From NCBI RefSeq assembly GCF_003287975.1, contig NZ_QMKQ01000016.1:1-64000 (forward strand): a stretch of DNA of 64,000 bases, given 5' to 3'. This DNA is from Arthrobacter sp. AQ5-05. GTDB lineage: Bacteria; Actinomycetota; Actinomycetes; Actinomycetales; Micrococcaceae. Shown piece after piece: positions 1 to 64,000 of this stretch (position 1 is its first letter; every line of letters starts with the position of its first letter). Both the position numbers and the translations under genes were made by a program. A model generated the notes under the pieces. It was not told the DNA's origin. It ran no database searches and saw only the letters and a program-made list of their open reading frames with translations.

Positions 1-33
1 GCGCTCTTCATCGCTGAGTTGTGGGGTTCGCAT
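1..33 (-). CDS. possible 5' end of a gene running off the left edge
   Basis: An ATG at position 33 on the minus strand opens eleven codons reading MRTPQLSDEER before the window ends. It lies just downstream of purN, the slot often held by purH, but these residues are not a usual PurH start. A short acidic opening of this kind also occurs in the actinobacterial integration host factor family, which is only a guess. No convincing ribosome-binding site is visible upstream. Confidence 0.25.
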   Translation of the reverse strand, partial: MRTPQLSDEER

Positions 34-85
34 AGCCCAAAATTAACACTGTCGCAGGATACAGGACAGGATTAACGCGCCGGGA

Positions 86-691
86 TCAATCTTTTTTCGG
101 AACCGCTTTTGAACTATGACCGCCATACTTCGCGGCCAAATCGGCCAGCGTGGCGATGAGCAGGCGGCGTTCGACGACCTTGATGCGCTCGTGCAGCGAC
201 TCCTCGGTGTCGTCGTCCTCGATCGCCACGGCTTCCTGGCGCAGGATCGGGCCGGTGTCCACGCCGGCGTCGGCGATGTGCACGGTGCAGCCGGTGACCT
301 TGACCCCGTACGCCATGGCGTCGCGGACGCCGTGGGCGCCGGGGAAGGACGGCAGCAGGGCCGGGTGCGTGTTGATGTAGGTGCCGTCGAAGGCGTTGAT
401 GAATTCCTCCCCGACAATGCGCATGAAGCCGGAGGAGACGACGTAGTCGGGCTCGTAGGACAGGCACTTTTCGGTCAGCGCATGGTTCCAGTCCGCGCGC
501 TCGGCATAGTCCTTGAAGTTCACCACGAAGGTCTCGATGCCGGCGGCCGCGGAGCGTTCCACGCCACGGGTGCCGTGCTTGTCGGCACCGACGGCGGCGA
601 TTTCCACGTTTTTCAGCGACCCGTCGGCGACGGCGTCGATGACGGACTGGAGGTTGGACCCGGTGCCGGAGACAAGAACTACGATGCGCAT
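86..691 (-). CDS. purN: phosphoribosylglycinamide formyltransferase (PurN)
   Basis: Cytoplasmic enzyme of de novo purine synthesis that transfers the formyl group of 10-formyltetrahydrofolate to GAR, giving FGAR. The 201-residue product starts MRIVVLVSGTGSNLQ, with the phosphate-binding loop at the N-terminus. The catalytic triad is in place: Asn107 and His109 in INTHPALLPSFPG, and Asp145 in GVDTGPIL. The ATG at 691 is preferred over an in-frame ATG 45 bases upstream because the longer leader has no family resemblance. In mycobacteria purN follows the PerM gene directly. Here a PerM/DUF6350 gene is present about 7 kb away, with a peptide transporter operon and others between. Confidence 0.97.
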   Translation of the reverse strand: MRIVVLVSGTGSNLQSVIDAVADGSLKNVEIAAVGADKHGTRGVERSAAAGIETFVVNFKDYAERADWNHALTEKCLSYEPDYVVSSGFMRIVGEEFINAFDGTYINTHPALLPSFPGAHGVRDAMAYGVKVTGCTVHIADAGVDTGPILRQEAVAIEDDDTEESLHERIKVVERRLLIATLADLAAKYGGHSSKAVPKKD

Positions 692-751
692 GGGTACCAG
701 TTTAGTGCGTCCAGACCTCCGTGGTTGTGTATACACAAGGCATGCAACGCA

Positions 752-1292
752 TCACTGATCTTGTTCCTTGGCCGGAGGCAGGACCTCGGCGCCTGGCAGG
801 GACGCCGGCGCGGCGCCGGAGGTGAGGATTTTCGAACCGCGGATACCGCTGCCGATGACCAGGTGCCCGGCCGCGGCCACCACGGAATCGATGAGCAGCG
901 GCCGGGAGTCGGGCAGGCCGATCGGGGTGATGCCGCCGTATTCCATGCCGGTGAGTTCCACGGCAATGTCCATCGGCGCGAAGGAGACCTTCTTGGCCCC
1001 CAGCGCCTTGCGCACCGCGGAGTTCACATCCAGCCTGTCGCTGCCCAGCACCAAGGGCCGCGGCGAGCCAGGTCCGCTCCCCGCGCTGGGCCTGGACGAT
1101 CACGCAGTTCGCCCCCTGTTCCGGGGCAATCTTGTAGTGCTCGCAGAACGCGGCGGTGTCGGCCAGTCCCGGATCGATGGCACTGGCCAGCACGGCACCA
1201 GGTTCCAGGTCGCCCAGCGCCCGCTGCACGGGTGCGGCAACCAGCCCGGACGCGGCAAGGGCGGGGGCGAATTCCAGGTCTCCAAGTTCCAT
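752..1292 (-). pseudogene. frameshifted YbaK/ProX-type aminoacyl-tRNA deacylase
   Basis: Two reading frames together make one YbaK/EbsC (ProRS-associated domain) protein of about 180 residues. The N-terminal part (from ATG at 1292, MELGDLEFAPALAASG) runs through FCEHYKIAPEQGANCVIVQ. The C-terminal part continues in another frame with LGSDRLDVNSAVRKALGAKK and a GGITPIGLP motif typical of the family. The break lies at about 1051-1055, where one extra base in CCTTGGTG would turn the family's ALVLGSD into a shifted frame. Such proteins hydrolyse mischarged tRNA (for example Cys-tRNAPro). The start is 10 bases after the peptide-transporter ATPase stop, so it probably sat at the end of that operon. 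It could be a true pseudogene or a one-base sequencing error. Confidence 0.8.
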
Positions 1293-1302
1293 GCCCGCCA
1301 CC

Positions 1303-3042
1303 CTACGGGTTCGGCGCCAATTCCCGGGCCAAATCCAGCGAGCTGGCCACCAGCTGTGCCGTGTAGGGATGGACGGGGTCGTTGTAGATCTGCTCGGTGT
1401 CCCCGGACTCCACAATCCGCCCGTCCTTCATCACGATGACCCGCTCGCACAGGTGGCGCACCACCGAGAGGTCGTGGGAGACCATAAGCAGCGTCAGCGC
1501 GTACTCGTCCACCAGGTCCGCGATCAGGTTCAGCACCTGGGCGCGCACCGAGACATCCAGCGCGGAAACCGGCTCGTCGGCCACCAGGATGCTCGGGCGG
1601 TTCACCAGGGCCCTGGCGATGGAGATGCGCTGGCGCTGCCCGCCGGAGAACTGGTGCGGGTAGCGGGACGCGGACTCCGGTTCCAGGCCCACGAGCCCGA
1701 GCATCTGGTGCACCGCAGCCTCGCGCCCGCGGGCATCGAGCTTTTGGCCTGGCACCAGCAGCGGCTCGGCAATGATGTCGGAGACCTTCATCCGCGGGTC
1801 CAGCGAACCCATCGGGTCCTGGAAGACGATCTGCAGTTGGCGGCGCAACGGCGCCAGATCCGCCTCCCTGGCGCCGGCGACCTCGGTCCCGGCCACCACC
1901 GCGCTGCCGGTGCTCGGGGCATCCAGCCCGGCCAGGATGCGCAGCAGCGTGGACTTGCCCGAGCCGGACTCCCCCACGATGCCCACCCGTTCCCCGGCAG
2001 CAATGCTGAAGCTGACATCGTCCAAGGCCTTGACCACGGGGCGCGGGCCAAAGGCCCTGGTGCGGGCGCGGTGGTAGGTCCGGTCCAGGTTCGTGGCGGT
2101 GATCAGCGCTTCCCCGGCCGGCCGCACGGACCGCTCCGGCGCACCGGCGGCGGGGCCCTTGGCAACCTCGGTGCGCAGCGCCGGGGGCACGTAGCCGGCG
2201 GCGGTGTCCACGGTGAACAGCCGGCCGCGTGCATCGGTGGCCGAGATGTCGCTGGCGGCCAGCAGCGCCCGGGTGTACGGGTGGGCCGGGGCCGTGAAGA
2301 TCTTCTCGATGTCCCCGGATTCCACCAGCCTGCCCTTGTTCAGCACCAGCACCCTGGTGCACATGTTGGCGACCACGGCCAGGTCGTGGGTGATGAACAG
2401 CAGCCCGGTGCCGCGCTCGCGCACCTGGGCGGAAATCAGCTCCAAGACCTGGGACTGCACCGTGACATCCAGCGCCGTGGTCGGCTCGTCGGCCAGCAGC
2501 AGCTGCGGGTCGTTGGCCAGGGCCATCGCGATCATGACGCGCTGGCGCTGCCCGCCCGAGAGCTGGTGCGGGTAGGCCCCGGCGGCCTGGGCCGGATCGG
2601 GGATCTTCACCGAGGCCAGCAGCTCGATCGCGCGCCGTTGGGCCGCGGCCCGGGTGGGCACGGTGCGGTGCACCAGCATCACCTCGGCGACCTGCGCGCC
2701 GATTTTCATCAGCGGGTTCAGTGCCGAGAGCGGCTCCTGGAAGACCATCGAGATCTCATCCCCGCGCAGCCCCCTCATGGCCTTGTCCCCGGCCGTGAAC
2801 AGGTCCGGAGCGAAACCGCGCAGGTGCGCGCTGCCGCTGGGCGTCAGCTCGTCAGGGAGCAGGCCCAGCAGGGCCGTGGCGGTCAGGGACTTGCCGGACC
2901 CGGATTCGCCGATCAACCCGATACGCTCGCCGGAGGCCATGGAGAAGGACAGCTCGGTCACCAGCGGGGTGTCCCCGGCGGTGATGCCCAGGTTTTCGAC
3001 GCGCAGCAGCGGCTCTTCTTGGATTTCGTTGCCTTGGCTCAT
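1303..3042 (-). CDS. oligopeptide-type ABC transporter, fused tandem ATPase
   Basis: This 579-residue protein carries two complete ABC ATPase domains, equivalent to DppD and DppF (or OppD/OppF) fused in one chain. Domain 1 (about residues 10-260) has Walker A GESGSGKS, signature SGGQRQRV and Walker B LLLADEPTTALD. Domain 2 (about 320-570) has GESGSGKST, SGGQRQRI and ILVADEPVSALD. Each domain ends in the oligopeptide-transporter C-terminal stretch (VESGD...HPYT). The ATG at 3042 overlaps the stop of the upstream permease as ATGA, so translation is coupled. A much longer in-frame extension upstream is a shadow of the permease gene. It energises the importer encoded by the next three genes. Confidence 0.95.
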   Translation of the reverse strand: MSQGNEIQEEPLLRVENLGITAGDTPLVTELSFSMASGERIGLIGESGSGKSLTATALLGLLPDELTPSGSAHLRGFAPDLFTAGDKAMRGLRGDEISMVFQEPLSALNPLMKIGAQVAEVMLVHRTVPTRAAAQRRAIELLASVKIPDPAQAAGAYPHQLSGGQRQRVMIAMALANDPQLLLADEPTTALDVTVQSQVLELISAQVRERGTGLLFITHDLAVVANMCTRVLVLNKGRLVESGDIEKIFTAPAHPYTRALLAASDISATDARGRLFTVDTAAGYVPPALRTEVAKGPAAGAPERSVRPAGEALITATNLDRTYHRARTRAFGPRPVVKALDDVSFSIAAGERVGIVGESGSGKSTLLRILAGLDAPSTGSAVVAGTEVAGAREADLAPLRRQLQIVFQDPMGSLDPRMKVSDIIAEPLLVPGQKLDARGREAAVHQMLGLVGLEPESASRYPHQFSGGQRQRISIARALVNRPSILVADEPVSALDVSVRAQVLNLIADLVDEYALTLLMVSHDLSVVRHLCERVIVMKDGRIVESGDTEQIYNDPVHPYTAQLVASSLDLARELAPNP

Positions 3043-3866
3043 GCCTTGCCCCTGCCCAGCTTCGGGTCCAGCCAGTCGCGCAATCCGTCCCCGAGCAGGT
3101 TGAAGCCCATCACGGCCGACGCGATCGCCAGGCCGGGCCACAGCGCCATGGCAGGGAAGGTGCCCCAGTATTGCTGGGATTCCTGCAGCATCCGCCCCCA
3201 GGAAGGCACCGGCGGGGGCGTGCCCAGGCCCAGGAAGGACAGTGCGGCCTCGGCCAGCACCGCCAGGGCGAAGGTCACCGAGCACTGGATCAGCAGCATC
3301 CCGGTGATGTTGGGCAGCACGTGGCGGGCGGCAATGCGCACCGGGCGCTGGGCCGCGGCCCGGGCCGCCAACACGTATTCGGCGTTCATGACCTGCAGCG
3401 TCCCGGCGCGGGCCACCCGGGCGAAGCCGGGCACCGAGGCAAGCCCGATCGCCGCCATCGCCGAGACGGTGGAGGCGCCGTAGATCGCGGCGAACATGAT
3501 GGCCAGCAGCAGCGCGGGGAAGGCCAGCAGGATGTCGGCGCCGCGCATGGTGATCTCCTCCACCGCGCCGCGGCGCATCCCGGCCCAGATGCCCACCGGG
3601 GTGCCGATGAGCACCGCGATGCCGACCGAGACCACCCCGACCAGCAGCGTGATCCGTGCCCCGACCAGGATGCGTGAGAGCAGGTCGCGGCCCAGGTTGT
3701 CGGTGCCCAGCCAATGCTGCAGGCTCGGGCCCTGCAGCCGCGCCGGCGCATTGACCTGCAACGGGTCAAAGGGCGTAAAGAAGAAGGAGAGCAGGGCAGT
3801 GGCAGCAATCAGGGCCACGATCGCCGCGCCGACGAGAAACGCGGGGGTGGGTCGGGTGTTTCTCAT
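3039..3866 (-). CDS. oligopeptide-type ABC transporter permease (DppC family)
   Basis: Inner-membrane subunit of 275 residues in the DppC/OppC family. It opens with a cytoplasmic start and one transmembrane segment (VGAAIVALIAATALLSFFF). The family's periplasmic motif HWLGTDNLGRDLLSRI follows, then five more membrane segments. The EAA loop reads AARAAAQRPVRIAARHVLPN. The C-terminus MGFNLLGDGLRDWLDPKLG is a hallmark of DppC proteins. Both ends overlap the neighbours by four bases, so the gene belongs to a tightly coupled operon with the DppB-type permease upstream and the ATPase downstream. Confidence 0.95.
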   Translation of the reverse strand: MRNTRPTPAFLVGAAIVALIAATALLSFFFTPFDPLQVNAPARLQGPSLQHWLGTDNLGRDLLSRILVGARITLLVGVVSVGIAVLIGTPVGIWAGMRRGAVEEITMRGADILLAFPALLLAIMFAAIYGASTVSAMAAIGLASVPGFARVARAGTLQVMNAEYVLAARAAAQRPVRIAARHVLPNITGMLLIQCSVTFALAVLAEAALSFLGLGTPPPVPSWGRMLQESQQYWGTFPAMALWPGLAIASAVMGFNLLGDGLRDWLDPKLGRGKA

Positions 3867-4822
3867 CTCTCTCCCTGTGCGGCGGCGCGGATGCGCGGGT
3901 CAACGATGGTGTACAGCACGTCCACCAACAGGTTCACCACCAGGGTGATGGCCACCAGCACCATCACCACCGACTGGACGGTGAGCAGGTCCCGGTTTCC
4001 CACCGCGGAAAGCAGCATCGAGCCCAGACCCGGGATCACGAAGACCCGTTCGATGACCACGGCCCCGATGATCAGCGCGGAAAACTGCACGGAAGTCACC
4101 GTCAATACCGGGATCGCGGCATTGCGCAGCCCGTGCCGCACCAGCGCCCCCAGCGGGGACAGGCCCTTGGCCCGGGCGGTGCGCAGGTAGTCCTCGTGCA
4201 TGACCTCCAGCACCGCGGAGCGCACGTAGCGCACCAGGATCGCGGACTGCACCCCGGCCAGCGCAATGACCGGCAACACCAGCCGGGCCAGGAACCCGGC
4301 GAAGTCGACCCCCGGGGCCACCCAGCCGTTGGCCGGCAGCCAGCCCAGGCGCAGCGCGAAGAAGGAGACCAGCACGATGCCCAGCAGGAAGCCGGGAACC
4401 GCGATGCCCAGCTGGCTGGCCGCGGCGATCACCGCACCGGAGGGCTTGTTGTGCCGCACCGCGGCAATGGTCCCGGCCGGGATCGCGATCGCCAGCGCGA
4501 GGGCCATGGCCAGGGTCACCAGGATCAGCGAGACCTGCACCTTGTCCGCCACCAGCGGCGAGATGTCGGTCCGGGTCACGTAGGAGACCCCGAAGTCCCC
4601 GCGCCAGAGCCCGGAAAACCAGTCCCAGTACTGCACCGGAAGCGGCCTGTCGGTGCCGAATTGCTTCGCCAGACCGGCAACCACCTCGGGGGTGGCGTTT
4701 TCCCCGGCGGCGATGGCCGCCGGGTCCCCGGGCAGCACGCGCATCAGCGCGAAGACCGCCAGGGTGGCCGCCAGCAGGGACAGCACGAAGCGTGCGAGGT
4801 TCCCCGCAATGCGCACCAGCAT
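3863..4822 (-). CDS. oligopeptide-type ABC transporter permease (DppB family)
   Basis: Inner-membrane subunit of 319 residues in the DppB/OppB family. The N-terminal segment ends in LMRVLPGDPAA, the standard DppB opening. LPVQYWDWFSGLWRGDFGVSY follows, then five further membrane helices. The EAA loop is EDYLRTARAKGLSPLGALVRHGLRNAAIPV, written here in its family context only. It pairs with the DppC-type subunit to form the channel. The gene starts 10 bases after the stop of the binding protein and overlaps the next permease by four bases. Confidence 0.95.
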   Translation of the reverse strand: MLVRIAGNLARFVLSLLAATLAVFALMRVLPGDPAAIAAGENATPEVVAGLAKQFGTDRPLPVQYWDWFSGLWRGDFGVSYVTRTDISPLVADKVQVSLILVTLAMALALAIAIPAGTIAAVRHNKPSGAVIAAASQLGIAVPGFLLGIVLVSFFALRLGWLPANGWVAPGVDFAGFLARLVLPVIALAGVQSAILVRYVRSAVLEVMHEDYLRTARAKGLSPLGALVRHGLRNAAIPVLTVTSVQFSALIIGAVVIERVFVIPGLGSMLLSAVGNRDLLTVQSVVMVLVAITLVVNLLVDVLYTIVDPRIRAAAQGER

Positions 4823-4832
4823 GTGCGCCGCC

Positions 4833-6359
4833 CTAGGACCAGGCGATGGGCGCGAGGTTCAGCGCCTCGGTGACCGAGTTGGCCCCCAGCCCGCTGATCC
4901 CCGCCTTGGCCACCGAGATGTTCGGGAAGATGAACAGCGTGTCCACCGGGGCATCGTCCACGATGGTGCGCACCACGTTCTTCATGCCCTCCACGTAGTT
5001 CGCCTCGTCGCTCGCGTCGGCGGCGGCGGCCTCGTCCTTGATCTTGGAGTTGTCGTAGCCGATGTAGTAGTTGGGGTCGTCGAACATGGTCAACAGGTCC
5101 CGGGCCTCCACGGCCAGGATCACCGACATCTGGTAGTCGTGGCTCGTGAAGACCTGGTCCAGCCACACGGCCGGGAACTCGGCGGAGGCGATCTTCGCGT
5201 CGATGCCCACGTCGCGCAGCTGCGACTGGACGATCTCCGAGACCGCGGTGGCATACGGGCGGGTGGGCACCGTGAAGGTGATCTTCAGGTCCTGGGCCCC
5301 GGCTTCCTGCAGCAGGGCTCGGGCCTTGGCCGGATCGAAGGGGTAGCGGTCGTTGAGGTCCTCGTAATACGGGTCGGTGGGCGGGACCGGCCCGCCGACC
5401 AAGGTTCCCAGCCCGTTCCAGGCGGTGTCGCGCACGGCCTTTCGGTCGATGGCGTAGAGCACCGCCTGGCGCACCCGCTTGTCGTTGAAGGGCTTGGCCT
5501 TGTTGTTCATCGAGAGGATGACCTCGCCGTTGGAGGTGCCCTCAAGCACCTGGTAGGCGGGGTTGGACTCGAAGGAGGAGAGCAGTTCGGGGGCCTGCAT
5601 GTTGTAGATGACATCCACGTCCCCGGAGGACAGCGCGTTGGTGGTCGCGATGGCGTCGGCGAAGTAGCGCAGGGACACGTCCTTGATGCCCGGGGCGGTG
5701 CCCCAGTAGTCGGGGCGGGCGACCAGGTTGATCGATTCACCGCGCGCCCAGGAGGCAAGCTTGTAGGGTCCGGTGCCCACCGGGTTGTTGGCCAGATCGT
5801 CCACGCCCGAGGGGTCGAACATGGCCCCGACCAGCGTGGTCATCGAGTACAGCCAGGCCTGCGAGGGACGGGCAAGGTTCACCGTGACCGAGGTCGCCGA
5901 ATTGACCACCACGTCTTGGACATCGTCCATCTTGGACTTCAGCCCGTTGAGCCACGCCGCGGACTTGACCCGTTCAATGGAGAACTTCACGTCTTCGGCC
6001 TCGAAGGCCGCCCCGTTGGAGAATGTCGCGCCCTCGACCAGGGTGAAGGTGTAGGACTTGTTCATGTTGCTGGTTTCCCACTTCGTGGCCAGCAGCGGGC
6101 GGATCGCGCCGGTCTGGTCCAGGGTCACCAGGCCCTCGTACACGTTGGCCATCATGGCCTGCGGGATCGCTGCCCCGGCCGTGGTGGTGAAGTCCAGGTT
6201 CACCGGCTCGCCGGTCAGCGCAACCACGAGCTTGTCCTTGTTCACCGGTGCCCCGCCGGTGGATCCGGCGCTGCAGGCCGCCAGCATCAGCAGGGCAGCA
6301 AGCACGGCGGCAAGCCGTGCACCCCGCCTGCCACGTCGGGCCGTCAAGATTGCCTGCAT
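4833..6359 (-). CDS. ABC transporter substrate-binding lipoprotein, family 5 (peptide/nickel type)
   Basis: Extracellular solute-binding protein (SBP_bac_5) of 508 residues, first gene of the importer operon. The ATG at 6359 gives a lipoprotein signal (RRGARLAAVLAALLMLAAC) with the lipidated Cys in the LAAC lipobox. An AAGGA lies about 12 bases upstream. The body has the family pattern: EPVNLDFTTTAGAA near the N-terminus, VYEGLVTLD, then FNDKRVRQAVLYAIDRKAV in the hinge region. Family 5 proteins bind di- and oligopeptides, nickel, glycosides or opines, and the substrate cannot be told from sequence alone. Confidence 0.93.
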   Translation of the reverse strand: MQAILTARRGRRGARLAAVLAALLMLAACSAGSTGGAPVNKDKLVVALTGEPVNLDFTTTAGAAIPQAMMANVYEGLVTLDQTGAIRPLLATKWETSNMNKSYTFTLVEGATFSNGAAFEAEDVKFSIERVKSAAWLNGLKSKMDDVQDVVVNSATSVTVNLARPSQAWLYSMTTLVGAMFDPSGVDDLANNPVGTGPYKLASWARGESINLVARPDYWGTAPGIKDVSLRYFADAIATTNALSSGDVDVIYNMQAPELLSSFESNPAYQVLEGTSNGEVILSMNNKAKPFNDKRVRQAVLYAIDRKAVRDTAWNGLGTLVGGPVPPTDPYYEDLNDRYPFDPAKARALLQEAGAQDLKITFTVPTRPYATAVSEIVQSQLRDVGIDAKIASAEFPAVWLDQVFTSHDYQMSVILAVEARDLLTMFDDPNYYIGYDNSKIKDEAAAADASDEANYVEGMKNVVRTIVDDAPVDTLFIFPNISVAKAGISGLGANSVTEALNLAPIAWS

Positions 6360-6506
6360 CGAACCATCATTCCTTCGAGGTGCCTGGGGGTGGGCCGGCG
6401 CCGGGCGCCGCCCGTGGTGCGAAAGCACCGCTGACAAACCATTATCGTACGCACAGGGGCCCGGTGCTAACCCATTCCCTGAAAGATCGGACCCATCGGG
6501 TCTAGT

Positions 6507-6923
6507 GTGGAAGATATGGGCAGCAACACGACCAATGGGGCATCCGATCCCGCGCGCCCGCTCCTTGGCTGGGTCGCGGCCACCATCGCGGCCATGGCCT
6601 GCGCCCTGTGCTTCTGGTACCTGCCGCTGCCGTGGCGGCTGGGCGGGCTGCCTTTCGCGGTGGCCGGAACCGTCGTCGGGGCCATCACCTGCGTGCTGGC
6701 GTGGCGGAACCCCGCCGCCGGCATGCTGCGGATCGCCGCTCCCGTCGCGACGCTGGCCTGCGGGCTCTTCGCGTTGCCGCTGGCCGGGCAGCTGGCCTTC
6801 TACGGGCCGTCCCTGCAATACCAGCAATGCCAGCGCGACGCCTTGACGCTGCGCTCGCAGGCGGCATGCAGCCAGGAATTCAAGAAACAACTGGACCCAA
6901 GTGAATTGAGGATCTTGAAATGA
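6507..6923 (+). CDS. small membrane protein, function unknown
   Basis: The product is about 138 residues with three hydrophobic segments: GWVAATIAAMACALCFWYL, a pair around FAVAGTVVGAITCVLAW, and IAAPVATLACGLFALPLAGQLAFY. A cytoplasm- or exterior-facing C-terminal tail holds two cysteines (QQCQRD and AACSQEF). The start is GTG at 6507 or ATG at 6516; the second sits only two bases after GGAAG, so the GTG is slightly preferred. Its stop overlaps the start of the DinB-like gene by ATGA, so the two are cotranscribed. I do not recognise the family. Confidence 0.75.
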   Translation: MEDMGSNTTNGASDPARPLLGWVAATIAAMACALCFWYLPLPWRLGGLPFAVAGTVVGAITCVLAWRNPAAGMLRIAAPVATLACGLFALPLAGQLAFYGPSLQYQQCQRDALTLRSQAACSQEFKKQLDPSELRILK

Positions 6924-7456
6924 GCGAACAAATCATGCCCGACACCAAGGACTGGACCCTGGTGCTGAACGAAACCTGCGACGAGTGCGGGATCGATGTG
7001 CGGGCGCTGAGCACGGCGCAGGTCGCCGCCTTGGTGCGCGAGGCCTCCGGGCGCTTTGCCGAGGTGCTGGGCTCCCCCGGCGCGGGCACCCGGCCCTCGC
7101 CGATGGTGTGGAGCGCGCACGAATACGCGGCCCACGTGGCCCAGATGTATCAGGTGATGACCGAGCGCCTGGCGCTGATCGTCGAGAAGGACGCCCCGTT
7201 GTTCGCGAACTGGGACCAGGACGCGGCGGCCGTCGCGAACGACTACGCCTCGATCCCGGTCCTCGAGGTCGCCCGGATGCTCGAGGAAGCCTCGCTGGCC
7301 TTCGCCGGGGCGTTGGAGGCGCTGACCGATGCGCAGCTCCCGCGGATGGGCACCCGGTCCAACGGCGCGGTGTTCACCACCGCCACGCTGGCCCAGTACG
7401 CCTGGCACGACGCGGCCCACCACCTGCACCACGACCTGGGCGTGGCCCGCAGCTAG
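6920..7456 (+). CDS. DinB/MDMPI-type four-helix metal-binding protein
   Basis: A 178-residue protein of the DinB-like superfamily (mycothiol-dependent maleylpyruvate isomerase N-terminal fold). The helix pattern and the metal-ligand histidines are visible in VWSAHEYAAHVAQM and, near the C-terminus, QYAWHDAAHHLHHDLG. In actinobacteria such proteins are thiol transferases or metal-dependent hydrolases that use mycothiol. The exact reaction cannot be read here. It overlaps the upstream small membrane protein by four bases and ends eight bases from the convergent PerM-like gene. Confidence 0.8.
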   Translation: MSEQIMPDTKDWTLVLNETCDECGIDVRALSTAQVAALVREASGRFAEVLGSPGAGTRPSPMVWSAHEYAAHVAQMYQVMTERLALIVEKDAPLFANWDQDAAAVANDYASIPVLEVARMLEEASLAFAGALEALTDAQLPRMGTRSNGAVFTTATLAQYAWHDAAHHLHHDLGVARS

Positions 7457-7463
7457 GACGGAT

Positions 7464-8810
7464 CTAGCCGTCGAGCACCGGGTCGTGCTCCAGCAACGGG
7501 GAGATGAGGTATCCGATGGCTGTGCCCAGGGCGACCTCGGCAGCCAGCAGCAGCGCGGTCATCAGGACATCCGGCCCCACCTCGGTGAACCGCCCGATGC
7601 CCAGCGAGCCGCCGGACAGCCAGGAACCCACCAGCGACAGCGCCCCGGCGAAGGCACCGACGAACACGCCCAGGGCCACGGTTGACAGGCCCAGGGAGGC
7701 CCAGCGGGAACGGATGCGCTTGGAGACCCAGTCGTCCAGGTGGTTCTCCCCCACCCGCAGGAAGTACCAGCCGGCCAGCATCCCGGCCAGCACCGGCAGG
7801 CCCATGAACGCCCAGGCGTAGGCCAGGTCCCCGGAGGGCAGCGCCGCGAGCACCGGGACCGCCGGCAGCGGGCCCACGGTGGTTTCCAGCGTGGACAGCG
7901 TGCTGCCCACCCCCAGGGTGAAGCCGCCGCCGGTGATCCAGGCCAGTGTCCACAGGGCCAGGTTGGGCATGATGCCCAGCTGGCCCATGGTCAGCACGGC
8001 CGAGCCGATGGGCCCGGGGCGCAGCTGCTGGTAGACGTTGGAAACATCGACCCAGTGCACACCCAGGTTGATGGCCAGCAGGAGCGAGGACAGCGCAAAG
8101 GTGAGCATGTAGGCCAGGGTGCCGCCGCACAGCACCGCCCACACATAGGACCCGGCCCAGCGAGAATGCTGGGAGGTCTTGGCGATCCAGGCCGCGGCGT
8201 CGAAGCCGATCAGCCGGCCCCAGGATCCGGCCTCGCGGCGGGCACCGATGACCACCCCGGCACCTGCAGGGATGGCGGGGATGAGGGTGGCGGCCAGCAG
8301 CGAAACCGAGGCTTCCTCGTTGTTCACCAGGAATCCGGTGAACAGCCCGCAGAGCAGGTAGACGCCCAGCGCCCCGAGGATGCCCTGCCACAACGAGTCG
8401 GTGTAGGAGGCCCGCGCAATGCGCCGCCCGGCGCGCCAGCACAGGAAGAACGGGATCAGGGTGAGTCCCAGCGGGGTGAAATCCAGCAGCCCGGAGCCCT
8501 CGGAGGGGTCTGTGCCGGTGCCCACCTGCAGCAGGTGCAGCGGGACCGCATGGATCAGCAGCCAGATCTGTCCGCCCATCTTCAGCACCGATTCGATGCT
8601 GCGGTCCGCAAAGCCTCCGCTGAACCACACGGCGAACCACGGGATGACCACGAGGAAGGCCGAGAACAGGGCGGCCTGCAGGAATTCGAAGGCTCCCTGT
8701 AGGAACAACGGCATGGGCCAGCCGGTGCTCAGCCGTTGGCGTGCCGCGTTCAATGCCGCCGCGGCGGGCGGCTGCTTTTTCTTCTCACTCATTGCTTCCA
8801 ATCGTGCCAT
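7464..8810 (-). CDS. PerM-like polytopic membrane protein (DUF6350)
   Basis: A 448-residue integral membrane protein with about nine or ten hydrophobic segments and a short charged N-terminus (MSEKKKQPPAAAALNAARQR). It matches the actinobacterial DUF6350 family, whose mycobacterial member PerM is needed for cell division under magnesium limitation and lies directly before purN. Here purN lies 7 kb further along the same strand. Two ATGs compete, at 8810 and 8792. The second has GGAAG only two bases upstream, so the first is kept. Confidence 0.85.
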   Translation of the reverse strand: MARLEAMSEKKKQPPAAAALNAARQRLSTGWPMPLFLQGAFEFLQAALFSAFLVVIPWFAVWFSGGFADRSIESVLKMGGQIWLLIHAVPLHLLQVGTGTDPSEGSGLLDFTPLGLTLIPFFLCWRAGRRIARASYTDSLWQGILGALGVYLLCGLFTGFLVNNEEASVSLLAATLIPAIPAGAGVVIGARREAGSWGRLIGFDAAAWIAKTSQHSRWAGSYVWAVLCGGTLAYMLTFALSSLLLAINLGVHWVDVSNVYQQLRPGPIGSAVLTMGQLGIMPNLALWTLAWITGGGFTLGVGSTLSTLETTVGPLPAVPVLAALPSGDLAYAWAFMGLPVLAGMLAGWYFLRVGENHLDDWVSKRIRSRWASLGLSTVALGVFVGAFAGALSLVGSWLSGGSLGIGRFTEVGPDVLMTALLLAAEVALGTAIGYLISPLLEHDPVLDG

Positions 8811-8858
8811 CGATGCGTGCCTGCGGCCCTGATTGACGCGTTTACGCGCACCCTGGCG

Positions 8859-9605
8859 TTAGAGCGCGCGCAATCCGCTGACCAACGCCGTGACGGCACC
8901 GAAGAAGGCAAAGCAAAGCACGAAGAATCGTGCGTGCCGGTCGGTGACCACGCGTTGGACCTGCTCGCCGATGAGCACCCCGCCACCGATGAATACGGCA
9001 ACCGCGATCCAGGCCCATCCGGGCAGCGGCGGCAACTGGTCCGGAGCGGTGATGAATTTCATGGCCACGGTGACCGCTCCGGTCACCACGAAGAAGGGCT
9101 GCAGGGTCGCGGCGAAGGGGCGCTGGGGCCAGCGGGCGAGCACCGCGTAGGCGCTCACCGCAGGTCCCCCGACCCCGGCCAGGGCATTGGTGAGCCCGGA
9201 GAGGAACCCGGCGCCGGCCTTGGGTACCTGCCCGGTGACGGTCACGTTCGCGCGCACCAGGATCAGGGAAAGCAGCAGCGCGGCGAGCACCGTGGAACCG
9301 ACCACGATCGAAAGCGGGGCCTGGGGCAGGCCCCCGGCCAGCAGTGCCCCGGCCACCGAGCCGACAACGCTGAAGGAGCACAGCCAGCGGAACATCGACC
9401 AGTCGATGTCCTTCCAGACTCGCGGGACGATGATCGCCGAGGAGACCACGCCGCAGATGTTCACCAGGAACACCCCCTGGTGCGCGCCCAGGGCGAGGAC
9501 CAGAAACGGGGAGACGAGCATCGCGAAACCGAGCCCCGCCACGCGCTGCGCGATGGCACCGAGCACAACCATGCCAAGCACGAGCAAGATGAGGGGAAGT
9601 TCCAT
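8859..9605 (-). CDS. TauE/SafE family sulfite/organosulfonate exporter-like permease
   Basis: Membrane protein of 248 residues with about eight hydrophobic segments. The family features are visible: an N-terminal repeat LPLILLVLGMVVLGAIAQRVAGLGFAM with the G-G-F pattern, and a second repeat around GFLSGLTNALAGVGGPAVSAY. Members export sulfite, sulfonates or other small anions. The start at 9605 (MELPLILLV) places the protein directly at its first membrane segment, whereas the longer in-frame extension is arginine-rich and unconserved. The substrate cannot be inferred from the neighbours. Confidence 0.85.
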   Translation of the reverse strand: MELPLILLVLGMVVLGAIAQRVAGLGFAMLVSPFLVLALGAHQGVFLVNICGVVSSAIIVPRVWKDIDWSMFRWLCSFSVVGSVAGALLAGGLPQAPLSIVVGSTVLAALLLSLILVRANVTVTGQVPKAGAGFLSGLTNALAGVGGPAVSAYAVLARWPQRPFAATLQPFFVVTGAVTVAMKFITAPDQLPPLPGWAWIAVAVFIGGGVLIGEQVQRVVTDRHARFFVLCFAFFGAVTALVSGLRAL

Positions 9606-9931
9606 TCGATCGAGCCTATCTCTTGTGGCCGCGCGTTTGTGACGGTCGGTCGGCTTCCAGCGGACCGGTCGGCGGCGCCGGATCTGAAATCCTGGGCAGG
9701 CCGATCTAATTCTTTCGATTTCAGGAACTGGCAGAAACCGCAAGGTTCCGGGAATGGATCGACCTCGATCTAAAATGTTGGTTTTGTGGATCTAGATTGT
9801 TGCCTACTTTCCACCTGCCCCGGGGAGCCTTCCAAGCGCCCTGGAGCGGACATGGAACAAGCGGCCCCGCACGAGGACCGAACCTCCCGCAGAACCGTTT
9901 GCCTGGTGCTCCGGGGCGCTGCCCGGTTTGG
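9606..9931. other. intergenic region, no gene seen
   Basis: A 326-base gap between the TauE-like gene and hpaI, both on the minus strand. It holds the TauE promoter. A locally AT-richer stretch (about 9700-9800) contains repeated GATCTA words. No reading frame with family resemblance or a good ribosome-binding site was found on either strand. Confidence 0.5.
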
Positions 9932-10747
9932 TCAGTAGCTGGCCGGGGCCCCGGCCTGGCTTCCGGCGCCGGGCAGGAACTTGGCCGCAAGTGACTCGGT
10001 GCCGCGGGCCAACAGCGCCACGTCGGCCCCGACACCCACATAGTGGGCCCCGAGTTCGATGTAGCGGTGGGCCGAGGCTTCCGCAAAGGCATTGACGCCA
10101 ACGTACTTCCCGGCGGCCCGGCCCACGGCAATGGCCCGCTCCACCGCGGCGACGACGTCAGGGTGGTCCTGCTGCCCGATCACGCCCATCGAGGCGGCCA
10201 GGTCGGAGGGGCCGATGAAGATCCCGTCCACGCCTTCGGTTTCCACGATCTCCTTGACGTTGGCCACCGCCTCGGCCGATTCGATCTGCAGCATCAGGGT
10301 CAGCGTTTCCCCGGCGCGGGTCAGGTAGTCCGGGACGCGGTTCCAGCGGGCCGAGCGGGCCAGCGCCGAACCGACGCCGCGCACACCCATCGGCGGGTAG
10401 TGGCAGGCCGCCACCGCGGCGCGGGCCTCGGCGGCGTTGTTGACCATGGGGATGATCAGCGACTGCACGCCCAGATCGAGGTATTGCTTGATCATCACGG
10501 TGTCGTTGACCGGCGGACGAACCACCGGGATGACCGGGTATCCGCGCACCGACTGCAGCTGGCCCAGAATCGACTCGAGCCCGTTGGGCGAGTGCTCGGC
10601 ATCGATGAAGATCCAGTCGAAGCCTGCACCGGCGCAGATCTCGGCGACCAGAGGGGAACCGGAGCATACCCAGATGCCGGCCAGCGCGCGATCGGCGTGG
10701 TGCAGCGCGTCCTTGAAGGACGGGTCGGGTTCTATGAGAAATGGCAT
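9932..10747 (-). CDS. hpaI: HpcH/HpaI family aldolase (4-hydroxy-2-oxoheptanedioate aldolase type)
   Basis: Class II, metal-dependent aldolase of 271 residues that splits 4-hydroxy-2-oxo acids into pyruvate and an aldehyde (succinic semialdehyde in homoprotocatechuate breakdown). Family motifs are in order: GIWVCSGSPLVAEICAGAGFDWIFIDAEHSPNG by segments, RPPVNDTVMIKQYLDLGVQ, and the metal/pyruvate site LMLQIESAEAV with GIFIGPSDLAASMG. The start at 10747 overlaps the end of hpaH by 16 bases, so the two genes form one operon in pathway order (hydratase then aldolase). Confidence 0.92.
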   Translation of the reverse strand: MPFLIEPDPSFKDALHHADRALAGIWVCSGSPLVAEICAGAGFDWIFIDAEHSPNGLESILGQLQSVRGYPVIPVVRPPVNDTVMIKQYLDLGVQSLIIPMVNNAAEARAAVAACHYPPMGVRGVGSALARSARWNRVPDYLTRAGETLTLMLQIESAEAVANVKEIVETEGVDGIFIGPSDLAASMGVIGQQDHPDVVAAVERAIAVGRAAGKYVGVNAFAEASAHRYIELGAHYVGVGADVALLARGTESLAAKFLPGAGSQAGAPASY

Positions 10748-11517
10748 GTCACGGTCCCCATTCGTCCGTAGTCGGCAAAGACCGTATCTCCCTTGTCCAC
10801 CCACATCGGGCGGGTGAAGGAGCCGGCCAGGATGATTTCCCCGGCGTTGAGCTTGTCGCCGTGGACGGCGATCTTGTTGGCCAGCCAGTAGACACCGGCC
10901 GCCGGGTGGTTCAGCACGCCGGCGGCGACGCCGGTTTCCTCGACGACCTGGTTCTTGAACAGGATCCCGGCGACCCAGCGCAGGTCGATGTCGGCCGGCT
11001 TCATCGGGTTCCCGCCGATGACCATGGCGCCCATGGCCGCGTTGTCGGAGATGGTGTCCACGATGGTGCGGCCCTCCATCTCGATGCGCGAGTCAAGGAT
11101 CTCGAGGGCCGGGATGACGTACTCGGTGGCGTTGAGCACGTCGAAGATATTGGCGTTTGGCCCCTCGATGTCCTTGTTGAGCTTGAACGCCAGCTCCATT
11201 TCCACGCGCGGGTGGGTGTACTTGTCCCATTCGATGCTGCAGCCCGAGTCCAGCACCATGTCATCGAAGATGATGCCGTAGTCGGGTTCGGTGATGCCCG
11301 TGGCCATCTGCATGGCACGGGAGGTCAAGCCGATCTTGCGTCCGGCCAGGGTGCGGCCGTTGGCCTCCGAGCGGCGGCGCCAGAGGTTTTGGACCTTGTA
11401 GGAATCATCGACGGTCATCTCGGGGAAGCGGGCGGTCAGTCGCTTGACCGGCACGCGGTCGTGGCCCGCCTGCACGAGTTCGTCGGCTATCTGGGTGATG
11501 GTCTCATCATTGAGCAT
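10732..11517 (-). CDS. hpaH: 2-oxo-hepta-3-ene-1,7-dioate hydratase (HpaH)
   Basis: A 261-residue member of the 2-oxopent-4-enoate hydratase / FAH-like family. It adds water to 2-oxohept-3-enedioate, giving the substrate of HpaI. It reads VQNLWRRRSEANGRTLAGRKIGLTS by segments, then the acidic metal site HPRVEMELAF (Glu pair) and VIPALEILDSRI. The C-terminus WVDKGDTVFADYGRMGTVT is typical. The start at 11517 was chosen because the upstream in-frame residues are not conserved. Other genes of the homoprotocatechuate route (ring-cleavage dioxygenase, isomerase, dehydrogenase) are absent from this window. Confidence 0.92.
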   Translation of the reverse strand: MLNDETITQIADELVQAGHDRVPVKRLTARFPEMTVDDSYKVQNLWRRRSEANGRTLAGRKIGLTSRAMQMATGITEPDYGIIFDDMVLDSGCSIEWDKYTHPRVEMELAFKLNKDIEGPNANIFDVLNATEYVIPALEILDSRIEMEGRTIVDTISDNAAMGAMVIGGNPMKPADIDLRWVAGILFKNQVVEETGVAAGVLNHPAAGVYWLANKIAVHGDKLNAGEIILAGSFTRPMWVDKGDTVFADYGRMGTVTCHFS

Positions 11518-11654
11518 GCTGGACTGGGCCCTTCCGGAGATCTTGTTTTGGTGCTGTGGCCGCTTCAAGATTCCCGGGCCACACGTGAACATGCTAGCCA
11601 ATGCGTAGCCCAAGTCACATTCCGCGCGTCCTCGTGTCAAGGCCGGATGCAGCA

Positions 11655-11690
11655 CCGCGGACGCCCCCGACAACTCGGGAACGTCCGCGG
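11655..11690 (-). terminator. terminator-like hairpin after cutC
   Basis: A perfect nine-base stem (CCGCGGACG / CGTCCGCGG, 11655-11663 with 11682-11690) encloses a second small stem CCCGA/TCGGG. It lies 18 bases past the cutC stop on the minus strand. No T-run follows, as is common in high-GC actinobacteria. Confidence 0.6.
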
Positions 11691-11707
11691 TCCGGTCGAT
11701 CCAGGTG

Positions 11708-12517
11708 CTACCGGGCCTGGGATAGGGCGGCGGCGGCCGCGGCGACCAGCCCGGGGCTGGTCACGTCGAATGCCGATTCCCCGCCTCCGGGGCCCGAGGC
11801 GCCCCGGGTGTTCTGGGTGCGCGCCGAGAGGTGGACGCCATCCAGCGAAGCCAGGGCGGGGATGTCCTCGATCCGCACGCCGCCGCCTGCCTGGATCTGT
11901 GGGCTGCCCGCAGCCTCGGTGCGCAACCGGTGCAGCACTTCCGCGCCGGCGCCCGAGGCCGGGGCCCCGCCGGAGGTCAGGATCCGGTGTGCGCCCACGG
12001 TGCGCAGCTGCGCAACGAGCTCGGCAATCGGCATGCCGTTTTCCAACAGCACGTCCACGCAGCGGTGGACGGTGATTTCGATGTCCCGGTTCACCAGGTG
12101 GGCGGCGGCAACCAGGGTGGAGAGCACCGGCAGGTCCAGCGCGGTGTCGCCCTCGGCCAGTGCGCCGATCACGATCCCGGCGGCCCCGGCGTGTGCGGCG
12201 TGGGTGATGTCGGCGGCCATCAGCTCGATTTCGTCAGGGGTGTAGGTGTAGCCGCCGCCGCGCGGGCGGATCAGCACATGCACGCCGATTCCGACCGCAA
12301 CCACCGCCTCGATGGTGCCCAGGGTGGGTGTCAGCCCGCCCATGCCCAATGCGGTGCACAGCTCGACTCGGTCCGCGCCGTTCTCCAGGGCGATCCTGGC
12401 TCCGGCCGCATCCTGGACCGCGATCTCAAGTTTCGCCCGAACAGCCAAATGGCCCGATTCGGGTTCCATGCCGTCAGCCGGACGGGGCAAGCCCCCGGCA
12501 GGGTCTTCGATGCTCAT
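11708..12517 (-). CDS. cutC: CutC family protein (copper homeostasis / TIM-barrel)
   Basis: TIM-barrel protein of 269 residues. Family motifs are clear: LEIAVQDAAGARIALENGADRVELC, MGGLTPTLGTIEAV, VHVLIRPRGGGYTYT and HRILTSGGAPASGAGAEVL. CutC was linked to copper tolerance in E. coli, though later work assigns the effect elsewhere and the biochemical role is unsettled. The start may be the ATG at 12517 or one at 12469; the barrel itself starts at LEIAVQD. It is monocistronic on the minus strand, with a hairpin after the stop. Confidence 0.9.
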   Translation of the reverse strand: MSIEDPAGGLPRPADGMEPESGHLAVRAKLEIAVQDAAGARIALENGADRVELCTALGMGGLTPTLGTIEAVVAVGIGVHVLIRPRGGGYTYTPDEIELMAADITHAAHAGAAGIVIGALAEGDTALDLPVLSTLVAAAHLVNRDIEITVHRCVDVLLENGMPIAELVAQLRTVGAHRILTSGGAPASGAGAEVLHRLRTEAAGSPQIQAGGGVRIEDIPALASLDGVHLSARTQNTRGASGPGGGESAFDVTSPGLVAAAAAALSQAR

Positions 12518-12650
12518 GGGCGCTGTCGCTCGATTCTCGTATCTGTGCTTGGCTCCGAGTGGTGGCATGGGCCAGGGGCATCAAACCGGTTACCCAGAAC
12601 CTGGATGCTTCTGCCCCAAGCTCCATTTGCCATGCTATCGGGTCGCTGCG

Positions 12651-13142
12651 CTACCCGTCGCCGTCGGTCGGCAGGACCGGGACCGAGGACTTGGGCTTGA
12701 TGATCCGCGGCAGGACGACCAGCAGGAAGACCGCCGCCAGCATCACCAGACCTCCCACCAGTGTCCCGGCCACCCAGCCGTAGAGGACCTGCACCACGAA
12801 CCACACGCACCCGGCCACCAGGACGCCGACCCCGATGATCACGATCTTGGAAATCAGGTGGCCCATGCGCACCGTGGTGACCTTCACGCGCTGGCCGAAG
12901 AAATGCCGGTGCACCGCCACCGGGGTGACCAGCAGGACGATGAGCAGTGCGGAGAACACCAAGAGGACCAGGTAGAAGGCCCGTTCCGGGTGTCCCAGCG
13001 AGGCGAAGCCGGTCTGGAACGGCAGCACCACCAGGAACGCGGCAAGGATCTGGGCGCCGGTCTGCATGACCCGCAGCTCCTGCATGAGTTCGTTCCAGTT
13101 CCGGTCCAGACGCTCCTCGACACTTTCATTGCGCCCGTTCAT
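12651..13142 (-). CDS. DUF6328 family membrane protein
   Basis: A 163-residue protein with a charged N-terminal helix (ESVEERLDRNWNELMQELRVMQTG) followed by four hydrophobic segments: ILAAFLVVLPFQTGF, YLVLLVFSALLIVLLVTPVAV, a pair around KIVIIGVGVLVAGCVWFVV, and GLVMLAAVFLLVVLP. This is the layout of the actinobacterial DUF6328 family, sometimes labelled as sodium/proton antiporter-like without proof. It is transcribed divergently from the aminotransferase gene across a 177-base gap. Confidence 0.85.
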   Translation of the reverse strand: MNGRNESVEERLDRNWNELMQELRVMQTGAQILAAFLVVLPFQTGFASLGHPERAFYLVLLVFSALLIVLLVTPVAVHRHFFGQRVKVTTVRMGHLISKIVIIGVGVLVAGCVWFVVQVLYGWVAGTLVGGLVMLAAVFLLVVLPRIIKPKSSVPVLPTDGDG

Positions 13143-13319
13143 TGTGCTCCCTCCCGGGCAACCAACCCATGGACCGGGGCCCGAAACGGGTCCGGGGGTT
13201 CTTGCCGGATTCGTCTTTTGCCCTCTTGACTTCCCAACCTACCGAAGAAGCCGCCCCGGGGGCAGAAGAAAAGAAAAACGGCAGGAGCATTCGCCGGCGA
13301 ACGCGTCTAAGCTGGCTGA

Positions 13320-14525
13320 ATGAGCGCCCACCCTTTCGACCTGCTGACCGTTGACCAACTGCGCCAGACCGGATCACTGAAGTGGTCCGAGTACCGCGGA
13401 TCGCTGGGCGCCTGGGTGGCGGAAATGGATTTCGGGACCGCTCCGGGCGTCATCGCCGCGGCCCAGGAAACCCTGGCCAACGGCCTGATCGGCTATGCGC
13501 CGACCCGCTTGGTGCACGACATGCAGCAGGCCACGGCGGCCTGGTTGGACAACCGGTATGCCTGGGAGGTCGACCCCGAGCAGGTGCGCCCGCTGAACTC
13601 CGTGGCCTCGGCCCTGGATGCGGCGATCATGCACTTTTCCCCCAGGTACCGCCCGGATGCCCCGCTGGTGCTGCTCACCCCGGCCTACATGCCATTCATT
13701 TCCACTGCCTCGCGCTTCGGGCGCGACTCCATCCAGGTAGCCATGGTTCCCACGCCAACCGGCTGGGAGATCAACTGGAGCGCCCTGGAGCGTGCCTTGG
13801 CCGGCGGCGCACTGCTGGTGTTGGTCAATCCGCACAATCCCCTCGGCAAGGTCTACACGCGGGAGGAACTGTTGGCGATTTCCGAGCTGGTCGAGGCCAC
13901 CGGTTCGCGGGTGTTTGCCGACGAGGTCCATGCGCCGCTGGTGTTCGACGGTGCCACGCACATTCCCTATGCCACGGTTTCGGATGCGGCCGCGGCGCAT
14001 TCGATCACGGCGGTCGCCGCCACCAAGGCGTTCAATCTGCCGGGCCTCAAGTGCGCGCAGCTGGTGCTGACCAACGACGTGGACCGCACGGTGTGGGCAC
14101 GTGTGGGAGATGTCCCCGAGCACGGTGCGGCAAACGTGGGCCTGGCGGCAACCACCGCCGCCTACCGCACGGGCACCGGTTGGCTCGATTCGGTGATCAG
14201 CTACCTGGACGAATCAAGGATGCTGCTGGCCGGGATCATCACCGAGCACCTGCCGCAGGTTCGCTACATTCCCCCGCAGGGCACCTACCTGGCCTGGCTG
14301 GATGTCTCCCGGCTGGTGCTCGAGCCCGGGCCGGCCCAGTTCTTCCTCAAGGAGGCGCAGGTCGCGTTGATCAACGGAAGCGCCTGCGGCAGCGGCGGGC
14401 GCGGATTCGTCCGGTTGAACTTCGCCACACCGCATCCGGTCCTGGGCGGGATGATCCACCGCATGGGGGCCGCGGTCGACGGCTGCGACAACAAGGACGC
14501 AACCGACCCGGAGTTCGCCCAGTAA
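13320..14525 (+). CDS. PatB/MalY-type PLP aminotransferase (probable cystathionine beta-lyase)
   Basis: Fold-type I PLP enzyme of 401 residues in the MalY/PatB group, which cleaves C-S bonds of cystathionine or related thioethers. Visible features are the N-terminal WVAEMDFG motif, LVNPHNPLGKVYTREEL with the PLP-contacting Asn, VFADEVHAPLVF with the Asp that binds the pyridine nitrogen, and the Schiff-base lysine in AVAATKAFNLPGLK. The C-terminal Arg motif is GFVRLNFATP. It would supply homocysteine or release thiols from conjugates. A convergent FMN reductase starts 17 bases past its stop. Confidence 0.9.
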   Translation: MSAHPFDLLTVDQLRQTGSLKWSEYRGSLGAWVAEMDFGTAPGVIAAAQETLANGLIGYAPTRLVHDMQQATAAWLDNRYAWEVDPEQVRPLNSVASALDAAIMHFSPRYRPDAPLVLLTPAYMPFISTASRFGRDSIQVAMVPTPTGWEINWSALERALAGGALLVLVNPHNPLGKVYTREELLAISELVEATGSRVFADEVHAPLVFDGATHIPYATVSDAAAAHSITAVAATKAFNLPGLKCAQLVLTNDVDRTVWARVGDVPEHGAANVGLAATTAAYRTGTGWLDSVISYLDESRMLLAGIITEHLPQVRYIPPQGTYLAWLDVSRLVLEPGPAQFFLKEAQVALINGSACGSGGRGFVRLNFATPHPVLGGMIHRMGAAVDGCDNKDATDPEFAQ

Positions 14526-14541
14526 CCCGGGTATCTACCGT

Positions 14542-15222
14542 CTAACCCGCCGTGATGTTGGCCAGCAGCTGCTCGAACGGCAGCGAGGTCATGTTGTCCC
14601 GCGGGTTCGCGGTCTCGCTCACGCGCGGAGCGATCGAACGGGTGTCGCCCAGGTCCTGGGTCCGGGCGGCCGATCCGCCGGGCCCGGCAATGGCCTGGGC
14701 CAGCTCGGCCCCGGCCCGGCGCTCGCGTTCGGCAAGTGCCCCGTGTCCCTGGTCCGCTCCCCAGTCCTCGGGCGAGGCGAAGATGGAGGTGGGCATGATC
14801 CGGGCGCGCAGGTAGGCGAAGATCGGGCGCATTGCGTAGTCGACGACCAGGTTGTGCCGTGAACTTCCGCCGGTGGCGGCAAGGATCATCGGCTTGTCAT
14901 CGAGCGAGGCCGGATCCAGGACGTCGATGAAGGACTTGAAGAGCCCGGAGACCGAAGCGGTGAATACCGGGGAGACCACGACCAACCCCGCTGCGCCGGA
15001 GACCGCCTCGATGGCCTCGGCCAGGCGCGGCGGTGCGTACCCGGTGAGCAGGTTGTTGGTGATGTCGTTGGCGTAGTCACGCAGCTCCAGGACCGTCAAA
15101 TCGGCCTGGATGCCTTTGGCAGCCAGTTCCCGCACGGCGGATTCGCCGAGCTGTTTGCCCAGCAGGCCAGAGGTCGACGGCGTGCCCAGGCCGCCGGAGA
15201 TGACTACGATGTTTTGGCTCAC
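14542..15222 (-). CDS. NADPH-dependent FMN reductase (CE1759 type)
   Basis: Flavodoxin-fold reductase of 226 residues, similar to the actinobacterial CE1759-type reductases that partner luciferase-like monooxygenases. It opens IVVISGGLGTPSTSGLLGKQL (by segments; the FMN phosphate loop) and carries GLVVVSPVFTASVSGLFKSFIDVLD and MILAATGGSSRHNLVVDYAMRP. The GTG at 15222 is chosen because AAGGGAG lies nine bases upstream and the protein then starts right at the first beta strand. No monooxygenase partner is seen in the window. Confidence 0.88.
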   Translation of the reverse strand: MSQNIVVISGGLGTPSTSGLLGKQLGESAVRELAAKGIQADLTVLELRDYANDITNNLLTGYAPPRLAEAIEAVSGAAGLVVVSPVFTASVSGLFKSFIDVLDPASLDDKPMILAATGGSSRHNLVVDYAMRPIFAYLRARIMPTSIFASPEDWGADQGHGALAERERRAGAELAQAIAGPGGSAARTQDLGDTRSIAPRVSETANPRDNMTSLPFEQLLANITAG

Positions 15223-15284
15223 GGTGTGTGGCTCCCTTTCATGGAGTACATGTGTTTGCATGTAAAACCACGAGGGTGGCCATT

Positions 15285-15503
15285 TCATTCCCGGGCGGCT
15301 TCCTGGTCCTTGCCCGCCGGCTCCGGCTCCGCGGCCGGAAGTGCACACACGTCGCCGAAGCAGCGCCCGCGGATGGCTGCCAGCAGGGAATATGCGGCCG
15401 CGGCCCCGGCCCCCAGGGCCGCGACCCACGCATCGGACCACAGTGACGCCGCCATGGCCGCAAGGATCACGCCAACCACCAGCCAGATCAACCGATCCCG
15501 CAT
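15285..15503 (-). CDS. small membrane protein with Cys-containing tail, CsoR-operator controlled
   Basis: A 72-residue protein with two hydrophobic segments (LIWLVVGVILAAMAASLW and AWVAALGAGAAAAYSLLAAI) followed by a tail with two cysteines (RGRCFGDVCALPA) and an acidic end. The layout is like the DUF2892/YgaP membrane domain found with sulfur-handling proteins, but the match is by shape only. The ATG at 15503 has AAGGGAAG upstream; an in-frame ATG at 15551 is possible. A copper/sulfur-type CsoR operator lies 54 bases before the start, so expression probably answers copper or persulfide. Confidence 0.6.
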   Translation of the reverse strand: MRDRLIWLVVGVILAAMAASLWSDAWVAALGAGAAAAYSLLAAIRGRCFGDVCALPAAEPEPAGKDQEAARE

Positions 15504-15556
15504 TCCACCACTTCCCTTGCCGTTGCCTTCCACGCTCTTCGGCGAGCCCAAAACCT

Positions 15557-15572
15557 ATACCCCCAAGGGTAT
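15557..15572. promoter_or_regulatory. CsoR/CstR-type operator (ATACCC-N4-GGGTAT)
   Basis: The 16-base palindrome ATACCCCCAAGGGTAT has the arms and spacing of operators bound by CsoR-family repressors (Cu(I) or persulfide sensing). It lies between the Pr6Pr stop (15593) and the small membrane protein start (15503), in promoter position for the latter. An operator of identical architecture is found at 32531. No csoR gene is in the window. Confidence 0.7.
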
Positions 15573-15592
15573 CCCAGGGCGCGGCGGCACGG

Positions 15593-16258
15593 CTACGCGG
15601 TGCGGCGCCTGACCCGGCTGATCCACAGCACCCCCGAGCCGACGACCCCGATGACCATCGCAATCAGCACCACATAGAAGCCGACCGAGTAGTACCCGTT
15701 CGGGCTCGTGTTCGGATCCAGGAATGGATAGGGGTACCAGGGGTTGTCGGTGCGCGGGTCGAGAACCATCACGCCGCGCGCCAGGGTGTACCCCGCCCAC
15801 AGGACCGGGAAGGCGACGATCCCCCAGAGCGCCTTGGCGTGCAGCCGCCGGCGCCCGGGGGCAATGAGCCAATCGAGCACCACGATGGAGGGCCCCACGA
15901 CGTGGAGAATTTCATTGGACCAGGGAACGGTGGCACCCTGGGGAAGCTCGATGTCGCGCAAGAGCAGGCTGTAGACCACCCCGGTGGTGGCCATGTACGC
16001 GGTCACTGCCGCCCGGAACATGCTCCAACCGCGGGGCTCGGGGCGCCCGGACAAGGTGAAGATGCCCACGAACAGGACGATCGCCGCCAAGACGTTGGAT
16101 TCGATGGTGAAGAACGAGAAGAAGTTCTGGATGACAAAGCCGACTTCCCCCTGGCCCGACCCTTCATTGGTGATGCTTTGTTGCAATTGCACAACCACGG
16201 CGGCGCTGATGGCGATGCTTCCGCCAATTCGCAGCAGGTAGGCCAAGACGCGTCTCAT
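15593..16258 (-). CDS. Pr6Pr family membrane protein
   Basis: A 221-residue protein with six hydrophobic segments, matching the Pr6Pr (bacterial FAR-17a/AIG1-like) family. Typical pieces are FFSFFTIESNVLAAIVLF, TGVVYSLLLRDIELPQG, SNEILHVVGPSIVVLDWLI and WYPYPFLDPNTS. The function in bacteria is unknown. It appears monocistronic, since the CsoR operator and promoter of the next gene follow its stop. Confidence 0.85.
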   Translation of the reverse strand: MRRVLAYLLRIGGSIAISAAVVVQLQQSITNEGSGQGEVGFVIQNFFSFFTIESNVLAAIVLFVGIFTLSGRPEPRGWSMFRAAVTAYMATTGVVYSLLLRDIELPQGATVPWSNEILHVVGPSIVVLDWLIAPGRRRLHAKALWGIVAFPVLWAGYTLARGVMVLDPRTDNPWYPYPFLDPNTSPNGYYSVGFYVVLIAMVIGVVGSGVLWISRVRRRTA

Positions 16259-16369
16259 ATCAGGTGCAGGTCCCTTTCTAGGTACTGCTCCATAGCCTAA
16301 ACCGCCACGGTGTTACACCATGGCCAAGACACTTTGGCTACCGCATGAACTTTCCCCTCGCCGGGCAGG

Positions 16370-16414
16370 GAAAGGCCGCCGTTCGGACCGGTGAGTGCCG
16401 AACGGCGGCCTTTC
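16370..16414. terminator. strong terminator hairpin
   Basis: A perfect 17-base stem (16370-16386 with 16398-16414, ending GAAAGG...CCTTTC) with an 11-base loop. It lies 22 bases past the stop of the small membrane protein gene at 16437 on the minus strand. The AAAG/CTTT ends give short T-runs on both strands, so it may act in both directions. Confidence 0.8.
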
Positions 16415-16436
16415 GCAATGGTGTGCCCGCACGGCG

Positions 16437-16724
16437 TTATGCCGTCGGGTGTTTGTGCTCCGTGTCGCCCAGGCCAAAGGCCTCGGTGCCGCCCACGAGG
16501 CGGAAGACTCCGAGGAGCGCGACCAGGACGCCGATGATGAACCCGATCCACAGCGGGCTGACCACATCGCCCATAGTGGCGCCGCCGGTGATGATGAACA
16601 GCAGGAAGAGCAGTGCGGTGAGTGACCCTCCCACGATGAATCCGCGGGCGGGGTGCCTCTTCGGAATCCTCGGCGTTGCTTCGGGTTCCTCACGTGGTGC
16701 CGGAATGTGTGCATCTTGAGTCAT
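16437..16724 (-). CDS. small two-helix membrane protein, unknown
   Basis: A 95-residue protein. A polar N-terminus (about 30 residues, rich in Pro and Glu) precedes two membrane segments, FIVGGSLTALLFLLFIITGG and PLWIGFIIGVLVALLGVFRLVGG, and a His-containing tail. I do not recognise a named family. A good hairpin terminator follows the gene, and AGGGAG lies upstream of the ATG, which support it being real. Confidence 0.75.
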   Translation of the reverse strand: MTQDAHIPAPREEPEATPRIPKRHPARGFIVGGSLTALLFLLFIITGGATMGDVVSPLWIGFIIGVLVALLGVFRLVGGTEAFGLGDTEHKHPTA

Positions 16725-16810
16725 GACTTTTCACTCCCTTCATGTTTTCTAGGCCGGATGTTGCTGTCATTCGCACCCTTCGGGCGCGAGGCCTCCGCCA
16801 TGATGCGGGG

Positions 16811-16975
16811 CTATCCCGCGTCAAAGCGGTCTTCGCCATCAGGTCCCGGGCGCTTGGGCGCGTCATTGCCCGAGCCGTCCGGCAGTTGGTCAGGCGACAG
16901 CCTTCTGGGCCGCGCCGCCGCCAAGTCGCCGGGCACGATGTCGGTGGCTGGCTGGACCTTGGTTTCTTTGCTCAT
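16811..16975 (-). CDS. 54-residue hypothetical protein
   Basis: A short, proline- and aspartate-rich polar protein beginning MSKETKVQPATDIVPGDL and ending PGPDGEDRFDAG. It has no hydrophobic segment or known domain and is probably disordered. The ATG at 16975 has AAGGAG seven bases upstream, one of the better ribosome-binding sites in the region. This is the main reason for calling it and for rejecting the longer in-frame extension to 17275. Confidence 0.6.
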   Translation of the reverse strand: MSKETKVQPATDIVPGDLAAARPRRLSPDQLPDGSGNDAPKRPGPDGEDRFDAG

Positions 16976-17348
16976 CACGCGCTCCTTAGTCGCCAAAGCA
17001 AGGGCAATGATTTTCGGTGGTGGCTTCCGGGCCGTTCGGGGCCGGTGCCGGCATCGGGTCCCATCCATGGAACCACAGCAATCGGCCGGGGATTCGTTCG
17101 GGGCCAAGGCGCTTCGCCAAGGAAGGAAACCGCAAAAGCCCAAGCTCGAATGGGGATCCACAATGCGCACACCCCGAGCCTGGCTACGGCCGAATCGCCG
17201 TCGGCACCGAGCTCTTTGCGTCATCCATATGCATTCCCCACGTTCCCTTGGGCGGCCATTTGAGCGCATTTCCAACCCAACGACCTGCCTCCGAGACTAC
17301 GCCGAAAACACCCGGGTATCTAGGCTTTCGGGTGCCGTACAACCGAGC
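16976..17348. other. intergenic region, no gene seen
   Basis: A 373-base gap between the 54-residue gene and the cache-domain gene, all on the minus strand. It must hold the promoter of the small gene. No frame with family resemblance was seen on either strand. Confidence 0.45.
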
Positions 17349-18086
17349 TCAGGCGGGTACCGCGATGGCCAGCGGCAACGTCCCGCAGCGGCCGACGGCG
17401 ACCTTGTCGAAACCAAGGTCCTTGTCGGCAACCGGCAGGCTGGCAGCGTCGGATCCCTGCCAGCCACGCACCAGCAGTGCCCCGGCGGCCAATTGCGGAT
17501 CGGCCGAGACGATGACGCGGCCGCTGCCGTTGAGCAGCGTGGCCCTCGGGTCGATGTCCTTCAGCCGGTCCATGAGCAGCAGCTCGATGGTCTCGACGAG
17601 CACGTCCGCGCCGGCAACACCCACGATGGTCCCGTTGGCCGTCACCGGGACGGTGAGCGTCAAGGTGTACTCATCGGTGCACAGGAAGTCCACGTACGGC
17701 CCGGTGATGTGGCCTTCACCCGTTTCCAGGGGGACGGTGAACCATTCGCGTCGCGAATATGTCTCGCCGGCCGATTCCACGGTGAGCATGAGCAGGCGCT
17801 CCTTGGTCGACCCCTGCCACCAGGCCATGTGCCAGGGAGTGCCGGCCAACGCGTCTTTGGCGGCAACGAATCCCGCACCAACCAGCGGAAGCGCCTTCCG
17901 GTCCAGGAACTCGTCGACCAGCGGATGGATCTGCGCGTCGAGCTCCTGCGGGCCGGGGGCCCCCTCCCGGGATTCAAAGACCCGGCTCATCCTTCCGGCC
18001 CATTCGTGAAGGTCTTGAAGCAGGGATTCGAAGAAGTAGGAAACATCGGCACCGGCGCCGTTGCCGGTGGTCTTGCCTTGGTTCAT
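17349..18086 (-). CDS. soluble cache-domain protein coupled to the GntR regulator
   Basis: A 245-residue protein with a single PDC/cache sensor fold. Seen in order are a helical N-terminus, VDFLCTDEYTLTLTVPV, then NGTIVGVAGADVLVETIELLLMDRL and LLNGSGRVIVSADP, the usual pair of small-ligand strands. It lacks a signal peptide and transmembrane segments, so it is predicted to be cytoplasmic, unlike most cache domains. Its ATG overlaps the stop of the FadR-type regulator (ATGA), so the two are made together. The pair is divergent from a polyamine-type importer. A co-sensor of the imported compound is a reasonable inference, not shown. Confidence 0.75.
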   Translation of the reverse strand: MNQGKTTGNGAGADVSYFFESLLQDLHEWAGRMSRVFESREGAPGPQELDAQIHPLVDEFLDRKALPLVGAGFVAAKDALAGTPWHMAWWQGSTKERLLMLTVESAGETYSRREWFTVPLETGEGHITGPYVDFLCTDEYTLTLTVPVTANGTIVGVAGADVLVETIELLLMDRLKDIDPRATLLNGSGRVIVSADPQLAAGALLVRGWQGSDAASLPVADKDLGFDKVAVGRCGTLPLAIAVPA

Positions 18087-18880
18087 GAGGTCCTCCGCAC
18101 AGGGCGTTCGAGTTTGGTTTTCTCTGGCTTCACGGCCGGGATCCCGGCCCGGGCTTGGTCAGCGATGAGCCAGACGACGCCCTCCCTGACGTAGTCGCCG
18201 ACCAGTTTTCGCGCCCTGGCCGGGTCCATGGCGGAAATCGCGTCAAGAATCGCACCGCAGAGCTCGATCATCCTGGAGTCGAATTCAGGGTCGGCGTGCG
18301 CCAGGGCCAGCAACGAACCAAAGTCCGTATGCAGCCTGACATGCTCGCGTGTGAGCCGCGCCGACTGGCTCAGCGCGGCCAGCTCAAGCAGGAAGTCACC
18401 CACCACCGACCCGCGTGCGCCATTGCCCTCGGGGCTGTTGTCCAGGATCTGGCGCAGGATCACCACGTCATGTTCGTCGGCGGCACCTGCCGCAAGCTCG
18501 GCCGCAGTGGAGGCGATTGCTGCGTAGTGGATCGCCAGGTCGCGCAACTCAACCCGGCTCATGGCCGACAGCCGGTCTCGCAGGATGCTGGTCCTGTCGC
18601 CCTGGGGCAGCGTGATGAAGGTGCCGCCGTCACGGCCCCGGGTGGTCTTCACCAGTCCCCGGGCGCGCAGGGAGACCAGCGCTTCACGTGCGGTCATGGT
18701 GGCAACCCCGAGGGAGGAAGCCAACTCGGACTCGCTGGGCAGCCTGTCGCCATCAAGCAGGATTCCTGCGGCAATGCCCGAAACAATGCGGTCCTCAACG
18801 CGCTTGGCACGACCTTCGTCACCCAATGACGCGAAGACGGAGGAGAGCTGGCGCTGGTACGGGGAAGAATCTCGAGGCAT
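18083..18880 (-). CDS. GntR family transcriptional regulator (FadR/FCD subfamily)
   Basis: A 265-residue regulator. The winged-helix domain (about residues 25-90) reads LPSESELASSLGVATMTAREALVSLRARGLVKTTRG by segments, and a helical FCD ligand domain follows from about 110 (LRDLAIHYAAIASTAAELAAGAADEHDV). Start choice: the ATG at 18880 has an AAAGGA about ten bases upstream, while longer in-frame options lack one. It is read divergently from the polyamine-type transporter across 170 bases and is coupled to the cache-domain gene, so it probably controls both units. Confidence 0.88.
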   Translation of the reverse strand: MPRDSSPYQRQLSSVFASLGDEGRAKRVEDRIVSGIAAGILLDGDRLPSESELASSLGVATMTAREALVSLRARGLVKTTRGRDGGTFITLPQGDRTSILRDRLSAMSRVELRDLAIHYAAIASTAAELAAGAADEHDVVILRQILDNSPEGNGARGSVVGDFLLELAALSQSARLTREHVRLHTDFGSLLALAHADPEFDSRMIELCGAILDAISAMDPARARKLVGDYVREGVVWLIADQARAGIPAVKPEKTKLERPVRRTS

Positions 18881-19050
18881 GCTCACCATCCTTTCGAATG
18901 TTGGGGGTTTGGGCATCGCCGACTCGCTCCCAAAGATCTTCTCACAGAATTTTTTGCGAAAGTGATGGCTATTACATCTAACATCTGGTTCTATAGGTAA
19001 CAGACAGAAAGTAATCCACACCACAACCCCACCGAGAAAGGACGGACACC
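18881..19050. promoter_or_regulatory. divergent promoter region for GntR-cache and polyamine importer
   Basis: A 170-base gap with an AT-rich core (about 18945-19015), low in GC compared with its flanks. An imperfect inverted repeat with arms TCTG and CAGA spans about 18984-19004 and is the best operator candidate seen, but it is weak. Confidence 0.4.
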
Positions 19051-20115
<1,065 letters not shown>

Positions 20116-20197
20116 CCCCCTTTCCCAACCCAACGGCCGGGACCTTTTCCCTCTTGCAACCCGGCCGCAGCATCATTCGCCCAGAAAGGCCACGATC

Positions 20198-21397
20198 ATG
20201 AAGATCTCCAAGGCACTTCCCCTCGCAGCACTCGCTTCACTCTCCCTCGTCCTGGCAGCCTGTGGTGGCGCCAGCTCCGGGGCCACCGCCGGCGGCGGCA
20301 TCCAGGTCCCCGATCTCCCCGCCGCCACCGAAATCGGCGAGTCCGAAGGCCAAGTCAACATCATCGCGTGGGCCGGCTTCGTCGAGGACGGCTCCACCAA
20401 CCCCGACGCCGACTGGGTCTCCGCGTTCGAGAAGGAAACCAGTTGCACGGTCAACCGCAAGGTCGGCGCCACGAGCGATGAAATGGTCCAGCTCATGCGC
20501 GGCGGCGAGTACGACCTCGTCTCTGCCTCGGGCGATGCCTCGCTGCGCCTGATCGCCGGCGGCGACGTGGCCCCGGTGAACACCGAGTTGATCCCCAACT
20601 TCGGGCACATCGTCGACGGGCTCAAGGGCCAGATCTACGACACCCTCAACGGCAAGAGCTACGGCGTCCCGATCGGCCGCGGCGCCAACGTGCTGATGTA
20701 CAACACCGACAAGGTCGCCCAGGCCCCCACCTCCTGGGCAGATACCTGGGCAGCGGACTCCCCCTACAAGGGATCGGTCATGGCCTACGACTCACCCATC
20801 TTCATCGCCGACGCGGCCGTCTACCTGATGTCCACACAACCCGAGCTGGGCATCACCAACCCCTATGCACTGGACAAGGACCAGCTGGCCGCCGCCGTCG
20901 AACTGCTCAAGACCCAAAACGGCGTCGTGGGCGAATACTGGAACGACGCACTGAAGGCCGTCTCATCGATCTCCTCGGGCACCTCCTCGCTGGGCACCGG
21001 CTGGCAGGTCGTGGTGAACCTGGCACAGGGCGACGGAGGCAAGGTCGAATCCGTGCTCCCGAAGGAAGGGGCCACCGGATGGTCCGACACCTGGATGATT
21101 TCCGCGAAGTCCAAGAACCCGAACTGCGCCTACAAGTGGATGGACTGGGCCTCCAGCGCCGAGGTCAATGCCAAGATCGCCCAGAACTTCGGCATGGCCC
21201 CGGCCAACAAGCTCGCCTGCGAAGGCTCCAAGGAAAACGAAGCCCACTGCGAGACCTTCCACGCCACCGACGAGGACTACTACAAGCAGGTCTGGATGTG
21301 GACCACCCCTGTCGAGCAGTGCATCGACGGACGCACGGACGCCACCTGCACCAACTACCAGGAATGGACCAAGGCCTGGACCGAGGTCAAGGGATAG
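20198..21397 (+). CDS. potD: spermidine/putrescine-type ABC transporter binding lipoprotein (PotD family)
   Basis: Lipoprotein of 399 residues. The signal ends in the lipobox LAAC (about residues 20-23). The mature part has PotD-family features: INIIAW-like strand VNIIAWAGFVEDGS, GEYDLVSASGDASLRLI, IYDTLNGKSYGVPIGRGANVLMYNTDKV and YEAADA-type hinge pieces. The C-terminal 60 residues contain several cysteines (for example ACEGSK, EAHCETF, EQCIDGR, ATCTNYQEW) that could form disulfides outside the cell, which is unusual for PotD. The substrate is not certain; polyamines are the family default. Confidence 0.9.
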   Translation: MKISKALPLAALASLSLVLAACGGASSGATAGGGIQVPDLPAATEIGESEGQVNIIAWAGFVEDGSTNPDADWVSAFEKETSCTVNRKVGATSDEMVQLMRGGEYDLVSASGDASLRLIAGGDVAPVNTELIPNFGHIVDGLKGQIYDTLNGKSYGVPIGRGANVLMYNTDKVAQAPTSWADTWAADSPYKGSVMAYDSPIFIADAAVYLMSTQPELGITNPYALDKDQLAAAVELLKTQNGVVGEYWNDALKAVSSISSGTSSLGTGWQVVVNLAQGDGGKVESVLPKEGATGWSDTWMISAKSKNPNCAYKWMDWASSAEVNAKIAQNFGMAPANKLACEGSKENEAHCETFHATDEDYYKQVWMWTTPVEQCIDGRTDATCTNYQEWTKAWTEVKG

Positions 21398-21547
21398 CAC
21401 CGCCGCACCCCGCACCGACCAGGTCCCACTAGCTGCCGGTGCGGGAAGGCGACCCCCAAGCGCCATCCCGCATCGGCTTTCCCCCCTATCCCCGCATTCT
21501 TCACTCCCAGCAACGAGGAGGATCGACGAGATTCGTCGGCAACCGCC

Positions 21548-22477
21548 ATGACCGCACTCCAAACCCCGCCGGACACGGCGGCAGCACCCACCCGTTCCAC
21601 CGCCCCGGCACGCAACTCCCTGGGAGACAAGATCTCCCGCTACCTCTACATCCGCCCCAAGATGCGCGTCACCGGGTTGCTGCTGCTCCCGATGCTTTGG
21701 CTCGGGGTGCTCTACATCGGTTCACTCGCACTGCTGTTCATCACCGCGTTCTGGACCACCGATTCCTTCACCTCCAAGGTCATCCCGGCCTTCACGCTGG
21801 AGAACTTCACCGAGATCCTCACCCAGCCCGCCTACCAGGCCACCGCACTGCGGACCATCGGTATCGCCCTGTCGGTCACCATGCTCTGTGCGGCGCTCGC
21901 GCTGCCGCTGGGCCTGTACATGGCCAAGGTCGCCTCCCCGAAGATGCGCGCGGTGCTGGCCATCGGCATCACCCTGCCGCTCTGGGCCGGCTACCTGGTC
22001 AAGGTGTTCTCCTGGCGCATCACCTTCTCCACCGGTGGCCCGCTGGATTGGCTGCTCGCCCCCTTCGGCGCCACCGGCCCGGGGTACGGCACCGCCGCAC
22101 TCGTGGCCACCCTCGCCTACCTCTGGTTCCCCTACATGGCGGTCCCGGTGTACTCGGCATTCCGGCAGATCCCGGACAACCTCTTTGACGCCTCCGCCGA
22201 CCTGGGCGCCAAGTCCTGGGCGACGGTGCGCACCGTGGCCATTCCGCTGCTGAAGCCAGCCTTCATCGCCGGATCAATCTTCACCTTCTCGCTGTCCCTG
22301 GGCGACTACATCGCCGCACAGTTCGTCGGCGGCAAGACCCAGGTGATCGGCACCGTGATCGCTTCCAACATCAACCTCAACCCGCCCCTGGCCGCAGCGT
22401 TCGGCATCGTGCCGATCATCGTTGTGGTCATCTACCTCTTCCTGGCGCGCAAGACCGGCGCCCTGAAGGCCCTGTAA
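21548..22477 (+). CDS. potB: spermidine/putrescine-type ABC transporter permease (PotB family)
   Basis: Membrane protein of 309 residues with six transmembrane segments after a 45-residue cytoplasmic N-terminus. The ABC-permease EAA loop reads ASADLGAKSWATVRTVAIPLLKPA, and the fifth helix region has GDYIAAQFVGGKTQVIG, a PotB hallmark. It lies 150 bases after the binding protein and ten bases before the second permease. The gap upstream has an AACGAGGAGG ribosome-binding region well before the start and no gene. Confidence 0.92.
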   Translation: MTALQTPPDTAAAPTRSTAPARNSLGDKISRYLYIRPKMRVTGLLLLPMLWLGVLYIGSLALLFITAFWTTDSFTSKVIPAFTLENFTEILTQPAYQATALRTIGIALSVTMLCAALALPLGLYMAKVASPKMRAVLAIGITLPLWAGYLVKVFSWRITFSTGGPLDWLLAPFGATGPGYGTAALVATLAYLWFPYMAVPVYSAFRQIPDNLFDASADLGAKSWATVRTVAIPLLKPAFIAGSIFTFSLSLGDYIAAQFVGGKTQVIGTVIASNINLNPPLAAAFGIVPIIVVVIYLFLARKTGALKAL

Positions 22478-22487
22478 GGAGACCGGC

Positions 22488-23291
22488 ATGAGACTCTCTG
22501 CCCCCGCCAAGATCACCCTGCGTGTATTTGCCGGCATTGTCATGGCGGCCATCTACCTGCCGCTGGCACTGGTCGTCACCAACTCGTTCAACGCCACCAC
22601 CTCCGGGGCCTTCCCCATCAAGGACTTCACCACCAAGTGGTGGGTTGCCGCCTGGCACAACGAAGGCGTCCGCGAGGCGCTGTGGACCTCCATCAAGGTC
22701 GCTTCGGTGGCCACCGCCATTTCCCTGGTGCTCGGCTCGATGGTTGCCTTCGCCCTGGCCCGCTACGATTTCTTCGGCAAGAACACCGTCAACCTGCTGG
22801 TCGTCCTGCCGATCGCCCTGCCGGGCATCGTCACCGGTGTCGCCCTGAACAACACCTTCAAGACCGTGCTGGAACCGCTGGGCATCGGGCTCGGGCTGTT
22901 CTCGGTGATCGTCGGACACGCCACGTTCTCGATCGTGATGGTGTTCAACAACGTCCAGGCACGCATGGGACGGATGAACCGCGGCCTCGAGGAAGCGGCC
23001 ATGGACATGGGGGCGAACATGTTCAAGACCTTCTTCCAGGTCACCTTCCCCGGATTCCGCTCGGCCTTCATCGCCGGCGGCCTGCTGGCCTTCGCGCTGA
23101 GCTTCGACGAGATCGTGGTCACCACGTTCACCGCGGCCCCCGGCACCGAAACCCTGCCGATCTGGATCTTCAACAACATGTCCCGTCCCAACCAGGCGCC
23201 GGTGGTCAACGTGATTGCCGCGGTGCTGGTGCTGGCCTCGATGATCCCGGTGTACCTGAGCCAGCGCCTGACGGGAGACGACAAGAAATAG
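22488..23291 (+). CDS. potC: spermidine/putrescine-type ABC transporter permease (PotC family)
   Basis: Membrane protein of 267 residues with six transmembrane segments. AAIYLPLALVVTNSFN at the N-terminus and the EAA loop EEAAMDMGANMFKTFFQVTFP are characteristic of PotC. SFDEIVVTTFTAAPGTETLPIWIF is the family's late motif. A good GGAG lies before the ATG. It is the last gene of the operon; a hairpin follows 26 bases past the stop. Confidence 0.93.
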   Translation: MRLSAPAKITLRVFAGIVMAAIYLPLALVVTNSFNATTSGAFPIKDFTTKWWVAAWHNEGVREALWTSIKVASVATAISLVLGSMVAFALARYDFFGKNTVNLLVVLPIALPGIVTGVALNNTFKTVLEPLGIGLGLFSVIVGHATFSIVMVFNNVQARMGRMNRGLEEAAMDMGANMFKTFFQVTFPGFRSAFIAGGLLAFALSFDEIVVTTFTAAPGTETLPIWIFNNMSRPNQAPVVNVIAAVLVLASMIPVYLSQRLTGDDKK

Positions 23292-23317
23292 TCGATTCCG
23301 CCCAACCCCGTCACCCG

Positions 23318-23357
23318 GCAATTCCCCGTGGAACACCAATGGTCCACGGGGAATTGC
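23318..23357 (+). terminator. terminator-like hairpin after the polyamine importer operon
   Basis: A perfect 15-base stem (GCAATTCCCCGTGGA / TCCACGGGGAATTGC, 23318-23332 with 23343-23357) and a ten-base loop, placed 26 bases after the last permease. There is no long T-run. Confidence 0.75.
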
Positions 23358-23703
23358 GGTTCCCGGCGCCGCCCTCCGAACCCCGCGGGGCCAACCCGTG
23401 CACTCGGAAAAGATCTGGGAATACCGTCTCAAGGCCACCCCGGAAAAACTCCGGGCGGCACCGACCGATCCGAAGCAACGCGCGGTGTGCTATTTCGGGA
23501 ACGGGTTCGTCACCCATTGGGCGCCGGGTTCGGGTTTCACGGCCGAGAACACCAATGCAGACGGGCGGCGGAGCGAGGGAGCCAGCGACCAGCCCCACGG
23601 AGGCTGGTTGAAGATCCTTTTGGGCATGCAGACCTGGTGGCAGGCCGGCGGGTGCCTCGCCGCCCCGGTCCGGCCAAGGTACCCGCGCACGCAAGCGGGC
23701 CAC
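23358..23703. other. intergenic region, no convincing gene
   Basis: About 350 bases between the importer operon and the convergent molybdoenzyme gene. Open frames exist on both strands (one from 23398 on the plus strand), but none has family resemblance and the plus-strand frame runs on antisense into the molybdoenzyme gene. Confidence 0.45.
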
Positions 23704-25263
23704 CTACTCTACGGAGAATTGGACCCGCTGCCAGCCGCTGGCTCCATCGGGCACGGGGTCGGCCTTCTCGCTGGTTTGCATTGTCCCGTCTCCGTCAAAG
23801 GCACGGACGCTGACCACATGGTTTCCCGTGGAACCGCCGTCCCATTCGTAGCGCCACTGGCGCCAGGTGTCCACGGAGGCCTCGGCGCCCAGTTCCGTGT
23901 CCTGCCAATCGCCCTCGTCGATTTGCACCTGGACCTTGGAGATGCCCCGGGTCTGTGCCCAGGCGGTTCCGCCCATGACAACCTTTCCGGACGGAACGCT
24001 GGCGAAGGACCGGGGCACGTCGACCCGCGAGGAGAGCTTGATGGGCCCGCGATCGGACCAGCCACGCGTGGTCCAGTAGGCGGCCTTCTCCGCGAAGCGG
24101 GTGACCTCCAGGTCAACGACCCACTTGGTGGCCGAGACATAACCGTAGAGACCGGGAACCACCATGCGGACCGGGAATCCGTGCTCAAGCGGCAGCGGTT
24201 CCCCGTTCATGCCGACCGCCAGCAGCGCCATGCGGTCGTCGGTAAGGACCTCCAGCGGCGTGGAGGCGCTGAAGCCGTCAATCGAGGTCGAGAGCACCAT
24301 GTCTGCGCCGTCCCGGGGCACCGCCCGCTCAAGCAGGAGGCGCAACGGGTAGCCGAGCCACTTGGCGTTGCCGACCAGCTGGCCGCCGACGGGGTTCGAA
24401 ACGCAGGTCAGGGTCAGGTAGCTTTCCACCAGGTCCTCGGCCAGCAGCTCCTCAAAGCCCATGGTGAATTCCTTCTCCACCATGCCGTGGACCCGCAATG
24501 ACCACTCGGACGGATTGATGCGCGGCACCGAGAGTGCCGTGTCGATCCGGTAGAAATCCTTGTTCGGCGTGATGAACTTCGGCATGCCGGCGAGTTCGAT
24601 CTGGGCGTTGGCCGGCGGGGGCGGTGCCGTGACCGCGGCCGGCGGAAGTCCCAGGGCCGAACGGGCGGCGTCCGCGACATTGCGGGCGGTCGCCAGGGAT
24701 TTTCCGACGCCGGTGGCCACCGCGGCACCCATCAGCGATACGGCCGTGCCGATCAGGAAGTTCCTGCGTGAGGCGCCGGGAACGGGGGTGCCGCCGGGCA
24801 CCGGCGGACGGGCCTTGGAAGCAAGGGCGGTGAGCCAGCGCAACGCGGCCAACCCGGCAACGGACCCCAGGATGGTCGGCGTGAGGTCAACGACGCCGGT
24901 GGCCGGCCGGGACAGCACCGCCGTACCGATCGCCACGGAGAGGACGACGATGCAGGTCGCCGCCAGGGCATAGCTGCGCCTGGCCAGAATCCCGACCAGC
25001 ACCGCGGCGATCGCTGCGATCACGCCGATGGAGATGAACAACGCGAGTTTGTCGTTCGTGCCGAAGGTGGCGATGGCGAAGTCCTTGAGCCATGGCGGTG
25101 TCAGGTCGATGAACACCGAGCCCATCGCCACCAAGGGCGCCGATGCCGTGGCGAAGAAGGCCGATACAAATTGAGCCACGGAAAAGAGCACGGCAGCCGC
25201 CGCGAAGCCCGCGAGCCCGAAGGCCCCCAGGTCCCGCATCCTCGATGCTGTTGACTTGTTCAT
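23704..25263 (-). CDS. membrane-anchored molybdopterin oxidoreductase (sulfite oxidase/YedY-like)
   Basis: A 519-residue protein in three parts. Residues 1-145 hold about four transmembrane segments. A twin-arginine-like SRRNFLIG (Arg166-Arg167) and a hydrophobic stretch follow. Residues 225-519 form a sulfite-oxidase-fold molybdopterin domain plus a C-terminal dimerisation-type domain. The conserved molybdenum-ligand cysteine is Cys287 in YLTLTCVSNPVGG. The catalytic part is probably outside the membrane. A SigK-type promoter and a strong leader hairpin precede the gene, and the SigK-RskA pair lies next to it. The substrate may be sulfite or an oxidised methionine (YedY/MsrP), which cannot be decided here. 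Confidence 0.9.
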   Translation of the reverse strand: MNKSTASRMRDLGAFGLAGFAAAAVLFSVAQFVSAFFATASAPLVAMGSVFIDLTPPWLKDFAIATFGTNDKLALFISIGVIAAIAAVLVGILARRSYALAATCIVVLSVAIGTAVLSRPATGVVDLTPTILGSVAGLAALRWLTALASKARPPVPGGTPVPGASRRNFLIGTAVSLMGAAVATGVGKSLATARNVADAARSALGLPPAAVTAPPPPANAQIELAGMPKFITPNKDFYRIDTALSVPRINPSEWSLRVHGMVEKEFTMGFEELLAEDLVESYLTLTCVSNPVGGQLVGNAKWLGYPLRLLLERAVPRDGADMVLSTSIDGFSASTPLEVLTDDRMALLAVGMNGEPLPLEHGFPVRMVVPGLYGYVSATKWVVDLEVTRFAEKAAYWTTRGWSDRGPIKLSSRVDVPRSFASVPSGKVVMGGTAWAQTRGISKVQVQIDEGDWQDTELGAEASVDTWRQWRYEWDGGSTGNHVVSVRAFDGDGTMQTSEKADPVPDGASGWQRVQFSVE

Positions 25264-25291
25264 GATTCCACCCACCCGTACGTTGTGATGC

Positions 25292-25317
25292 TTCCTCCCC
25301 GCGGTTGCGGGGAGGAA
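25292..25317 (-). terminator. strong hairpin between rskA and the molybdoenzyme gene
   Basis: An 11-base perfect stem (TTCCTCCCCGC / GCGGGGAGGAA, 25292-25302 with 25307-25317) with a four-base loop. It can terminate rskA transcripts but also lies inside the predicted 5' leader of the molybdoenzyme mRNA, downstream of its SigK-type promoter. Confidence 0.65.
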
Positions 25318-25331
25318 CCTGTCCACTACGT

Positions 25332-25359
25332 ATTCGGAACGCTACCATCGGCGGATTGG
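25332..25359 (-). promoter_or_regulatory. SigK-type promoter for the molybdoenzyme gene
   Basis: On the minus strand CCAATCC (25359-25353) and CCGAAT (25337-25332) are separated by 15 bases. The mycobacterial SigK promoter has a CCATCC-like -35 and a CCGAAT -10 at about this spacing. The same two elements with the same spacer precede the fasciclin gene. Confidence 0.7.
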
Positions 25360-25386
25360 ACGCAAAGCGCCTTTTCCCAAGAAATC

Positions 25387-26250
25387 CTAGAGCGCCTGGA
25401 CCAGGATCGGTTCGGTGGTCGGTGCCGGGGAACCGGACGCCGGTTCCACCGTGATGCCAAAGTGCGTCACGCCCTCCATGGCACCGGAAACCATGACCAT
25501 GCCATCGGACTGGGTCCCGGGGACCATGCCCGCCGGCACGGCACCCGTGCCGGAGATCAGCCAGAGTTCGTAGGCCTTGTCGCTGGGCAGGGCGGGCAGG
25601 CCGGCGGTGGTCACCGCCATCATGCCCTCCGAGGCCGAATAGGCCAGGGTGACGGTTGCCCCGTCCTCCAGCTTCTGGCTCTTGGACTGGGCATCGGCAG
25701 CGGTCAGGATGCGGGTCAGCTCGGACTGCTGGGTGCTCAGCGCGGCCAGCTGTTCCTCAAGTTTTTGCTGCTCGGCATTCTGGTTGACCACGACGCCGCT
25801 GAGCACTCCGGCGGCCACCAGCAGCACGCCTGCCGCCAGGGCAAACATCCTTTGGCTGGACTTCCCCTGGACCGGGTGCGATGCGGATCCACCGATCTGC
25901 GCCGTCCCGGACACGGGTTCCGCGGCGGCGTCGGTTGCCGCCTCGGGGGCAACCGGGGCGGGTTGTTCCGCGGACCCGGACGTGGCACCGGACGGAACGT
26001 CCTGCGGGGAGACCAGCGGCGGCAGCTGCGGGGTGTTTCGGATGGAGGCCATGATGTTGGCCTTGACCCGGGTCGGAGGGGCCACGGGTGCGGCGGAGAG
26101 CCCCAGGAGCGCAGCGGTTTCCTGCAGTGCCTCGATTTCCTGGCGGACATCGTCTGAGGTTTCGGCCTGACGGAGGAGTTCCTCGCGTTCCGCGTCACCC
26201 AGTGCGTTCAGGGCGAAGCTGCCGGTCAGCTCGTTCTGGTGCTTGTCCAT
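25387..26250 (-). CDS. rskA: anti-sigma factor RskA (regulator of SigK)
   Basis: Membrane-bound anti-sigma factor of 287 residues. The N-terminal cytoplasmic domain (about 1-80; ELTGSFALNALGDAEREELLRQ) binds the sigma factor, a Pro/Ala-rich linker follows, and one membrane segment lies at about 145-167 (MFALAAGVLLVAAGVLSGVVV). The extracellular RskA domain has YELWLISGTGAVPAGMV. Release of SigK is by regulated proteolysis in mycobacteria. The ATG at 26250 overlaps the sigK stop (TGATG); a GTG one codon upstream is possible. Gene order sigK-rskA matches the mycobacterial pair. Confidence 0.93.
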   Translation of the reverse strand: MDKHQNELTGSFALNALGDAEREELLRQAETSDDVRQEIEALQETAALLGLSAAPVAPPTRVKANIMASIRNTPQLPPLVSPQDVPSGATSGSAEQPAPVAPEAATDAAAEPVSGTAQIGGSASHPVQGKSSQRMFALAAGVLLVAAGVLSGVVVNQNAEQQKLEEQLAALSTQQSELTRILTAADAQSKSQKLEDGATVTLAYSASEGMMAVTTAGLPALPSDKAYELWLISGTGAVPAGMVPGTQSDGMVMVSGAMEGVTHFGITVEPASGSPAPTTEPILVQAL

Positions 26251-26831
26251 CACGCCACTCCCATCAGGTCTCGAAGTTTGTTCATTCCGTCGCGTATTCG
26301 TGTCTTTGCCGTTCCCACCGGGATTTTGAGCAGCTCGGCGACTTCAAGGTGTGTATAGCCGCCGAAATAAGCCAGTTGGATCGCATCGCGTTGGTTTGCG
26401 CTGAGTTTTTCCAGCGCCCGGGTGACGCGCTGTCCCTCGTCGTGGGCGATGGCCGTTTCCTCAACGTCATCGTAGCTCGCCTGGAAGTCCTTGATGCCTT
26501 CGCGCAGGTCACGGTCCTTGCTGGCCTGGCTGGCGCGGACCCTGTCAACCGCCCGGCGGTGCGCCAAGGTCAGCAGCCAGGTGATTGCCGTGCCGCGGGC
26601 CGCGTCATAGCGCGCCGCCTGCTGCCAGGCTTCGACGAACACCTCCTGGGTGACTTCCTCGCTTTGCGCCTGGTCCTTCAGGATGCGCCGGATCAGGCCG
26701 AAGACCTGGGGCGAGAGCCGGTCGTAGAGTTCCTCAAAGGCGTTCTCGTCACCTGTGGCGATCCCGAGCATCAGTTCTTCGGTGGTGGGGGCGGAGGTTT
26801 GGTCCGTGCCACCGGGTAGGTGTGAGCTCAT
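26250..26831 (-). CDS. sigK: ECF RNA polymerase sigma factor SigK
   Basis: ECF sigma factor of 193 residues. Region 2 (about 20-90) has DENAFEELYDRLSPQVFGLI and TQEVFVEAWQQAARYD. Region 4 (about 130-185) has LSANQRDAIQLAYFGGYTHLEVAELLKIPVGTAKTRIRDGMNKLR by segments. These are typical of the SigK/ECF19 group partnered by RskA. Starts at 26852 or 26867 are also open; 26831 gives the family length. Regulon members are suggested by two SigK-type promoters at 25332 and 27780. Confidence 0.93.
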   Translation of the reverse strand: MSSHLPGGTDQTSAPTTEELMLGIATGDENAFEELYDRLSPQVFGLIRRILKDQAQSEEVTQEVFVEAWQQAARYDAARGTAITWLLTLAHRRAVDRVRASQASKDRDLREGIKDFQASYDDVEETAIAHDEGQRVTRALEKLSANQRDAIQLAYFGGYTHLEVAELLKIPVGTAKTRIRDGMNKLRDLMGVA

Positions 26832-26882
26832 GCGATATAGCGTCTCATGCATTCCGGGCCCCGCCATTCATCCGTTCTGGTG

Positions 26883-26915
26883 CGGCGGGCAGGAATCCAG
26901 GTTTCCTGCCCGCCG
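26883..26915. terminator. terminator hairpin between fasciclin gene and sigK
   Basis: A 13-base perfect stem (CGGCGGGCAGGAA / TTCCTGCCCGCCG, 26883-26895 with 26903-26915) with a seven-base loop, followed by AAATT on the plus strand and lying upstream of sigK on the minus strand. Together with the next hairpin it isolates the fasciclin gene from sigK. Confidence 0.65.
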
Positions 26916-26943
26916 AAATTGCCGACCGGGGCAAGTAGACCGC

Positions 26944-26989
26944 AGGGGGCCGGCAACCGATGGAGGGTTCCACCGGTTGCCAACCCCCT
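26944..26989 (-). terminator. second terminator-like hairpin after the fasciclin gene
   Basis: A two-part stem, AGGGGG/CCCCCT (26944-26949 with 26984-26989) and GGCAACCG/CGGTTGCC (26952-26959 with 26974-26981), interrupted by a two-base internal loop. It lies 35 bases past the fasciclin stop. Confidence 0.6.
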
Positions 26990-27024
26990 GGTCGGTTGAC
27001 CTGCCGCAGTGCGAGGCGCTGCTG

Positions 27025-27702
27025 CTACTTCTTGGCCGGGGGCATCAGCACGGTGTCCACCAGGTAGACGGTTGCGTTGGCGGTCTGCACGCCTCCGCAG
27101 ATCACCGAGGCGCCGTTGACCATGAGCTTGTCGCCGCTGCCGGTGACCTTCACGTCCTGTCCTTCGACGGTCTTGTGAGATCCGGCGATGTCGCTCGGGG
27201 CGATCTGGCCGGGGATCACGTGGTAGGTCAGGATGGTGCTCAGCGTATCGGCGTCGGCGACCACCGCGTTGAGATCTTTTTCCGGGATGGCGGCGAAGGC
27301 CTCGTCAACCGGTGCGAAGACGGTGAACTCGCCGCCGTTGAGGGTGTCAACCAGGTCGACCTTCGGGTTGAGCTTGCCGGACACCGCCGCGGTGAGGGTC
27401 TTGAGCAGCGGGTTGTTCGAGGCCGCAACGGCCACGGGATCCTTCGCCATTCCGGCAACCGAGCCATCGCCGCTCGGGACGGCCTCGGCGTAGGCGGCGC
27501 AACCGGAGCCCACGAGGTTGGCTGCCGGGTCCATGGCCGCGGCCGAGCTGCTCGGGGCCGCCGCGCTGCTGGACGGGGCGGCCGAGGAGGACGGTGCCAT
27601 CGATTCGTTGGCCCCGGTGCCCGCCGAGCAAGCGGTCAGGCCCACGGTGGCAACTGCAATCAGTCCGAGTGCTGCGGCAAACTTGCTGTTCATGCGCTTC
27701 AT
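27025..27702 (-). CDS. fasciclin-domain lipoprotein (MPT83/MPT70-like)
   Basis: Cell-surface lipoprotein of 225 residues. The signal peptide ends in the lipobox LTAC (residues about 22-25), followed by a Ser/Ala/Pro-rich linker. One FAS1 domain (about 65-225) has [46 protein letters not shown] and [17 protein letters not shown] lies seven bases before the ATG. Mycobacterial MPT83 and MPT70, the main SigK targets, have the same architecture. A SigK-type promoter lies about 80 bases upstream. FAS1 domains mediate adhesion, but the role here is unknown. Confidence 0.93.
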
Positions 27703-27779
27703 GTCATGCTCCTTGCTTGGCGTCGGCCCCTGGGCCTCCGCGCCTTCCCGACCACTGTTGGTTCGGGCTGTCATGGAGC

Positions 27780-27807
27780 ATTCGGTGCCGCGCGGCAAAC
27801 GGATTGG
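27780..27807 (-). promoter_or_regulatory. SigK-type promoter for the fasciclin lipoprotein gene
   Basis: On the minus strand CCAATCC (27807-27801), a 15-base spacer, then CCGAAT (27785-27780). This is identical in both elements and spacing to the site before the molybdoenzyme gene. The predicted transcription start is about 70 bases before the ATG at 27702. Confidence 0.7.
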
Positions 27808-27872
27808 AAACATGTCAAAAAACTTTTTCGCCGGCGCAGGGGGCGCGATCCCGCATGCCGGCGGACATGGAA

Positions 27873-27905
27873 GAAGCGGAGAAGATGTCTGTTCTTCTCC
27901 GCTTC
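27873..27905 (-). terminator. terminator hairpin after the 45-residue basic protein gene
   Basis: A 13-base perfect stem (GAAGCGGAGAAGA / TCTTCTCCGCTTC, 27873-27885 with 27893-27905) with a seven-base loop, 31 bases past the stop of the small gene on the minus strand. Confidence 0.7.
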
Positions 27906-27935
27906 CCTTGAAGATATCTCCAATCATCAAGTTGC

Positions 27936-28073
27936 TCAGTGTTTCTTGATGTGGGTTACCTGCTCGGTGTCCGACTCCGGTGCGTTCTTCGAGCGCTTCT
28001 CCGCGCGTCGCGCCTTGATCGACTTGCCTGCAGGCTTCTTGTGTTCGTGTCTATGTGGTGATTTGTCTGGCAT
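27936..28073 (-). CDS. 45-residue basic protein, conserved actinobacterial type
   Basis: A small Lys/Arg/His-rich protein that starts [18 protein letters not shown], continues with [11 protein letters not shown] and ends THIKKH. Proteins of this kind (MPDKSP start, central IKxKRAxK helix) are widespread in Micrococcaceae and relatives, with unknown function. The composition suggests nucleic-acid or ribosome binding. AGAGG lies seven bases before the ATG at 28073, and a clean hairpin terminator follows the gene. Confidence 0.8.
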
Positions 28074-28269
28074 CAATTACCTCTCACCCTGGGGCGGGGA
28101 TCGCTTATGACCGATGCTGGTCTCCCAAAAATCACGATACTCCTGGGCCCGCGCGGAAGCCAGCATTTTTTGGAAATGCCCGGGTTCAGGGGCATCGGCC
28201 TTCCAATCCACAGGCCGCTGCCGGGCCGCGCCCTTTACCGCACCGGCATCCGGCCATAGGCTCAGCACT

Positions 28270-29409
28270 ATGCCGGTGATGATGAGAACCATCCAAACAG
28301 CCGTTCCGCCCACCATCCTGTACCAAGACAAGGCCAGGGACGTTTTTGGCGCCCAACCCGGGCTGACCCGGTTGGGCCAACGCCTGATCAACACGTCGTT
28401 TGATTCCGCCCAGATATCCACCCGGCACACCGCAGTCACCGAGTTCACCACCGAGACGGTGGCCGAGAACCCGCTGTTCTTCAATGCGGATTCCGGGCTC
28501 CTGCTCAGCCCCAGCACCAAGGAACGCAACGAGGTCTTTGTGGCCACCGTCCCGGGGCTTTACATCGAGTCGGCGCAAAAGGCCCTCGAGGCCTGCCCCG
28601 ACCTCGGCCCGGAGGATGTCACCCACGTGATCACGGTGTCCTGCACCGGCTTCTACAACCCCGGACCCGACTACCAACTGGTCAGGGCGCTGGGACTGAG
28701 TCCCTCCACGCAGCGCTACCACCTGGGATTCATGGGCTGCTACGCCGCGTTCCCGGCACTGCGTGCGGCCAAGAGCTTCTGCGAGGCGGACCCGGACTCC
28801 GTGGTGCTGGTGGTCTGCGCCGAGTTGTGCTCGATCCACGTGCGCAGTTCCAACGACCCGGACACCATCATGGGCTCGGCACTCTTCGCCGACGGGGCCG
28901 CCGCGGCCATCGTCACGGCCCGCCCACATGCCGGGCCGGGCCTGCGGCTGGATCACTTCGAGACCGTGTTGACCCCGGTGGGCGAGGAGGCCATGGCCTG
29001 GAACATCGGCGACGAGGGCTTTGAAATGGTCCTGGGGACCTACGTCCCGCACATCATCGACGACCACATAATTGGCGCCCTTCAGCCGTTGCTGGCCCTC
29101 GACGATTCGGTGGGCCCCGACTATGCGGACATCGAGCACTGGGGCATCCATCCCGGGGGCCGGGCAATCCTTGACCGCGTGCAAAAGCGCCTCGAGCTGG
29201 GCGACGAGCAGTTGATGCCGGCCCGACGGGTGCTGAACGACTACGGGAACATGTCCAGCGCCACGGTGATGTTCGTGCTCAAGGACATCATGGACGAGAA
29301 CCTCTCCAAGGACTCGGCATCCGGCCAGCGCGTCTGCTCCATGGCCTTCGGCCCGGGGCTCACTGTCGAGACCGCGTTGATGACCCTTGACACCGGGCAG
29401 CGGGGCTAG
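28270..29409 (+). CDS. type III polyketide synthase (chalcone synthase-like)
   Basis: Condensing enzyme of 379 residues that extends an acyl-CoA starter with malonyl units. The catalytic triad is in place: Cys125 in ITVSCTGFYNPG, His294 in EHWGIHPGG and Asn327 in DYGNMSSAT. Also seen are LGFMGCYAAFPALRAA and the C-terminal SMAFGPGLTVE. Three ATGs (28270, 28279, 28282) could start it. The gene heads a three-gene operon with a methyltransferase and an FAD hydroxylase. This is the composition of the Streptomyces srsABC phenolic-lipid operon, so an alkylresorcinol-derived quinone is a sensible product guess. Confidence 0.93.
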   Translation: MPVMMRTIQTAVPPTILYQDKARDVFGAQPGLTRLGQRLINTSFDSAQISTRHTAVTEFTTETVAENPLFFNADSGLLLSPSTKERNEVFVATVPGLYIESAQKALEACPDLGPEDVTHVITVSCTGFYNPGPDYQLVRALGLSPSTQRYHLGFMGCYAAFPALRAAKSFCEADPDSVVLVVCAELCSIHVRSSNDPDTIMGSALFADGAAAAIVTARPHAGPGLRLDHFETVLTPVGEEAMAWNIGDEGFEMVLGTYVPHIIDDHIIGALQPLLALDDSVGPDYADIEHWGIHPGGRAILDRVQKRLELGDEQLMPARRVLNDYGNMSSATVMFVLKDIMDENLSKDSASGQRVCSMAFGPGLTVETALMTLDTGQRG

Positions 29410-29418
29410 GCCGCGCAC

Positions 29419-30129
29419 ATGCAACGGGACATCGCGGCCACCGAGGAAATGGAGCGCCCCGACGCCGATCCCGTCCTGCTCGAGCGCACCTATGCCCAGT
29501 TCCGGCTGGTGAACCGCGCCGTTTCCGGGTGGCGCGGCGTCTACGTGCGCCTGGTCCGCCCGCAGCTGCCACGCGGCAAGACAGGCACGATCCTGGACAT
29601 CGGGTGCGGTGGCGGAGACGTTGCCCTGGCGCTGCTGCGCTGGGCCAGGGCCGACGGCTACGACGTCAAGGTGCTGGGCATCGACCCCGATGCCCGCGCC
29701 CACGATTTTTCCAGCCGAGCCGCGGCCTCCGCCGGGCTCGGGGAACCGGGGATCGAATTCAGGCGCGCCATGAGCGCGGAGTTGGTGGCCGAAGGCGCAC
29801 GCTTCGACGTGGTTGTGTCCAACCATGTGCTGCACCATCTCGATCCCCCGCAGCTGGCCGGTGTCCTGGCCGACAGCCAGGGCCTCGCCCGGGGCCTGGC
29901 GATCCACAGCGACATCCGGCGCCGGCGCAGCGCTCTGTTCCTGTTCGGGCTGGCCACCGTGCCGCTGGCGGGTTCCTCCTACATCAGGCGCGACGGGCTG
30001 ACCTCCATCCGGCGAAGCTACACCCCGAACGAGCTTTCGCGCGTGCTGCCGCCCGGTTGGCAGGCGCACTCCCAGGGCCCGTACCGGAATCTGGCAATCT
30101 GGCACGCCGAGGCACGGATGGCACCATGA
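29419..30129 (+). CDS. class I SAM methyltransferase of the type III PKS operon
   Basis: A 236-residue methyltransferase. The SAM-binding motif I is ILDIGCGGGDVALALL, motif II VLGIDPDA and the post-II region FDVVVSNHVLHHLDP. The C-terminal part (SDIRRRRSALFLFG, then DGLTSIRRSYTPNELSRVL) resembles enzymes that methylate phenolic rings or hydroxyls. It starts nine bases after the polyketide synthase stop, and its stop overlaps the next gene as ATGA. It would methylate the polyketide product, as SrsB does in Streptomyces. Confidence 0.9.
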   Translation: MQRDIAATEEMERPDADPVLLERTYAQFRLVNRAVSGWRGVYVRLVRPQLPRGKTGTILDIGCGGGDVALALLRWARADGYDVKVLGIDPDARAHDFSSRAAASAGLGEPGIEFRRAMSAELVAEGARFDVVVSNHVLHHLDPPQLAGVLADSQGLARGLAIHSDIRRRRSALFLFGLATVPLAGSSYIRRDGLTSIRRSYTPNELSRVLPPGWQAHSQGPYRNLAIWHAEARMAP

Positions 30130-31280
30130 TCGATGTGGCCATCGTCGGCGGCGGGCCCAGCGGTCTGGCCCTGGCCATCCTGCTGCTGGAATCCGGACAC
30201 CGGGTGAAGGTGCTCGAATCCCGGACGGCCATCGGCGAGCACTCCCGGGCCATCGGCATCCATCCCCCGGGCCTGGCGGTGCTTGACCGACTGGGGGTCG
30301 GTGCCGGTGCGGCGGCACGCGGGGTGGCGATCGGGCACGGGGTGGGCATCTCGCGCGGCCGGATCGTGGCCGAGCTGTCCTTCGGGTCCATCGGCGCGGA
30401 GCACCGCTTTGTGCTCTCGCTGCCGCAAAACGACACCGTTGCGCTGCTGCGGGCGCGGCTGCGCTCGCTGGATCCCGAGGCGCTGGCAACCGGAACAGAG
30501 TTCACTTCCCATGAGGCACACGACGGGCAGCTGCTCACGCACACGCGGGACACCGGCGGGAACCGGGGCACCGTGCGGTGCCGCTTCCTTGTCGGGGCAG
30601 ACGGCACGCGCTCGGATGTGCGCAGGGTTTCCGGGGTGCCGTTTTCCGGCCGTCGGCTGCCGGACACCTACCTGATGGGCGATTTCCCCGAAAGCACGGG
30701 TTTCGGGTCGATTGCGGCGTTGTTCCTGCACGAGCACGGGATCACCGAGTCCTTTCCACTGCCCGGGAACAAGCGGCGCTGGGTGTGCTGGATCCGGGAT
30801 TCCGAGACCGCATCGCTGCCCGAGCTCATCATTCGGCGGACCGGGCACACGGTGGATGGGGATCGGAACTCGATGCTCAGCCGGTTCAAGACCGCAAACC
30901 TGGCGGTTCACTCCATGAATCCCGGGAACGTTCTGCTCATCGGGGACGCCGCCCACGAGGTCAGCCCCATTGGGGGGCAGGGCATGACCCTTGGCCTGCT
31001 TGATGCCGCCGGGCTCGCAGGGATCCTGGATGCCGCGTTGGGCGGGCGGATATCCGGGACCGGCCTGCTGGAGGAATTGGATGCCTTCTCCCGGCTCCGG
31101 TTGGCCGCGGCCCGCCGCGCAGCGCTGCAGGCACACGTGAACATGGCGTTGGGCAGGCCGTTGTGGCGTCCGGCAACGGGTGTGCGCGATGCCCTGGCCC
31201 GGGCTTCGTTTGCCTCGGACAGGTTTTCCGCCGCGGTCGCGTCCACCTTCACGATGACCCGCGGCCGGGGCGGTCGGTAA
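30126..31280 (+). CDS. FAD-dependent aromatic hydroxylase of the type III PKS operon
   Basis: Group A flavoprotein monooxygenase of 384 residues (UbiH/PHBH type). FAD motifs are in order: GGGPSGLALAILLLESGH near the N-terminus, the DG motif in LVGADGTRSDVRRVSG at about 155, and VLLIGDAAHEVSPIGGQGMTLGLLDA at about 265-295. The start overlaps the methyltransferase stop. It would hydroxylate the methylated resorcinol, which can then oxidise to a quinone (the SrsC role). Confidence 0.92.
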   Translation: MIDVAIVGGGPSGLALAILLLESGHRVKVLESRTAIGEHSRAIGIHPPGLAVLDRLGVGAGAAARGVAIGHGVGISRGRIVAELSFGSIGAEHRFVLSLPQNDTVALLRARLRSLDPEALATGTEFTSHEAHDGQLLTHTRDTGGNRGTVRCRFLVGADGTRSDVRRVSGVPFSGRRLPDTYLMGDFPESTGFGSIAALFLHEHGITESFPLPGNKRRWVCWIRDSETASLPELIIRRTGHTVDGDRNSMLSRFKTANLAVHSMNPGNVLLIGDAAHEVSPIGGQGMTLGLLDAAGLAGILDAALGGRISGTGLLEELDAFSRLRLAAARRAALQAHVNMALGRPLWRPATGVRDALARASFASDRFSAAVASTFTMTRGRGGR

Positions 31281-31488
31281 CCAGTGCTCCGGTACGCCGG
31301 CTGAAAAGATGGCAGGGAAGACGACGGTTTCCGCGGTCGGCCATGGCCAGGGGAAAGTCGGACGTTGTGGACAAGTCCCGTGGTCCGGGAGGCGTTTTCT
31401 ATCCACACAGCGGAATATTTTGGGTAGCTTGGAGGGATGGGGGTTTCCGGATACGGAAAAGCCCGAGCGCCGAACCGAGGAGGGGTCC

Positions 31489-32448
31489 ATGCAGGCACCA
31501 CGCCCCAGGCCTCCTGCCACGCGGTTCATCCCTGCCGTCCAAGCGGTCACCGAACGTTCCGGGGTCACCGTCGAGGTGGTGCCCCACAACCAGAACCTCT
31601 TCTGGGCCGTCGTGCGGACCCAGGCCATCGAGGTGGTTGGCCAGCGGTGCGGGGTGCTTCCCGTCCACGAATCCGGGCACAAGCTCGGTGTGCTCATGGC
31701 GCACATCGACAAGGCCATTCGTGCGGTGCGTTGCAACGCGGCGGAGTCCGTCTTTTGCGACAATGTCCTGCTCGAGGGACACCTGAGGTTGCCCGAGGCG
31801 CTGGCCCGGATGGGCTTCGAGGTCTCCGAGCGATTCCGTCCACTGGTTGGAGCCCGCGCCGCCACCGCCCTGCTGCGCGAACGCATCGACGACTTCCATT
31901 CCGAACTGACGATCACCACCGACGCCTCGCGCAGTTGGCACAGCCCGTTGATGGGCCACGGCTGGATCCTTGACTACGGGAGGGGCTCGTCGCCAACGAT
32001 CAATGCCTATGCGGCCACCGGCAAGGAAATACTGCAAGGCGAATTGAACTCGATCCACTATGCCCTGCTGGATGCCAGCAGGTACCGCGAGGATCTGTTC
32101 GCCGGACGGGTTCGTTTCCACATCCGCTCCGATTCCCTCATGGCCATCGACCTGCTCAACAATCCGGCCAGCCACGCCCGCAGCAGGTCGCAGGCGGCAC
32201 GGTCCATCGTGCACAAGATCCATGAGCGGCTATCCCGGTCCGAGGTACGGTACAGCTGGGTCAAGGCGCACTCGGGCGATCCCATGAACGAGCTGGCCGA
32301 CAGGTTGGCGCTGGTGGCCAGGCGTTGCTACGCGGCTGACATCACCTCCGGCGAACGCCAGCGCTTGATGCTGCAAATCGCTGCAGAGGGCGTGGACCTG
32401 GGCAAGGTGCTGCCCTTGCGCACCGGCCGCTACTTCCAGGTCCAATAG
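31489..32448 (+). CDS. RNase H-like domain protein
   Basis: A 319-residue protein in two parts. The N-terminal 130 residues (VQAVTERSGVTVEVVPHNQNLFWAVV) have no family I can name. From about 135 an RNase HI fold follows: the first carboxylate in ITTDASRSWHSP, Glu in ILQGELNSIHYALLDA, Asp in HIRSDSLMAIDLL, then YSWVKAHSGDPMNELADRLA with the terminal Asp and the His loop. All four catalytic acids are therefore present. The ATG at 31489 sits behind a very strong GAGGAGGGG, which decides the start. It would cleave RNA of RNA-DNA hybrids. Confidence 0.8.
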   Translation: MQAPRPRPPATRFIPAVQAVTERSGVTVEVVPHNQNLFWAVVRTQAIEVVGQRCGVLPVHESGHKLGVLMAHIDKAIRAVRCNAAESVFCDNVLLEGHLRLPEALARMGFEVSERFRPLVGARAATALLRERIDDFHSELTITTDASRSWHSPLMGHGWILDYGRGSSPTINAYAATGKEILQGELNSIHYALLDASRYREDLFAGRVRFHIRSDSLMAIDLLNNPASHARSRSQAARSIVHKIHERLSRSEVRYSWVKAHSGDPMNELADRLALVARRCYAADITSGERQRLMLQIAAEGVDLGKVLPLRTGRYFQVQ

Positions 32449-32530
32449 CCTTCATTCCATCCATGGTCCCCGGCGGCTTCACAGTGGCGGGGGCGGCGCG
32501 TTTGCGGGGGCCGCCACCCCATCCATTTTG

Positions 32531-32546
32531 ATACCCCTAGGGGTAT
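32531..32546. promoter_or_regulatory. CsoR/CstR-type operator, perfect palindrome
   Basis: ATACCCCTAGGGGTAT is a perfect 16-base palindrome with the arms ATACCC/GGGTAT and four-base spacer expected of CsoR-family operators. It lies 66 bases upstream of the small Cys-rich gene and is the second copy of this architecture in the window (the first is at 15557). Confidence 0.8.
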
Positions 32547-32611
32547 GTGGAATCCTTGGTTCGGGCGTCATCCAGTCGGCCTTCGCCTTGGACTTCCCCT
32601 GGAGAACGAAT

Positions 32612-32785
32612 ATGTGTCGAGCAGTCACCTGCCGCAAATGCTCAAAGACCACCTGGGCCGGCTGTGGACAACACGTCCAGCAGGTCATGAAACACGTGCC
32701 GCGCACCGAACGGTGCAGCTGCGACCCGAACGCACCCAAGGAGAAGACGGGCGGCTGGCTCCGCCGGCTTTTCTCGGCCAGGTAG
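32612..32785 (+). CDS. 57-residue Cys-rich protein behind a CsoR-type operator
   Basis: A small protein that opens MCRAVTCRKCSKTTWAGCGQ, with four cysteines in the first 18 residues and a fifth and sixth further on (RCSCDPN). It ends in a basic GWLRRLFSAR. Proteins with the pattern MCRxVTCxxCxKTTWAGCGxHV are common in actinobacteria and have no assigned function. The spacing suggests a metal or sulfane-binding knuckle. GGAGA lies seven bases before the ATG. The operator upstream suggests induction by copper or persulfide. Confidence 0.8.
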   Translation: MCRAVTCRKCSKTTWAGCGQHVQQVMKHVPRTERCSCDPNAPKEKTGGWLRRLFSAR

Positions 32786-32810
32786 TCCCGGCCCTACGGC
32801 GAGATGAAAC

Positions 32811-32847
32811 GAATTTGCCGCCCCTGCAAGTGCACGGCGGCAAATTC
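32811..32847. terminator. bidirectional terminator hairpin
   Basis: A perfect 12-base stem (GAATTTGCCGCC / GGCGGCAAATTC, 32811-32822 with 32836-32847) between two convergent genes. AAATTC/GAATTT ends give T-runs on both strands. Confidence 0.75.
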
Positions 32848-32888
32848 ACGTTCGTCCCGGATGCCCGAACGGCGATTGGGTAAGGGTG

Positions 32889-33869
32889 CTACCGCCAACG
32901 CAATCGGGTGTCGGAGCTGCTGGTCTTGCAGGTGTAGCTCTTGCCGTTCTTCTTGCCAATGCCCTTGGCGCCCTTGTCGGCCTTCGCGCAGTAGGCGCCG
33001 GGCGACACCTGCTTGGACTTGGCCACGCTGGTTGGCTGCTTTCTGGTCGGTGCCGCTGCGTGCTTCGGGGCGGCGGCCGGAGCCTTGGCCGCAACCACCT
33101 TGATCGGTGCCACCGTTGCGGCTTTTTGCTTCGGGCAGGAGTTGAGAACGCGCTTCATGGCGTCCTTCTCCGCAGCGGTCACCGAAAGCGCATACTTTTT
33201 CTTTACGCTGACCTGGGTGGCCACGTACTGGCAGCGGAAAGGCTTGTGGGTCGGCAACCATTCGGCGGCATTGGCATCGCCCTTGGACCGGTTCGCAGAA
33301 GCCTGCGAAGCCATCAGGTTCAACGGGTCGTTGGCGACAGCCAGCCGCTGGTCCTGGGACAGTTTCTGGCCCCCGGAAATCCAGACGTTCTTCAACGCAA
33401 CCACGTGGTCGATGTCAACGGATCCGCTGTTCACCTTCCACTTGATCGTGGTTCCGGTGTAGGAGTCGGCCAGGACGCCCGAGGCCAGCTGACACTTCCT
33501 CGCGTCCTTGTATTTCACCTTCGACAGGTCTCGCTTGAGGGTGTCCTGGCGCTCGTCGCACTTGTTTTTGTTGAAGTCTTTCCAGCCGTTCCCGAACCTC
33601 TTGTTCCGGTCATACCCGGTGGCCGGCGCCTTGCCCTTGACCGGCAAGGCATTCAGGACGGTCATCGCGGCAGGGCCATCGAGCCTGGCCCCCGGGAGGA
33701 CCTTCGCCACCCCGGCCGGTGCCTTGGGCGTGGCCTTCGCGGCGGGGACACGGACGGATGCCGAGGCACCGGCCTCCGGCGGTGCAGAACCGTCCATGGC
33801 GGCGGGGTCCACGACCAAGGATCCGGTCAGGATCAACACGGTGAGAATGAAGGAAATCAGGTGTTTCAA
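32889..33869 (-). CDS. secreted HNH nuclease, GmrSD C-terminal-like (DUF1524)
   Basis: A 326-residue exported protein with a signal peptide (HLISFILTVLILTGSLVV). Residues about 85-230 form a DUF1524/HNH nuclease domain: GYDRNKRFGNGWKDFNKN, SGSVDIDHVVALKNVWISGG with the catalytic DH, and MASQASANRSKGDANAAEWLP. A Lys/Ala-rich linker and a small C-terminal module with two cysteines (GAYCAKADKGAKGIG, SYTCKTS, ending RLRWR) follow. Secreted forms are common in actinobacteria and probably degrade extracellular DNA. It is followed on the chromosome by a second exported Lys-rich protein with a sunset domain. Confidence 0.88.
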   Translation of the reverse strand: MKHLISFILTVLILTGSLVVDPAAMDGSAPPEAGASASVRVPAAKATPKAPAGVAKVLPGARLDGPAAMTVLNALPVKGKAPATGYDRNKRFGNGWKDFNKNKCDERQDTLKRDLSKVKYKDARKCQLASGVLADSYTGTTIKWKVNSGSVDIDHVVALKNVWISGGQKLSQDQRLAVANDPLNLMASQASANRSKGDANAAEWLPTHKPFRCQYVATQVSVKKKYALSVTAAEKDAMKRVLNSCPKQKAATVAPIKVVAAKAPAAAPKHAAAPTRKQPTSVAKSKQVSPGAYCAKADKGAKGIGKKNGKSYTCKTSSSDTRLRWR

Positions 33870-33924
33870 ATCGCTCTTTCAAGATGACTCAACGAGGCAC
33901 AACGCCAAAGGTACAGGTAAACAC

Positions 33925-33955
33925 CCGTGGCCCACAGTTTGACTGCGGGCCACGG
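33925..33955 (-). terminator. terminator-like hairpin after the sunset-domain gene
   Basis: A nine-base perfect stem (CCGTGGCCC / GGGCCACGG, 33925-33933 with 33947-33955) with a 13-base loop, 26 bases past the stop on the minus strand and just upstream of the nuclease gene. Confidence 0.6.
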
Positions 33956-33980
33956 CCGTCATTCGATTGCTGGGACGGCT

Positions 33981-34583
33981 TTAGCGCTTGGAGGCGCGGT
34001 ATCCGGCCTTGCTCGCATCGGAGGTGTTCTTGAAGCACTGCTCCGGAACCGTTCGGTCATAGTACTGGCCACCGCGAACGTGGTATTTCCATTCCTTGTT
34101 GCTGCCGGTCTTGTTGCCCTTGACCGGGAACGCGGCGGGGCAGCTCTTGCCCTTGGGCGCGGCCCACGACTTCTTCGCCGCGGCCTTCTTGACGACCAGG
34201 GTTTGCGTCTTGGAGATGGATTTCTTCTTCTTGCCGAGCTTGTAGTTCACCTTTGTCGTCACCTTGTAGGTGCCGGCCTTCAACTTGACCGAGGTCTTGT
34301 TCTTGGCAACGGTCTTCTTCCCCTGCTTGACGGTCAGCACCTTGGAGGTGATCTTCACGCCCTTGGCCGCCTTGGCCAGCGGCTTGATGGTGGCCTTCGC
34401 CGATCCCTTGACGGTCTTGGTGGGAATCTTCCCGATAGCAACGGCCGGCGCCTTCTTGGCGGCCACGACGCTGATGACACCCTGCGCGGGCGCCACCGGT
34501 GCGGCCGCTGCAACGGCGGCCCCGGAAAACGCGATCGACACCGCCGCGGCAAGGGCAGTGAGCGTGCGAGTGAAAGTCTTCAT
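33981..34583 (-). CDS. secreted Lys-rich protein with C-terminal sunset domain
   Basis: A 200-residue exported protein. The signal peptide (LTALAAAVSIAFSGAAVAAAA) precedes a Lys/Thr/Val-rich repeat-like middle part (TVKGSAKATIKPLAKAAK, KQGKKTVAKNKTSVKLKAG), which looks like an immunoglobulin-type or wall-binding strand region. The C-terminal 50 residues carry the sunset-domain pattern: CPAAFPVKGNK, YHVRGGQYYDRTVPEQCF, then DASKAGYRASKR, with a Cys pair. Sunset domains are often fused to DUF1524 nucleases like the one encoded next, so the two may act together at the cell surface. Confidence 0.8.
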   Translation of the reverse strand: MKTFTRTLTALAAAVSIAFSGAAVAAAAPVAPAQGVISVVAAKKAPAVAIGKIPTKTVKGSAKATIKPLAKAAKGVKITSKVLTVKQGKKTVAKNKTSVKLKAGTYKVTTKVNYKLGKKKKSISKTQTLVVKKAAAKKSWAAPKGKSCPAAFPVKGNKTGSNKEWKYHVRGGQYYDRTVPEQCFKNTSDASKAGYRASKR

Positions 34584-34789
34584 GAATCCCCCATGTTTTC
34601 GGGCGCATCTTCTCCGCGGCCCGCGATCGTAGTACGAGCTTCAATCAAACCATGATGACGCCTAAGAAAGGCGATCGACATGAGGCTGGCTGGTGGCGAC
34701 CGCGAACAGGGACCGCATCTTCAGCGTCCCGCCAAAAGCAGGCATCCGTCCAGCAGTCGGCGCAGGGATCCAAAATGCGTAGATTTCAC

Positions 34790-34811
34790 TATCTTGACGC
34801 ACGTCGAGATA
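34790..34811. promoter_or_regulatory. inverted repeat upstream of kynA, candidate operator
   Basis: TATCTTGAC-GCAC-GTCGAGATA is an inverted repeat with eight of nine arm positions paired. It ends 16 bases before the kynA start and overlaps the likely core promoter. The PaaX-like regulator in the same operon is the obvious candidate to bind it. Confidence 0.55.
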
Positions 34812-34827
34812 CTGATACTCTGTTCCC

Positions 34828-35697
34828 ATGGCCTGCCCACACGCACAGACACCCGAGGGTGCACGCGAAATCGAAGACACCGTCCGCACCGACTTCCACA
34901 ACGCCATGTCCTATGGAAGCTACTTGGACCTCGAGCGCCTGCTCTCGGCCCAGCACCCGGTCAGCGTTCCCGAGCACCACGACGAAATGCTGTTCATCAT
35001 CCAGCACCAGACCAGCGAACTCTGGCTCAAGCTGATGCTGCACGAACTCATGGAGTCGCGCCGGCTGATGGACAACGACGAAATCGGCAAGTCCCTTAAA
35101 TGCCTGGCCCGCGTCAAGCACATCCAAAAGACCCTCACCGAGCAGTGGGCGGTGCTGGCCACACTGACCCCGCGCGAATACGCACAGTTCCGCGGCTTCC
35201 TCGGATCGTCCTCCGGCTTCCAGTCCTTCCAGTACCGGGCCGTCGAGTTCATCCTGGGCAACAAGCACGAGGGCATGCTCAAGGTCTTCGAATCCGATCC
35301 GGAGGCGCACCAGCTGCTCACCCAGGTCCTGCACGAACCGACCGTCTACGACGCGTTCCTGCATGCACTGGCACGCTCCGGATATGCGATTCCCGAGGAA
35401 ATCCTGGATCGCGACGTCACCAAGCCATGGGTGTTCCACGAGGCCCTGGTGCCCATCTACAAGGACATCTACGAATCCGACGACACCACGTGGAGCCTCT
35501 ACCAGGCCTGCGAGGACCTCGTCGACCTGGAGGACAACTTCCAGGCCTGGCGCTTCCGCCACATGCGCGTCGTGCAGCGCACCATCGGCTTCAAGAAGGG
35601 CACGGGCGGATCCTCCGGCGTCGATTTCCTCAAGCGCGCCCTGGATCTCACGTTCTTCCCGGAGCTGTACGCCGTGCGCACCGAGATCGGCAAGTAG
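34828..35697 (+). CDS. kynA: tryptophan 2,3-dioxygenase
   Basis: Haem enzyme of 289 residues that opens tryptophan to N-formylkynurenine, first step of the kynurenine pathway. Key residues are present: His60 in FIIQHQTSELW, Arg122 in FRGFLGSSSGFQS, the haem ligand His245 in WRFRHMRVVQRTIG, and the substrate loop GTGGSSGVDFL. No Shine-Dalgarno motif precedes the ATG. GATACT lies nine bases upstream like a -10 box, so the mRNA may be leaderless. A PaaX-like regulator follows nine bases after the stop; kynB and kynU are not in the window. Confidence 0.96.
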   Translation: MACPHAQTPEGAREIEDTVRTDFHNAMSYGSYLDLERLLSAQHPVSVPEHHDEMLFIIQHQTSELWLKLMLHELMESRRLMDNDEIGKSLKCLARVKHIQKTLTEQWAVLATLTPREYAQFRGFLGSSSGFQSFQYRAVEFILGNKHEGMLKVFESDPEAHQLLTQVLHEPTVYDAFLHALARSGYAIPEEILDRDVTKPWVFHEALVPIYKDIYESDDTTWSLYQACEDLVDLEDNFQAWRFRHMRVVQRTIGFKKGTGGSSGVDFLKRALDLTFFPELYAVRTEIGK

Positions 35698-35706
35698 CCC
35701 AGACAC

Positions 35707-36531
35707 GTGCTTTCCGAACTCGATGACCTCGATGCCCGCCCGGGCAGCACCACTTCCCTGGTGCGCACCATCGTGGGTCTGTACCTGCGCGAATTGGGCG
35801 GCTGGATCTCCTCGGCGCACCTGATCGCGCTGATGGACGCCCTGGGCACCAAGGCGCAGGTGACCCGGACAGCGATCTCACGCCTGAAGAAGAAGGGGAT
35901 ACTGGAGCAACGGGAACGCGACGGGGTTTCGGGGCTCGAGCTCACGGCCACCGGCGAACGCATCCTGGCCCGCGGGGATCGGCGCATCTTCGAGCCGCGT
36001 TCCATGGGCGCGGACGACTCGTGGTGCCTGGCCTCCTACTCCATTCCGGAGTCCGAACGCGAACGCCGCCACCAACTGCGCAAGTACCTGCAGGGTATCG
36101 GTGGCGGGTTGATGGCCCCGGGGCTGTGGATCTTCCCCGACTACCTGCGCGCCGAGGTGTGGGAGATCCTGCGCGTGCTCGACCTGGAGGACCACGCGAC
36201 CATCATTGTCTCCAACACCCTGGAGTTCACCGGCACGCCGCGGGCCCTGGCCGCAGCATGGTGGGACCTGGATGCGTTGGCCGCTCTGCACCAGATGTTC
36301 CTCGAACAGAACGGGGCGATGGCCGAGACCGGTTTCCCGAGCGCCGGCGACAGCTTCGCGGCCTACGTTCGCGCCATCGACTCCTGGCGTACCATCCCCT
36401 ATCTCGACCCCGGCTTGCCCGAGGACTACCTGCCCGGCAATTGGCCCGGACACCGAAGCGCAGAGCTGTTCCTTGGAATCCAGGGGCGCCATGCCGCCGC
36501 TGCACGCGAATTCATGCGCTCTGTCGCATAA
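35707..36531 (+). CDS. PaaX family transcriptional regulator
   Basis: A 274-residue regulator with GTG start. The N-terminal winged helix (about 20-95) reads GGWISSAHLIALMDALGTKAQVTRTAISRLKKKGIL by segments. The central PaaX domain contains WCLASYSIPESERERRHQLRKYLQGIGGG and GLWIFPDYL. The C-terminal PaaX-C part includes WRTIPYLDPGLPEDYLPGNWPG. PaaX represses phenylacetate genes with phenylacetyl-CoA as effector; here the gene is cotranscribed with kynA, so a role in tryptophan catabolism is inferred. Confidence 0.88.
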   Translation: MLSELDDLDARPGSTTSLVRTIVGLYLRELGGWISSAHLIALMDALGTKAQVTRTAISRLKKKGILEQRERDGVSGLELTATGERILARGDRRIFEPRSMGADDSWCLASYSIPESERERRHQLRKYLQGIGGGLMAPGLWIFPDYLRAEVWEILRVLDLEDHATIIVSNTLEFTGTPRALAAAWWDLDALAALHQMFLEQNGAMAETGFPSAGDSFAAYVRAIDSWRTIPYLDPGLPEDYLPGNWPGHRSAELFLGIQGRHAAAAREFMRSVA

Positions 36532-36682
36532 ATGGAGCCGCGCCTGGTCGCGGGTGCTGCCCGGGAGATTCCCCATGGCAACACCCGCACAGGCTGCGTC
36601 TTGAATTGTGCCGGATCGGGAAATTTCCCAGATTTCCCTGGCCCACCCCTTGACTACGGAAGGGCATCGGAGCAATCTTGTA

Positions 36683-36700
36683 ATCAACCGAAAGGTTGAT
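36683..36700. promoter_or_regulatory. ArsR operator candidate (ATCAACC-N4-GGTTGAT)
   Basis: A perfect seven-base inverted repeat with a four-base spacer lies 22 bases before the ArsR-type start. This CAACC/GGTTG design is typical for autoregulated ArsR-SRPBCC operons. Confidence 0.7.
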
Positions 36701-36722
36701 AAAGAAATGAGTTGAATACGCG

Positions 36723-37058
36723 ATGTTTGACGAGCAGGACCTCAACAGGGCGTTCCTCGCCCTCGCTGACCCGACACGGAGGCAAATCATCGTCCGGCTC
36801 TCGGCCGGACCGGCCACCGTCAACGAACTCGCCGAACCGTTCAAGATGTCCATCCAAGGCATCTCGAAGCACATTCAGGTCCTGGAACAGGCGCACTTGG
36901 TGACCCGCACACGCGAGGCTCAACGCCGCCCGGTCCACTTGAATCCTGCACTTCTCACGGAACTGACCGGCTGGATCGACAAGTACAGGATACTTGCCGA
37001 GGCAAAATACGACCGCTTGGATGCCGTGCTCCAAAAGCATTCCGCACGCCGCGGATAA
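36723..37058 (+). CDS. ArsR family transcriptional regulator
   Basis: A 111-residue winged-helix regulator: AFLALADPTRRQIIVRLSAGPATVNELAEPFKMSIQGISKHIQVLEQAHLVTRTREAQRR, by segments. It lacks metal-binding cysteines, so it belongs to the non-metal ArsR group that is paired with SRPBCC proteins. The SRPBCC gene follows after 18 bases, and a perfect operator-like palindrome lies upstream. Confidence 0.92.
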   Translation: MFDEQDLNRAFLALADPTRRQIIVRLSAGPATVNELAEPFKMSIQGISKHIQVLEQAHLVTRTREAQRRPVHLNPALLTELTGWIDKYRILAEAKYDRLDAVLQKHSARRG

Positions 37059-37076
37059 TTCCAGGAAAGTCTCATC

Positions 37077-37550
37077 ATGAGCAACCCATTGAACCTCACC
37101 GTCCCCGAAGGCGCGCCCTTCATTGATTTCACCCGGGAGTTCGATTTCCCCGTTGACGCCGTGTTCGAGGCGCATCGCGATCCGGCCCTCGTCGCCCAAT
37201 GGCTTGGGCCGAACAACATGAAGATGGAAGTCGACCACTACGACTTCCGCACCGGAGGCTCCTATAAGTACGCCCATTCCGATGAATCAGGAACCTACGG
37301 CTTCAGCGGAGTGTTCCACACCGTGCGCGAGAACGAGTTCGCCATCCAGACCTTCGAGTTCGACGGATACCCCGACGTCGTTGCCATGGATTACATGCGC
37401 TTCGAAGCATTGGAGGGCAACCGCTGCCGGCTGGTGGGCCACTCCGTCTACCCGACCCAAGAGGCTCGGGACGGCATGGCCGCCTCGGGAATGGAAGAGG
37501 GCATGTCGCAGGGCTACCAACGGCTGGAGGCCCTGCTCTCCGCCCGCTGA
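37077..37550 (+). CDS. SRPBCC/AHSA1-domain protein
   Basis: A 157-residue START-like protein of the AHSA1 (activator of Hsp90 ATPase homologue) group. The family pattern is clear: DFTREFDFPVDAVFEAHRDPALVAQWLGP, then FRTGGSYKYAH, and EGMSQGYQRLEALL at the C-terminus. These proteins hold a hydrophobic ligand cavity; the ligand is unknown. The gene forms a two-gene operon with the ArsR regulator and is followed by a hairpin. Confidence 0.9.
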   Translation: MSNPLNLTVPEGAPFIDFTREFDFPVDAVFEAHRDPALVAQWLGPNNMKMEVDHYDFRTGGSYKYAHSDESGTYGFSGVFHTVRENEFAIQTFEFDGYPDVVAMDYMRFEALEGNRCRLVGHSVYPTQEARDGMAASGMEEGMSQGYQRLEALLSAR

Positions 37551-37559
37551 CCACCACGT

Positions 37560-37597
37560 GTCCCGGGGTGGCCGCCCTGCCGCGGCATCCCCGGGAC
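37560..37597 (+). terminator. terminator-like hairpin after the ArsR-SRPBCC operon
   Basis: A nine-base perfect stem (GTCCCGGGG / CCCCGGGAC, 37560-37568 with 37589-37597), ten bases after the SRPBCC stop. No T-run follows. Confidence 0.6.
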
Positions 37598-38286
37598 GCC
37601 ACCAAACAAGACCCTGCCAAACCCAAAGTGGACAGTGAGGGGGAATCCGTCGGCCGGAGCGATACCGGCGGCAACATCCGGTGCAGAAGGAAGCTGCCCC
37701 AAGCTGCGCTCCGGGTCAGCATACGCGCTTGGGCCTGGTCCGAAATCCGCCACAACGCCTGCGGCAACCTATTCCGGCAGAACGATTTAACATTTCAGTA
37801 TCTGTCAATTTACCCATGTCAATGTCTAAATTGTTACCTTTGCATGCGGACGCCCGGGAATGCCTTTCCAGCTGCTGCCCCGGCCCCGGATACCGGGCAA
37901 TATGCCAACATATAAGTATTTGAAACTCTTGTTTTTGGCTGGGTTCCCGGCCTTGAATTAGGGCACAAGATTTGACTAATTGGCCCGCTACTGCTGTTAT
38001 GGAGAGAGAACCAGTCCACCCACATCGGGCCGAACGCTGGTTCATTCGGAACCGCAATGACCGCTATCTGCCGGTCCTTTTCTGTTATTGCGGTGCCTCT
38101 CCCCCCTGCGGGGATCGAGGCCCGGGAGCATTTGACCTTGCGGCGCACGAAGCGCCGGGCCTCGTATTCGGAGGAGAGCTTTGCCTCTATCAAGGGTCGA
38201 ACTTCCATTGTCGCCTTTCATTGGCGCGGTCCCGAATTGCCCTTTGCCACGGGTAATTGAATCGGCCCTGGAATGAGGAGAAAAGC
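37598..38286. other. long intergenic region upstream of trimethylamine monooxygenase
   Basis: About 690 bases without a recognisable gene. The part from about 37780 to 38010 is clearly richer in A and T than its surroundings. It contains an inverted repeat CAATTTA-N14-TAAATTG (37806-37833), and further down a GAGGCCCGG / CCGGGCCTC pairing (about 38117-38164) around a smaller GCGC hairpin. It probably holds a long promoter and leader for tmm. A 124-codon minus-strand frame (37834-38208) has no family resemblance. Confidence 0.5.
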
Positions 38287-39696
38287 ATGAGCTTGCGAGT
38301 CGGAATCATTGGTGCAGGACCCAGCGGAATGGCACAGCTGCGGGCATTTGAGGCCGCGCGCGCCAAGGGTGCGGACATGCCCGAAATCGTTTGCTTCGAA
38401 AAGCAGTCCGACTGGGGCGGCCAGTGGAACTACAGCTGGCACACCGGCATCGACGGCTCGGGGGAATCGGCCCACTCGTCGATGTACCGGCACCTGTGGT
38501 CCAACGGCCCCAAGGAATGCCTGGAGTTCTCCGACTACACCTTCGATGAGCACTTCGGCCGGCCGATTTCCTCGTTCCCGCCGCGCGAGGTCCTCTTCGA
38601 CTACATTGCAGGCCGCGTCGAAAAGTCCGACGTGCGCAAGTACATCCAGTTCAACACCGCCGTTCGCTGGGTCAACTACGACGAGGCAACCGAGGAGTTC
38701 ACGCTCTTCAGCCAAGACGTGAAGACCGGGGAATCCAAGACCCATGTCTTCGACAAGCTGGTCGTCTCCACCGGGCACTTCTCCACCCCCAACATCCCGG
38801 AGTTCGACGGGATCAACACCTTCCCCGGCGAGGTGCTGCACGCCCACGACTTCCGCGGGGCCGAGCGCTTCGGCGGCAAGCGACTGCTGATGATCGGGTC
38901 CTCTTACTCCGCGGAGGACATCGGCATGCAGGCGCACAAGATGGGCGCCGCCTCGATCACCCTGAGCTACCGCAGCGGACCCATGGGATTCGACTGGCCT
39001 TCAACCACCGTCGAGCGTCCGCTGGTCACCCGCTTCGAGGGCACCACTGCGCACTTCGCCGACGGTACCAGCGGCGAGTTCGATGCTGTCATCATGTGCA
39101 CCGGCTACCTGCACAAGTACCCGTTCCTGCCCTCGGACCTGGCGGTGAACTCCCCCAACGTCCTGTACCCGGGAAACCTCTACAAGGGCGTGGTGTGGCA
39201 GCAGAACACCAACCTGTTCTACCTGGGCGCACAGGACCAGTACTACACCTTCAACATGTTCGATGCGCAGGCATGGTTTGCCCGCGACGTCATGACCGGC
39301 AAGATCGCCATGCCCTCGGCCGAGGAACGCGCCGCTGACATCGAGTCCTGGCTCGATATGCAGGCCGCCCTGGCCGACCACGACGCCGAGGCCGATTTCC
39401 AGACCGACTACGTCCGCGAATTGATCAACGCGACCGATTACCCGGAATTCGACCTTGATGCCGTCAGCACCCTGTTCAAGGACTGGATGCGCCACAAGTC
39501 CGAGGACATCCTGGGCTACCGCGACAAGGCCCACCGTTCGGTGATCACCGGAACCATGGCCGAGATCCACCACACGCGCTGGATCAACGCCATGGACGAC
39601 TCGCTGGAGCGTTTCCTCAACGGCCCGTCGCAGAACATGGACACCAATGCCATGGCGACCGTGGATGCCAACGCCATCCTGGCCAGGGGCAAGTAG
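38287..39696 (+). CDS. tmm: trimethylamine monooxygenase (flavin-containing monooxygenase)
   Basis: FAD- and NADPH-dependent enzyme of 469 residues that oxidises trimethylamine to its N-oxide. FAD motif GAGPSGMAQLRAFE is at residues about 8-21, then SDWGGQWNYSWHTG, the Tmm signature MYRHLWSNGPKECLEFSDY, the FMO-type VVSTGHFSTPNIPEF and the NADPH motif MIGSSYSAEDIG. The overall pattern follows bacterial Tmm proteins closely, more than generic FMOs. GAGGAG lies six bases before the ATG at 38287. A strong terminator follows. No TMAO demethylase or importer gene is adjacent. Confidence 0.92.
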   Translation: MSLRVGIIGAGPSGMAQLRAFEAARAKGADMPEIVCFEKQSDWGGQWNYSWHTGIDGSGESAHSSMYRHLWSNGPKECLEFSDYTFDEHFGRPISSFPPREVLFDYIAGRVEKSDVRKYIQFNTAVRWVNYDEATEEFTLFSQDVKTGESKTHVFDKLVVSTGHFSTPNIPEFDGINTFPGEVLHAHDFRGAERFGGKRLLMIGSSYSAEDIGMQAHKMGAASITLSYRSGPMGFDWPSTTVERPLVTRFEGTTAHFADGTSGEFDAVIMCTGYLHKYPFLPSDLAVNSPNVLYPGNLYKGVVWQQNTNLFYLGAQDQYYTFNMFDAQAWFARDVMTGKIAMPSAEERAADIESWLDMQAALADHDAEADFQTDYVRELINATDYPEFDLDAVSTLFKDWMRHKSEDILGYRDKAHRSVITGTMAEIHHTRWINAMDDSLERFLNGPSQNMDTNAMATVDANAILARGK

Positions 39697-39727
39697 GCAA
39701 CCGGCGCCATCTCCGGGCAGCCTCGCG

Positions 39728-39768
39728 AAGGTCCCGTTGCCCCCCGCAAGGTGGGGCAACGGGACCTT
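39728..39768 (+). terminator. strong rho-independent-type terminator after tmm
   Basis: A perfect 16-base stem (AAGGTCCCGTTGCCCC / GGGGCAACGGGACCTT, 39728-39743 with 39753-39768) with a nine-base loop and a short T-run, 31 bases past the tmm stop. Confidence 0.85.
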
Positions 39769-39821
39769 TGTCGTTGAGCCGAAACCGCCTTCGCTTGCTT
39801 TCAGGGACACCCGGGCGTTCA

Positions 39822-39842
39822 ATACATAGAAGATCTATGTAT
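39822..39842. promoter_or_regulatory. PadR operator candidate (ATACATAG-N5-CTATGTAT)
   Basis: A perfect eight-base inverted repeat with a five-base spacer, immediately before the AGGAGG ribosome-binding site of the PadR-type gene. PadR proteins usually repress their own operon through such AT-rich palindromes. Confidence 0.75.
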
Positions 39843-39852
39843 AGGAGGAAGT

Positions 39853-40218
39853 GTGCGCATCGACAAGGACCTGGTCGCCGCATCGGCGACCCCGCTCGTG
39901 CTGGGGATCCTCTCAGAGGGCGAGCTGCACGGCTATGCCATCATCAAGAAGGTCGGCGAGCTTTCCGGCGGAGACATGCAATGGACCGACGGGATGCTCT
40001 ACCCCTTGCTGCACCGCCTCGAGCGGCTCGGCCACCTCGAGGCGAGGTGGGGCCACTCCCCCGAGACCGGGCGCCGGCGCAAGCACTACGCCATCACCCC
40101 GTCCGGACGCGAGGCCCTGGCCGAGCGGCGGGAACAGTGGAGCGTGGTGGCCAAGGCGCTGCGGCAGGTGTGGCACAACGCGCAGCTCCCGCCGGCGATG
40201 GAAACGGGGTGGGCGTGA
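39853..40218 (+). CDS. PadR family transcriptional regulator
   Basis: A 121-residue regulator with GTG start behind AGGAGG. The winged helix reads PLVLGILSEGELHGYAIIKKV, then GMLYPLLHRLERLGHLEARW and GRRRKHYAITPSGREAL, the standard PadR pattern. Its stop shares one base with the start of the membrane protein gene (TGATG). The pair matches the common PadR plus HAAS/permease-prefix arrangement in which the two proteins are coexpressed. Confidence 0.93.
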   Translation: MRIDKDLVAASATPLVLGILSEGELHGYAIIKKVGELSGGDMQWTDGMLYPLLHRLERLGHLEARWGHSPETGRRRKHYAITPSGREALAERREQWSVVAKALRQVWHNAQLPPAMETGWA

Positions 40219-41567
40219 TGGAACCCCAAGAGGGGCTCGAAGCCCAGATCGATTACTGGCGCGGCTACGTCGCCCGGCGCCGGGCCATCTCGCCCGCTGA
40301 CCTCGACGAGCTCGAGGACCATCTGCGTGAGCAAATCGCCGAACGGCGGGCCGGCGGGCTGGACGAGGACGAGTCCTTCCTGGTGGCCATCAAGCGCATG
40401 GGCAACCTGGACGCGGTTTCACGCGAGTTCGCCCGGGAACACTCCGAAAGGCTGTGGAAGCAGCTTGTGCTGCTCCCCGAGCACCCCGCGGCCGCAGGCG
40501 TTCCGCCATGGCGCGAGCTTGCCGTCGTGCTGTCACTGGCAGTGGGTGCGGGTCTGGCCCTGAAGGCCGGGCTTTCCTGGCTGGGTGGGGATGAGGTGCT
40601 GTTGCGCAACGCGGGCCTGCTGGTCTTCCCGTTCCTGGCCGCCTACTTCGCGTGGAAGCGGCAGCTCTCCGGGCGGCTTCTGCTCGCGCTGGTTGTTCCC
40701 TTCGCCGCGCTGGCCGTGGTGCTGAACGCCTACCCGTTCGCCCCGGAGGGTTCCACCGGGATGTTGGCGGCATTGCATGCCCCGGTGCTCCTGTGGCTGT
40801 TGGCCGGGGTGGCGTACGTCGGCGGGCGCTGGCGAAGCGACGGGCGGCGCATGGACTTCGTGAGGTTCACCGGCGAGTTGGCCATCTACTTCACGCTGCT
40901 GGGCCTGGGCGGAGGTGTGCTCATCGGGCTCACCGCCGCGGTGCTGCAACTGGTGGGCCTGGACCTGGAACCGGCCATGGAGGCCTGGATCCTGCCCTTC
41001 GCCGTGCCCGGCGCGCTGGTGGTCGCCGCTTGGCTGGTGGAGGCCAAACAGGATGTCATCGAGAACATCGCCCCGGTGCTCACGCGCATCTTCACGCCGC
41101 TGACCATCGCCATGCTGCTGGCCATGCTGGTCGTGCTCACCACCGCGGGCGGGCTCCTCGATGTGGACCGAGGCCTGCTGATCCTCATGAATGCGGTGCT
41201 GGTGCTGGTACTGTGCCTGCTGCTCTACGCATTGTCGGCGCGCGAGCCGCTGGCTCCGGCGGGCATCTTCGATGTCATGCAGCTGGTCCTGCTGGTGGCG
41301 GCGCTGGCCGTGGACGCGGTGATGCTCACCGCCATGCTGGCGAGGATCGCCGAGTTCGGATCCAGCCCCAACAAGATCGCCGCGCTGGGGCTGAACCTGC
41401 TGCTGCTTGTCCACCTGCTGTGGGCGGCCCGGCTTTCGGCCGGGTTCCTGCGCGGCCGGTGCCGGTTCGCGGTGCTTGAACGCTGGCAGACCAGGTACCT
41501 GCCCGTCTATGGCCTGTGGGCGGCCCTGGTGGTGTTCGTTTTCCCGCCGGTCTTCGCGTTCGCCTGA
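40218..41567 (+). CDS. permease prefix domain (HAAS-like) membrane protein
   Basis: A 449-residue protein. The N-terminal 75 residues are a soluble HAAS/permease prefix-like domain (WRGYVARRRAISPADLDELEDHLREQIAERRA, then DEDESFLVAIKRMGNLDAVSREFA), the partner domain usually encoded with PadR regulators. About ten hydrophobic segments follow to the C-terminus, without a recognised transporter family. Its role is unknown; it may sense or signal membrane stress. Confidence 0.85.
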   Translation: MEPQEGLEAQIDYWRGYVARRRAISPADLDELEDHLREQIAERRAGGLDEDESFLVAIKRMGNLDAVSREFAREHSERLWKQLVLLPEHPAAAGVPPWRELAVVLSLAVGAGLALKAGLSWLGGDEVLLRNAGLLVFPFLAAYFAWKRQLSGRLLLALVVPFAALAVVLNAYPFAPEGSTGMLAALHAPVLLWLLAGVAYVGGRWRSDGRRMDFVRFTGELAIYFTLLGLGGGVLIGLTAAVLQLVGLDLEPAMEAWILPFAVPGALVVAAWLVEAKQDVIENIAPVLTRIFTPLTIAMLLAMLVVLTTAGGLLDVDRGLLILMNAVLVLVLCLLLYALSAREPLAPAGIFDVMQLVLLVAALAVDAVMLTAMLARIAEFGSSPNKIAALGLNLLLLVHLLWAARLSAGFLRGRCRFAVLERWQTRYLPVYGLWAALVVFVFPPVFAFA

Positions 41568-41608
41568 GCCGCTCCCGCGGCCCCGGCGTCGGGGAGCGGA
41601 CACGCAAA

Positions 41609-41654
41609 AGGGCTGCTCCCTAGCCACTTGGGGGTTTGGCTAGGGAACAGCCCT
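41609..41654. terminator. bidirectional terminator hairpin
   Basis: A long stem (AGGGCTG.TCCCTAGCCA with TGGCTAGGGA.CAGCCCT, 41609-41626 with 41637-41654, one bulge) between the convergent membrane protein and Rpf genes. AAAAG precedes it, so transcripts from the minus strand gain a T-run. Confidence 0.8.
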
Positions 41655-41688
41655 CCTGGCCGTTCGTCCGCTCGTACGAGGGACCGGT

Positions 41689-42671
<983 letters not shown>

Positions 42672-42710
42672 AAAAAGCGCCCCGGGAGCCGCGCTGGCCT
42701 CCGAGGCGCT
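42672..42710 (-). terminator. terminator after the phosphonatase-like gene
   Basis: On the minus strand an AGCGCC...GGCGCT hairpin (42705-42710 with 42676-42681, extended by CGG/CCG) is followed directly by TTTTTG. It lies about 20 bases past the stop of the HAD gene. Confidence 0.75.
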
Positions 42711-42728
42711 GTTACCAAAACGATATTA

Positions 42729-43418
42729 TTAGCGGCTGACTAGTGCAGACCCGAGAACGCTGGGAAGGTTCTTGACGCCCTCCAACACCCAGCTGTGCGG
42801 ATGCTGCTCGAGTTCCTCGCGGCCCAGCGCCCCGGTGAGCACGCCCAGGCCTTGCACGCCTGCATGGTGTGCCGCCAGGAGGTCGACCACGGTGTCCCCG
42901 CCGGCCACGACCGCACGCACATCATGCACCCCGGTGGCCTCCATGACCCGGTGGATCATGTACGGCGCCGGCCGGCCGGCGGCCACCTCGTCGCTGGTGA
43001 CCACGGCATCGAGCAGCTGGCCTTCGCCGATCCCCCAGCCCAGCGTCTCCAGGATCGGCGCGGCAACATCGCGCGAAAAACCGGTGGTCAGGCCTACCTT
43101 GATTCCGCGGGCCTTGAGTGCGCGCAGCGCGTCCTCGACCCCCGGCAGGGCCACCGGCGGCCTCGCCGCGTAACGCTCGGCCAGCAGGGCCCGGAAGTGG
43201 TCGAACTGCGCGGCAACGACGTCGGCGTCCGCCTTCACTCCGCCGAGTTCCATCAGTGCGGCAATGGCCTCGGTCTTGTCCGCCCCCATCCAGGTCTGCA
43301 GATCGGCTGCATCCACGGTGGCCCCCGTGGCCGTGACCGCGTCCTCTAGGGCGCGGTAGACGATCCCGTGCTCGTTCACGGTGGTGCCGGCCATGTCCAA
43401 AACGACAAGTTCAATCAT
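42729..43418 (-). CDS. phosphonatase-like HAD hydrolase
   Basis: HAD-superfamily protein of 229 residues, close to the PhnX-like group found with phosphonate genes. Motif I is VVLDMAGTTVNE with the nucleophile Asp, motif II KVGLTTGFSRDV, motif III SDEVAAGRPAPYMI and motif IV AVVAGGDTVVDL. True phosphonoacetaldehyde hydrolases use a cap-domain Lys for a Schiff base, which I cannot place confidently here. The ATG at 43418 has AAGGA eight bases upstream, while the ATG at 43427 abuts that same AAGG and is unlikely. It would cleave the C-P bond of a phosphonate aldehyde. Confidence 0.88.
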   Translation of the reverse strand: MIELVVLDMAGTTVNEHGIVYRALEDAVTATGATVDAADLQTWMGADKTEAIAALMELGGVKADADVVAAQFDHFRALLAERYAARPPVALPGVEDALRALKARGIKVGLTTGFSRDVAAPILETLGWGIGEGQLLDAVVTSDEVAAGRPAPYMIHRVMEATGVHDVRAVVAGGDTVVDLLAAHHAGVQGLGVLTGALGREELEQHPHSWVLEGVKNLPSVLGSALVSR

Positions 43419-43449
43419 GGTTTTCATCCTTATGTTGTTGGTTCAGGTT

Positions 43450-44220
43450 TCAGGCGACCAGCGGGACGCGCACCAACGCGGCCCTGGATGCCCTGGTGTT
43501 TTCGATGACGAAGTTCGCAAGGTGCGGCAGGTACCGGTCATCGGAGCATTCAAGGATGCGTCCGTCGGCCGCATAGGTCAGCCGGTGCTCGCGCAGCAGT
43601 GCCGAGCCCGGCTCCACGCCCAACAGCTCGGCGTCGGTCGCGTCCGCGCCGACCGCATCAATCACGTGCCTGCCCCGGGTCAGGTCCACGCCCCGGCTCG
43701 TCAGGTATCCGAAGATCGAGCCGCTGTCGGTGTCGAAGCCAAAAAGTGCGTTGCCGACCTCCACGATGAAGTTGCTGCGTTCGACCATGGTCGGATTCCC
43801 GTCAAGGGACCGCAGCCGCAGCACCTGGATGACCGGCTCCCCGGGCCGGAGCCCCATCTTTCCCGCCAGGTCCTCGTCGGCGGGGCGCCGGGCGATCTCC
43901 AGGGTCCGTTGGCCCGGTTCCCGGCCCAGCGAATGGGCCCACTCCGAAAAGGACATGAAGGTGGCAAACGACTGGGACGGCACCGGGCGGGCGACCACCG
44001 GGGGCTTTCCCCGGCCGCCGGTGACCATCCCCTCGCTGCGCAGGCTTGCCAACGCCTGGCGGACGGTTCCACGGGAAACGCCGTGCTGGGTGCAAAGCTC
44101 CGCTTCGCTGGGCAACGGCTTGCCCTCTTTCCAGTCGCCGGAAGAGATCTTCTCGCGGAAGAGGTCGCTGAGTCGCTGGTGGATGGGTTCATCGGATATT
44201 GACGGCACGTACTTGAGCAT
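43450..44220 (-). CDS. GntR family regulator (HutC/UTRA subfamily) of the phosphonate cluster
   Basis: A 256-residue regulator. The N-terminal winged helix (about 10-75) reads PIHQRLSDLFREKISSGDWKEG, LPSEAELCTQHGVSRGTVRQALASLRSEGM. A UTRA ligand domain (about 95-250) ends DDRYLPHLANFVIEN. It is divergent from the FAD oxidoreductase-phnDCE operon. One ACTTG/CAAGT palindrome covers its own start codon and a second lies 100 bp upstream, which suggests autoregulation and control of transport. Confidence 0.92.
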   Translation of the reverse strand: MLKYVPSISDEPIHQRLSDLFREKISSGDWKEGKPLPSEAELCTQHGVSRGTVRQALASLRSEGMVTGGRGKPPVVARPVPSQSFATFMSFSEWAHSLGREPGQRTLEIARRPADEDLAGKMGLRPGEPVIQVLRLRSLDGNPTMVERSNFIVEVGNALFGFDTDSGSIFGYLTSRGVDLTRGRHVIDAVGADATDAELLGVEPGSALLREHRLTYAADGRILECSDDRYLPHLANFVIENTRASRAALVRVPLVA

Positions 44221-44226
44221 ACAAGT
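44211..44226. promoter_or_regulatory. GntR operator candidate 1, over the regulator's start codon
   Basis: ACTTGAGCATACAAGT has arms ACTTG/CAAGT in a 16-base frame. The regulator's ATG (44220-44218) lies inside it, so binding would block its own expression. Confidence 0.65.
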
Positions 44227-44310
44227 GGAATCCGCGGCAATCCGGGGTCCTGGGTGAACTGTAAATGAACAGGTCATGAAGGGATTATCGACCAAATGAA
44301 CCGTTGGTGA

Positions 44311-44326
44311 ACTTGTTTGGACAAGT
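44311..44326. promoter_or_regulatory. GntR operator candidate 2, before the phosphonate operon
   Basis: ACTTGTTTGGACAAGT is a perfect six-base inverted repeat with a four-base spacer, 55 bases before the FAD oxidoreductase start and exactly 100 bp from the first site. Confidence 0.7.
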
Positions 44327-44380
44327 GCCGTTCTGGCTTGATCCCGGGTGCCCCGAGCGGCAACCATCAATGCCGTGAAC

Positions 44381-45580
44381 ATGATCAAAACGAATTCCGA
44401 GGCCACCGCAGAACCGGTGGCAAGCACCGACGTCCTGGTCGTCGGGGCAGGCATCATTGGCCTGGCCCACGCCGCGCTGGCCCTGCAAGCGGGCCTGAGC
44501 GTCACCGTCATCGAACGCGACCACCGTGCGGTGGGCGCCTCGGTGCGCAACTTCGGCCATGCCTGCATCACTGCCCAGCACGGCGAGCTCTACGAACTGG
44601 CCCAGGCCGGCCGGAAGCACTGGCTCGACTTCGCCGCCAAGGCAGGGTTCTGGGCCATCGAGTCCGGCGCCCTGGTGGTCGCCGCGACGGAGACCGAGCT
44701 GCAACTGCTGCGCGAATTCTCCGCCTCGCGCCCCGAGGGCCAGGTCACCGTCCTGGACCCGGATGCCGTGCGGGCCAGGCTCGGCCGCGAAAACACCGAC
44801 GGCATCCGCGGCGGCGCCTTCCTGGCCGATGACCTGCGTGTCGACCCGCGCACCACCGTCGCCACCCTGGCCGGATGGCTCGACGCCCAGGACGACGCAG
44901 CGGTGCACTTCAACACCGCCGCCCTGGGCTTCGGCAGCGGCACCTCGCGCAGGGCCCGGGTGGACACCGGCCGCGGCGCCTTCGAGGCGGACCGGGTATT
45001 CATCTGCGTCGGCCACGACGTGGATTACCTGTTCCCGCAGATCGCCGCCGAGCACCGGATCACCCGCTGCGCCCTGCAGATGGCCGCGGCCCCCGCCCCG
45101 GAAAGCACCACCATCATCCCGGCAGTGCTCACCGCGACCTCCATGCTGCGCTACGACGCCTTCACGCAGCTGCCCTCGGCGAGCGCACTGCGCGCACAGG
45201 TCGCCGCCGCACGCCCGGACCTGCTGGAGATCGGCGCCAACGTGATGTTCACACAGCGTCCCGACGGCACCTTGCTGCTCGGGGACTCGCACTCCTACGG
45301 CCTGGCCCAGGACCCGTTCCTGAACGAATCCACGACCCAGACGCTCCTGCAGGCCGCGGCGAAGGTGCTCGATGTCCGGTCCTTCGACACTTCCGAACGC
45401 TGGCAGGGCATCTATGCCTCCTCCGAGGTCTCCCCGCTCCTGGTGCGCGACATCACCGAGGCCATCACCCTGGTCTCGGTGACCAGCGGCATCGGCATGA
45501 CGCTCTCCTTCGGCCTGGCCGAGGCAAACCTCAACTCCCGTCCCGTCTCCCGGCCCACCGCCTCCACCACCACCCGCTAA
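44381..45580 (+). CDS. FAD-dependent oxidoreductase of phosphonate catabolism (TIGR03364 type)
   Basis: DAO-fold flavoprotein of 399 residues. The FAD motif is VLVVGAGIIGLAHAALALQAGLSVTVIER at about residues 18-46, followed by GASVRNFGHAC. The C-terminus has WQGIYASS and VTSGIGMTLSFGLAE. This group recurs in phosphonate clusters beside phosphonatase-like HADs. Members have been reported to oxidise N-methylated 2-aminoethylphosphonate to phosphonoacetaldehyde, which fits the neighbours. An in-frame GTG at 44348 is an alternative start. It leads the phnDCE operon. Confidence 0.88.
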   Translation: MIKTNSEATAEPVASTDVLVVGAGIIGLAHAALALQAGLSVTVIERDHRAVGASVRNFGHACITAQHGELYELAQAGRKHWLDFAAKAGFWAIESGALVVAATETELQLLREFSASRPEGQVTVLDPDAVRARLGRENTDGIRGGAFLADDLRVDPRTTVATLAGWLDAQDDAAVHFNTAALGFGSGTSRRARVDTGRGAFEADRVFICVGHDVDYLFPQIAAEHRITRCALQMAAAPAPESTTIIPAVLTATSMLRYDAFTQLPSASALRAQVAAARPDLLEIGANVMFTQRPDGTLLLGDSHSYGLAQDPFLNESTTQTLLQAAAKVLDVRSFDTSERWQGIYASSEVSPLLVRDITEAITLVSVTSGIGMTLSFGLAEANLNSRPVSRPTASTTTR

Positions 45581-45594
45581 GGACCAGGCTTTCC

Positions 45595-46509
45595 ATGAAA
45601 ACCACTCGCACCCTCGCCCTGTCCCTGGCAGCGCTCGCTGCCTTCACGCTGGCGGGTTGCTCCTCCACCGAGGCCCCGGCCAACGCCGATTCCAACGCCT
45701 TCTGCCCCACCGGGGAACTGAAATTCGGCATAGAACCGTTCGAAGACCCCACCAAGCTCGAACCCGCCTACCAGGTCCTGGCCTCCGCACTGGGCAAGGA
45801 ACTGGACTGCAAGGTCGAAGTCCAGGTCGTGGAGGACTACGCCGCCGAAGTGCTCTCGATGCGCAACGGCAAGCTGGACATCGGCCAGTTCGGTCCCATG
45901 GGCTACGTCTTCGCCTCCACCAAGGCCAACGCCGAGCCGCTGGCGTCCTTCGGCACCTCCGATGGCTTGCTCTCCTCCTACACCGCCGGCATCTGGGTAC
46001 CGGAGGACTCGGACATCCGGTCCATCGAGGACTTGCGAGGCAAGGACCTGGCCCTGGGCTCGGTCGGTTCCACCAGCGGGGACGTGCTTCCGCGCTTCGG
46101 CCTGAAAAAGGCCGGAATCGCCGAGGACGAACTGAACATGAACTACGCCGGCGGGCACCCCGAGGCCCTGCTGGCCCTGGCCAAGGGCACCGTGGACGCG
46201 GCCCAGATCAACTCGCAGACCCTGGCCAGCGCCACCGAATCGGGCAACTTCGACCCCGCCGGATTCCGCCAGGTCTGGGAAAGCGAAGCCATCCCCAACG
46301 ACCCGATCACTGTCTCGGCGGACGCCGACCCGGCCTTCAAGGCCGCGGTGAAGGACGCGCTGCTGAACCTGGCCCCGGCCGACATCGAGGCCGTGGGCAA
46401 GTTCCTGGACGTCACCCCGGCCGGGCCCCTGATCGAGGTCACCAGGGAAACCTACAACCCGCTCTTCGACCTGGCCGAAACCATGGGCCTGACCGAGAAG
46501 GACATCTAA
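45595..46509 (+). CDS. phnD: phosphonate ABC transporter binding lipoprotein
   Basis: Lipoprotein of 304 residues with lipobox LAGC (about residues 18-21). The PhnD pattern is clear: LKFGIEPFEDPTKLEPAYQVLASALGKEL, KLDIGQFGPMGYVFA, IEDLRGKDLALGSVGSTSGDVLPR and the late SEAIPNDPITVS. It follows the FAD oxidoreductase by 14 bases and overlaps the ATPase start (TAATG). It captures a phosphonate outside the membrane, probably a 2-aminoethylphosphonate derivative. Confidence 0.95.
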   Translation: MKTTRTLALSLAALAAFTLAGCSSTEAPANADSNAFCPTGELKFGIEPFEDPTKLEPAYQVLASALGKELDCKVEVQVVEDYAAEVLSMRNGKLDIGQFGPMGYVFASTKANAEPLASFGTSDGLLSSYTAGIWVPEDSDIRSIEDLRGKDLALGSVGSTSGDVLPRFGLKKAGIAEDELNMNYAGGHPEALLALAKGTVDAAQINSQTLASATESGNFDPAGFRQVWESEAIPNDPITVSADADPAFKAAVKDALLNLAPADIEAVGKFLDVTPAGPLIEVTRETYNPLFDLAETMGLTEKDI

Positions 46510-47318
46510 TGACCACCCTGCACCTTCCAATCCCCCGGCTGGCCCAAGCCGCAGTGCCCGGCGAACCCATCCTTGAGGTGGAAAACCTCACCAAGTCCTT
46601 TGGCGGACGCACCGTGCTGGACGGGGTCGATTTCACCCTGTCCCGCGGCTCCGTTGTCGCCTTCCTGGGCGCCAACGGCTCGGGCAAGTCGACCACGCTC
46701 AAGTGCATCATGGGCCTGGAGACCCCCGAGGACGGCTCCATCAAGTTGGCCGGAACCGAGCTGTCCGCGCTGCGCGGAACCGAACTGGCCAAGGCCAGGT
46801 CCGCGGTGGCCATGGTCTTCCAGAAGATCCACCTGGTCCCGCGCCGCACCGCACTGGACAACGTATGCGCCGGCGCCCTGGGCAGGCTCGGCGGCCCGGC
46901 CTCCATCAGCCCGATGTTCTTCCCCCGCGAGCTGAAGGAGGAGGCCATGGCTGCCCTGGCCCGCGTCGGCATGGCCGACCGTGCCCATGAGAAGGCCGGC
47001 CGGCTTTCGGGCGGACAGGCCCAGCGTGTGGCGGTCGCCCGCGCCCTGTGCCAGCGCGCTTCCGTGGTGCTGGCCGACGAGCCGGTCTCCGCCCTTGACC
47101 CGCGCGCCGCCGAGGAAGTCATGGCACTGCTGGCCGAACTGGCCCACGAGGAAAACCTGGCCGTGGCCGCGGTGCTGCATCAGCCGGATTTGGCCCTGCG
47201 CCACGCCGACACCGTTATCGGCCTGATAGACGGCCGCATCGAATACTCCGGGGACATCTCCGGCCTGGATGCGTCCATGCAGGCCCGCCTCTACACCCCG
47301 CACCGGGCAGCGGCATGA
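46509..47318 (+). CDS. phnC: phosphonate ABC transporter ATPase
   Basis: ATPase of 269 residues. Walker A GANGSGKS, Q-loop VFQKIHLVPRRTALDNV, signature LSGGQAQR, Walker B VVLADEPVSALDPRAAEEV and the switch His in VLHQPDLALRHAD are all present. The VFQKIHLVPRRTALDNV segment with the long spacer is typical of PhnC. Both ends overlap the neighbours (TAATG and ATGA), so phnD, phnC and phnE are coupled. Confidence 0.94.
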   Translation: MTTLHLPIPRLAQAAVPGEPILEVENLTKSFGGRTVLDGVDFTLSRGSVVAFLGANGSGKSTTLKCIMGLETPEDGSIKLAGTELSALRGTELAKARSAVAMVFQKIHLVPRRTALDNVCAGALGRLGGPASISPMFFPRELKEEAMAALARVGMADRAHEKAGRLSGGQAQRVAVARALCQRASVVLADEPVSALDPRAAEEVMALLAELAHEENLAVAAVLHQPDLALRHADTVIGLIDGRIEYSGDISGLDASMQARLYTPHRAAA

Positions 47319-48133
47319 GCGCACCGGTCGCACGGCTCTCGGTTCCCAAGCTCCCCAACGCCGGGTGGCGGATCACCTCGATCCTCACCGCCATCGCGGT
47401 GTTCGTCGTGCTGCACGTCTTCGCGCTGCGCGGCACCGACTTCGAGGTGGCGGCACTGGTCACCGGCGCCGAGGGCATGGCCTCCTTCCTGGCCGACGCC
47501 TTCCCGCCGGACCTGGACTGGGAAGGGGTGCTGGCCCCGGCCTTGAAGGCCACCACGGTGACGCTGTGGATCGGCCTGTTGGGCACCACGCTCTCGATTC
47601 CCAGTGCCCTGCTGCTGGCGGTGTTCGCTTCACGCACCACCACCCCGCACCGGGCCGTGTACCAGCTCTCCCGCGCGATCCTGTCCTTCTTCCGCGCGGT
47701 CCCCGACATCGTGTTCGCGCTGATCTTCGTCACCGCGGTGGGCCTTGGCCCCTTCGCCGGGGTGCTCGCGTTGATCTGCCACAACACCGGGGTCATGGGC
47801 AAGCTCTGGGCCGAGTCCATGGAGGAGACCGACAACGGTCCGCAACAGGCACTGTCCACCGCCGGTGCCTCGCGCCTGCAGCAGGTCACCCACGCGGCCC
47901 TGCCCATGGTGCTGGGCCAATTCGTCGGGTTGCTGCTCTACCGCTTCGACGTGAACGTGCGCTCCTCGCTGGTGCTGGGACTCGTCGGTGCCGGCGGCAT
48001 CGGGCTGCTGATCAACCAGTCCATCAAGTCCTTCCGCTTCGATGCGATGGCCACGCAGATCATCGTGGTGCTGGTGCTGATCATCCTGGTCGACCAGCTC
48101 TCCTCGTTCATCAGGCGCAAGCTCGAGGTCTAG
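47315..48133 (+). CDS. phnE: phosphonate ABC transporter permease
   Basis: Membrane subunit of 272 residues with six hydrophobic segments. The PhnE signs are ATTVTLWIGLLGTTLSIPSALLLAVFAS, LSFFRAVPDIVFALIFV and the EAA-type loop STAGASRLQQVTHAALP followed by FDVNVRSSLVLGLVGAGGIGLLI. It ends the operon; the next recognisable gene is 1 kb away. Confidence 0.94.
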   Translation: MSAPVARLSVPKLPNAGWRITSILTAIAVFVVLHVFALRGTDFEVAALVTGAEGMASFLADAFPPDLDWEGVLAPALKATTVTLWIGLLGTTLSIPSALLLAVFASRTTTPHRAVYQLSRAILSFFRAVPDIVFALIFVTAVGLGPFAGVLALICHNTGVMGKLWAESMEETDNGPQQALSTAGASRLQQVTHAALPMVLGQFVGLLLYRFDVNVRSSLVLGLVGAGGIGLLINQSIKSFRFDAMATQIIVVLVLIILVDQLSSFIRRKLEV

Positions 48134-49136
48134 CAGGACTTTCCGGGCCTCGGGCTGCGTGGAGGAGCGGAGGAGCGCAAGCTTGTCCAAGGCCAGCGGG
48201 CCATATGAAGCAGGCTCCGCCGTCCACAGGGGCATGGCAGGCGCCAAGCGAACCTTGCTCCCGAACGGTATACGCGCCATGCACTGGTTGCCGCGCGTGG
48301 CTGGCCCGTTATGCCATGGCGGGCGGGGCTGCAGCACCCACCGGGGCTTCCGACGAAGAACGGATTTGGGTGCCCCGGTGCTGCCGAGGCTTGTTCTGGT
48401 GCCGGGAATTGCCGTGAACGGGCCCGCCGCTGAAATCTCGGTGCCGACACCACCCTGCACGTGGCAAGAAGCTTCGTCGTGACCCCTCCGGTGCTTAGCC
48501 TCCATTGTCCTCCGATGCAGATTGGTGGCGCTTGCCGAAGCTGGGCAGCCCTGCCGAGAAGGCACACCAGTGAGCCCACGCCTAGGCCTGCACACGATGA
48601 TTCCGCAGCGCCAAAAACCCTTGGAACCATCGAACGACATACCTTCCACGCGTATGCCACTGCGTGAATCAGGACGCGCGGGCACCACCCCAGGGTGCGG
48701 ACCGGATCCTCCAACCTTTGGCACCGGTAACAGGATCAACCACTTCAGCTTGCACCTGGGCTCCATCGATTGCGGCGGCACACCGTCGGTTGAGCCAGCA
48801 CATTGTCATCGTTGGGCCACAGGATCCCCACCATCCGGTCCTTTGGCATGCAGAATCCTGGAAAGCCCGGCCTGGGTTTCCTCTATCCCGACAACAGGAA
48901 CAACGCGTATACGCTTGCGAACGAGCTCGGCAGCAACATCGCCCTGGGTTTCTGGAAGGCAGCGCGGTTCGCGCTGCCTTCGTCTTGGGAATCGTGTCCG
49001 GCTCCATGCTGGCGGCCGATTCCGATCGGTGCCATGATCGAGGTATCGCCGAAAATGAAAATCTGGATAAGGGTAAGACGACCCTCCTGCGATTACCACC
49101 TGGGGTCGGGAAACCTCGTCATCGGAGGACAACAAC
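48134..49136. other. 1-kb region without recognisable genes
   Basis: No frame on either strand resembles a protein family, although several open frames of 60-190 codons exist. On the minus strand a readable piece (AAELVRKRIRVVPVVG followed in another frame by GILWPNDDN) around 48810-48960 looks like decayed coding sequence. The region separates the phosphonate operon from the stress/fermentation block and may mark the edge of a transferred segment. The right end holds the ackA promoter and a GGG-N8-CCC box. Confidence 0.45.
49070..49085. promoter_or_regulatory. DosR-box-like palindrome upstream of ackA
   Basis: AGGGTAAGACGACCCT has GGG and CCC arms separated by eight bases, the spacing of the mycobacterial DosR box, 51 bases before the ackA start. 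The inner bases match the DosR consensus only in part. Confidence 0.4.
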
Positions 49137-50285
49137 GTGCTCATATTGGTGCTGAATTCCGGCTCATCGTCAATCAAGTTCCAGCTGCACCGGTTACAAG
49201 AACCGAGCACCGCGAACCGGTCCACGGTGCTGGTCGCCGGCCAGGTCGAGAGGCTTGCCGGGGTCGAAGCTCCGAGCGAGTATGGGCAGACCCTCAGCCA
49301 AGTCAACCAGCAGGTGATTCCGGTCTTGTCTGGGCAGAAAATCGATGTGATCGGACATCGGGTGGTCCATGGAGGCGAACTCTTCACGGAACCCACCGTG
49401 CTTACCGACGAGGTCATCGGTGCACTGGAACAGCTGACTCATTTGGCGCCGCTGCACATACCCCAGGACGTTGCCGGAATCCGTGCTGCTGCCACCATCT
49501 GGCCCGGAATCCCTCAGGTTGCCGTCTTCGACACTGCGTTCCACCGGACCCTGCCCGAATCTGCCTGGCGCTTTGCCATCCCGGACGACCTCTACCTCGA
49601 CCACGGGATCCGACGCTATGGCTTTCACGGTATCTCCCTTGCCTTTGTAACCGACCAAGCGTCCAGCTTCCTCGGGATCCCTTCCGAAGCACTCGACGGC
49701 ATCGTCGCCCATTTGGGCAATGGCGCCTCCGTAACCGCCATTCGCGGAGGACGGAGCATCGATACGTCCATGGGCTTCACTCCCGTGGACGGCCTGGTCA
49801 TGGGAACCCGGTGCGGGGACCTCGATCCCTCGGTGATCTTGTTCCTGCAACGCCGGGGACTCGACGCCGATGCGATCGAGGAACTTCTCAACCGGAAGTC
49901 CGGCCTGCGGGCCCTTTGCGGCACCAGTGACATGCGATCGGTCGAGGAAGCGGCCCAAGCCGGCCAGGCCAGGGCCGTCCTCGCCATGGAGATCGCCGCC
50001 TACCGACTCGCGAAATACATTGGCGGCTACCATGTGGCTGTCGGCGGAGCCAAGGTGCTGGTCTTTACCGGTGGCATCGGGGAAAATTCGGCCGCTTTTC
50101 GTTCGTTGGTTCTTGGCAAGCTGGCCCCGCTGGGAATCGTGCCGGACGGCTCCGCCAACGAGGGAGGTGCCACGGGGACGCGGTTGATTAGCTCCGCATG
50201 TTCTTCGTTCCCGGTTCTCGTTGTTCCCACCGATGAAGCATCCGTCATTGCAGCAGCCGCTGCCTCGCTGTTGCCGATTCCCTAG
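49137..50285 (+). CDS. ackA: acetate kinase
   Basis: Enzyme of 382 residues that interconverts acetyl phosphate plus ADP with acetate plus ATP. Motifs are in order: LVLNSGSSSIKFQL at the N-terminus, IGHRVVHGGE, VFDTAFHRTLPESAWRFAIPDDL, RRYGFHGISLAFVT, VAHLGNGASVTAIRGGRSIDTSMGFTPVDGLVMGTRCGDLDP (by segments) and LVFTGGIGENSAAFR. The GTG at 49137 has CGGAGG upstream. Phosphoketolase encoded nearby makes the acetyl phosphate. Its stop overlaps that of the convergent mgtA by four bases. Confidence 0.96.
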   Translation: MLILVLNSGSSSIKFQLHRLQEPSTANRSTVLVAGQVERLAGVEAPSEYGQTLSQVNQQVIPVLSGQKIDVIGHRVVHGGELFTEPTVLTDEVIGALEQLTHLAPLHIPQDVAGIRAAATIWPGIPQVAVFDTAFHRTLPESAWRFAIPDDLYLDHGIRRYGFHGISLAFVTDQASSFLGIPSEALDGIVAHLGNGASVTAIRGGRSIDTSMGFTPVDGLVMGTRCGDLDPSVILFLQRRGLDADAIEELLNRKSGLRALCGTSDMRSVEEAAQAGQARAVLAMEIAAYRLAKYIGGYHVAVGGAKVLVFTGGIGENSAAFRSLVLGKLAPLGIVPDGSANEGGATGTRLISSACSSFPVLVVPTDEASVIAAAAASLLPIP

Positions 50286-52996
50286 GTCGCCCGGTGGTCC
50301 GCGCTGGACCGGACAACTTGCTTGCTGGCCACACGCGCACCTCCCGGCCCCAGGGGCCCGGCAACGCTGAACCGAGAAGCGCGCCGATGCACATGGTGGG
50401 GCCCTCCGCGTTTGCGGCTTGTCGGTGCCCTGCGCTCCGATCTTGAAAAGAACCAGCTCTTGGCAATTTCGACCAAGACGAGGTACACCACCGTCAGCCC
50501 AAGCAGCGACAGGAAGAACGGGGCAGGCAACGGATCAAAACCCAGCAGGCCAGCCACCGGTGACAAGGGGATAAAAATGCCCAGCGCGACCACTCCCAAG
50601 GCGGACCCAAGCAGTCCCATCGAGGGTCGGCTGCGAAGGAACGGCACACGGCGGGTCCTGATCGCAAAAATGATCAGAGTTTGCGTCGCGATGGATTCAA
50701 TGAACCAACCGGCCCGAAACTCGCCTTGAGCCGCATGGAATGCGAAGATCATCAGGCTGAAGGTCGCAAAATCAAAGAGCGAACTGATCGGTCCGAACAG
50801 GAGCATGAAGCGCCGAATAAGGGAGATGTCCCAATGCGAGGGTGCGAACATCTGTTCCTTGTCCACGTTGTCCCCGGGGATGGCAAGCTGTCCGGTGTCA
50901 TAGAGCAGGTTGTTGAGCAGGATTTGCCCCGGCAGCATGGGCAGGAAACTCAAGACAACGGAGGCTGTAGCCGCACTGAACATGTTCCCGAAATTGCTTG
51001 AGGTTCCCATCAACACATATTTCATGGTGTTGGCAAAGATCCTCCGTCCGTCTCGGACTCCTTCGGCCAGGACGCCCAGGTCCTTGTCCATCAGGACAAT
51101 GTCGGCCGCGTCCTTCGCAACGTCCGTAGCGCTGTCAACAGAGATTCCTACGTCTGCCTTGTGAAGTCCGAGGGCGTCGTTGACGCCGTCCCCCAGGAAT
51201 CCGACGGCGCTTCCGTCTTGCCGCAGAAGCCTGATAAGTCTTGCCTTCTGTTCGGGGGAAACCCTGGCAAAGATGTTTGCGTCCCGGGCAGCAACGATCA
51301 AATGCTCATCCGTCATCGCGTCCATCTGGATTCCGGTCAGGGTTCCGCCCAATACCAGGCCCAGCTCCCGACACACCTTCTCGGCCACCCTGGCGTTGTC
51401 CCCCGTGGCGATCTTCACCGTGATGCCCAACGCTGCCAGCTCCACGAGCGACTCCTTGGCATTCGGCTTCGGGTTGTCCTGGAAGGTAAGGAATCCGGCC
51501 AGGCGCAATCCCCGTTCGTCGGCGATTCCAAGTCCGGGCAGGTTGACGGTGGCACGGGTAGCCACAGCGACCACTCTCGCGCCCTGATCGTATAGTTCAT
51601 CAAGTCGGGAATGCGCATCGGGAGGGACGTCGACACACAAGCGCATGAGATCTTCCGGGGCACCCTTGCTGATGATGCGTTGGTTCCCGGCCGGGTCCGA
51701 CACCAGAACACTGGACATCCTGCGTTGGTGGTCAAAGGGAACAATGTCCACCCGCTTCCAGCTGCCCGGCACAAATTCACGGGCTGCCGGAGCATTCCAT
51801 AACGCGGTGTCCAAGGGATTGTGTCCTTCCGTGGAGACCACTGCACCGGAAAAGTCCATTTCCGTGGAGACCAGTCCCAGGACGAACAGTTCCGCAACGG
51901 AGAGGTCCGGAAGCACCGGCAGTGCCTTCGAGAAGCCGATGCGACCCTCGGTCAGGGTCCCGGTCTTGTCGGTGACCAGCACGTCCATGTCTCCCAGGTC
52001 TTCGATGCAGACCAGACGTTTGACCAGGACATTCCGTCTGGCCAACATCCTGGTCCCGGTGGCTAGGCAGGTGCTTACCACTGCGGGCAACAGCTGGGGC
52101 GTTATGCCCACCGCAATCGCCAGGGAGAACAGCAATGACTCGATGAACGGACGGCCAAGTAGCAGGTTCGCGATGAAGATGAGCGTAGTCAGGACGACCG
52201 CCACCTGCAGAAGAAGGTACGAGAAACGCTTGAGGCCTTGCTGGAATTCGGTTTGCGGCTGTCCTTCCCCCAAACCCAAGGCGATTTGGCCAAACTCGGC
52301 GCGGCCGCCCGTGGCCACAACCACGCCGGTGCAACTGCCGAATTGGATGACGGTTCCCATGAAGGCGCACGAACTCATGTCCCCAACGGAAACCTCACCG
52401 CCAACGGGGGCAGGATCCTTTCGAACCGGCAGTGATTCCCCCGTGAGGATGCTTTCGTCGCACGACATCTCGTCACAAACCAAGAGCCTGATATCGGCAG
52501 GCACGATAGCGCCCAAGAATAGCCGGACGACATCGCCGGGAACCAACCTCACAACGTCGAGTTGGCGCTCCTTGCCATCCCGCAGGGCCACAACGGTGTG
52601 GGTCACGCGTTTGTGAAGTGCCTCCGCTGCGCGTTCAGCCCGGAATTCGCTGCTGAAACCCAATCCGATACTGACCGCCAAGATCACGGCAATAACCACC
52701 GAGTTGGTGATGTCCCCCAGAAAGACGGATAAACCGGCAGTGGCCAATAGGAGCATGAGGATCGGACTACGCAGTTGCCTCCACAGCACAGCCCAAGGCT
52801 GTGCCTTATGGGTTCGCAATGCGTTGGGGCCCACCACGGCTAGCCGTCGTGCCGCTTCCGGCTCGCCCAGCCCCACCTTGGTCGTGTCCAGGTCAAGCAG
52901 GACACGTTCCGTTGGCCGGCGGGCGGCGTCTTGGATCGAAAGTGCCGGGCTCGCCGCCATTCCCAGTCCGGCTACTTGGACCCCCGCCGGCTTCAT
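50282..52996 (-). CDS. mgtA: magnesium-transporting P-type ATPase (MgtA type)
   Basis: P-type ATPase of about 904 residues in the P3B group. TGES in DESILTGESLPVRKDP, the phosphorylated Asp in VLVTDKTGTLTEG, KGAPEDLMR, and the hinge GFLGDGVNDALGLHKADVGISVDSATDVAKDAADIVL are present. About ten membrane segments include SLAIAVGITPQLLPAVVST, the P3B version of the ion site. The ATG at 52996 overlaps the stop of the universal stress protein gene, so the two are coupled. It ends in a basic tail (SERRAPTSRKRGG). Confidence 0.93.
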   Translation of the reverse strand: MKPAGVQVAGLGMAASPALSIQDAARRPTERVLLDLDTTKVGLGEPEAARRLAVVGPNALRTHKAQPWAVLWRQLRSPILMLLLATAGLSVFLGDITNSVVIAVILAVSIGLGFSSEFRAERAAEALHKRVTHTVVALRDGKERQLDVVRLVPGDVVRLFLGAIVPADIRLLVCDEMSCDESILTGESLPVRKDPAPVGGEVSVGDMSSCAFMGTVIQFGSCTGVVVATGGRAEFGQIALGLGEGQPQTEFQQGLKRFSYLLLQVAVVLTTLIFIANLLLGRPFIESLLFSLAIAVGITPQLLPAVVSTCLATGTRMLARRNVLVKRLVCIEDLGDMDVLVTDKTGTLTEGRIGFSKALPVLPDLSVAELFVLGLVSTEMDFSGAVVSTEGHNPLDTALWNAPAAREFVPGSWKRVDIVPFDHQRRMSSVLVSDPAGNQRIISKGAPEDLMRLCVDVPPDAHSRLDELYDQGARVVAVATRATVNLPGLGIADERGLRLAGFLTFQDNPKPNAKESLVELAALGITVKIATGDNARVAEKVCRELGLVLGGTLTGIQMDAMTDEHLIVAARDANIFARVSPEQKARLIRLLRQDGSAVGFLGDGVNDALGLHKADVGISVDSATDVAKDAADIVLMDKDLGVLAEGVRDGRRIFANTMKYVLMGTSSNFGNMFSAATASVVLSFLPMLPGQILLNNLLYDTGQLAIPGDNVDKEQMFAPSHWDISLIRRFMLLFGPISSLFDFATFSLMIFAFHAAQGEFRAGWFIESIATQTLIIFAIRTRRVPFLRSRPSMGLLGSALGVVALGIFIPLSPVAGLLGFDPLPAPFFLSLLGLTVVYLVLVEIAKSWFFSRSERRAPTSRKRGGPHHVHRRASRFSVAGPLGPGGARVASKQVVRSSADHRAT

Positions 52997-53463
52997 GTTC
53001 CGATCGATTCTTCCGTTGGTGGTTGCGACGGTGAATGGACCACGAGCACCGGACACTTTGCATGCTCCGCACACGCCGAGCTGACGGATCCGAGCAACAA
53101 GCCGGCGAATCCTCCATGACCGCGCGAACCGACGACCAGCATGCAGGCTGAAGCGCTTCGCTCAATCAGGATGCGCGCGGGCATGCCCTGGCAGCACTGC
53201 GCAAACAGGCCCTCAGGCATATTGTTTCCGAAGGCCTCGGCCAGGGAATCGTCCATCACCTGTTGCGCGTCTGTCTCCGGATTCCAGGTCGGGGATGCAT
53301 AGGCACCCCAGGCGTTTTCAAAATGCCACACGTTGACGGCAACGACTACCGCCCCGAGGGAAGGAGCCAGCTTGGCTGCCCATTTGAGGGCTTCCACGGA
53401 ACCGGCAGATCCATCTACTCCCACCAGGATGTGTGCACGATCAATGCTGGCCATGTCTTCCAT
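52993..53463 (-). CDS. universal stress protein (ATP-binding type)
   Basis: UspA-domain protein of about 156 residues. ILVGVDGSAGSVEALKWAAKLA opens the fold, and the ATP-binding loop G-2x-G-9x-G(S/T) is complete in VVGSRGHGGFAGLLLGSVSSACAEHAKCPVLVV. Starts at 53463 (MEDMASID) or 53454 (MASIDRAH) are both possible. It is cotranscribed with mgtA and divergent from the phosphoketolase gene. Similar Usp genes are the most numerous members of the mycobacterial DosR regulon. Confidence 0.92.
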   Translation of the reverse strand: MEDMASIDRAHILVGVDGSAGSVEALKWAAKLAPSLGAVVVAVNVWHFENAWGAYASPTWNPETDAQQVMDDSLAEAFGNNMPEGLFAQCCQGMPARILIERSASACMLVVGSRGHGGFAGLLLGSVSSACAEHAKCPVLVVHSPSQPPTEESIGT

Positions 53464-53582
53464 CGTTCTACCGTTCGTCGTCAACGCGGCACGGGGCAAA
53501 CGACATGTCATGAGCCAGGGGCCACCGCCGAGACCATCCGTCCCCGGATATCAATCATTGGCCCTGTGCGACGCTGCCGAAC

Positions 53583-53598
53583 AGGGTACAACGTCCCT
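53583..53598. promoter_or_regulatory. DosR-box-like palindrome between usp-mgtA and phosphoketolase
   Basis: AGGGTACAACGTCCCT has GGG-N8-CCC spacing; its reverse strand begins GGGAC as in the DosR consensus. It lies in the divergent promoter gap, 120 bases before the Usp start and 111 bases before the preferred phosphoketolase start. Confidence 0.45.
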
Positions 53599-53708
53599 AA
53601 CCGTCCTGCCGGATCCGTGCAACAGTGGAAGCACCGCAGCATCCGCCACTCGATTCGAAGCACCGGTCGGGTGAATCCGGATCAGGCAACGGCCACTTGG
53701 AGCAGTCC

Positions 53709-56201
53709 TTGAAGAATCGGTTCAATCCCGTCGATCCCCCGGCAGTGCAGGCTCCGGTCCCGGCCATGGATGCAGGAGAGCTCGACCTCCTGAACCGGTA
53801 CTGGAATGCGGCAAATTACCTGACCGTTGCCCAGATCTACCTCCAGGACAATGCGTTGCTGCGCGTTCCATTGGCCGCTGGACACATCAAGCCGCGGCTG
53901 CTGGGGCATTGGGGAACGAGTCCCGGATTGTCCATGATCTATGTGAATCTCAATCGGCTCATCCGCATGACCGGCGCCCAGGTCCTGTTCATGACCGGTC
54001 CCGGACACGGCGGACCCGCAGTGGTAGCCAACCTGTATCTGGAAGGAACCTATTCCGAGATCTACCCCGAGGTCGGCCGGGATCTTCCGGGGCTGCAACG
54101 GCTGGTCCGTCAGTTTTCCACTCCGGGCGGCATCCCCAGCCATGTAGGGCCGGCCACACCCGGTTCCATCCACGAAGGCGGGGAGTTGGGCTACTCGCTG
54201 GCACATGCAACCGGTGCCGCAATGGACAACCCCGACCTCATAGTCGCCTGCGTGGTCGGCGACGGGGAAGCCGAAACGGGCCCATTGGAAGGAGCATGGA
54301 AGGCTCCTTCGTTCCTGAACCCTGACCGGGATGGGGCCGTCCTGCCGGTTCTGCACCTCAACGGTCACAAGATTTCCGGTCCCACGATCCTGGGCCGGCG
54401 TTCCGACAGCCAAGTCATGGCGCTGTTGCGCGCTCACGGCTGGGAACCGGTCATGGTCACCGGTGACGACCCTGCCCTTGTACATACGAGCCTTGCCCGG
54501 GCCCTCGCCGACTCCCACACCCGGATCATCCAGATCCAGGAGCGGGCCCGCAGTCGTGGAAACACAGGGCCTGCCCCGTGGCCTGCCATCGTCATGCGCA
54601 CCCCAAAGGGCTGGTCGGGCCCGGCTTTCGTGGATGGAGTCCCGATCGAGGGCACGTTCCGTGCCCACCAGGTTCCGTTGGGCTCGGTCCGGGAGAATCC
54701 CGCCCACTTGGCTCAGCTGGAATCCTGGTTGCGCTCCTACAAACCGGAAACGCTCTTTGATGAGGACGGACGGCTGGTTCCGGAACTTGCGGCACTCGCC
54801 CCCCAGGGGCACTTGCGCATGGGCGCCAATCACTGGGCCAACGGCGGTTCGTCGGCCCCGCTGCCGCTGCGGCCGCTGGAAGACTATGCCCTCAAGGTGG
54901 GTGCTCCGGGTTCCACCAAACACGAAACCACCAGGCCGTTGGGTGAGATGTTTCGCGACATCTATGCCGATACGGCCCAGGATCCCCGGTTCAGGCTGTT
55001 CAGCCCGGATGAGACCAACAGCAATCGACTTGGTGCCGTCTTCGAGGTCACCGACAGGTGCCTGATGACTCCGTCGTTGGACGGCGATGACCATTTGTCC
55101 CGGAACGGCCGCGTCATGGAGGTCCTTTCGGAGCACCTCTGTCAGGGCTGGCTCGAAGGCTACGTCCTCACCGGACGATATGGATTCTTTGCCACCTATG
55201 AAGCGTTTGCCATGGTGAGCGCCTCCATGACCGTCCAACACGCCAAATGGCTCCAGCACGCCCGTGAACTACCCTGGCGGCACCCCGTGCCCAGCCTGAA
55301 CATCCTGCTCACATCGACGTGTTGGCGCAACGACCACAATGGCTTCAGCCACCAGGGACCGGGCCTGATCGACACCGTGCTGTCCCTGTCCGGCTCGGTG
55401 GTCCGGGTCTATCTTCCCCCGGACTCCAACACCTTGTTGGCCACGGCCGAACACGTCCTACACAGCAATGGCCACCTGAACCTGGTCGTCGTGGACAAGC
55501 AACCCCACCCCCAATACCTGAATCTGGAGGAGGCCCGCCGACACGCCGCAGCCGGTGCCTCGATCTGGCGGTGGGCGGGCAACGAGGATTCACCCGGAAA
55601 CACGATCAGCGGCCGGAGCACAAGGACCGGCACCGAATCATCCGTCACGGCTGCCGACGGGCAGTTGCCGCAGGCCGAGCCGGACATCGTCCTGGCCTGC
55701 GCCGGCGATGTCCCTACCGAGGAGACGCTCGCCGCGGCATGGTTGTTGCAGCGCTATGTACCCGGGCTGCGGGTCCGGGTGGTCAATGTGATGGATGTGT
55801 TCGTGCTTCCGCCCCATGCCGTCCATCCCCATGGGCTCACCGACGCCGGTTTCGAAGGCCTGTTCACCGCTGAGCGCGATGTTGTCGTGGCATGGCATGG
55901 GTACGCCCGAGCCATACACCAACTGCTGCACGGACGCTCGAATCCGGGCCGTTTCCACGTCCGCGGCTACAACGAACAAGGAACTACGACGACGCCGTTC
56001 GACATGGTGGTCCTCAACCGCATGAGCCGCTACCACCTTGCCCTCGAGGCGTTGAACCGGGTCGACGGCCAGTTCGACGGCGCCCTCGAACTGGTGGAGC
56101 ACTGCCGGGCCATGCTCGTGAAACACGAAGCCTACATTCGCCGGCATTTGGAGGACATGCCCGAAATCCGCGACTGGGTCTGGTCCCCGCCTCGGGGCTG
56201 A
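53709..56201 (+). CDS. xfp: phosphoketolase (xylulose-5-phosphate/fructose-6-phosphate)
   Basis: Thiamine diphosphate enzyme of about 830 residues that cleaves xylulose 5-phosphate (or fructose 6-phosphate) with phosphate to acetyl phosphate and a shorter sugar phosphate. Motifs: NRYWNAANYLTVAQIYLQDN, GHWGTSPGLSMIYVNLNRL, MTGPGHGGPA, STPGGIPSHVGPATPGSIHEGGELGYSLAHA, the ThDP motif VVGDGEAETGPLEGAW and later GYNEQGTTTTPFDMVVLN. The TTG at 53709 has GGAG six bases upstream; a GTG at 53625 is an in-frame alternative without a good site. With ackA it forms a short ATP-yielding route. Confidence 0.95.
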   Translation: MKNRFNPVDPPAVQAPVPAMDAGELDLLNRYWNAANYLTVAQIYLQDNALLRVPLAAGHIKPRLLGHWGTSPGLSMIYVNLNRLIRMTGAQVLFMTGPGHGGPAVVANLYLEGTYSEIYPEVGRDLPGLQRLVRQFSTPGGIPSHVGPATPGSIHEGGELGYSLAHATGAAMDNPDLIVACVVGDGEAETGPLEGAWKAPSFLNPDRDGAVLPVLHLNGHKISGPTILGRRSDSQVMALLRAHGWEPVMVTGDDPALVHTSLARALADSHTRIIQIQERARSRGNTGPAPWPAIVMRTPKGWSGPAFVDGVPIEGTFRAHQVPLGSVRENPAHLAQLESWLRSYKPETLFDEDGRLVPELAALAPQGHLRMGANHWANGGSSAPLPLRPLEDYALKVGAPGSTKHETTRPLGEMFRDIYADTAQDPRFRLFSPDETNSNRLGAVFEVTDRCLMTPSLDGDDHLSRNGRVMEVLSEHLCQGWLEGYVLTGRYGFFATYEAFAMVSASMTVQHAKWLQHARELPWRHPVPSLNILLTSTCWRNDHNGFSHQGPGLIDTVLSLSGSVVRVYLPPDSNTLLATAEHVLHSNGHLNLVVVDKQPHPQYLNLEEARRHAAAGASIWRWAGNEDSPGNTISGRSTRTGTESSVTAADGQLPQAEPDIVLACAGDVPTEETLAAAWLLQRYVPGLRVRVVNVMDVFVLPPHAVHPHGLTDAGFEGLFTAERDVVVAWHGYARAIHQLLHGRSNPGRFHVRGYNEQGTTTTPFDMVVLNRMSRYHLALEALNRVDGQFDGALELVEHCRAMLVKHEAYIRRHLEDMPEIRDWVWSPPRG

Positions 56202-56310
56202 AACCCCTCGCAGGTAAAGGACCATCACTGTCCTGGTCCTGCGGCGTTCAAGACAGATTCCCGCTAGCGCCGAAGGGTTCGCCCCCGGGCGGGAAGCATC
56301 TGCGGCTGGT

Positions 56311-57180
56311 TCATAGTCCCGGCACGATTCCTGCTTCGATCCGTGCCAGCACCTCACGATAGTCCAGCTGGGCCAGATCCACCGCGTCGATCTCCTCCCA
56401 ACGCCGCGGTGCAGCCACGGTCGGGAGCGCCGAGCCTCGCAAGGAGTATGGAACAACCGTCGTCTTTCCCGGCCAGTTTTGGCTCCAGTCGACCAGCACC
56501 TTTCCCCGACGCAATTCCTTGTCCATGCGGCTGACCACCATCTCCGGATATTCACTTTCCAAGGACATGGCCAGTTCATGTGCCAGGCGTGCGACCTCGT
56601 CCGACGTCCTCTTTCCGTCAAGCTCGGCATACACGTGCAAGCCCTTGCGTCCGCTGGTGACAGGGAGGGAGACGACGCCCATTTGGGCAAGCGATTCCTT
56701 GACAAGGAGGGCCACGGCGGCGCACTCGGGCAAGCCTGCACCTTCTCCCGGGTCCAGATCCAGCACCATGCGGTCGGGGTGCTGCGGAGTGCCATCCGGG
56801 GAAAATCGCCATTGCGGCGCGTGGATCTCGAGGGTCGCAGTCTGGGCAAGCCATACCAATGTCCGGGCATCGTTGACCATCGGATAGATATTCACATGAT
56901 CCTTGTGCTGCATTCTTTGGCGCAGTACCCACTCGGGCGTGGAGGCATCAAGATTCTTCTGGAAGAAGCTCTTGCCGGGATCTGTGCCGGTTCCCACTCC
57001 GTCAACCCATCGTTTACGGGTTGCGGGCCGGTCCCTGGCCCATGGGATCATTACCGGGGCTACTTGCATGTAGTACATGGCCACATCCAGCTTGGTGGTA
57101 CCGGTTTCCGGATAGAGAACCTTCCCGGGGTGCGTGAAACGGACAGCTCCACCGTCCACATGCAATTCCTGCGCGCTCAT
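56311..57180 (-). CDS. LigD-type polymerase domain protein (NHEJ primase-polymerase)
   Basis: Archaeo-eukaryotic primase-like PolDom protein of 289 residues, corresponding to the polymerase module of LigD without ligase or nuclease parts. FTHPGKVLYPETGTTKLDVAMYY, FFQKNLDASTPEWV and the metal site MVLDLDPGEGAGL are visible, with VTSGRKGLHVYAEL and the late SLRGSALPTVAAPRRWEE. Such proteins add ribo- or deoxynucleotides during end joining. No Ku or ligase gene is nearby. The ATG at 57180 removes an unconserved leader. Confidence 0.92.
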   Translation of the reverse strand: MSAQELHVDGGAVRFTHPGKVLYPETGTTKLDVAMYYMQVAPVMIPWARDRPATRKRWVDGVGTGTDPGKSFFQKNLDASTPEWVLRQRMQHKDHVNIYPMVNDARTLVWLAQTATLEIHAPQWRFSPDGTPQHPDRMVLDLDPGEGAGLPECAAVALLVKESLAQMGVVSLPVTSGRKGLHVYAELDGKRTSDEVARLAHELAMSLESEYPEMVVSRMDKELRRGKVLVDWSQNWPGKTTVVPYSLRGSALPTVAAPRRWEEIDAVDLAQLDYREVLARIEAGIVPGL

Positions 57181-57517
57181 GGTGAGCCCCGGGTTCCACA
57201 ACGGTTCGGGTTACCGACAGCTTGGCTTTGAGGCCGTCCGCATCCGGGTCCCTGGCCAACCACGGTCTCGAGCCCGGCACCGTCGTTCATTCGAGGATCA
57301 CCTTTCCTCTGCGATCATTGACTCTCGATTCTGATGCCGGGATCGACAGATGTCCAGAGCTATCACGAGCCGAATAGCTTGTCCGGCCCCGCCGCCGCCC
57401 TATGCCCTGGGCCACCATCAGGGCTACGCTGTCGATCATGTTACTGGTCTGTTCTGGGGTTCCCGTCCTCGGTTGCTTCCTCCGTCCGGCCGAAGCATCC
57501 AAGCCCAGGAGTGAACC
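57181..57517. other. divergent intergenic region, no gene seen
   Basis: 337 bases between the polymerase gene (minus) and the ABC1 kinase gene (plus), holding both promoters. No convincing frame and no clear GGG-N8-CCC box was found. Confidence 0.45.
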
Positions 57518-59164
57518 GTGACCTCGCACTTTGAACGCTATGCTGAAGTTGCGGAAATCCTCGTCAGGCATGGTTTCGAATCGTTGGTGAACGTTCTAGG
57601 ACTGGAACGGCTGCAGTTGCGTTCGATACCACGCTCGTCCGGACCGTTGAGTAATCCGGATCGCCTGGTTCTGGCCTTGGAAGAGCTGGGGCCCGCCTTC
57701 ATCAAACTTGGGCAAGTGCTTTCCACGCGGCCGGACCTACTTCCGCCAAACTACCTTGCGGCGCTTTCCAGGCTCCAAGACGGTACACTTCCCGTTCCGT
57801 CAAACATCATTCGTTCCTTGATCACACAGGAATTGGGCGCATCTCCCGAGGAAGTGTTTGCCGACTTCAGTGATGCTCCCTTGGCCAGCGCGTCCATCGG
57901 CCAAGCCCATGCCGCGACCCTGCACAACGGCACCGCTGTGGTCGTCAAGGTTCGGCGGCCCGGCGTTGTCTCACAGGTGCAGGAAGACCTGGAGATCCTG
58001 CAAAACCTGGCCCACCAGGCAAGCCGCAATTGGAGCGCCGTGGCGGACTACAACGTGGAGTCGATAGCGGCTGCCTTTGCGGCAACGCTTCGGGCCGAGT
58101 TGGACTACCTCAAGGAAGGCCAGAACGCAGAGAGGTTTGCCAACAACTTTGCCGGAGACGCAAGTATCCACATTCCAAAGGTCTTCTGGGAAACCACGAC
58201 GTCCCGGGTCCTGACGATCGAAAGGATCCACGGACTGAAGATCGATGATGCAAAGATCCGCGCCATGCCCGTGGCCGCACGGGACCAATTGGCCGAGCAG
58301 GCCACACGAGCAATCGCGCAAATGATCTTCGATGATGGGTTCTTCCACGCAGACCCACACCCCGGAAATCTGTTCGTTGAATCCACCGGGTGTATTGGGT
58401 TGATCGATTTTGGAATGGTTGGCGAGCTGAGCGAGCGTCTCCGAGACCAACTCGGCAAGCTACTCCTTGCGTTCAGCAGGAATGACGCCGACCGGATTTC
58501 CCGCTGCCTGATTCAGCTCTCGATCAACACGAACACCACAAACCGGGAACGACTCGTGCAGGACATCGGACACTTCATGCGGCAATATCAGGGCAAGCTT
58601 CTTGGCGAAGTCCAGCTCTCGTCCCTCGTCACCGAGCTCCTCGCCATCCTGCGCACCCACCGGCTTCAATTGCCCAGCGAAATGGCGATGCTGGCAAAGA
58701 TGATCCTGATGACCGAAGGCATGGGCGTTCGGCTCAATCCCGAGTTCAATCTCGGTGAGGTGCTCAAGCCCTATGCGGGCAGGCTGGCCCTCGAACGGCT
58801 CAATCCGCGCAGACTACCTGGCATGCTCAAGCAGTGGGGATTGGATGCTGCGGACCTCGGCGCCGACCTGCCCGAACTCCTGGAGCGCGTGCTTCGAAAC
58901 CTCGACGACGGCCCCGAGGTGCGACTCCGTTCCGACGACCTCCTGCCGTTGCTTGCCCGGGCGGAACGCATCGGAAATCGGCTCGTGGCAGGCATGATTC
59001 TCGCAGCGTTCATCCGCGGAATCGGGGATCTAACAACTGCTGACCGTGATCGATTGAATTCGTGGCAAAACTGGTTGCTTGCCGGCGGTCTCGGCGCCAT
59101 GGGGGCCATGGGCGGTTACCTGGCGTGGACTTCCAGACCGAAGGCACGACGCCCCGGGCCGTAG
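57518..59164 (+). CDS. ABC1/UbiB family atypical kinase
   Basis: A 548-residue protein with GTG start behind AGGAG. The family's KxGQ motif is FIKLGQVLSTRPDLLP, the Ala-rich nucleotide loop PLASASIGQAHAATL, the invariant Lys AVVVKVRRPG, then GFFHADPHPGNLFV and CIGLIDFGMVG. C-terminal hydrophobic helices (LLAGGLGAMGAMGGYLAW) anchor it to the membrane. UbiB/COQ8 proteins support isoprenoid quinone synthesis. In a menaquinone-using actinobacterium the target is uncertain. Confidence 0.93.
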   Translation: MTSHFERYAEVAEILVRHGFESLVNVLGLERLQLRSIPRSSGPLSNPDRLVLALEELGPAFIKLGQVLSTRPDLLPPNYLAALSRLQDGTLPVPSNIIRSLITQELGASPEEVFADFSDAPLASASIGQAHAATLHNGTAVVVKVRRPGVVSQVQEDLEILQNLAHQASRNWSAVADYNVESIAAAFAATLRAELDYLKEGQNAERFANNFAGDASIHIPKVFWETTTSRVLTIERIHGLKIDDAKIRAMPVAARDQLAEQATRAIAQMIFDDGFFHADPHPGNLFVESTGCIGLIDFGMVGELSERLRDQLGKLLLAFSRNDADRISRCLIQLSINTNTTNRERLVQDIGHFMRQYQGKLLGEVQLSSLVTELLAILRTHRLQLPSEMAMLAKMILMTEGMGVRLNPEFNLGEVLKPYAGRLALERLNPRRLPGMLKQWGLDAADLGADLPELLERVLRNLDDGPEVRLRSDDLLPLLARAERIGNRLVAGMILAAFIRGIGDLTTADRDRLNSWQNWLLAGGLGAMGAMGGYLAWTSRPKARRPGP

Positions 59165-59210
59165 TGATGCGCTGCGCCTCTCAATCAAGATTGGGATGGC
59201 CTTCTGCCCG

Positions 59211-61463
<2,253 letters not shown>

Positions 61464-61489
61464 CTATCCCTAGCTCCCAAGGATCCATC

Positions 61490-62560
61490 ATGAAGGCATT
61501 GATCTACCATGGTCCGGGCGACAAGTCCTGGTCGGATGCTCCAGACCCGCAAATCCTCCATGCCGGCGACGCAATCGTCAGGGTGGATACCACAACGATC
61601 TGCGGAACCGACCTCCACATTCTCAAGGGTGACGTTCCGGCTGTCCTGCCCGGACGGATCTTGGGTCACGAAGGCGTTGGAACCGTGATGGAGACGGGGC
61701 CGGGCGTTCACGACCTGACCGCGGGCGACCGGGTCCTGATCTCCTGCATCAAGTCGTGCGGACACTGCCCCAATTGCCGTATCGGGCTGTACTCCCATTG
61801 CCTCGGCCAGGAGGGACAATCCGGCATCGGCTGGGTTTTTGGCCACCTCATCGATGGCACCCAAGCCGAATTCGTCCGGGTGCCCTACGCAGACAACTCG
61901 CTGTACAAGCTGCCCGAAAGCGTCAGCAATGTCGAGGGAGTCATGCTCTCGGACATCTTGCCCACGGGCTTCGAAATCGGGATCCTCGCCGGCGGGGTCA
62001 AGCCCGGGGATGTGGTCGCAGTCGTCGGCGCCGGACCGGTGGGGCTTGCCGCCATCGCCACCGCCGGGCTCTGCGGAGCCGGGACCGTCGTGGCCATCGA
62101 CCGGGATGCCAGCAGACTCGAGCAGGCCCGGGAATTCGGGGCGACGGATACCGTTGACTCCACCGCTGTGGATTGGCGCAAGCAGGTCATGGCCCTCACC
62201 GATGGCGCAGGGGTGGATGTGTCCGTCGAGGCCGTTGGGCTGCCGGAAACCTTCACCATGGCGGTGGGGCTTGTCCGTCCGGGCGGCCGAATTGCCAATG
62301 TCGGGGTCCACGGCACCAGCGTTGAACTGGCCTTGCAGGAGCTGTGGATCCAGAACATCAGCATCACCATGGGACTGGTCAACACCAATACCACCCCGAT
62401 GCTGCTGAAGCTCGTGGCGCAGCACAAGATCCCGGCCGCAAAGTTCGCCACCCACACGTTCACGTTCGATCAGATCATTGGCGCCTACGACACCTTCTCC
62501 CGGGCTGCCGAGACCAAGGCGCTGAAAGTCATCATCAATCGCGTCAACTCACAATCCTGA
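61490..62560 (+). CDS. zinc-dependent alcohol dehydrogenase
   Basis: Medium-chain dehydrogenase of 356 residues. Catalytic zinc ligands lie in TTICGTDLHIL (Cys about 38) and ILGHEGVGTV (His about 59). The structural zinc knuckle is CGHCPNCRIGLYSHC. The Rossmann motif is VAVVGAGPVGLAAIATA. It is close to the group of Zn-alcohol dehydrogenases acting on short-chain or secondary alcohols. It starts a plus-strand run with the NADP-binding protein and a Usp gene. It could reoxidise NADH when respiration is limited. Confidence 0.92.
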   Translation: MKALIYHGPGDKSWSDAPDPQILHAGDAIVRVDTTTICGTDLHILKGDVPAVLPGRILGHEGVGTVMETGPGVHDLTAGDRVLISCIKSCGHCPNCRIGLYSHCLGQEGQSGIGWVFGHLIDGTQAEFVRVPYADNSLYKLPESVSNVEGVMLSDILPTGFEIGILAGGVKPGDVVAVVGAGPVGLAAIATAGLCGAGTVVAIDRDASRLEQAREFGATDTVDSTAVDWRKQVMALTDGAGVDVSVEAVGLPETFTMAVGLVRPGGRIANVGVHGTSVELALQELWIQNISITMGLVNTNTTPMLLKLVAQHKIPAAKFATHTFTFDQIIGAYDTFSRAAETKALKVIINRVNSQS

Positions 62561-62571
62561 AAGGCAGAATC

Positions 62572-63213
62572 ATGGAACAGGTCACCATCATCGGCAACGG
62601 GCACATGGCCCGGTCCATCGCCGTCCGAATGCTCCAGGCCAGGCGCTCCGTGCAAATCCTTGGCCGCAACGGCGAAAAGACCAGGGATCTGGTGGAGTTC
62701 CTCGGCGCCGGCGCCCGGGGCGGCGCCGAGGGCGCGCCCATCGACGGAGGTATCGTGTTCCTCGCAGTGCCCTACAACGAAGGAAAGGACGCCATGCTCG
62801 TCTATGGCGACGCCCTGGCCGGAAAAGTCGTCGTGGACATCAGCAATCCCGTGGACCTGGCAACCTTTGACAAGCTGCTGGTCCCGAGCGGAACGTCCGC
62901 GGCCGAAGAGATCGCCGTGCATGCCAGCCCGGAAGCCCATGTTGTCAAGGCGTTCAACACCTGCCTGGCCAAGCCCCTGGAGGCGGGGTCCGTGGCCGGG
63001 TTGCCGCTGGATGTCTTCATCGCGGGCGACTCCGAGCAGGCCAAGGTCGAGGTCAGCGCCGTCGTGGCGGCCTCGGGGCTGCGCCCGATTGACGTCGGGC
63101 CGTTGCGCCGGGCCCGCGAGCTGGAGGCCATGATGTTGCTGGTCATGGGCCTGCAGGTCAGCCCCGACCAGGACAACTTCAATTGGGATACGTCCCTGAA
63201 GCTCCTTCCTTAG
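62572..63213 (+). CDS. NADPH-dependent F420 reductase-like / NADP-binding protein
   Basis: A 213-residue Rossmann protein. The dinucleotide motif is VTIIGNGHMARSIAVRMLQARRSV, then ILGRNGEK, IVFLAVPYNEGK, VVVDISNPVD and HVVKAFNTCLA, the pattern of the FNO (F420:NADP oxidoreductase-like) family. The C-terminal half, PLRRARELEAMMLLVMGLQ, matches the same family. Whether it uses F420 or a quinone or metal complex cannot be told. It starts 11 bases after the alcohol dehydrogenase. Confidence 0.9.
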   Translation: MEQVTIIGNGHMARSIAVRMLQARRSVQILGRNGEKTRDLVEFLGAGARGGAEGAPIDGGIVFLAVPYNEGKDAMLVYGDALAGKVVVDISNPVDLATFDKLLVPSGTSAAEEIAVHASPEAHVVKAFNTCLAKPLEAGSVAGLPLDVFIAGDSEQAKVEVSAVVAASGLRPIDVGPLRRARELEAMMLLVMGLQVSPDQDNFNWDTSLKLLP

Positions 63214-63219
63214 GAAGAC

Positions 63220-63696
63220 ATGAAAGCACCGTCGGAAAGGCCGGACCGCATCGTCGCAGGAATCGACGGCTCCGGATGCTCCAGGTTGGTCTTGCAGACC
63301 GCAGCAGCGGTTGCGGCGGCCTTGAAACTGAACCTGCAGGTCATTAGTTGCTGGAGCCGCCAGGATTTCCTCTTTGCCTCGCAGTTTCCCGGTGGCCGGT
63401 TCCCAGACCCGGATCTGGTCGAAAGGGAAGCATCGCATCTGGTGAATGACACCATCAAGCGCGCGTTTGGCCCGAACCGACCACCCGGACTGACCGTCAG
63501 AATCAGGTACGGGCATCCGGCAGCGGTCCTGATCGAGGAGAGCGCCAATGCGCGAATGCTCGTAGTGGGCCGGCGCGGCCGCGGAGGATTCAACGGCTTG
63601 CCGATCGGATCCGTGGCTTCCGCATGCACCGCCTATGCCCATTGTCCGGTGGTCGTCGTCAATGACCCGGATCAGGACGGATTCAACCGGTCATAA
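63220..63696 (+). CDS. universal stress protein (second)
   Basis: UspA-domain protein of 158 residues: RIVAGIDGSGCSRLVLQTAAAVAAALKL at the start, ATP loop VVGRRGRGGFNGLPIGSVASACTAYAHCPVVVV at the end. It follows the reductase-like gene by six bases and precedes a P-type ATPase gene. The order P-ATPase plus Usp repeats that of mgtA and its Usp partner. Confidence 0.92.
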   Translation: MKAPSERPDRIVAGIDGSGCSRLVLQTAAAVAAALKLNLQVISCWSRQDFLFASQFPGGRFPDPDLVEREASHLVNDTIKRAFGPNRPPGLTVRIRYGHPAAVLIEESANARMLVVGRRGRGGFNGLPIGSVASACTAYAHCPVVVVNDPDQDGFNRS

Positions 63697-63718
63697 CCGG
63701 CAAACACGGAACGGTCCG

Positions 63719-64000
63719 ATGCGGTCCATTCGCCAACACCTCATGATCACGGCCACCCTTCTGGTGGGGTGCCTCGTGCTCCTGCTGCTGCTGTTCGGCC
63801 ACGGAGGCAACGCGCAATTGCTGGCCGGCGTCTTTGCCGCGGCCGCCGCCGTACAACGGGGTGCGGAAATGATCCGCGAGATGTCCCACGGCCGCTGGGG
63901 CGTGGACTTTCTTGCCGTCACGGCTATCGCCAGCACCATCGCCGTGGGTGAATACCTCGCGGCCTTGATCGTCGTGTTGATGCTTTACAGCGGGTCGGAG
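63719..64000 (+). CDS. heavy-metal-type P-type ATPase, N-terminal part (cut by window end)
   Basis: The first 94 codons of a P1B-type ATPase that continues beyond the window. It begins with a hydrophobic hairpin (ITATLLVGCLVLLLLLFG, then LLAGVFAAAAAVQRG), and GVDFLAVTAIASTIAVGEYLAALIVVLML is the typical M3/M4 approach of heavy-metal ATPases lacking an N-terminal metal-binding domain. The ion cannot be told without the CPC-type motif. It lies 22 bases past the Usp stop. Confidence 0.85.
   Translation, partial: MRSIRQHLMITATLLVGCLVLLLLLFGHGGNAQLLAGVFAAAAAVQRGAEMIREMSHGRWGVDFLAVTAIASTIAVGEYLAALIVVLMLYSGSE

Follow-up and report, generated by a model that had tools for sequence, protein, structure and literature searches.

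A putative DosR/OsdR-type dormancy island carrying a lone heme-GAF sensor kinase in Paeniglutamicibacter

The stretch of DNA analysed here (the window, 64,000 nucleotides) spans positions 1-64000 of the 106,382-b contig C16. The genome (4.65 Mb, 116 contigs) is placed by inference in Paeniglutamicibacter, the genus to which all genus counts below refer (15 genomes). With gene starts set by hand, the right-hand end of the window carries genes for acetate kinase (49137..50285, + strand; PF00871, E 3.2e-119; TIGR00016 above cut-off) and, on the - strand, for an MgtA-type (IIIB) P-type ATPase (50282..52996; TIGR01524 above cut-off) and the universal stress protein usp1 (52993..53511; PF00582, E 2.4e-26). 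The phosphoketolase gene xfp (53625..56201, + strand; XFP_N, XFP and XFP_C; NF003619 above cut-off) is followed by genes for a stand-alone LigD primase-polymerase domain protein (56311..57180, - strand; PF21686, E 5.8e-80; TIGR02778 above cut-off), an ABC1/UbiB-type kinase-like protein (57518..59164, + strand; PF03109, E 3.6e-73) and a DevS/DosT-type heme-GAF histidine kinase without a devR neighbour (59211..60893, - strand; GAF, HisKA_3 and HATPase). Divergent from the kinase gene, and all on the + strand, lie a zinc alcohol dehydrogenase gene, adh1 (61490..62560; PF08240 and PF00107), genes for a reductase of the FNO-like F420/NADP oxidoreductase family (62572..63213; PF03807, E 2.1e-11; TIGR01915 below cut-off) and the universal stress protein usp2 (63220..63696; PF00582, E 1.1e-20), and a heavy-metal-type P-type ATPase gene with a broken frame (63717..64000, running on to C16:65611). 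Pfam and NCBIfam placed every gene named in the original prediction, that of a DosR-like hypoxia and dormancy island, where it had been called. In the two proposed pairs of a Usp with a P-type ATPase, both Usps and the first ATPase hold, and the second ATPase is the broken gene, which is broken in the copy of a second species (G094) as well. The LigD polymerase gene stands beside devS in 4 of 26 named loci, including that of G094. A role in DNA end repair had also been proposed; however, a search of this genome for PF02735 gave no match and hence no Ku gene, which 4 of the 8 genus genomes searched do have, so that classical, Ku-dependent LigD end joining is unlikely.

The row of genes continues past the window with further genes of the DosR-regulon kind. 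Usp3 (C16:65805-66320) and a calcium-type P-ATPase (C16:66691-69447) are encoded on the - strand, and an Hsp20 named by eye (C16:69673-70140), a PNPOx-like protein (C16:70357-70830) and an HAD-GH65 protein (C16:70885-73809), which presumably resembles Rv2006 (otsB1), on the + strand. A PPDK/PEP-synthase-type enzyme (C16:73813-76227, - strand) is followed by a second ADH, a VIT1/CCC1-like frame named by eye within the region C16:78659-79465, an OmpR-type regulator with a HisKA kinase (C16:79911-81799), Usp4 (C16:85522-85953, + strand), Pta (C16:86117-88285, - strand) and, at the end of the island, a flavodoxin-like protein. Between the two-component pair and Usp4, at C16:83150-85217, a row of four genes encodes ApbE, a membrane protein with four helices (by eye), a NuoF-like protein and a ferredoxin-like small protein (by eye), and this row is a possible electron-disposal module of the island. 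This genome has 16 Usps, of which the island carries four, and eight genus genomes searched have 9-21 each. In 2-kb steps the GC content is 0.59-0.64 at 48-64 kb versus 0.61-0.70 at 1-48 kb; because these ranges overlap, the drop is modest.

These genes lie within an insertion. The junctions of empty sites in other species, together with the positions of an 18-bp direct repeat, delimit about 45.05 kb (about C16:48134-93186), of which the dormancy cluster fills the left third, the window stopping at 64000. The left copy of the repeat (48117..48134, + strand) overlaps the 3' end of a permease gene (47315-48133), stop codon included; the right copy lies outside the window at C16:93187-93204, and there are exactly two copies on C16. 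In G141 the equivalent of C16:48134 joins directly to that of C16:93187, with one exact copy of the repeat at the junction; in G126 the equivalent of C16:48131 joins directly to that of C16:93187, and the junction sequence has diverged from the repeat. In five congeners (G022, G050 and G111 as well as G126 and G141), the corresponding flank stretches, 12.5-28 kb in length, gave no match to island proteins at E 1e-10, and in G074 the right flank of the insertion gave no match. No integrase was found among the Pfam-scanned island proteins, the small leftover frames being inspected by eye only. From the repeat and the empty sites we infer that the island was gained here.

Two relatives bear on its history. 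Compared with C16 in 1-kb steps, G094, which has only the left copy of the repeat, is 98.6-100% identical at 35-74 kb, 95.5-97.3% at 74-79 kb and 80.8-96.2% in the other aligned steps, and the near-identical 35-74 kb tract indicates a recent exchange of part of the island, together with adjoining core DNA, between the two species. Paeniglutamicibacter quisquiliarum (locus L135) has a reduced, diverged island adjoining the same right-hand flank, in which ackA, abc1 and a kinase truncated within GAF-A stand beside the island's flavodoxin end. A plasmid origin was considered and set aside; the 37 plasmid records with relatives of the kinase all fall below 60% identity, so no recent plasmid source was found. 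Separately, window positions 19001-23700 are unmatched in the compared G094 stretch and adjoin a local GC-skew dip, and form a second accessory segment.

The island kinase combines, by sequence, a heme GAF-A domain with HisKA_3 and HATPase domains. Its GAF-A matches the DosT structure 2vzw (E 4.7e-56) and the DevS structure 2y8h (E 5.2e-51), and its ATPase part matches the DevS/DosT ATPase domains 3zxo and 3zxq. The kinase had been described as having two GAF domains; Pfam calls only one, and the second appears as a weak match of residues 213-343 to the PDB GAF protein 2vjw (E 2.9e-4). The sequence is intact and keeps the motifs HHPPM and LYLT, and a 13-residue stretch and LYLTEK align with those of DosT and DevS. 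In the heme GAF of DosS/DosT the proximal histidine is His149/His147 and the distal tyrosine Tyr171/Tyr169 (PMC4082495); by our own assignment, the aligned stretches would hold both residues. With its heme-ligand motif kept, the island kinase is likely to be an oxygen sensor. In a tree of 37 of the 45 kinase rows (L070, L071, L072, L074, L076, L085, L100 and L140 are absent, two of which are the kinases of the second type in G050 and G094), the three island kinases (this genome, G094 and P. quisquiliarum) group together (98/95) and form one clade with six Arthrobacter-type kinases (100/100). Full-length DevS-type kinases occur in 4 of the 15 genus genomes, namely this one, G094 (two), G050 and G151, and P. 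quisquiliarum (G152) has a truncated one; the heme motif is changed in the second G094 kinase and in that of G050. The kinases of this second kind (L111 in G050; L100 at G094:C1:370000-389999) have the motif HPQM or HPPT and have Hsp20 and Usp genes as neighbours, joined in G050 by adh, fno and ATPase genes; their loci may represent a further, independent dormancy cluster of the genus.

The genome does encode a NarL-family DevR, on another contig. It had been noted that no DevR-type regulator was in view, and this extends to the whole of C16, where none of the genome's 30 GerE-domain hits lies, so that kinase and regulator are not encoded together on the island; a clear DevR is found at C4:199579-200277 (- strand; E 6.5e-60 against 3c3w). 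A kinase apart from devR is still compatible with a DosR system, because DosT is likewise a second, separate kinase. DevS and DevR relatives occur in one identical set of 49 out of 149 family genomes, drawn from 14 of 32 genera, at thresholds of 1e-60 (DevS) and 1e-50 (DevR), with several kinases possible per genome and heme-less ones taken into the DevS count. On C4, devR is convergent with a distant DevS-like kinase, an adjacency seen in the 8 genus genomes of the family sample. Kinases of this C4 type are present in all 15 genus genomes, and their alignment with the island kinase starts only at about residue 112-128; in all 15, the heme-ligand and LYLT motifs are absent. The C4 kinase matches PDB in its kinase part only, and a long branch (2.28) leads to its clade. 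Judged from these alignments, heme sensing seems to be gone from the kinase next to devR.

If DevR acts on the island, its binding sites would be expected in the island promoters, and such sites are predicted with a matrix built from related loci. Searched with the mycobacterial consensus box, the island yielded no good site, nor did a matrix built from seven published OsdR sites single it out. With the latter matrix, 11 of 87 upstream regions (taken from twelve locus sets, with divergent promoters counted twice) scored at least 9, versus 1.25 in mononucleotide shuffles. The matrix was retrained on 24 sites from related Micrococcaceae loci, excluding C16 and C4 of this genome, with seeds picked by eye. 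Its best match on the 106-kb contig C16 lies between usp1 and xfp (53581..53600; score 19.2), and the second best in the divergent gap of adh1 and devS (61382..61401; score 18.8), about 90-110 bp upstream of adh1; a weak box (49068; score 9.1) lies near the acetate kinase gene. The island has 16 matches scoring at least 8, of which 12 are intergenic, with intergenic DNA making up 7,035 of 45,053 b (binomial p 2e-7). When this intergenic DNA was shuffled by dinucleotides, a mean of 1.04 boxes resulted, and none of 200 shuffles reached 12. At thresholds of 10, 12, 14, 16 and 18 there are 7, 4, 3, 2 and 2 intergenic boxes, with shuffle expectations of 0.375, 0.12, 0.03, 0.005 and 0, respectively. 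Outside the island, C16 has 7 matches of at least 8 in 61,329 b, two of them near 14; given this background, only the two sites near 19 convince singly, and the weaker island sites are singly unproven. A box scoring 14.0 lies about 85 bp upstream of devR itself, with one further box above 10 (12.8) in the 20-kb C4 stretch. Among 57 other loci of this genome (16 Usp, 41 GerE and HisKA_3), three had matches of at least 11: one is the usp1 box, and the other two are the devR box, met in two loci that overlap. Across the 15 genus loci, the top-scoring match is always a box of the DosR/OsdR kind (score 8.4-15.1).

The original reading of a DosR-type island is thus borne out by the DevS/DosT-type heme GAF of the kinase, the DevR orthologue, the predicted boxes and the gene content past the window, and conservation of the cluster is seen in Arthrobacter, where the same genes surround devS and devR. 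We consider it probable, from these sequence comparisons, that the insertion is a horizontally acquired DosR/OsdR-type dormancy island in Paeniglutamicibacter, whose heme kinase would feed the core DevR in trans. That a general stress and metabolism island should resemble a DosR regulon by chance could draw on Usps being common in this genome and across the genus genomes searched, but the specific GAF-A match to DevS/DosT, the DevR orthologue, the enrichment of boxes and the synteny with devSR islands make such a coincidence highly improbable. As judged from gene order, the grouping is more than chance: the devS/devR surroundings are shared with Arthrobacter, versus the island-free flanks of the five congeners.

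Two further alternatives concern the fate of the island and the direction of change. The content may derive from a DosR regulon while the kinase is uncoupled from DevR, leaving a decaying or repurposed remnant whose control could fall, for instance, to the OmpR-type regulator and HisKA kinase that the island itself encodes; the lack of devR in its slot, the ATPase broken in two species, the truncated kinase and reduced island of P. quisquiliarum and the presence of this unrelated two-component pair all speak for such a remnant. Because the two strongest boxes of C16 stand in island promoters, the kinase sequence is intact and the tract at 35-74 kb is nearly identical in two species, we regard this as improbable. 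Somewhat less so, yet still unlikely, is that other species lost an old island, leaving the empty sites, and that no gain took place here: P. quisquiliarum keeps its reduced, diverged copy beside the same right-hand flank and an integrase was not noticed on the island, but the 18-bp repeat occurs at both ends here and just once where G141 has its empty site, and five congeners have no island genes in the matching stretch.

Under the reading of an acquired island that feeds the core DevR, falling oxygen, or binding of NO or CO, would lead the heme kinase, kept off by oxygen if it behaves like DosS/DosT, to phosphorylate DevR in trans. Phosphorylated DevR would then bind the boxes and switch on usp1, xfp, adh1-fno-usp2 and the other boxed units. 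Stress proteins, cation ATPases, the PPDK-type enzyme and electron-disposal enzymes would thereby be made, permitting survival without growth. Phosphoketolase, Pta and AckA could yield acetyl phosphate and ATP without respiration, while electron disposal would fall to ADH, the FNO-like reductase and the NuoF/ferredoxin set. DevR may in addition be fed by acetyl phosphate, which is described as a phosphodonor in vitro for the DevR homologue OsdR (PMC5069765). Since the kinase next to devR seems to be without heme sensing, the island would restore oxygen input. More tentatively, and with slightly less than even confidence, we suggest that the core DevR system of Paeniglutamicibacter lost heme gas sensing and regained oxygen input only through an island heme kinase acting in trans, as part of a modular, horizontally exchanged dormancy program. 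The locus suggests that a DosR-type dormancy program can travel between harmless soil bacteria as one 45-kb block, and that sensor and regulator can separate, with the sensor and targets on an island that has no regulator and the core regulator seemingly left without a gas-sensing neighbour. Such an island, which places acetyl-phosphate metabolism (phosphoketolase, Pta and AckA) beside the sensor, gives a safe model in which to ask how the choice of sensor sets the dormancy trigger. Among open-licence titles and abstract openings we found no literature on an island of this sort, or on DosR/DevR in Paeniglutamicibacter or Arthrobacter.

With the DosR regulon of Mycobacterium tuberculosis, for which a published table gives Usps, ctpF, hspX, otsB1, fdxA, dosS, dosR and dosT (PMC4090907), the system shares a DevS/DosT-type kinase, DevR, several Usps, a cation ATPase, Hsp20, a ferredoxin and a sugar-hydrolase/phosphatase-type gene, and an island kinase apart from devR recalls DosT. 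Unlike in M. tuberculosis, the genes form a 45-kb insertion with direct repeats, devR lies away from the island, and the kinase beside it has no heme motif; the island includes phosphoketolase, Pta and AckA, the LigD polymerase and ABC1, whereas a nitrate reductase and an hrp1-like gene were not noticed on it. The OsdR/OsdK island of Streptomyces coelicolor (SCO0198-SCO0219) shares Usp, ADH, PPDK and PNPOx genes, in line with the predicted OsdR targets given in PMC5069765 (Usps, ADH, pyruvate phosphate dikinase and a PNPOx protein), and the kind of box, GGG-N-C...G-N-CCC (PMC5069765), although the published OsdR sites alone failed to find the island boxes. There osdR and osdK form one operon, whereas here the kinase stands alone and the regulator is on another contig. 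Also closely related are the devSR islands of Arthrobacter (A. wenxiniae, A. silviterrae and others), whose kinases fall in the same fully supported clade as the island kinase and which, unlike this island, keep devR convergent with devS. A. wenxiniae (G096) shares the LigD polymerase, ABC1, ADH, FNO-like, Usp, ATPase and phosphoketolase genes, and where it has devR and a PNPOx-like gene between abc1 and devS, the island described here has 46 bp.
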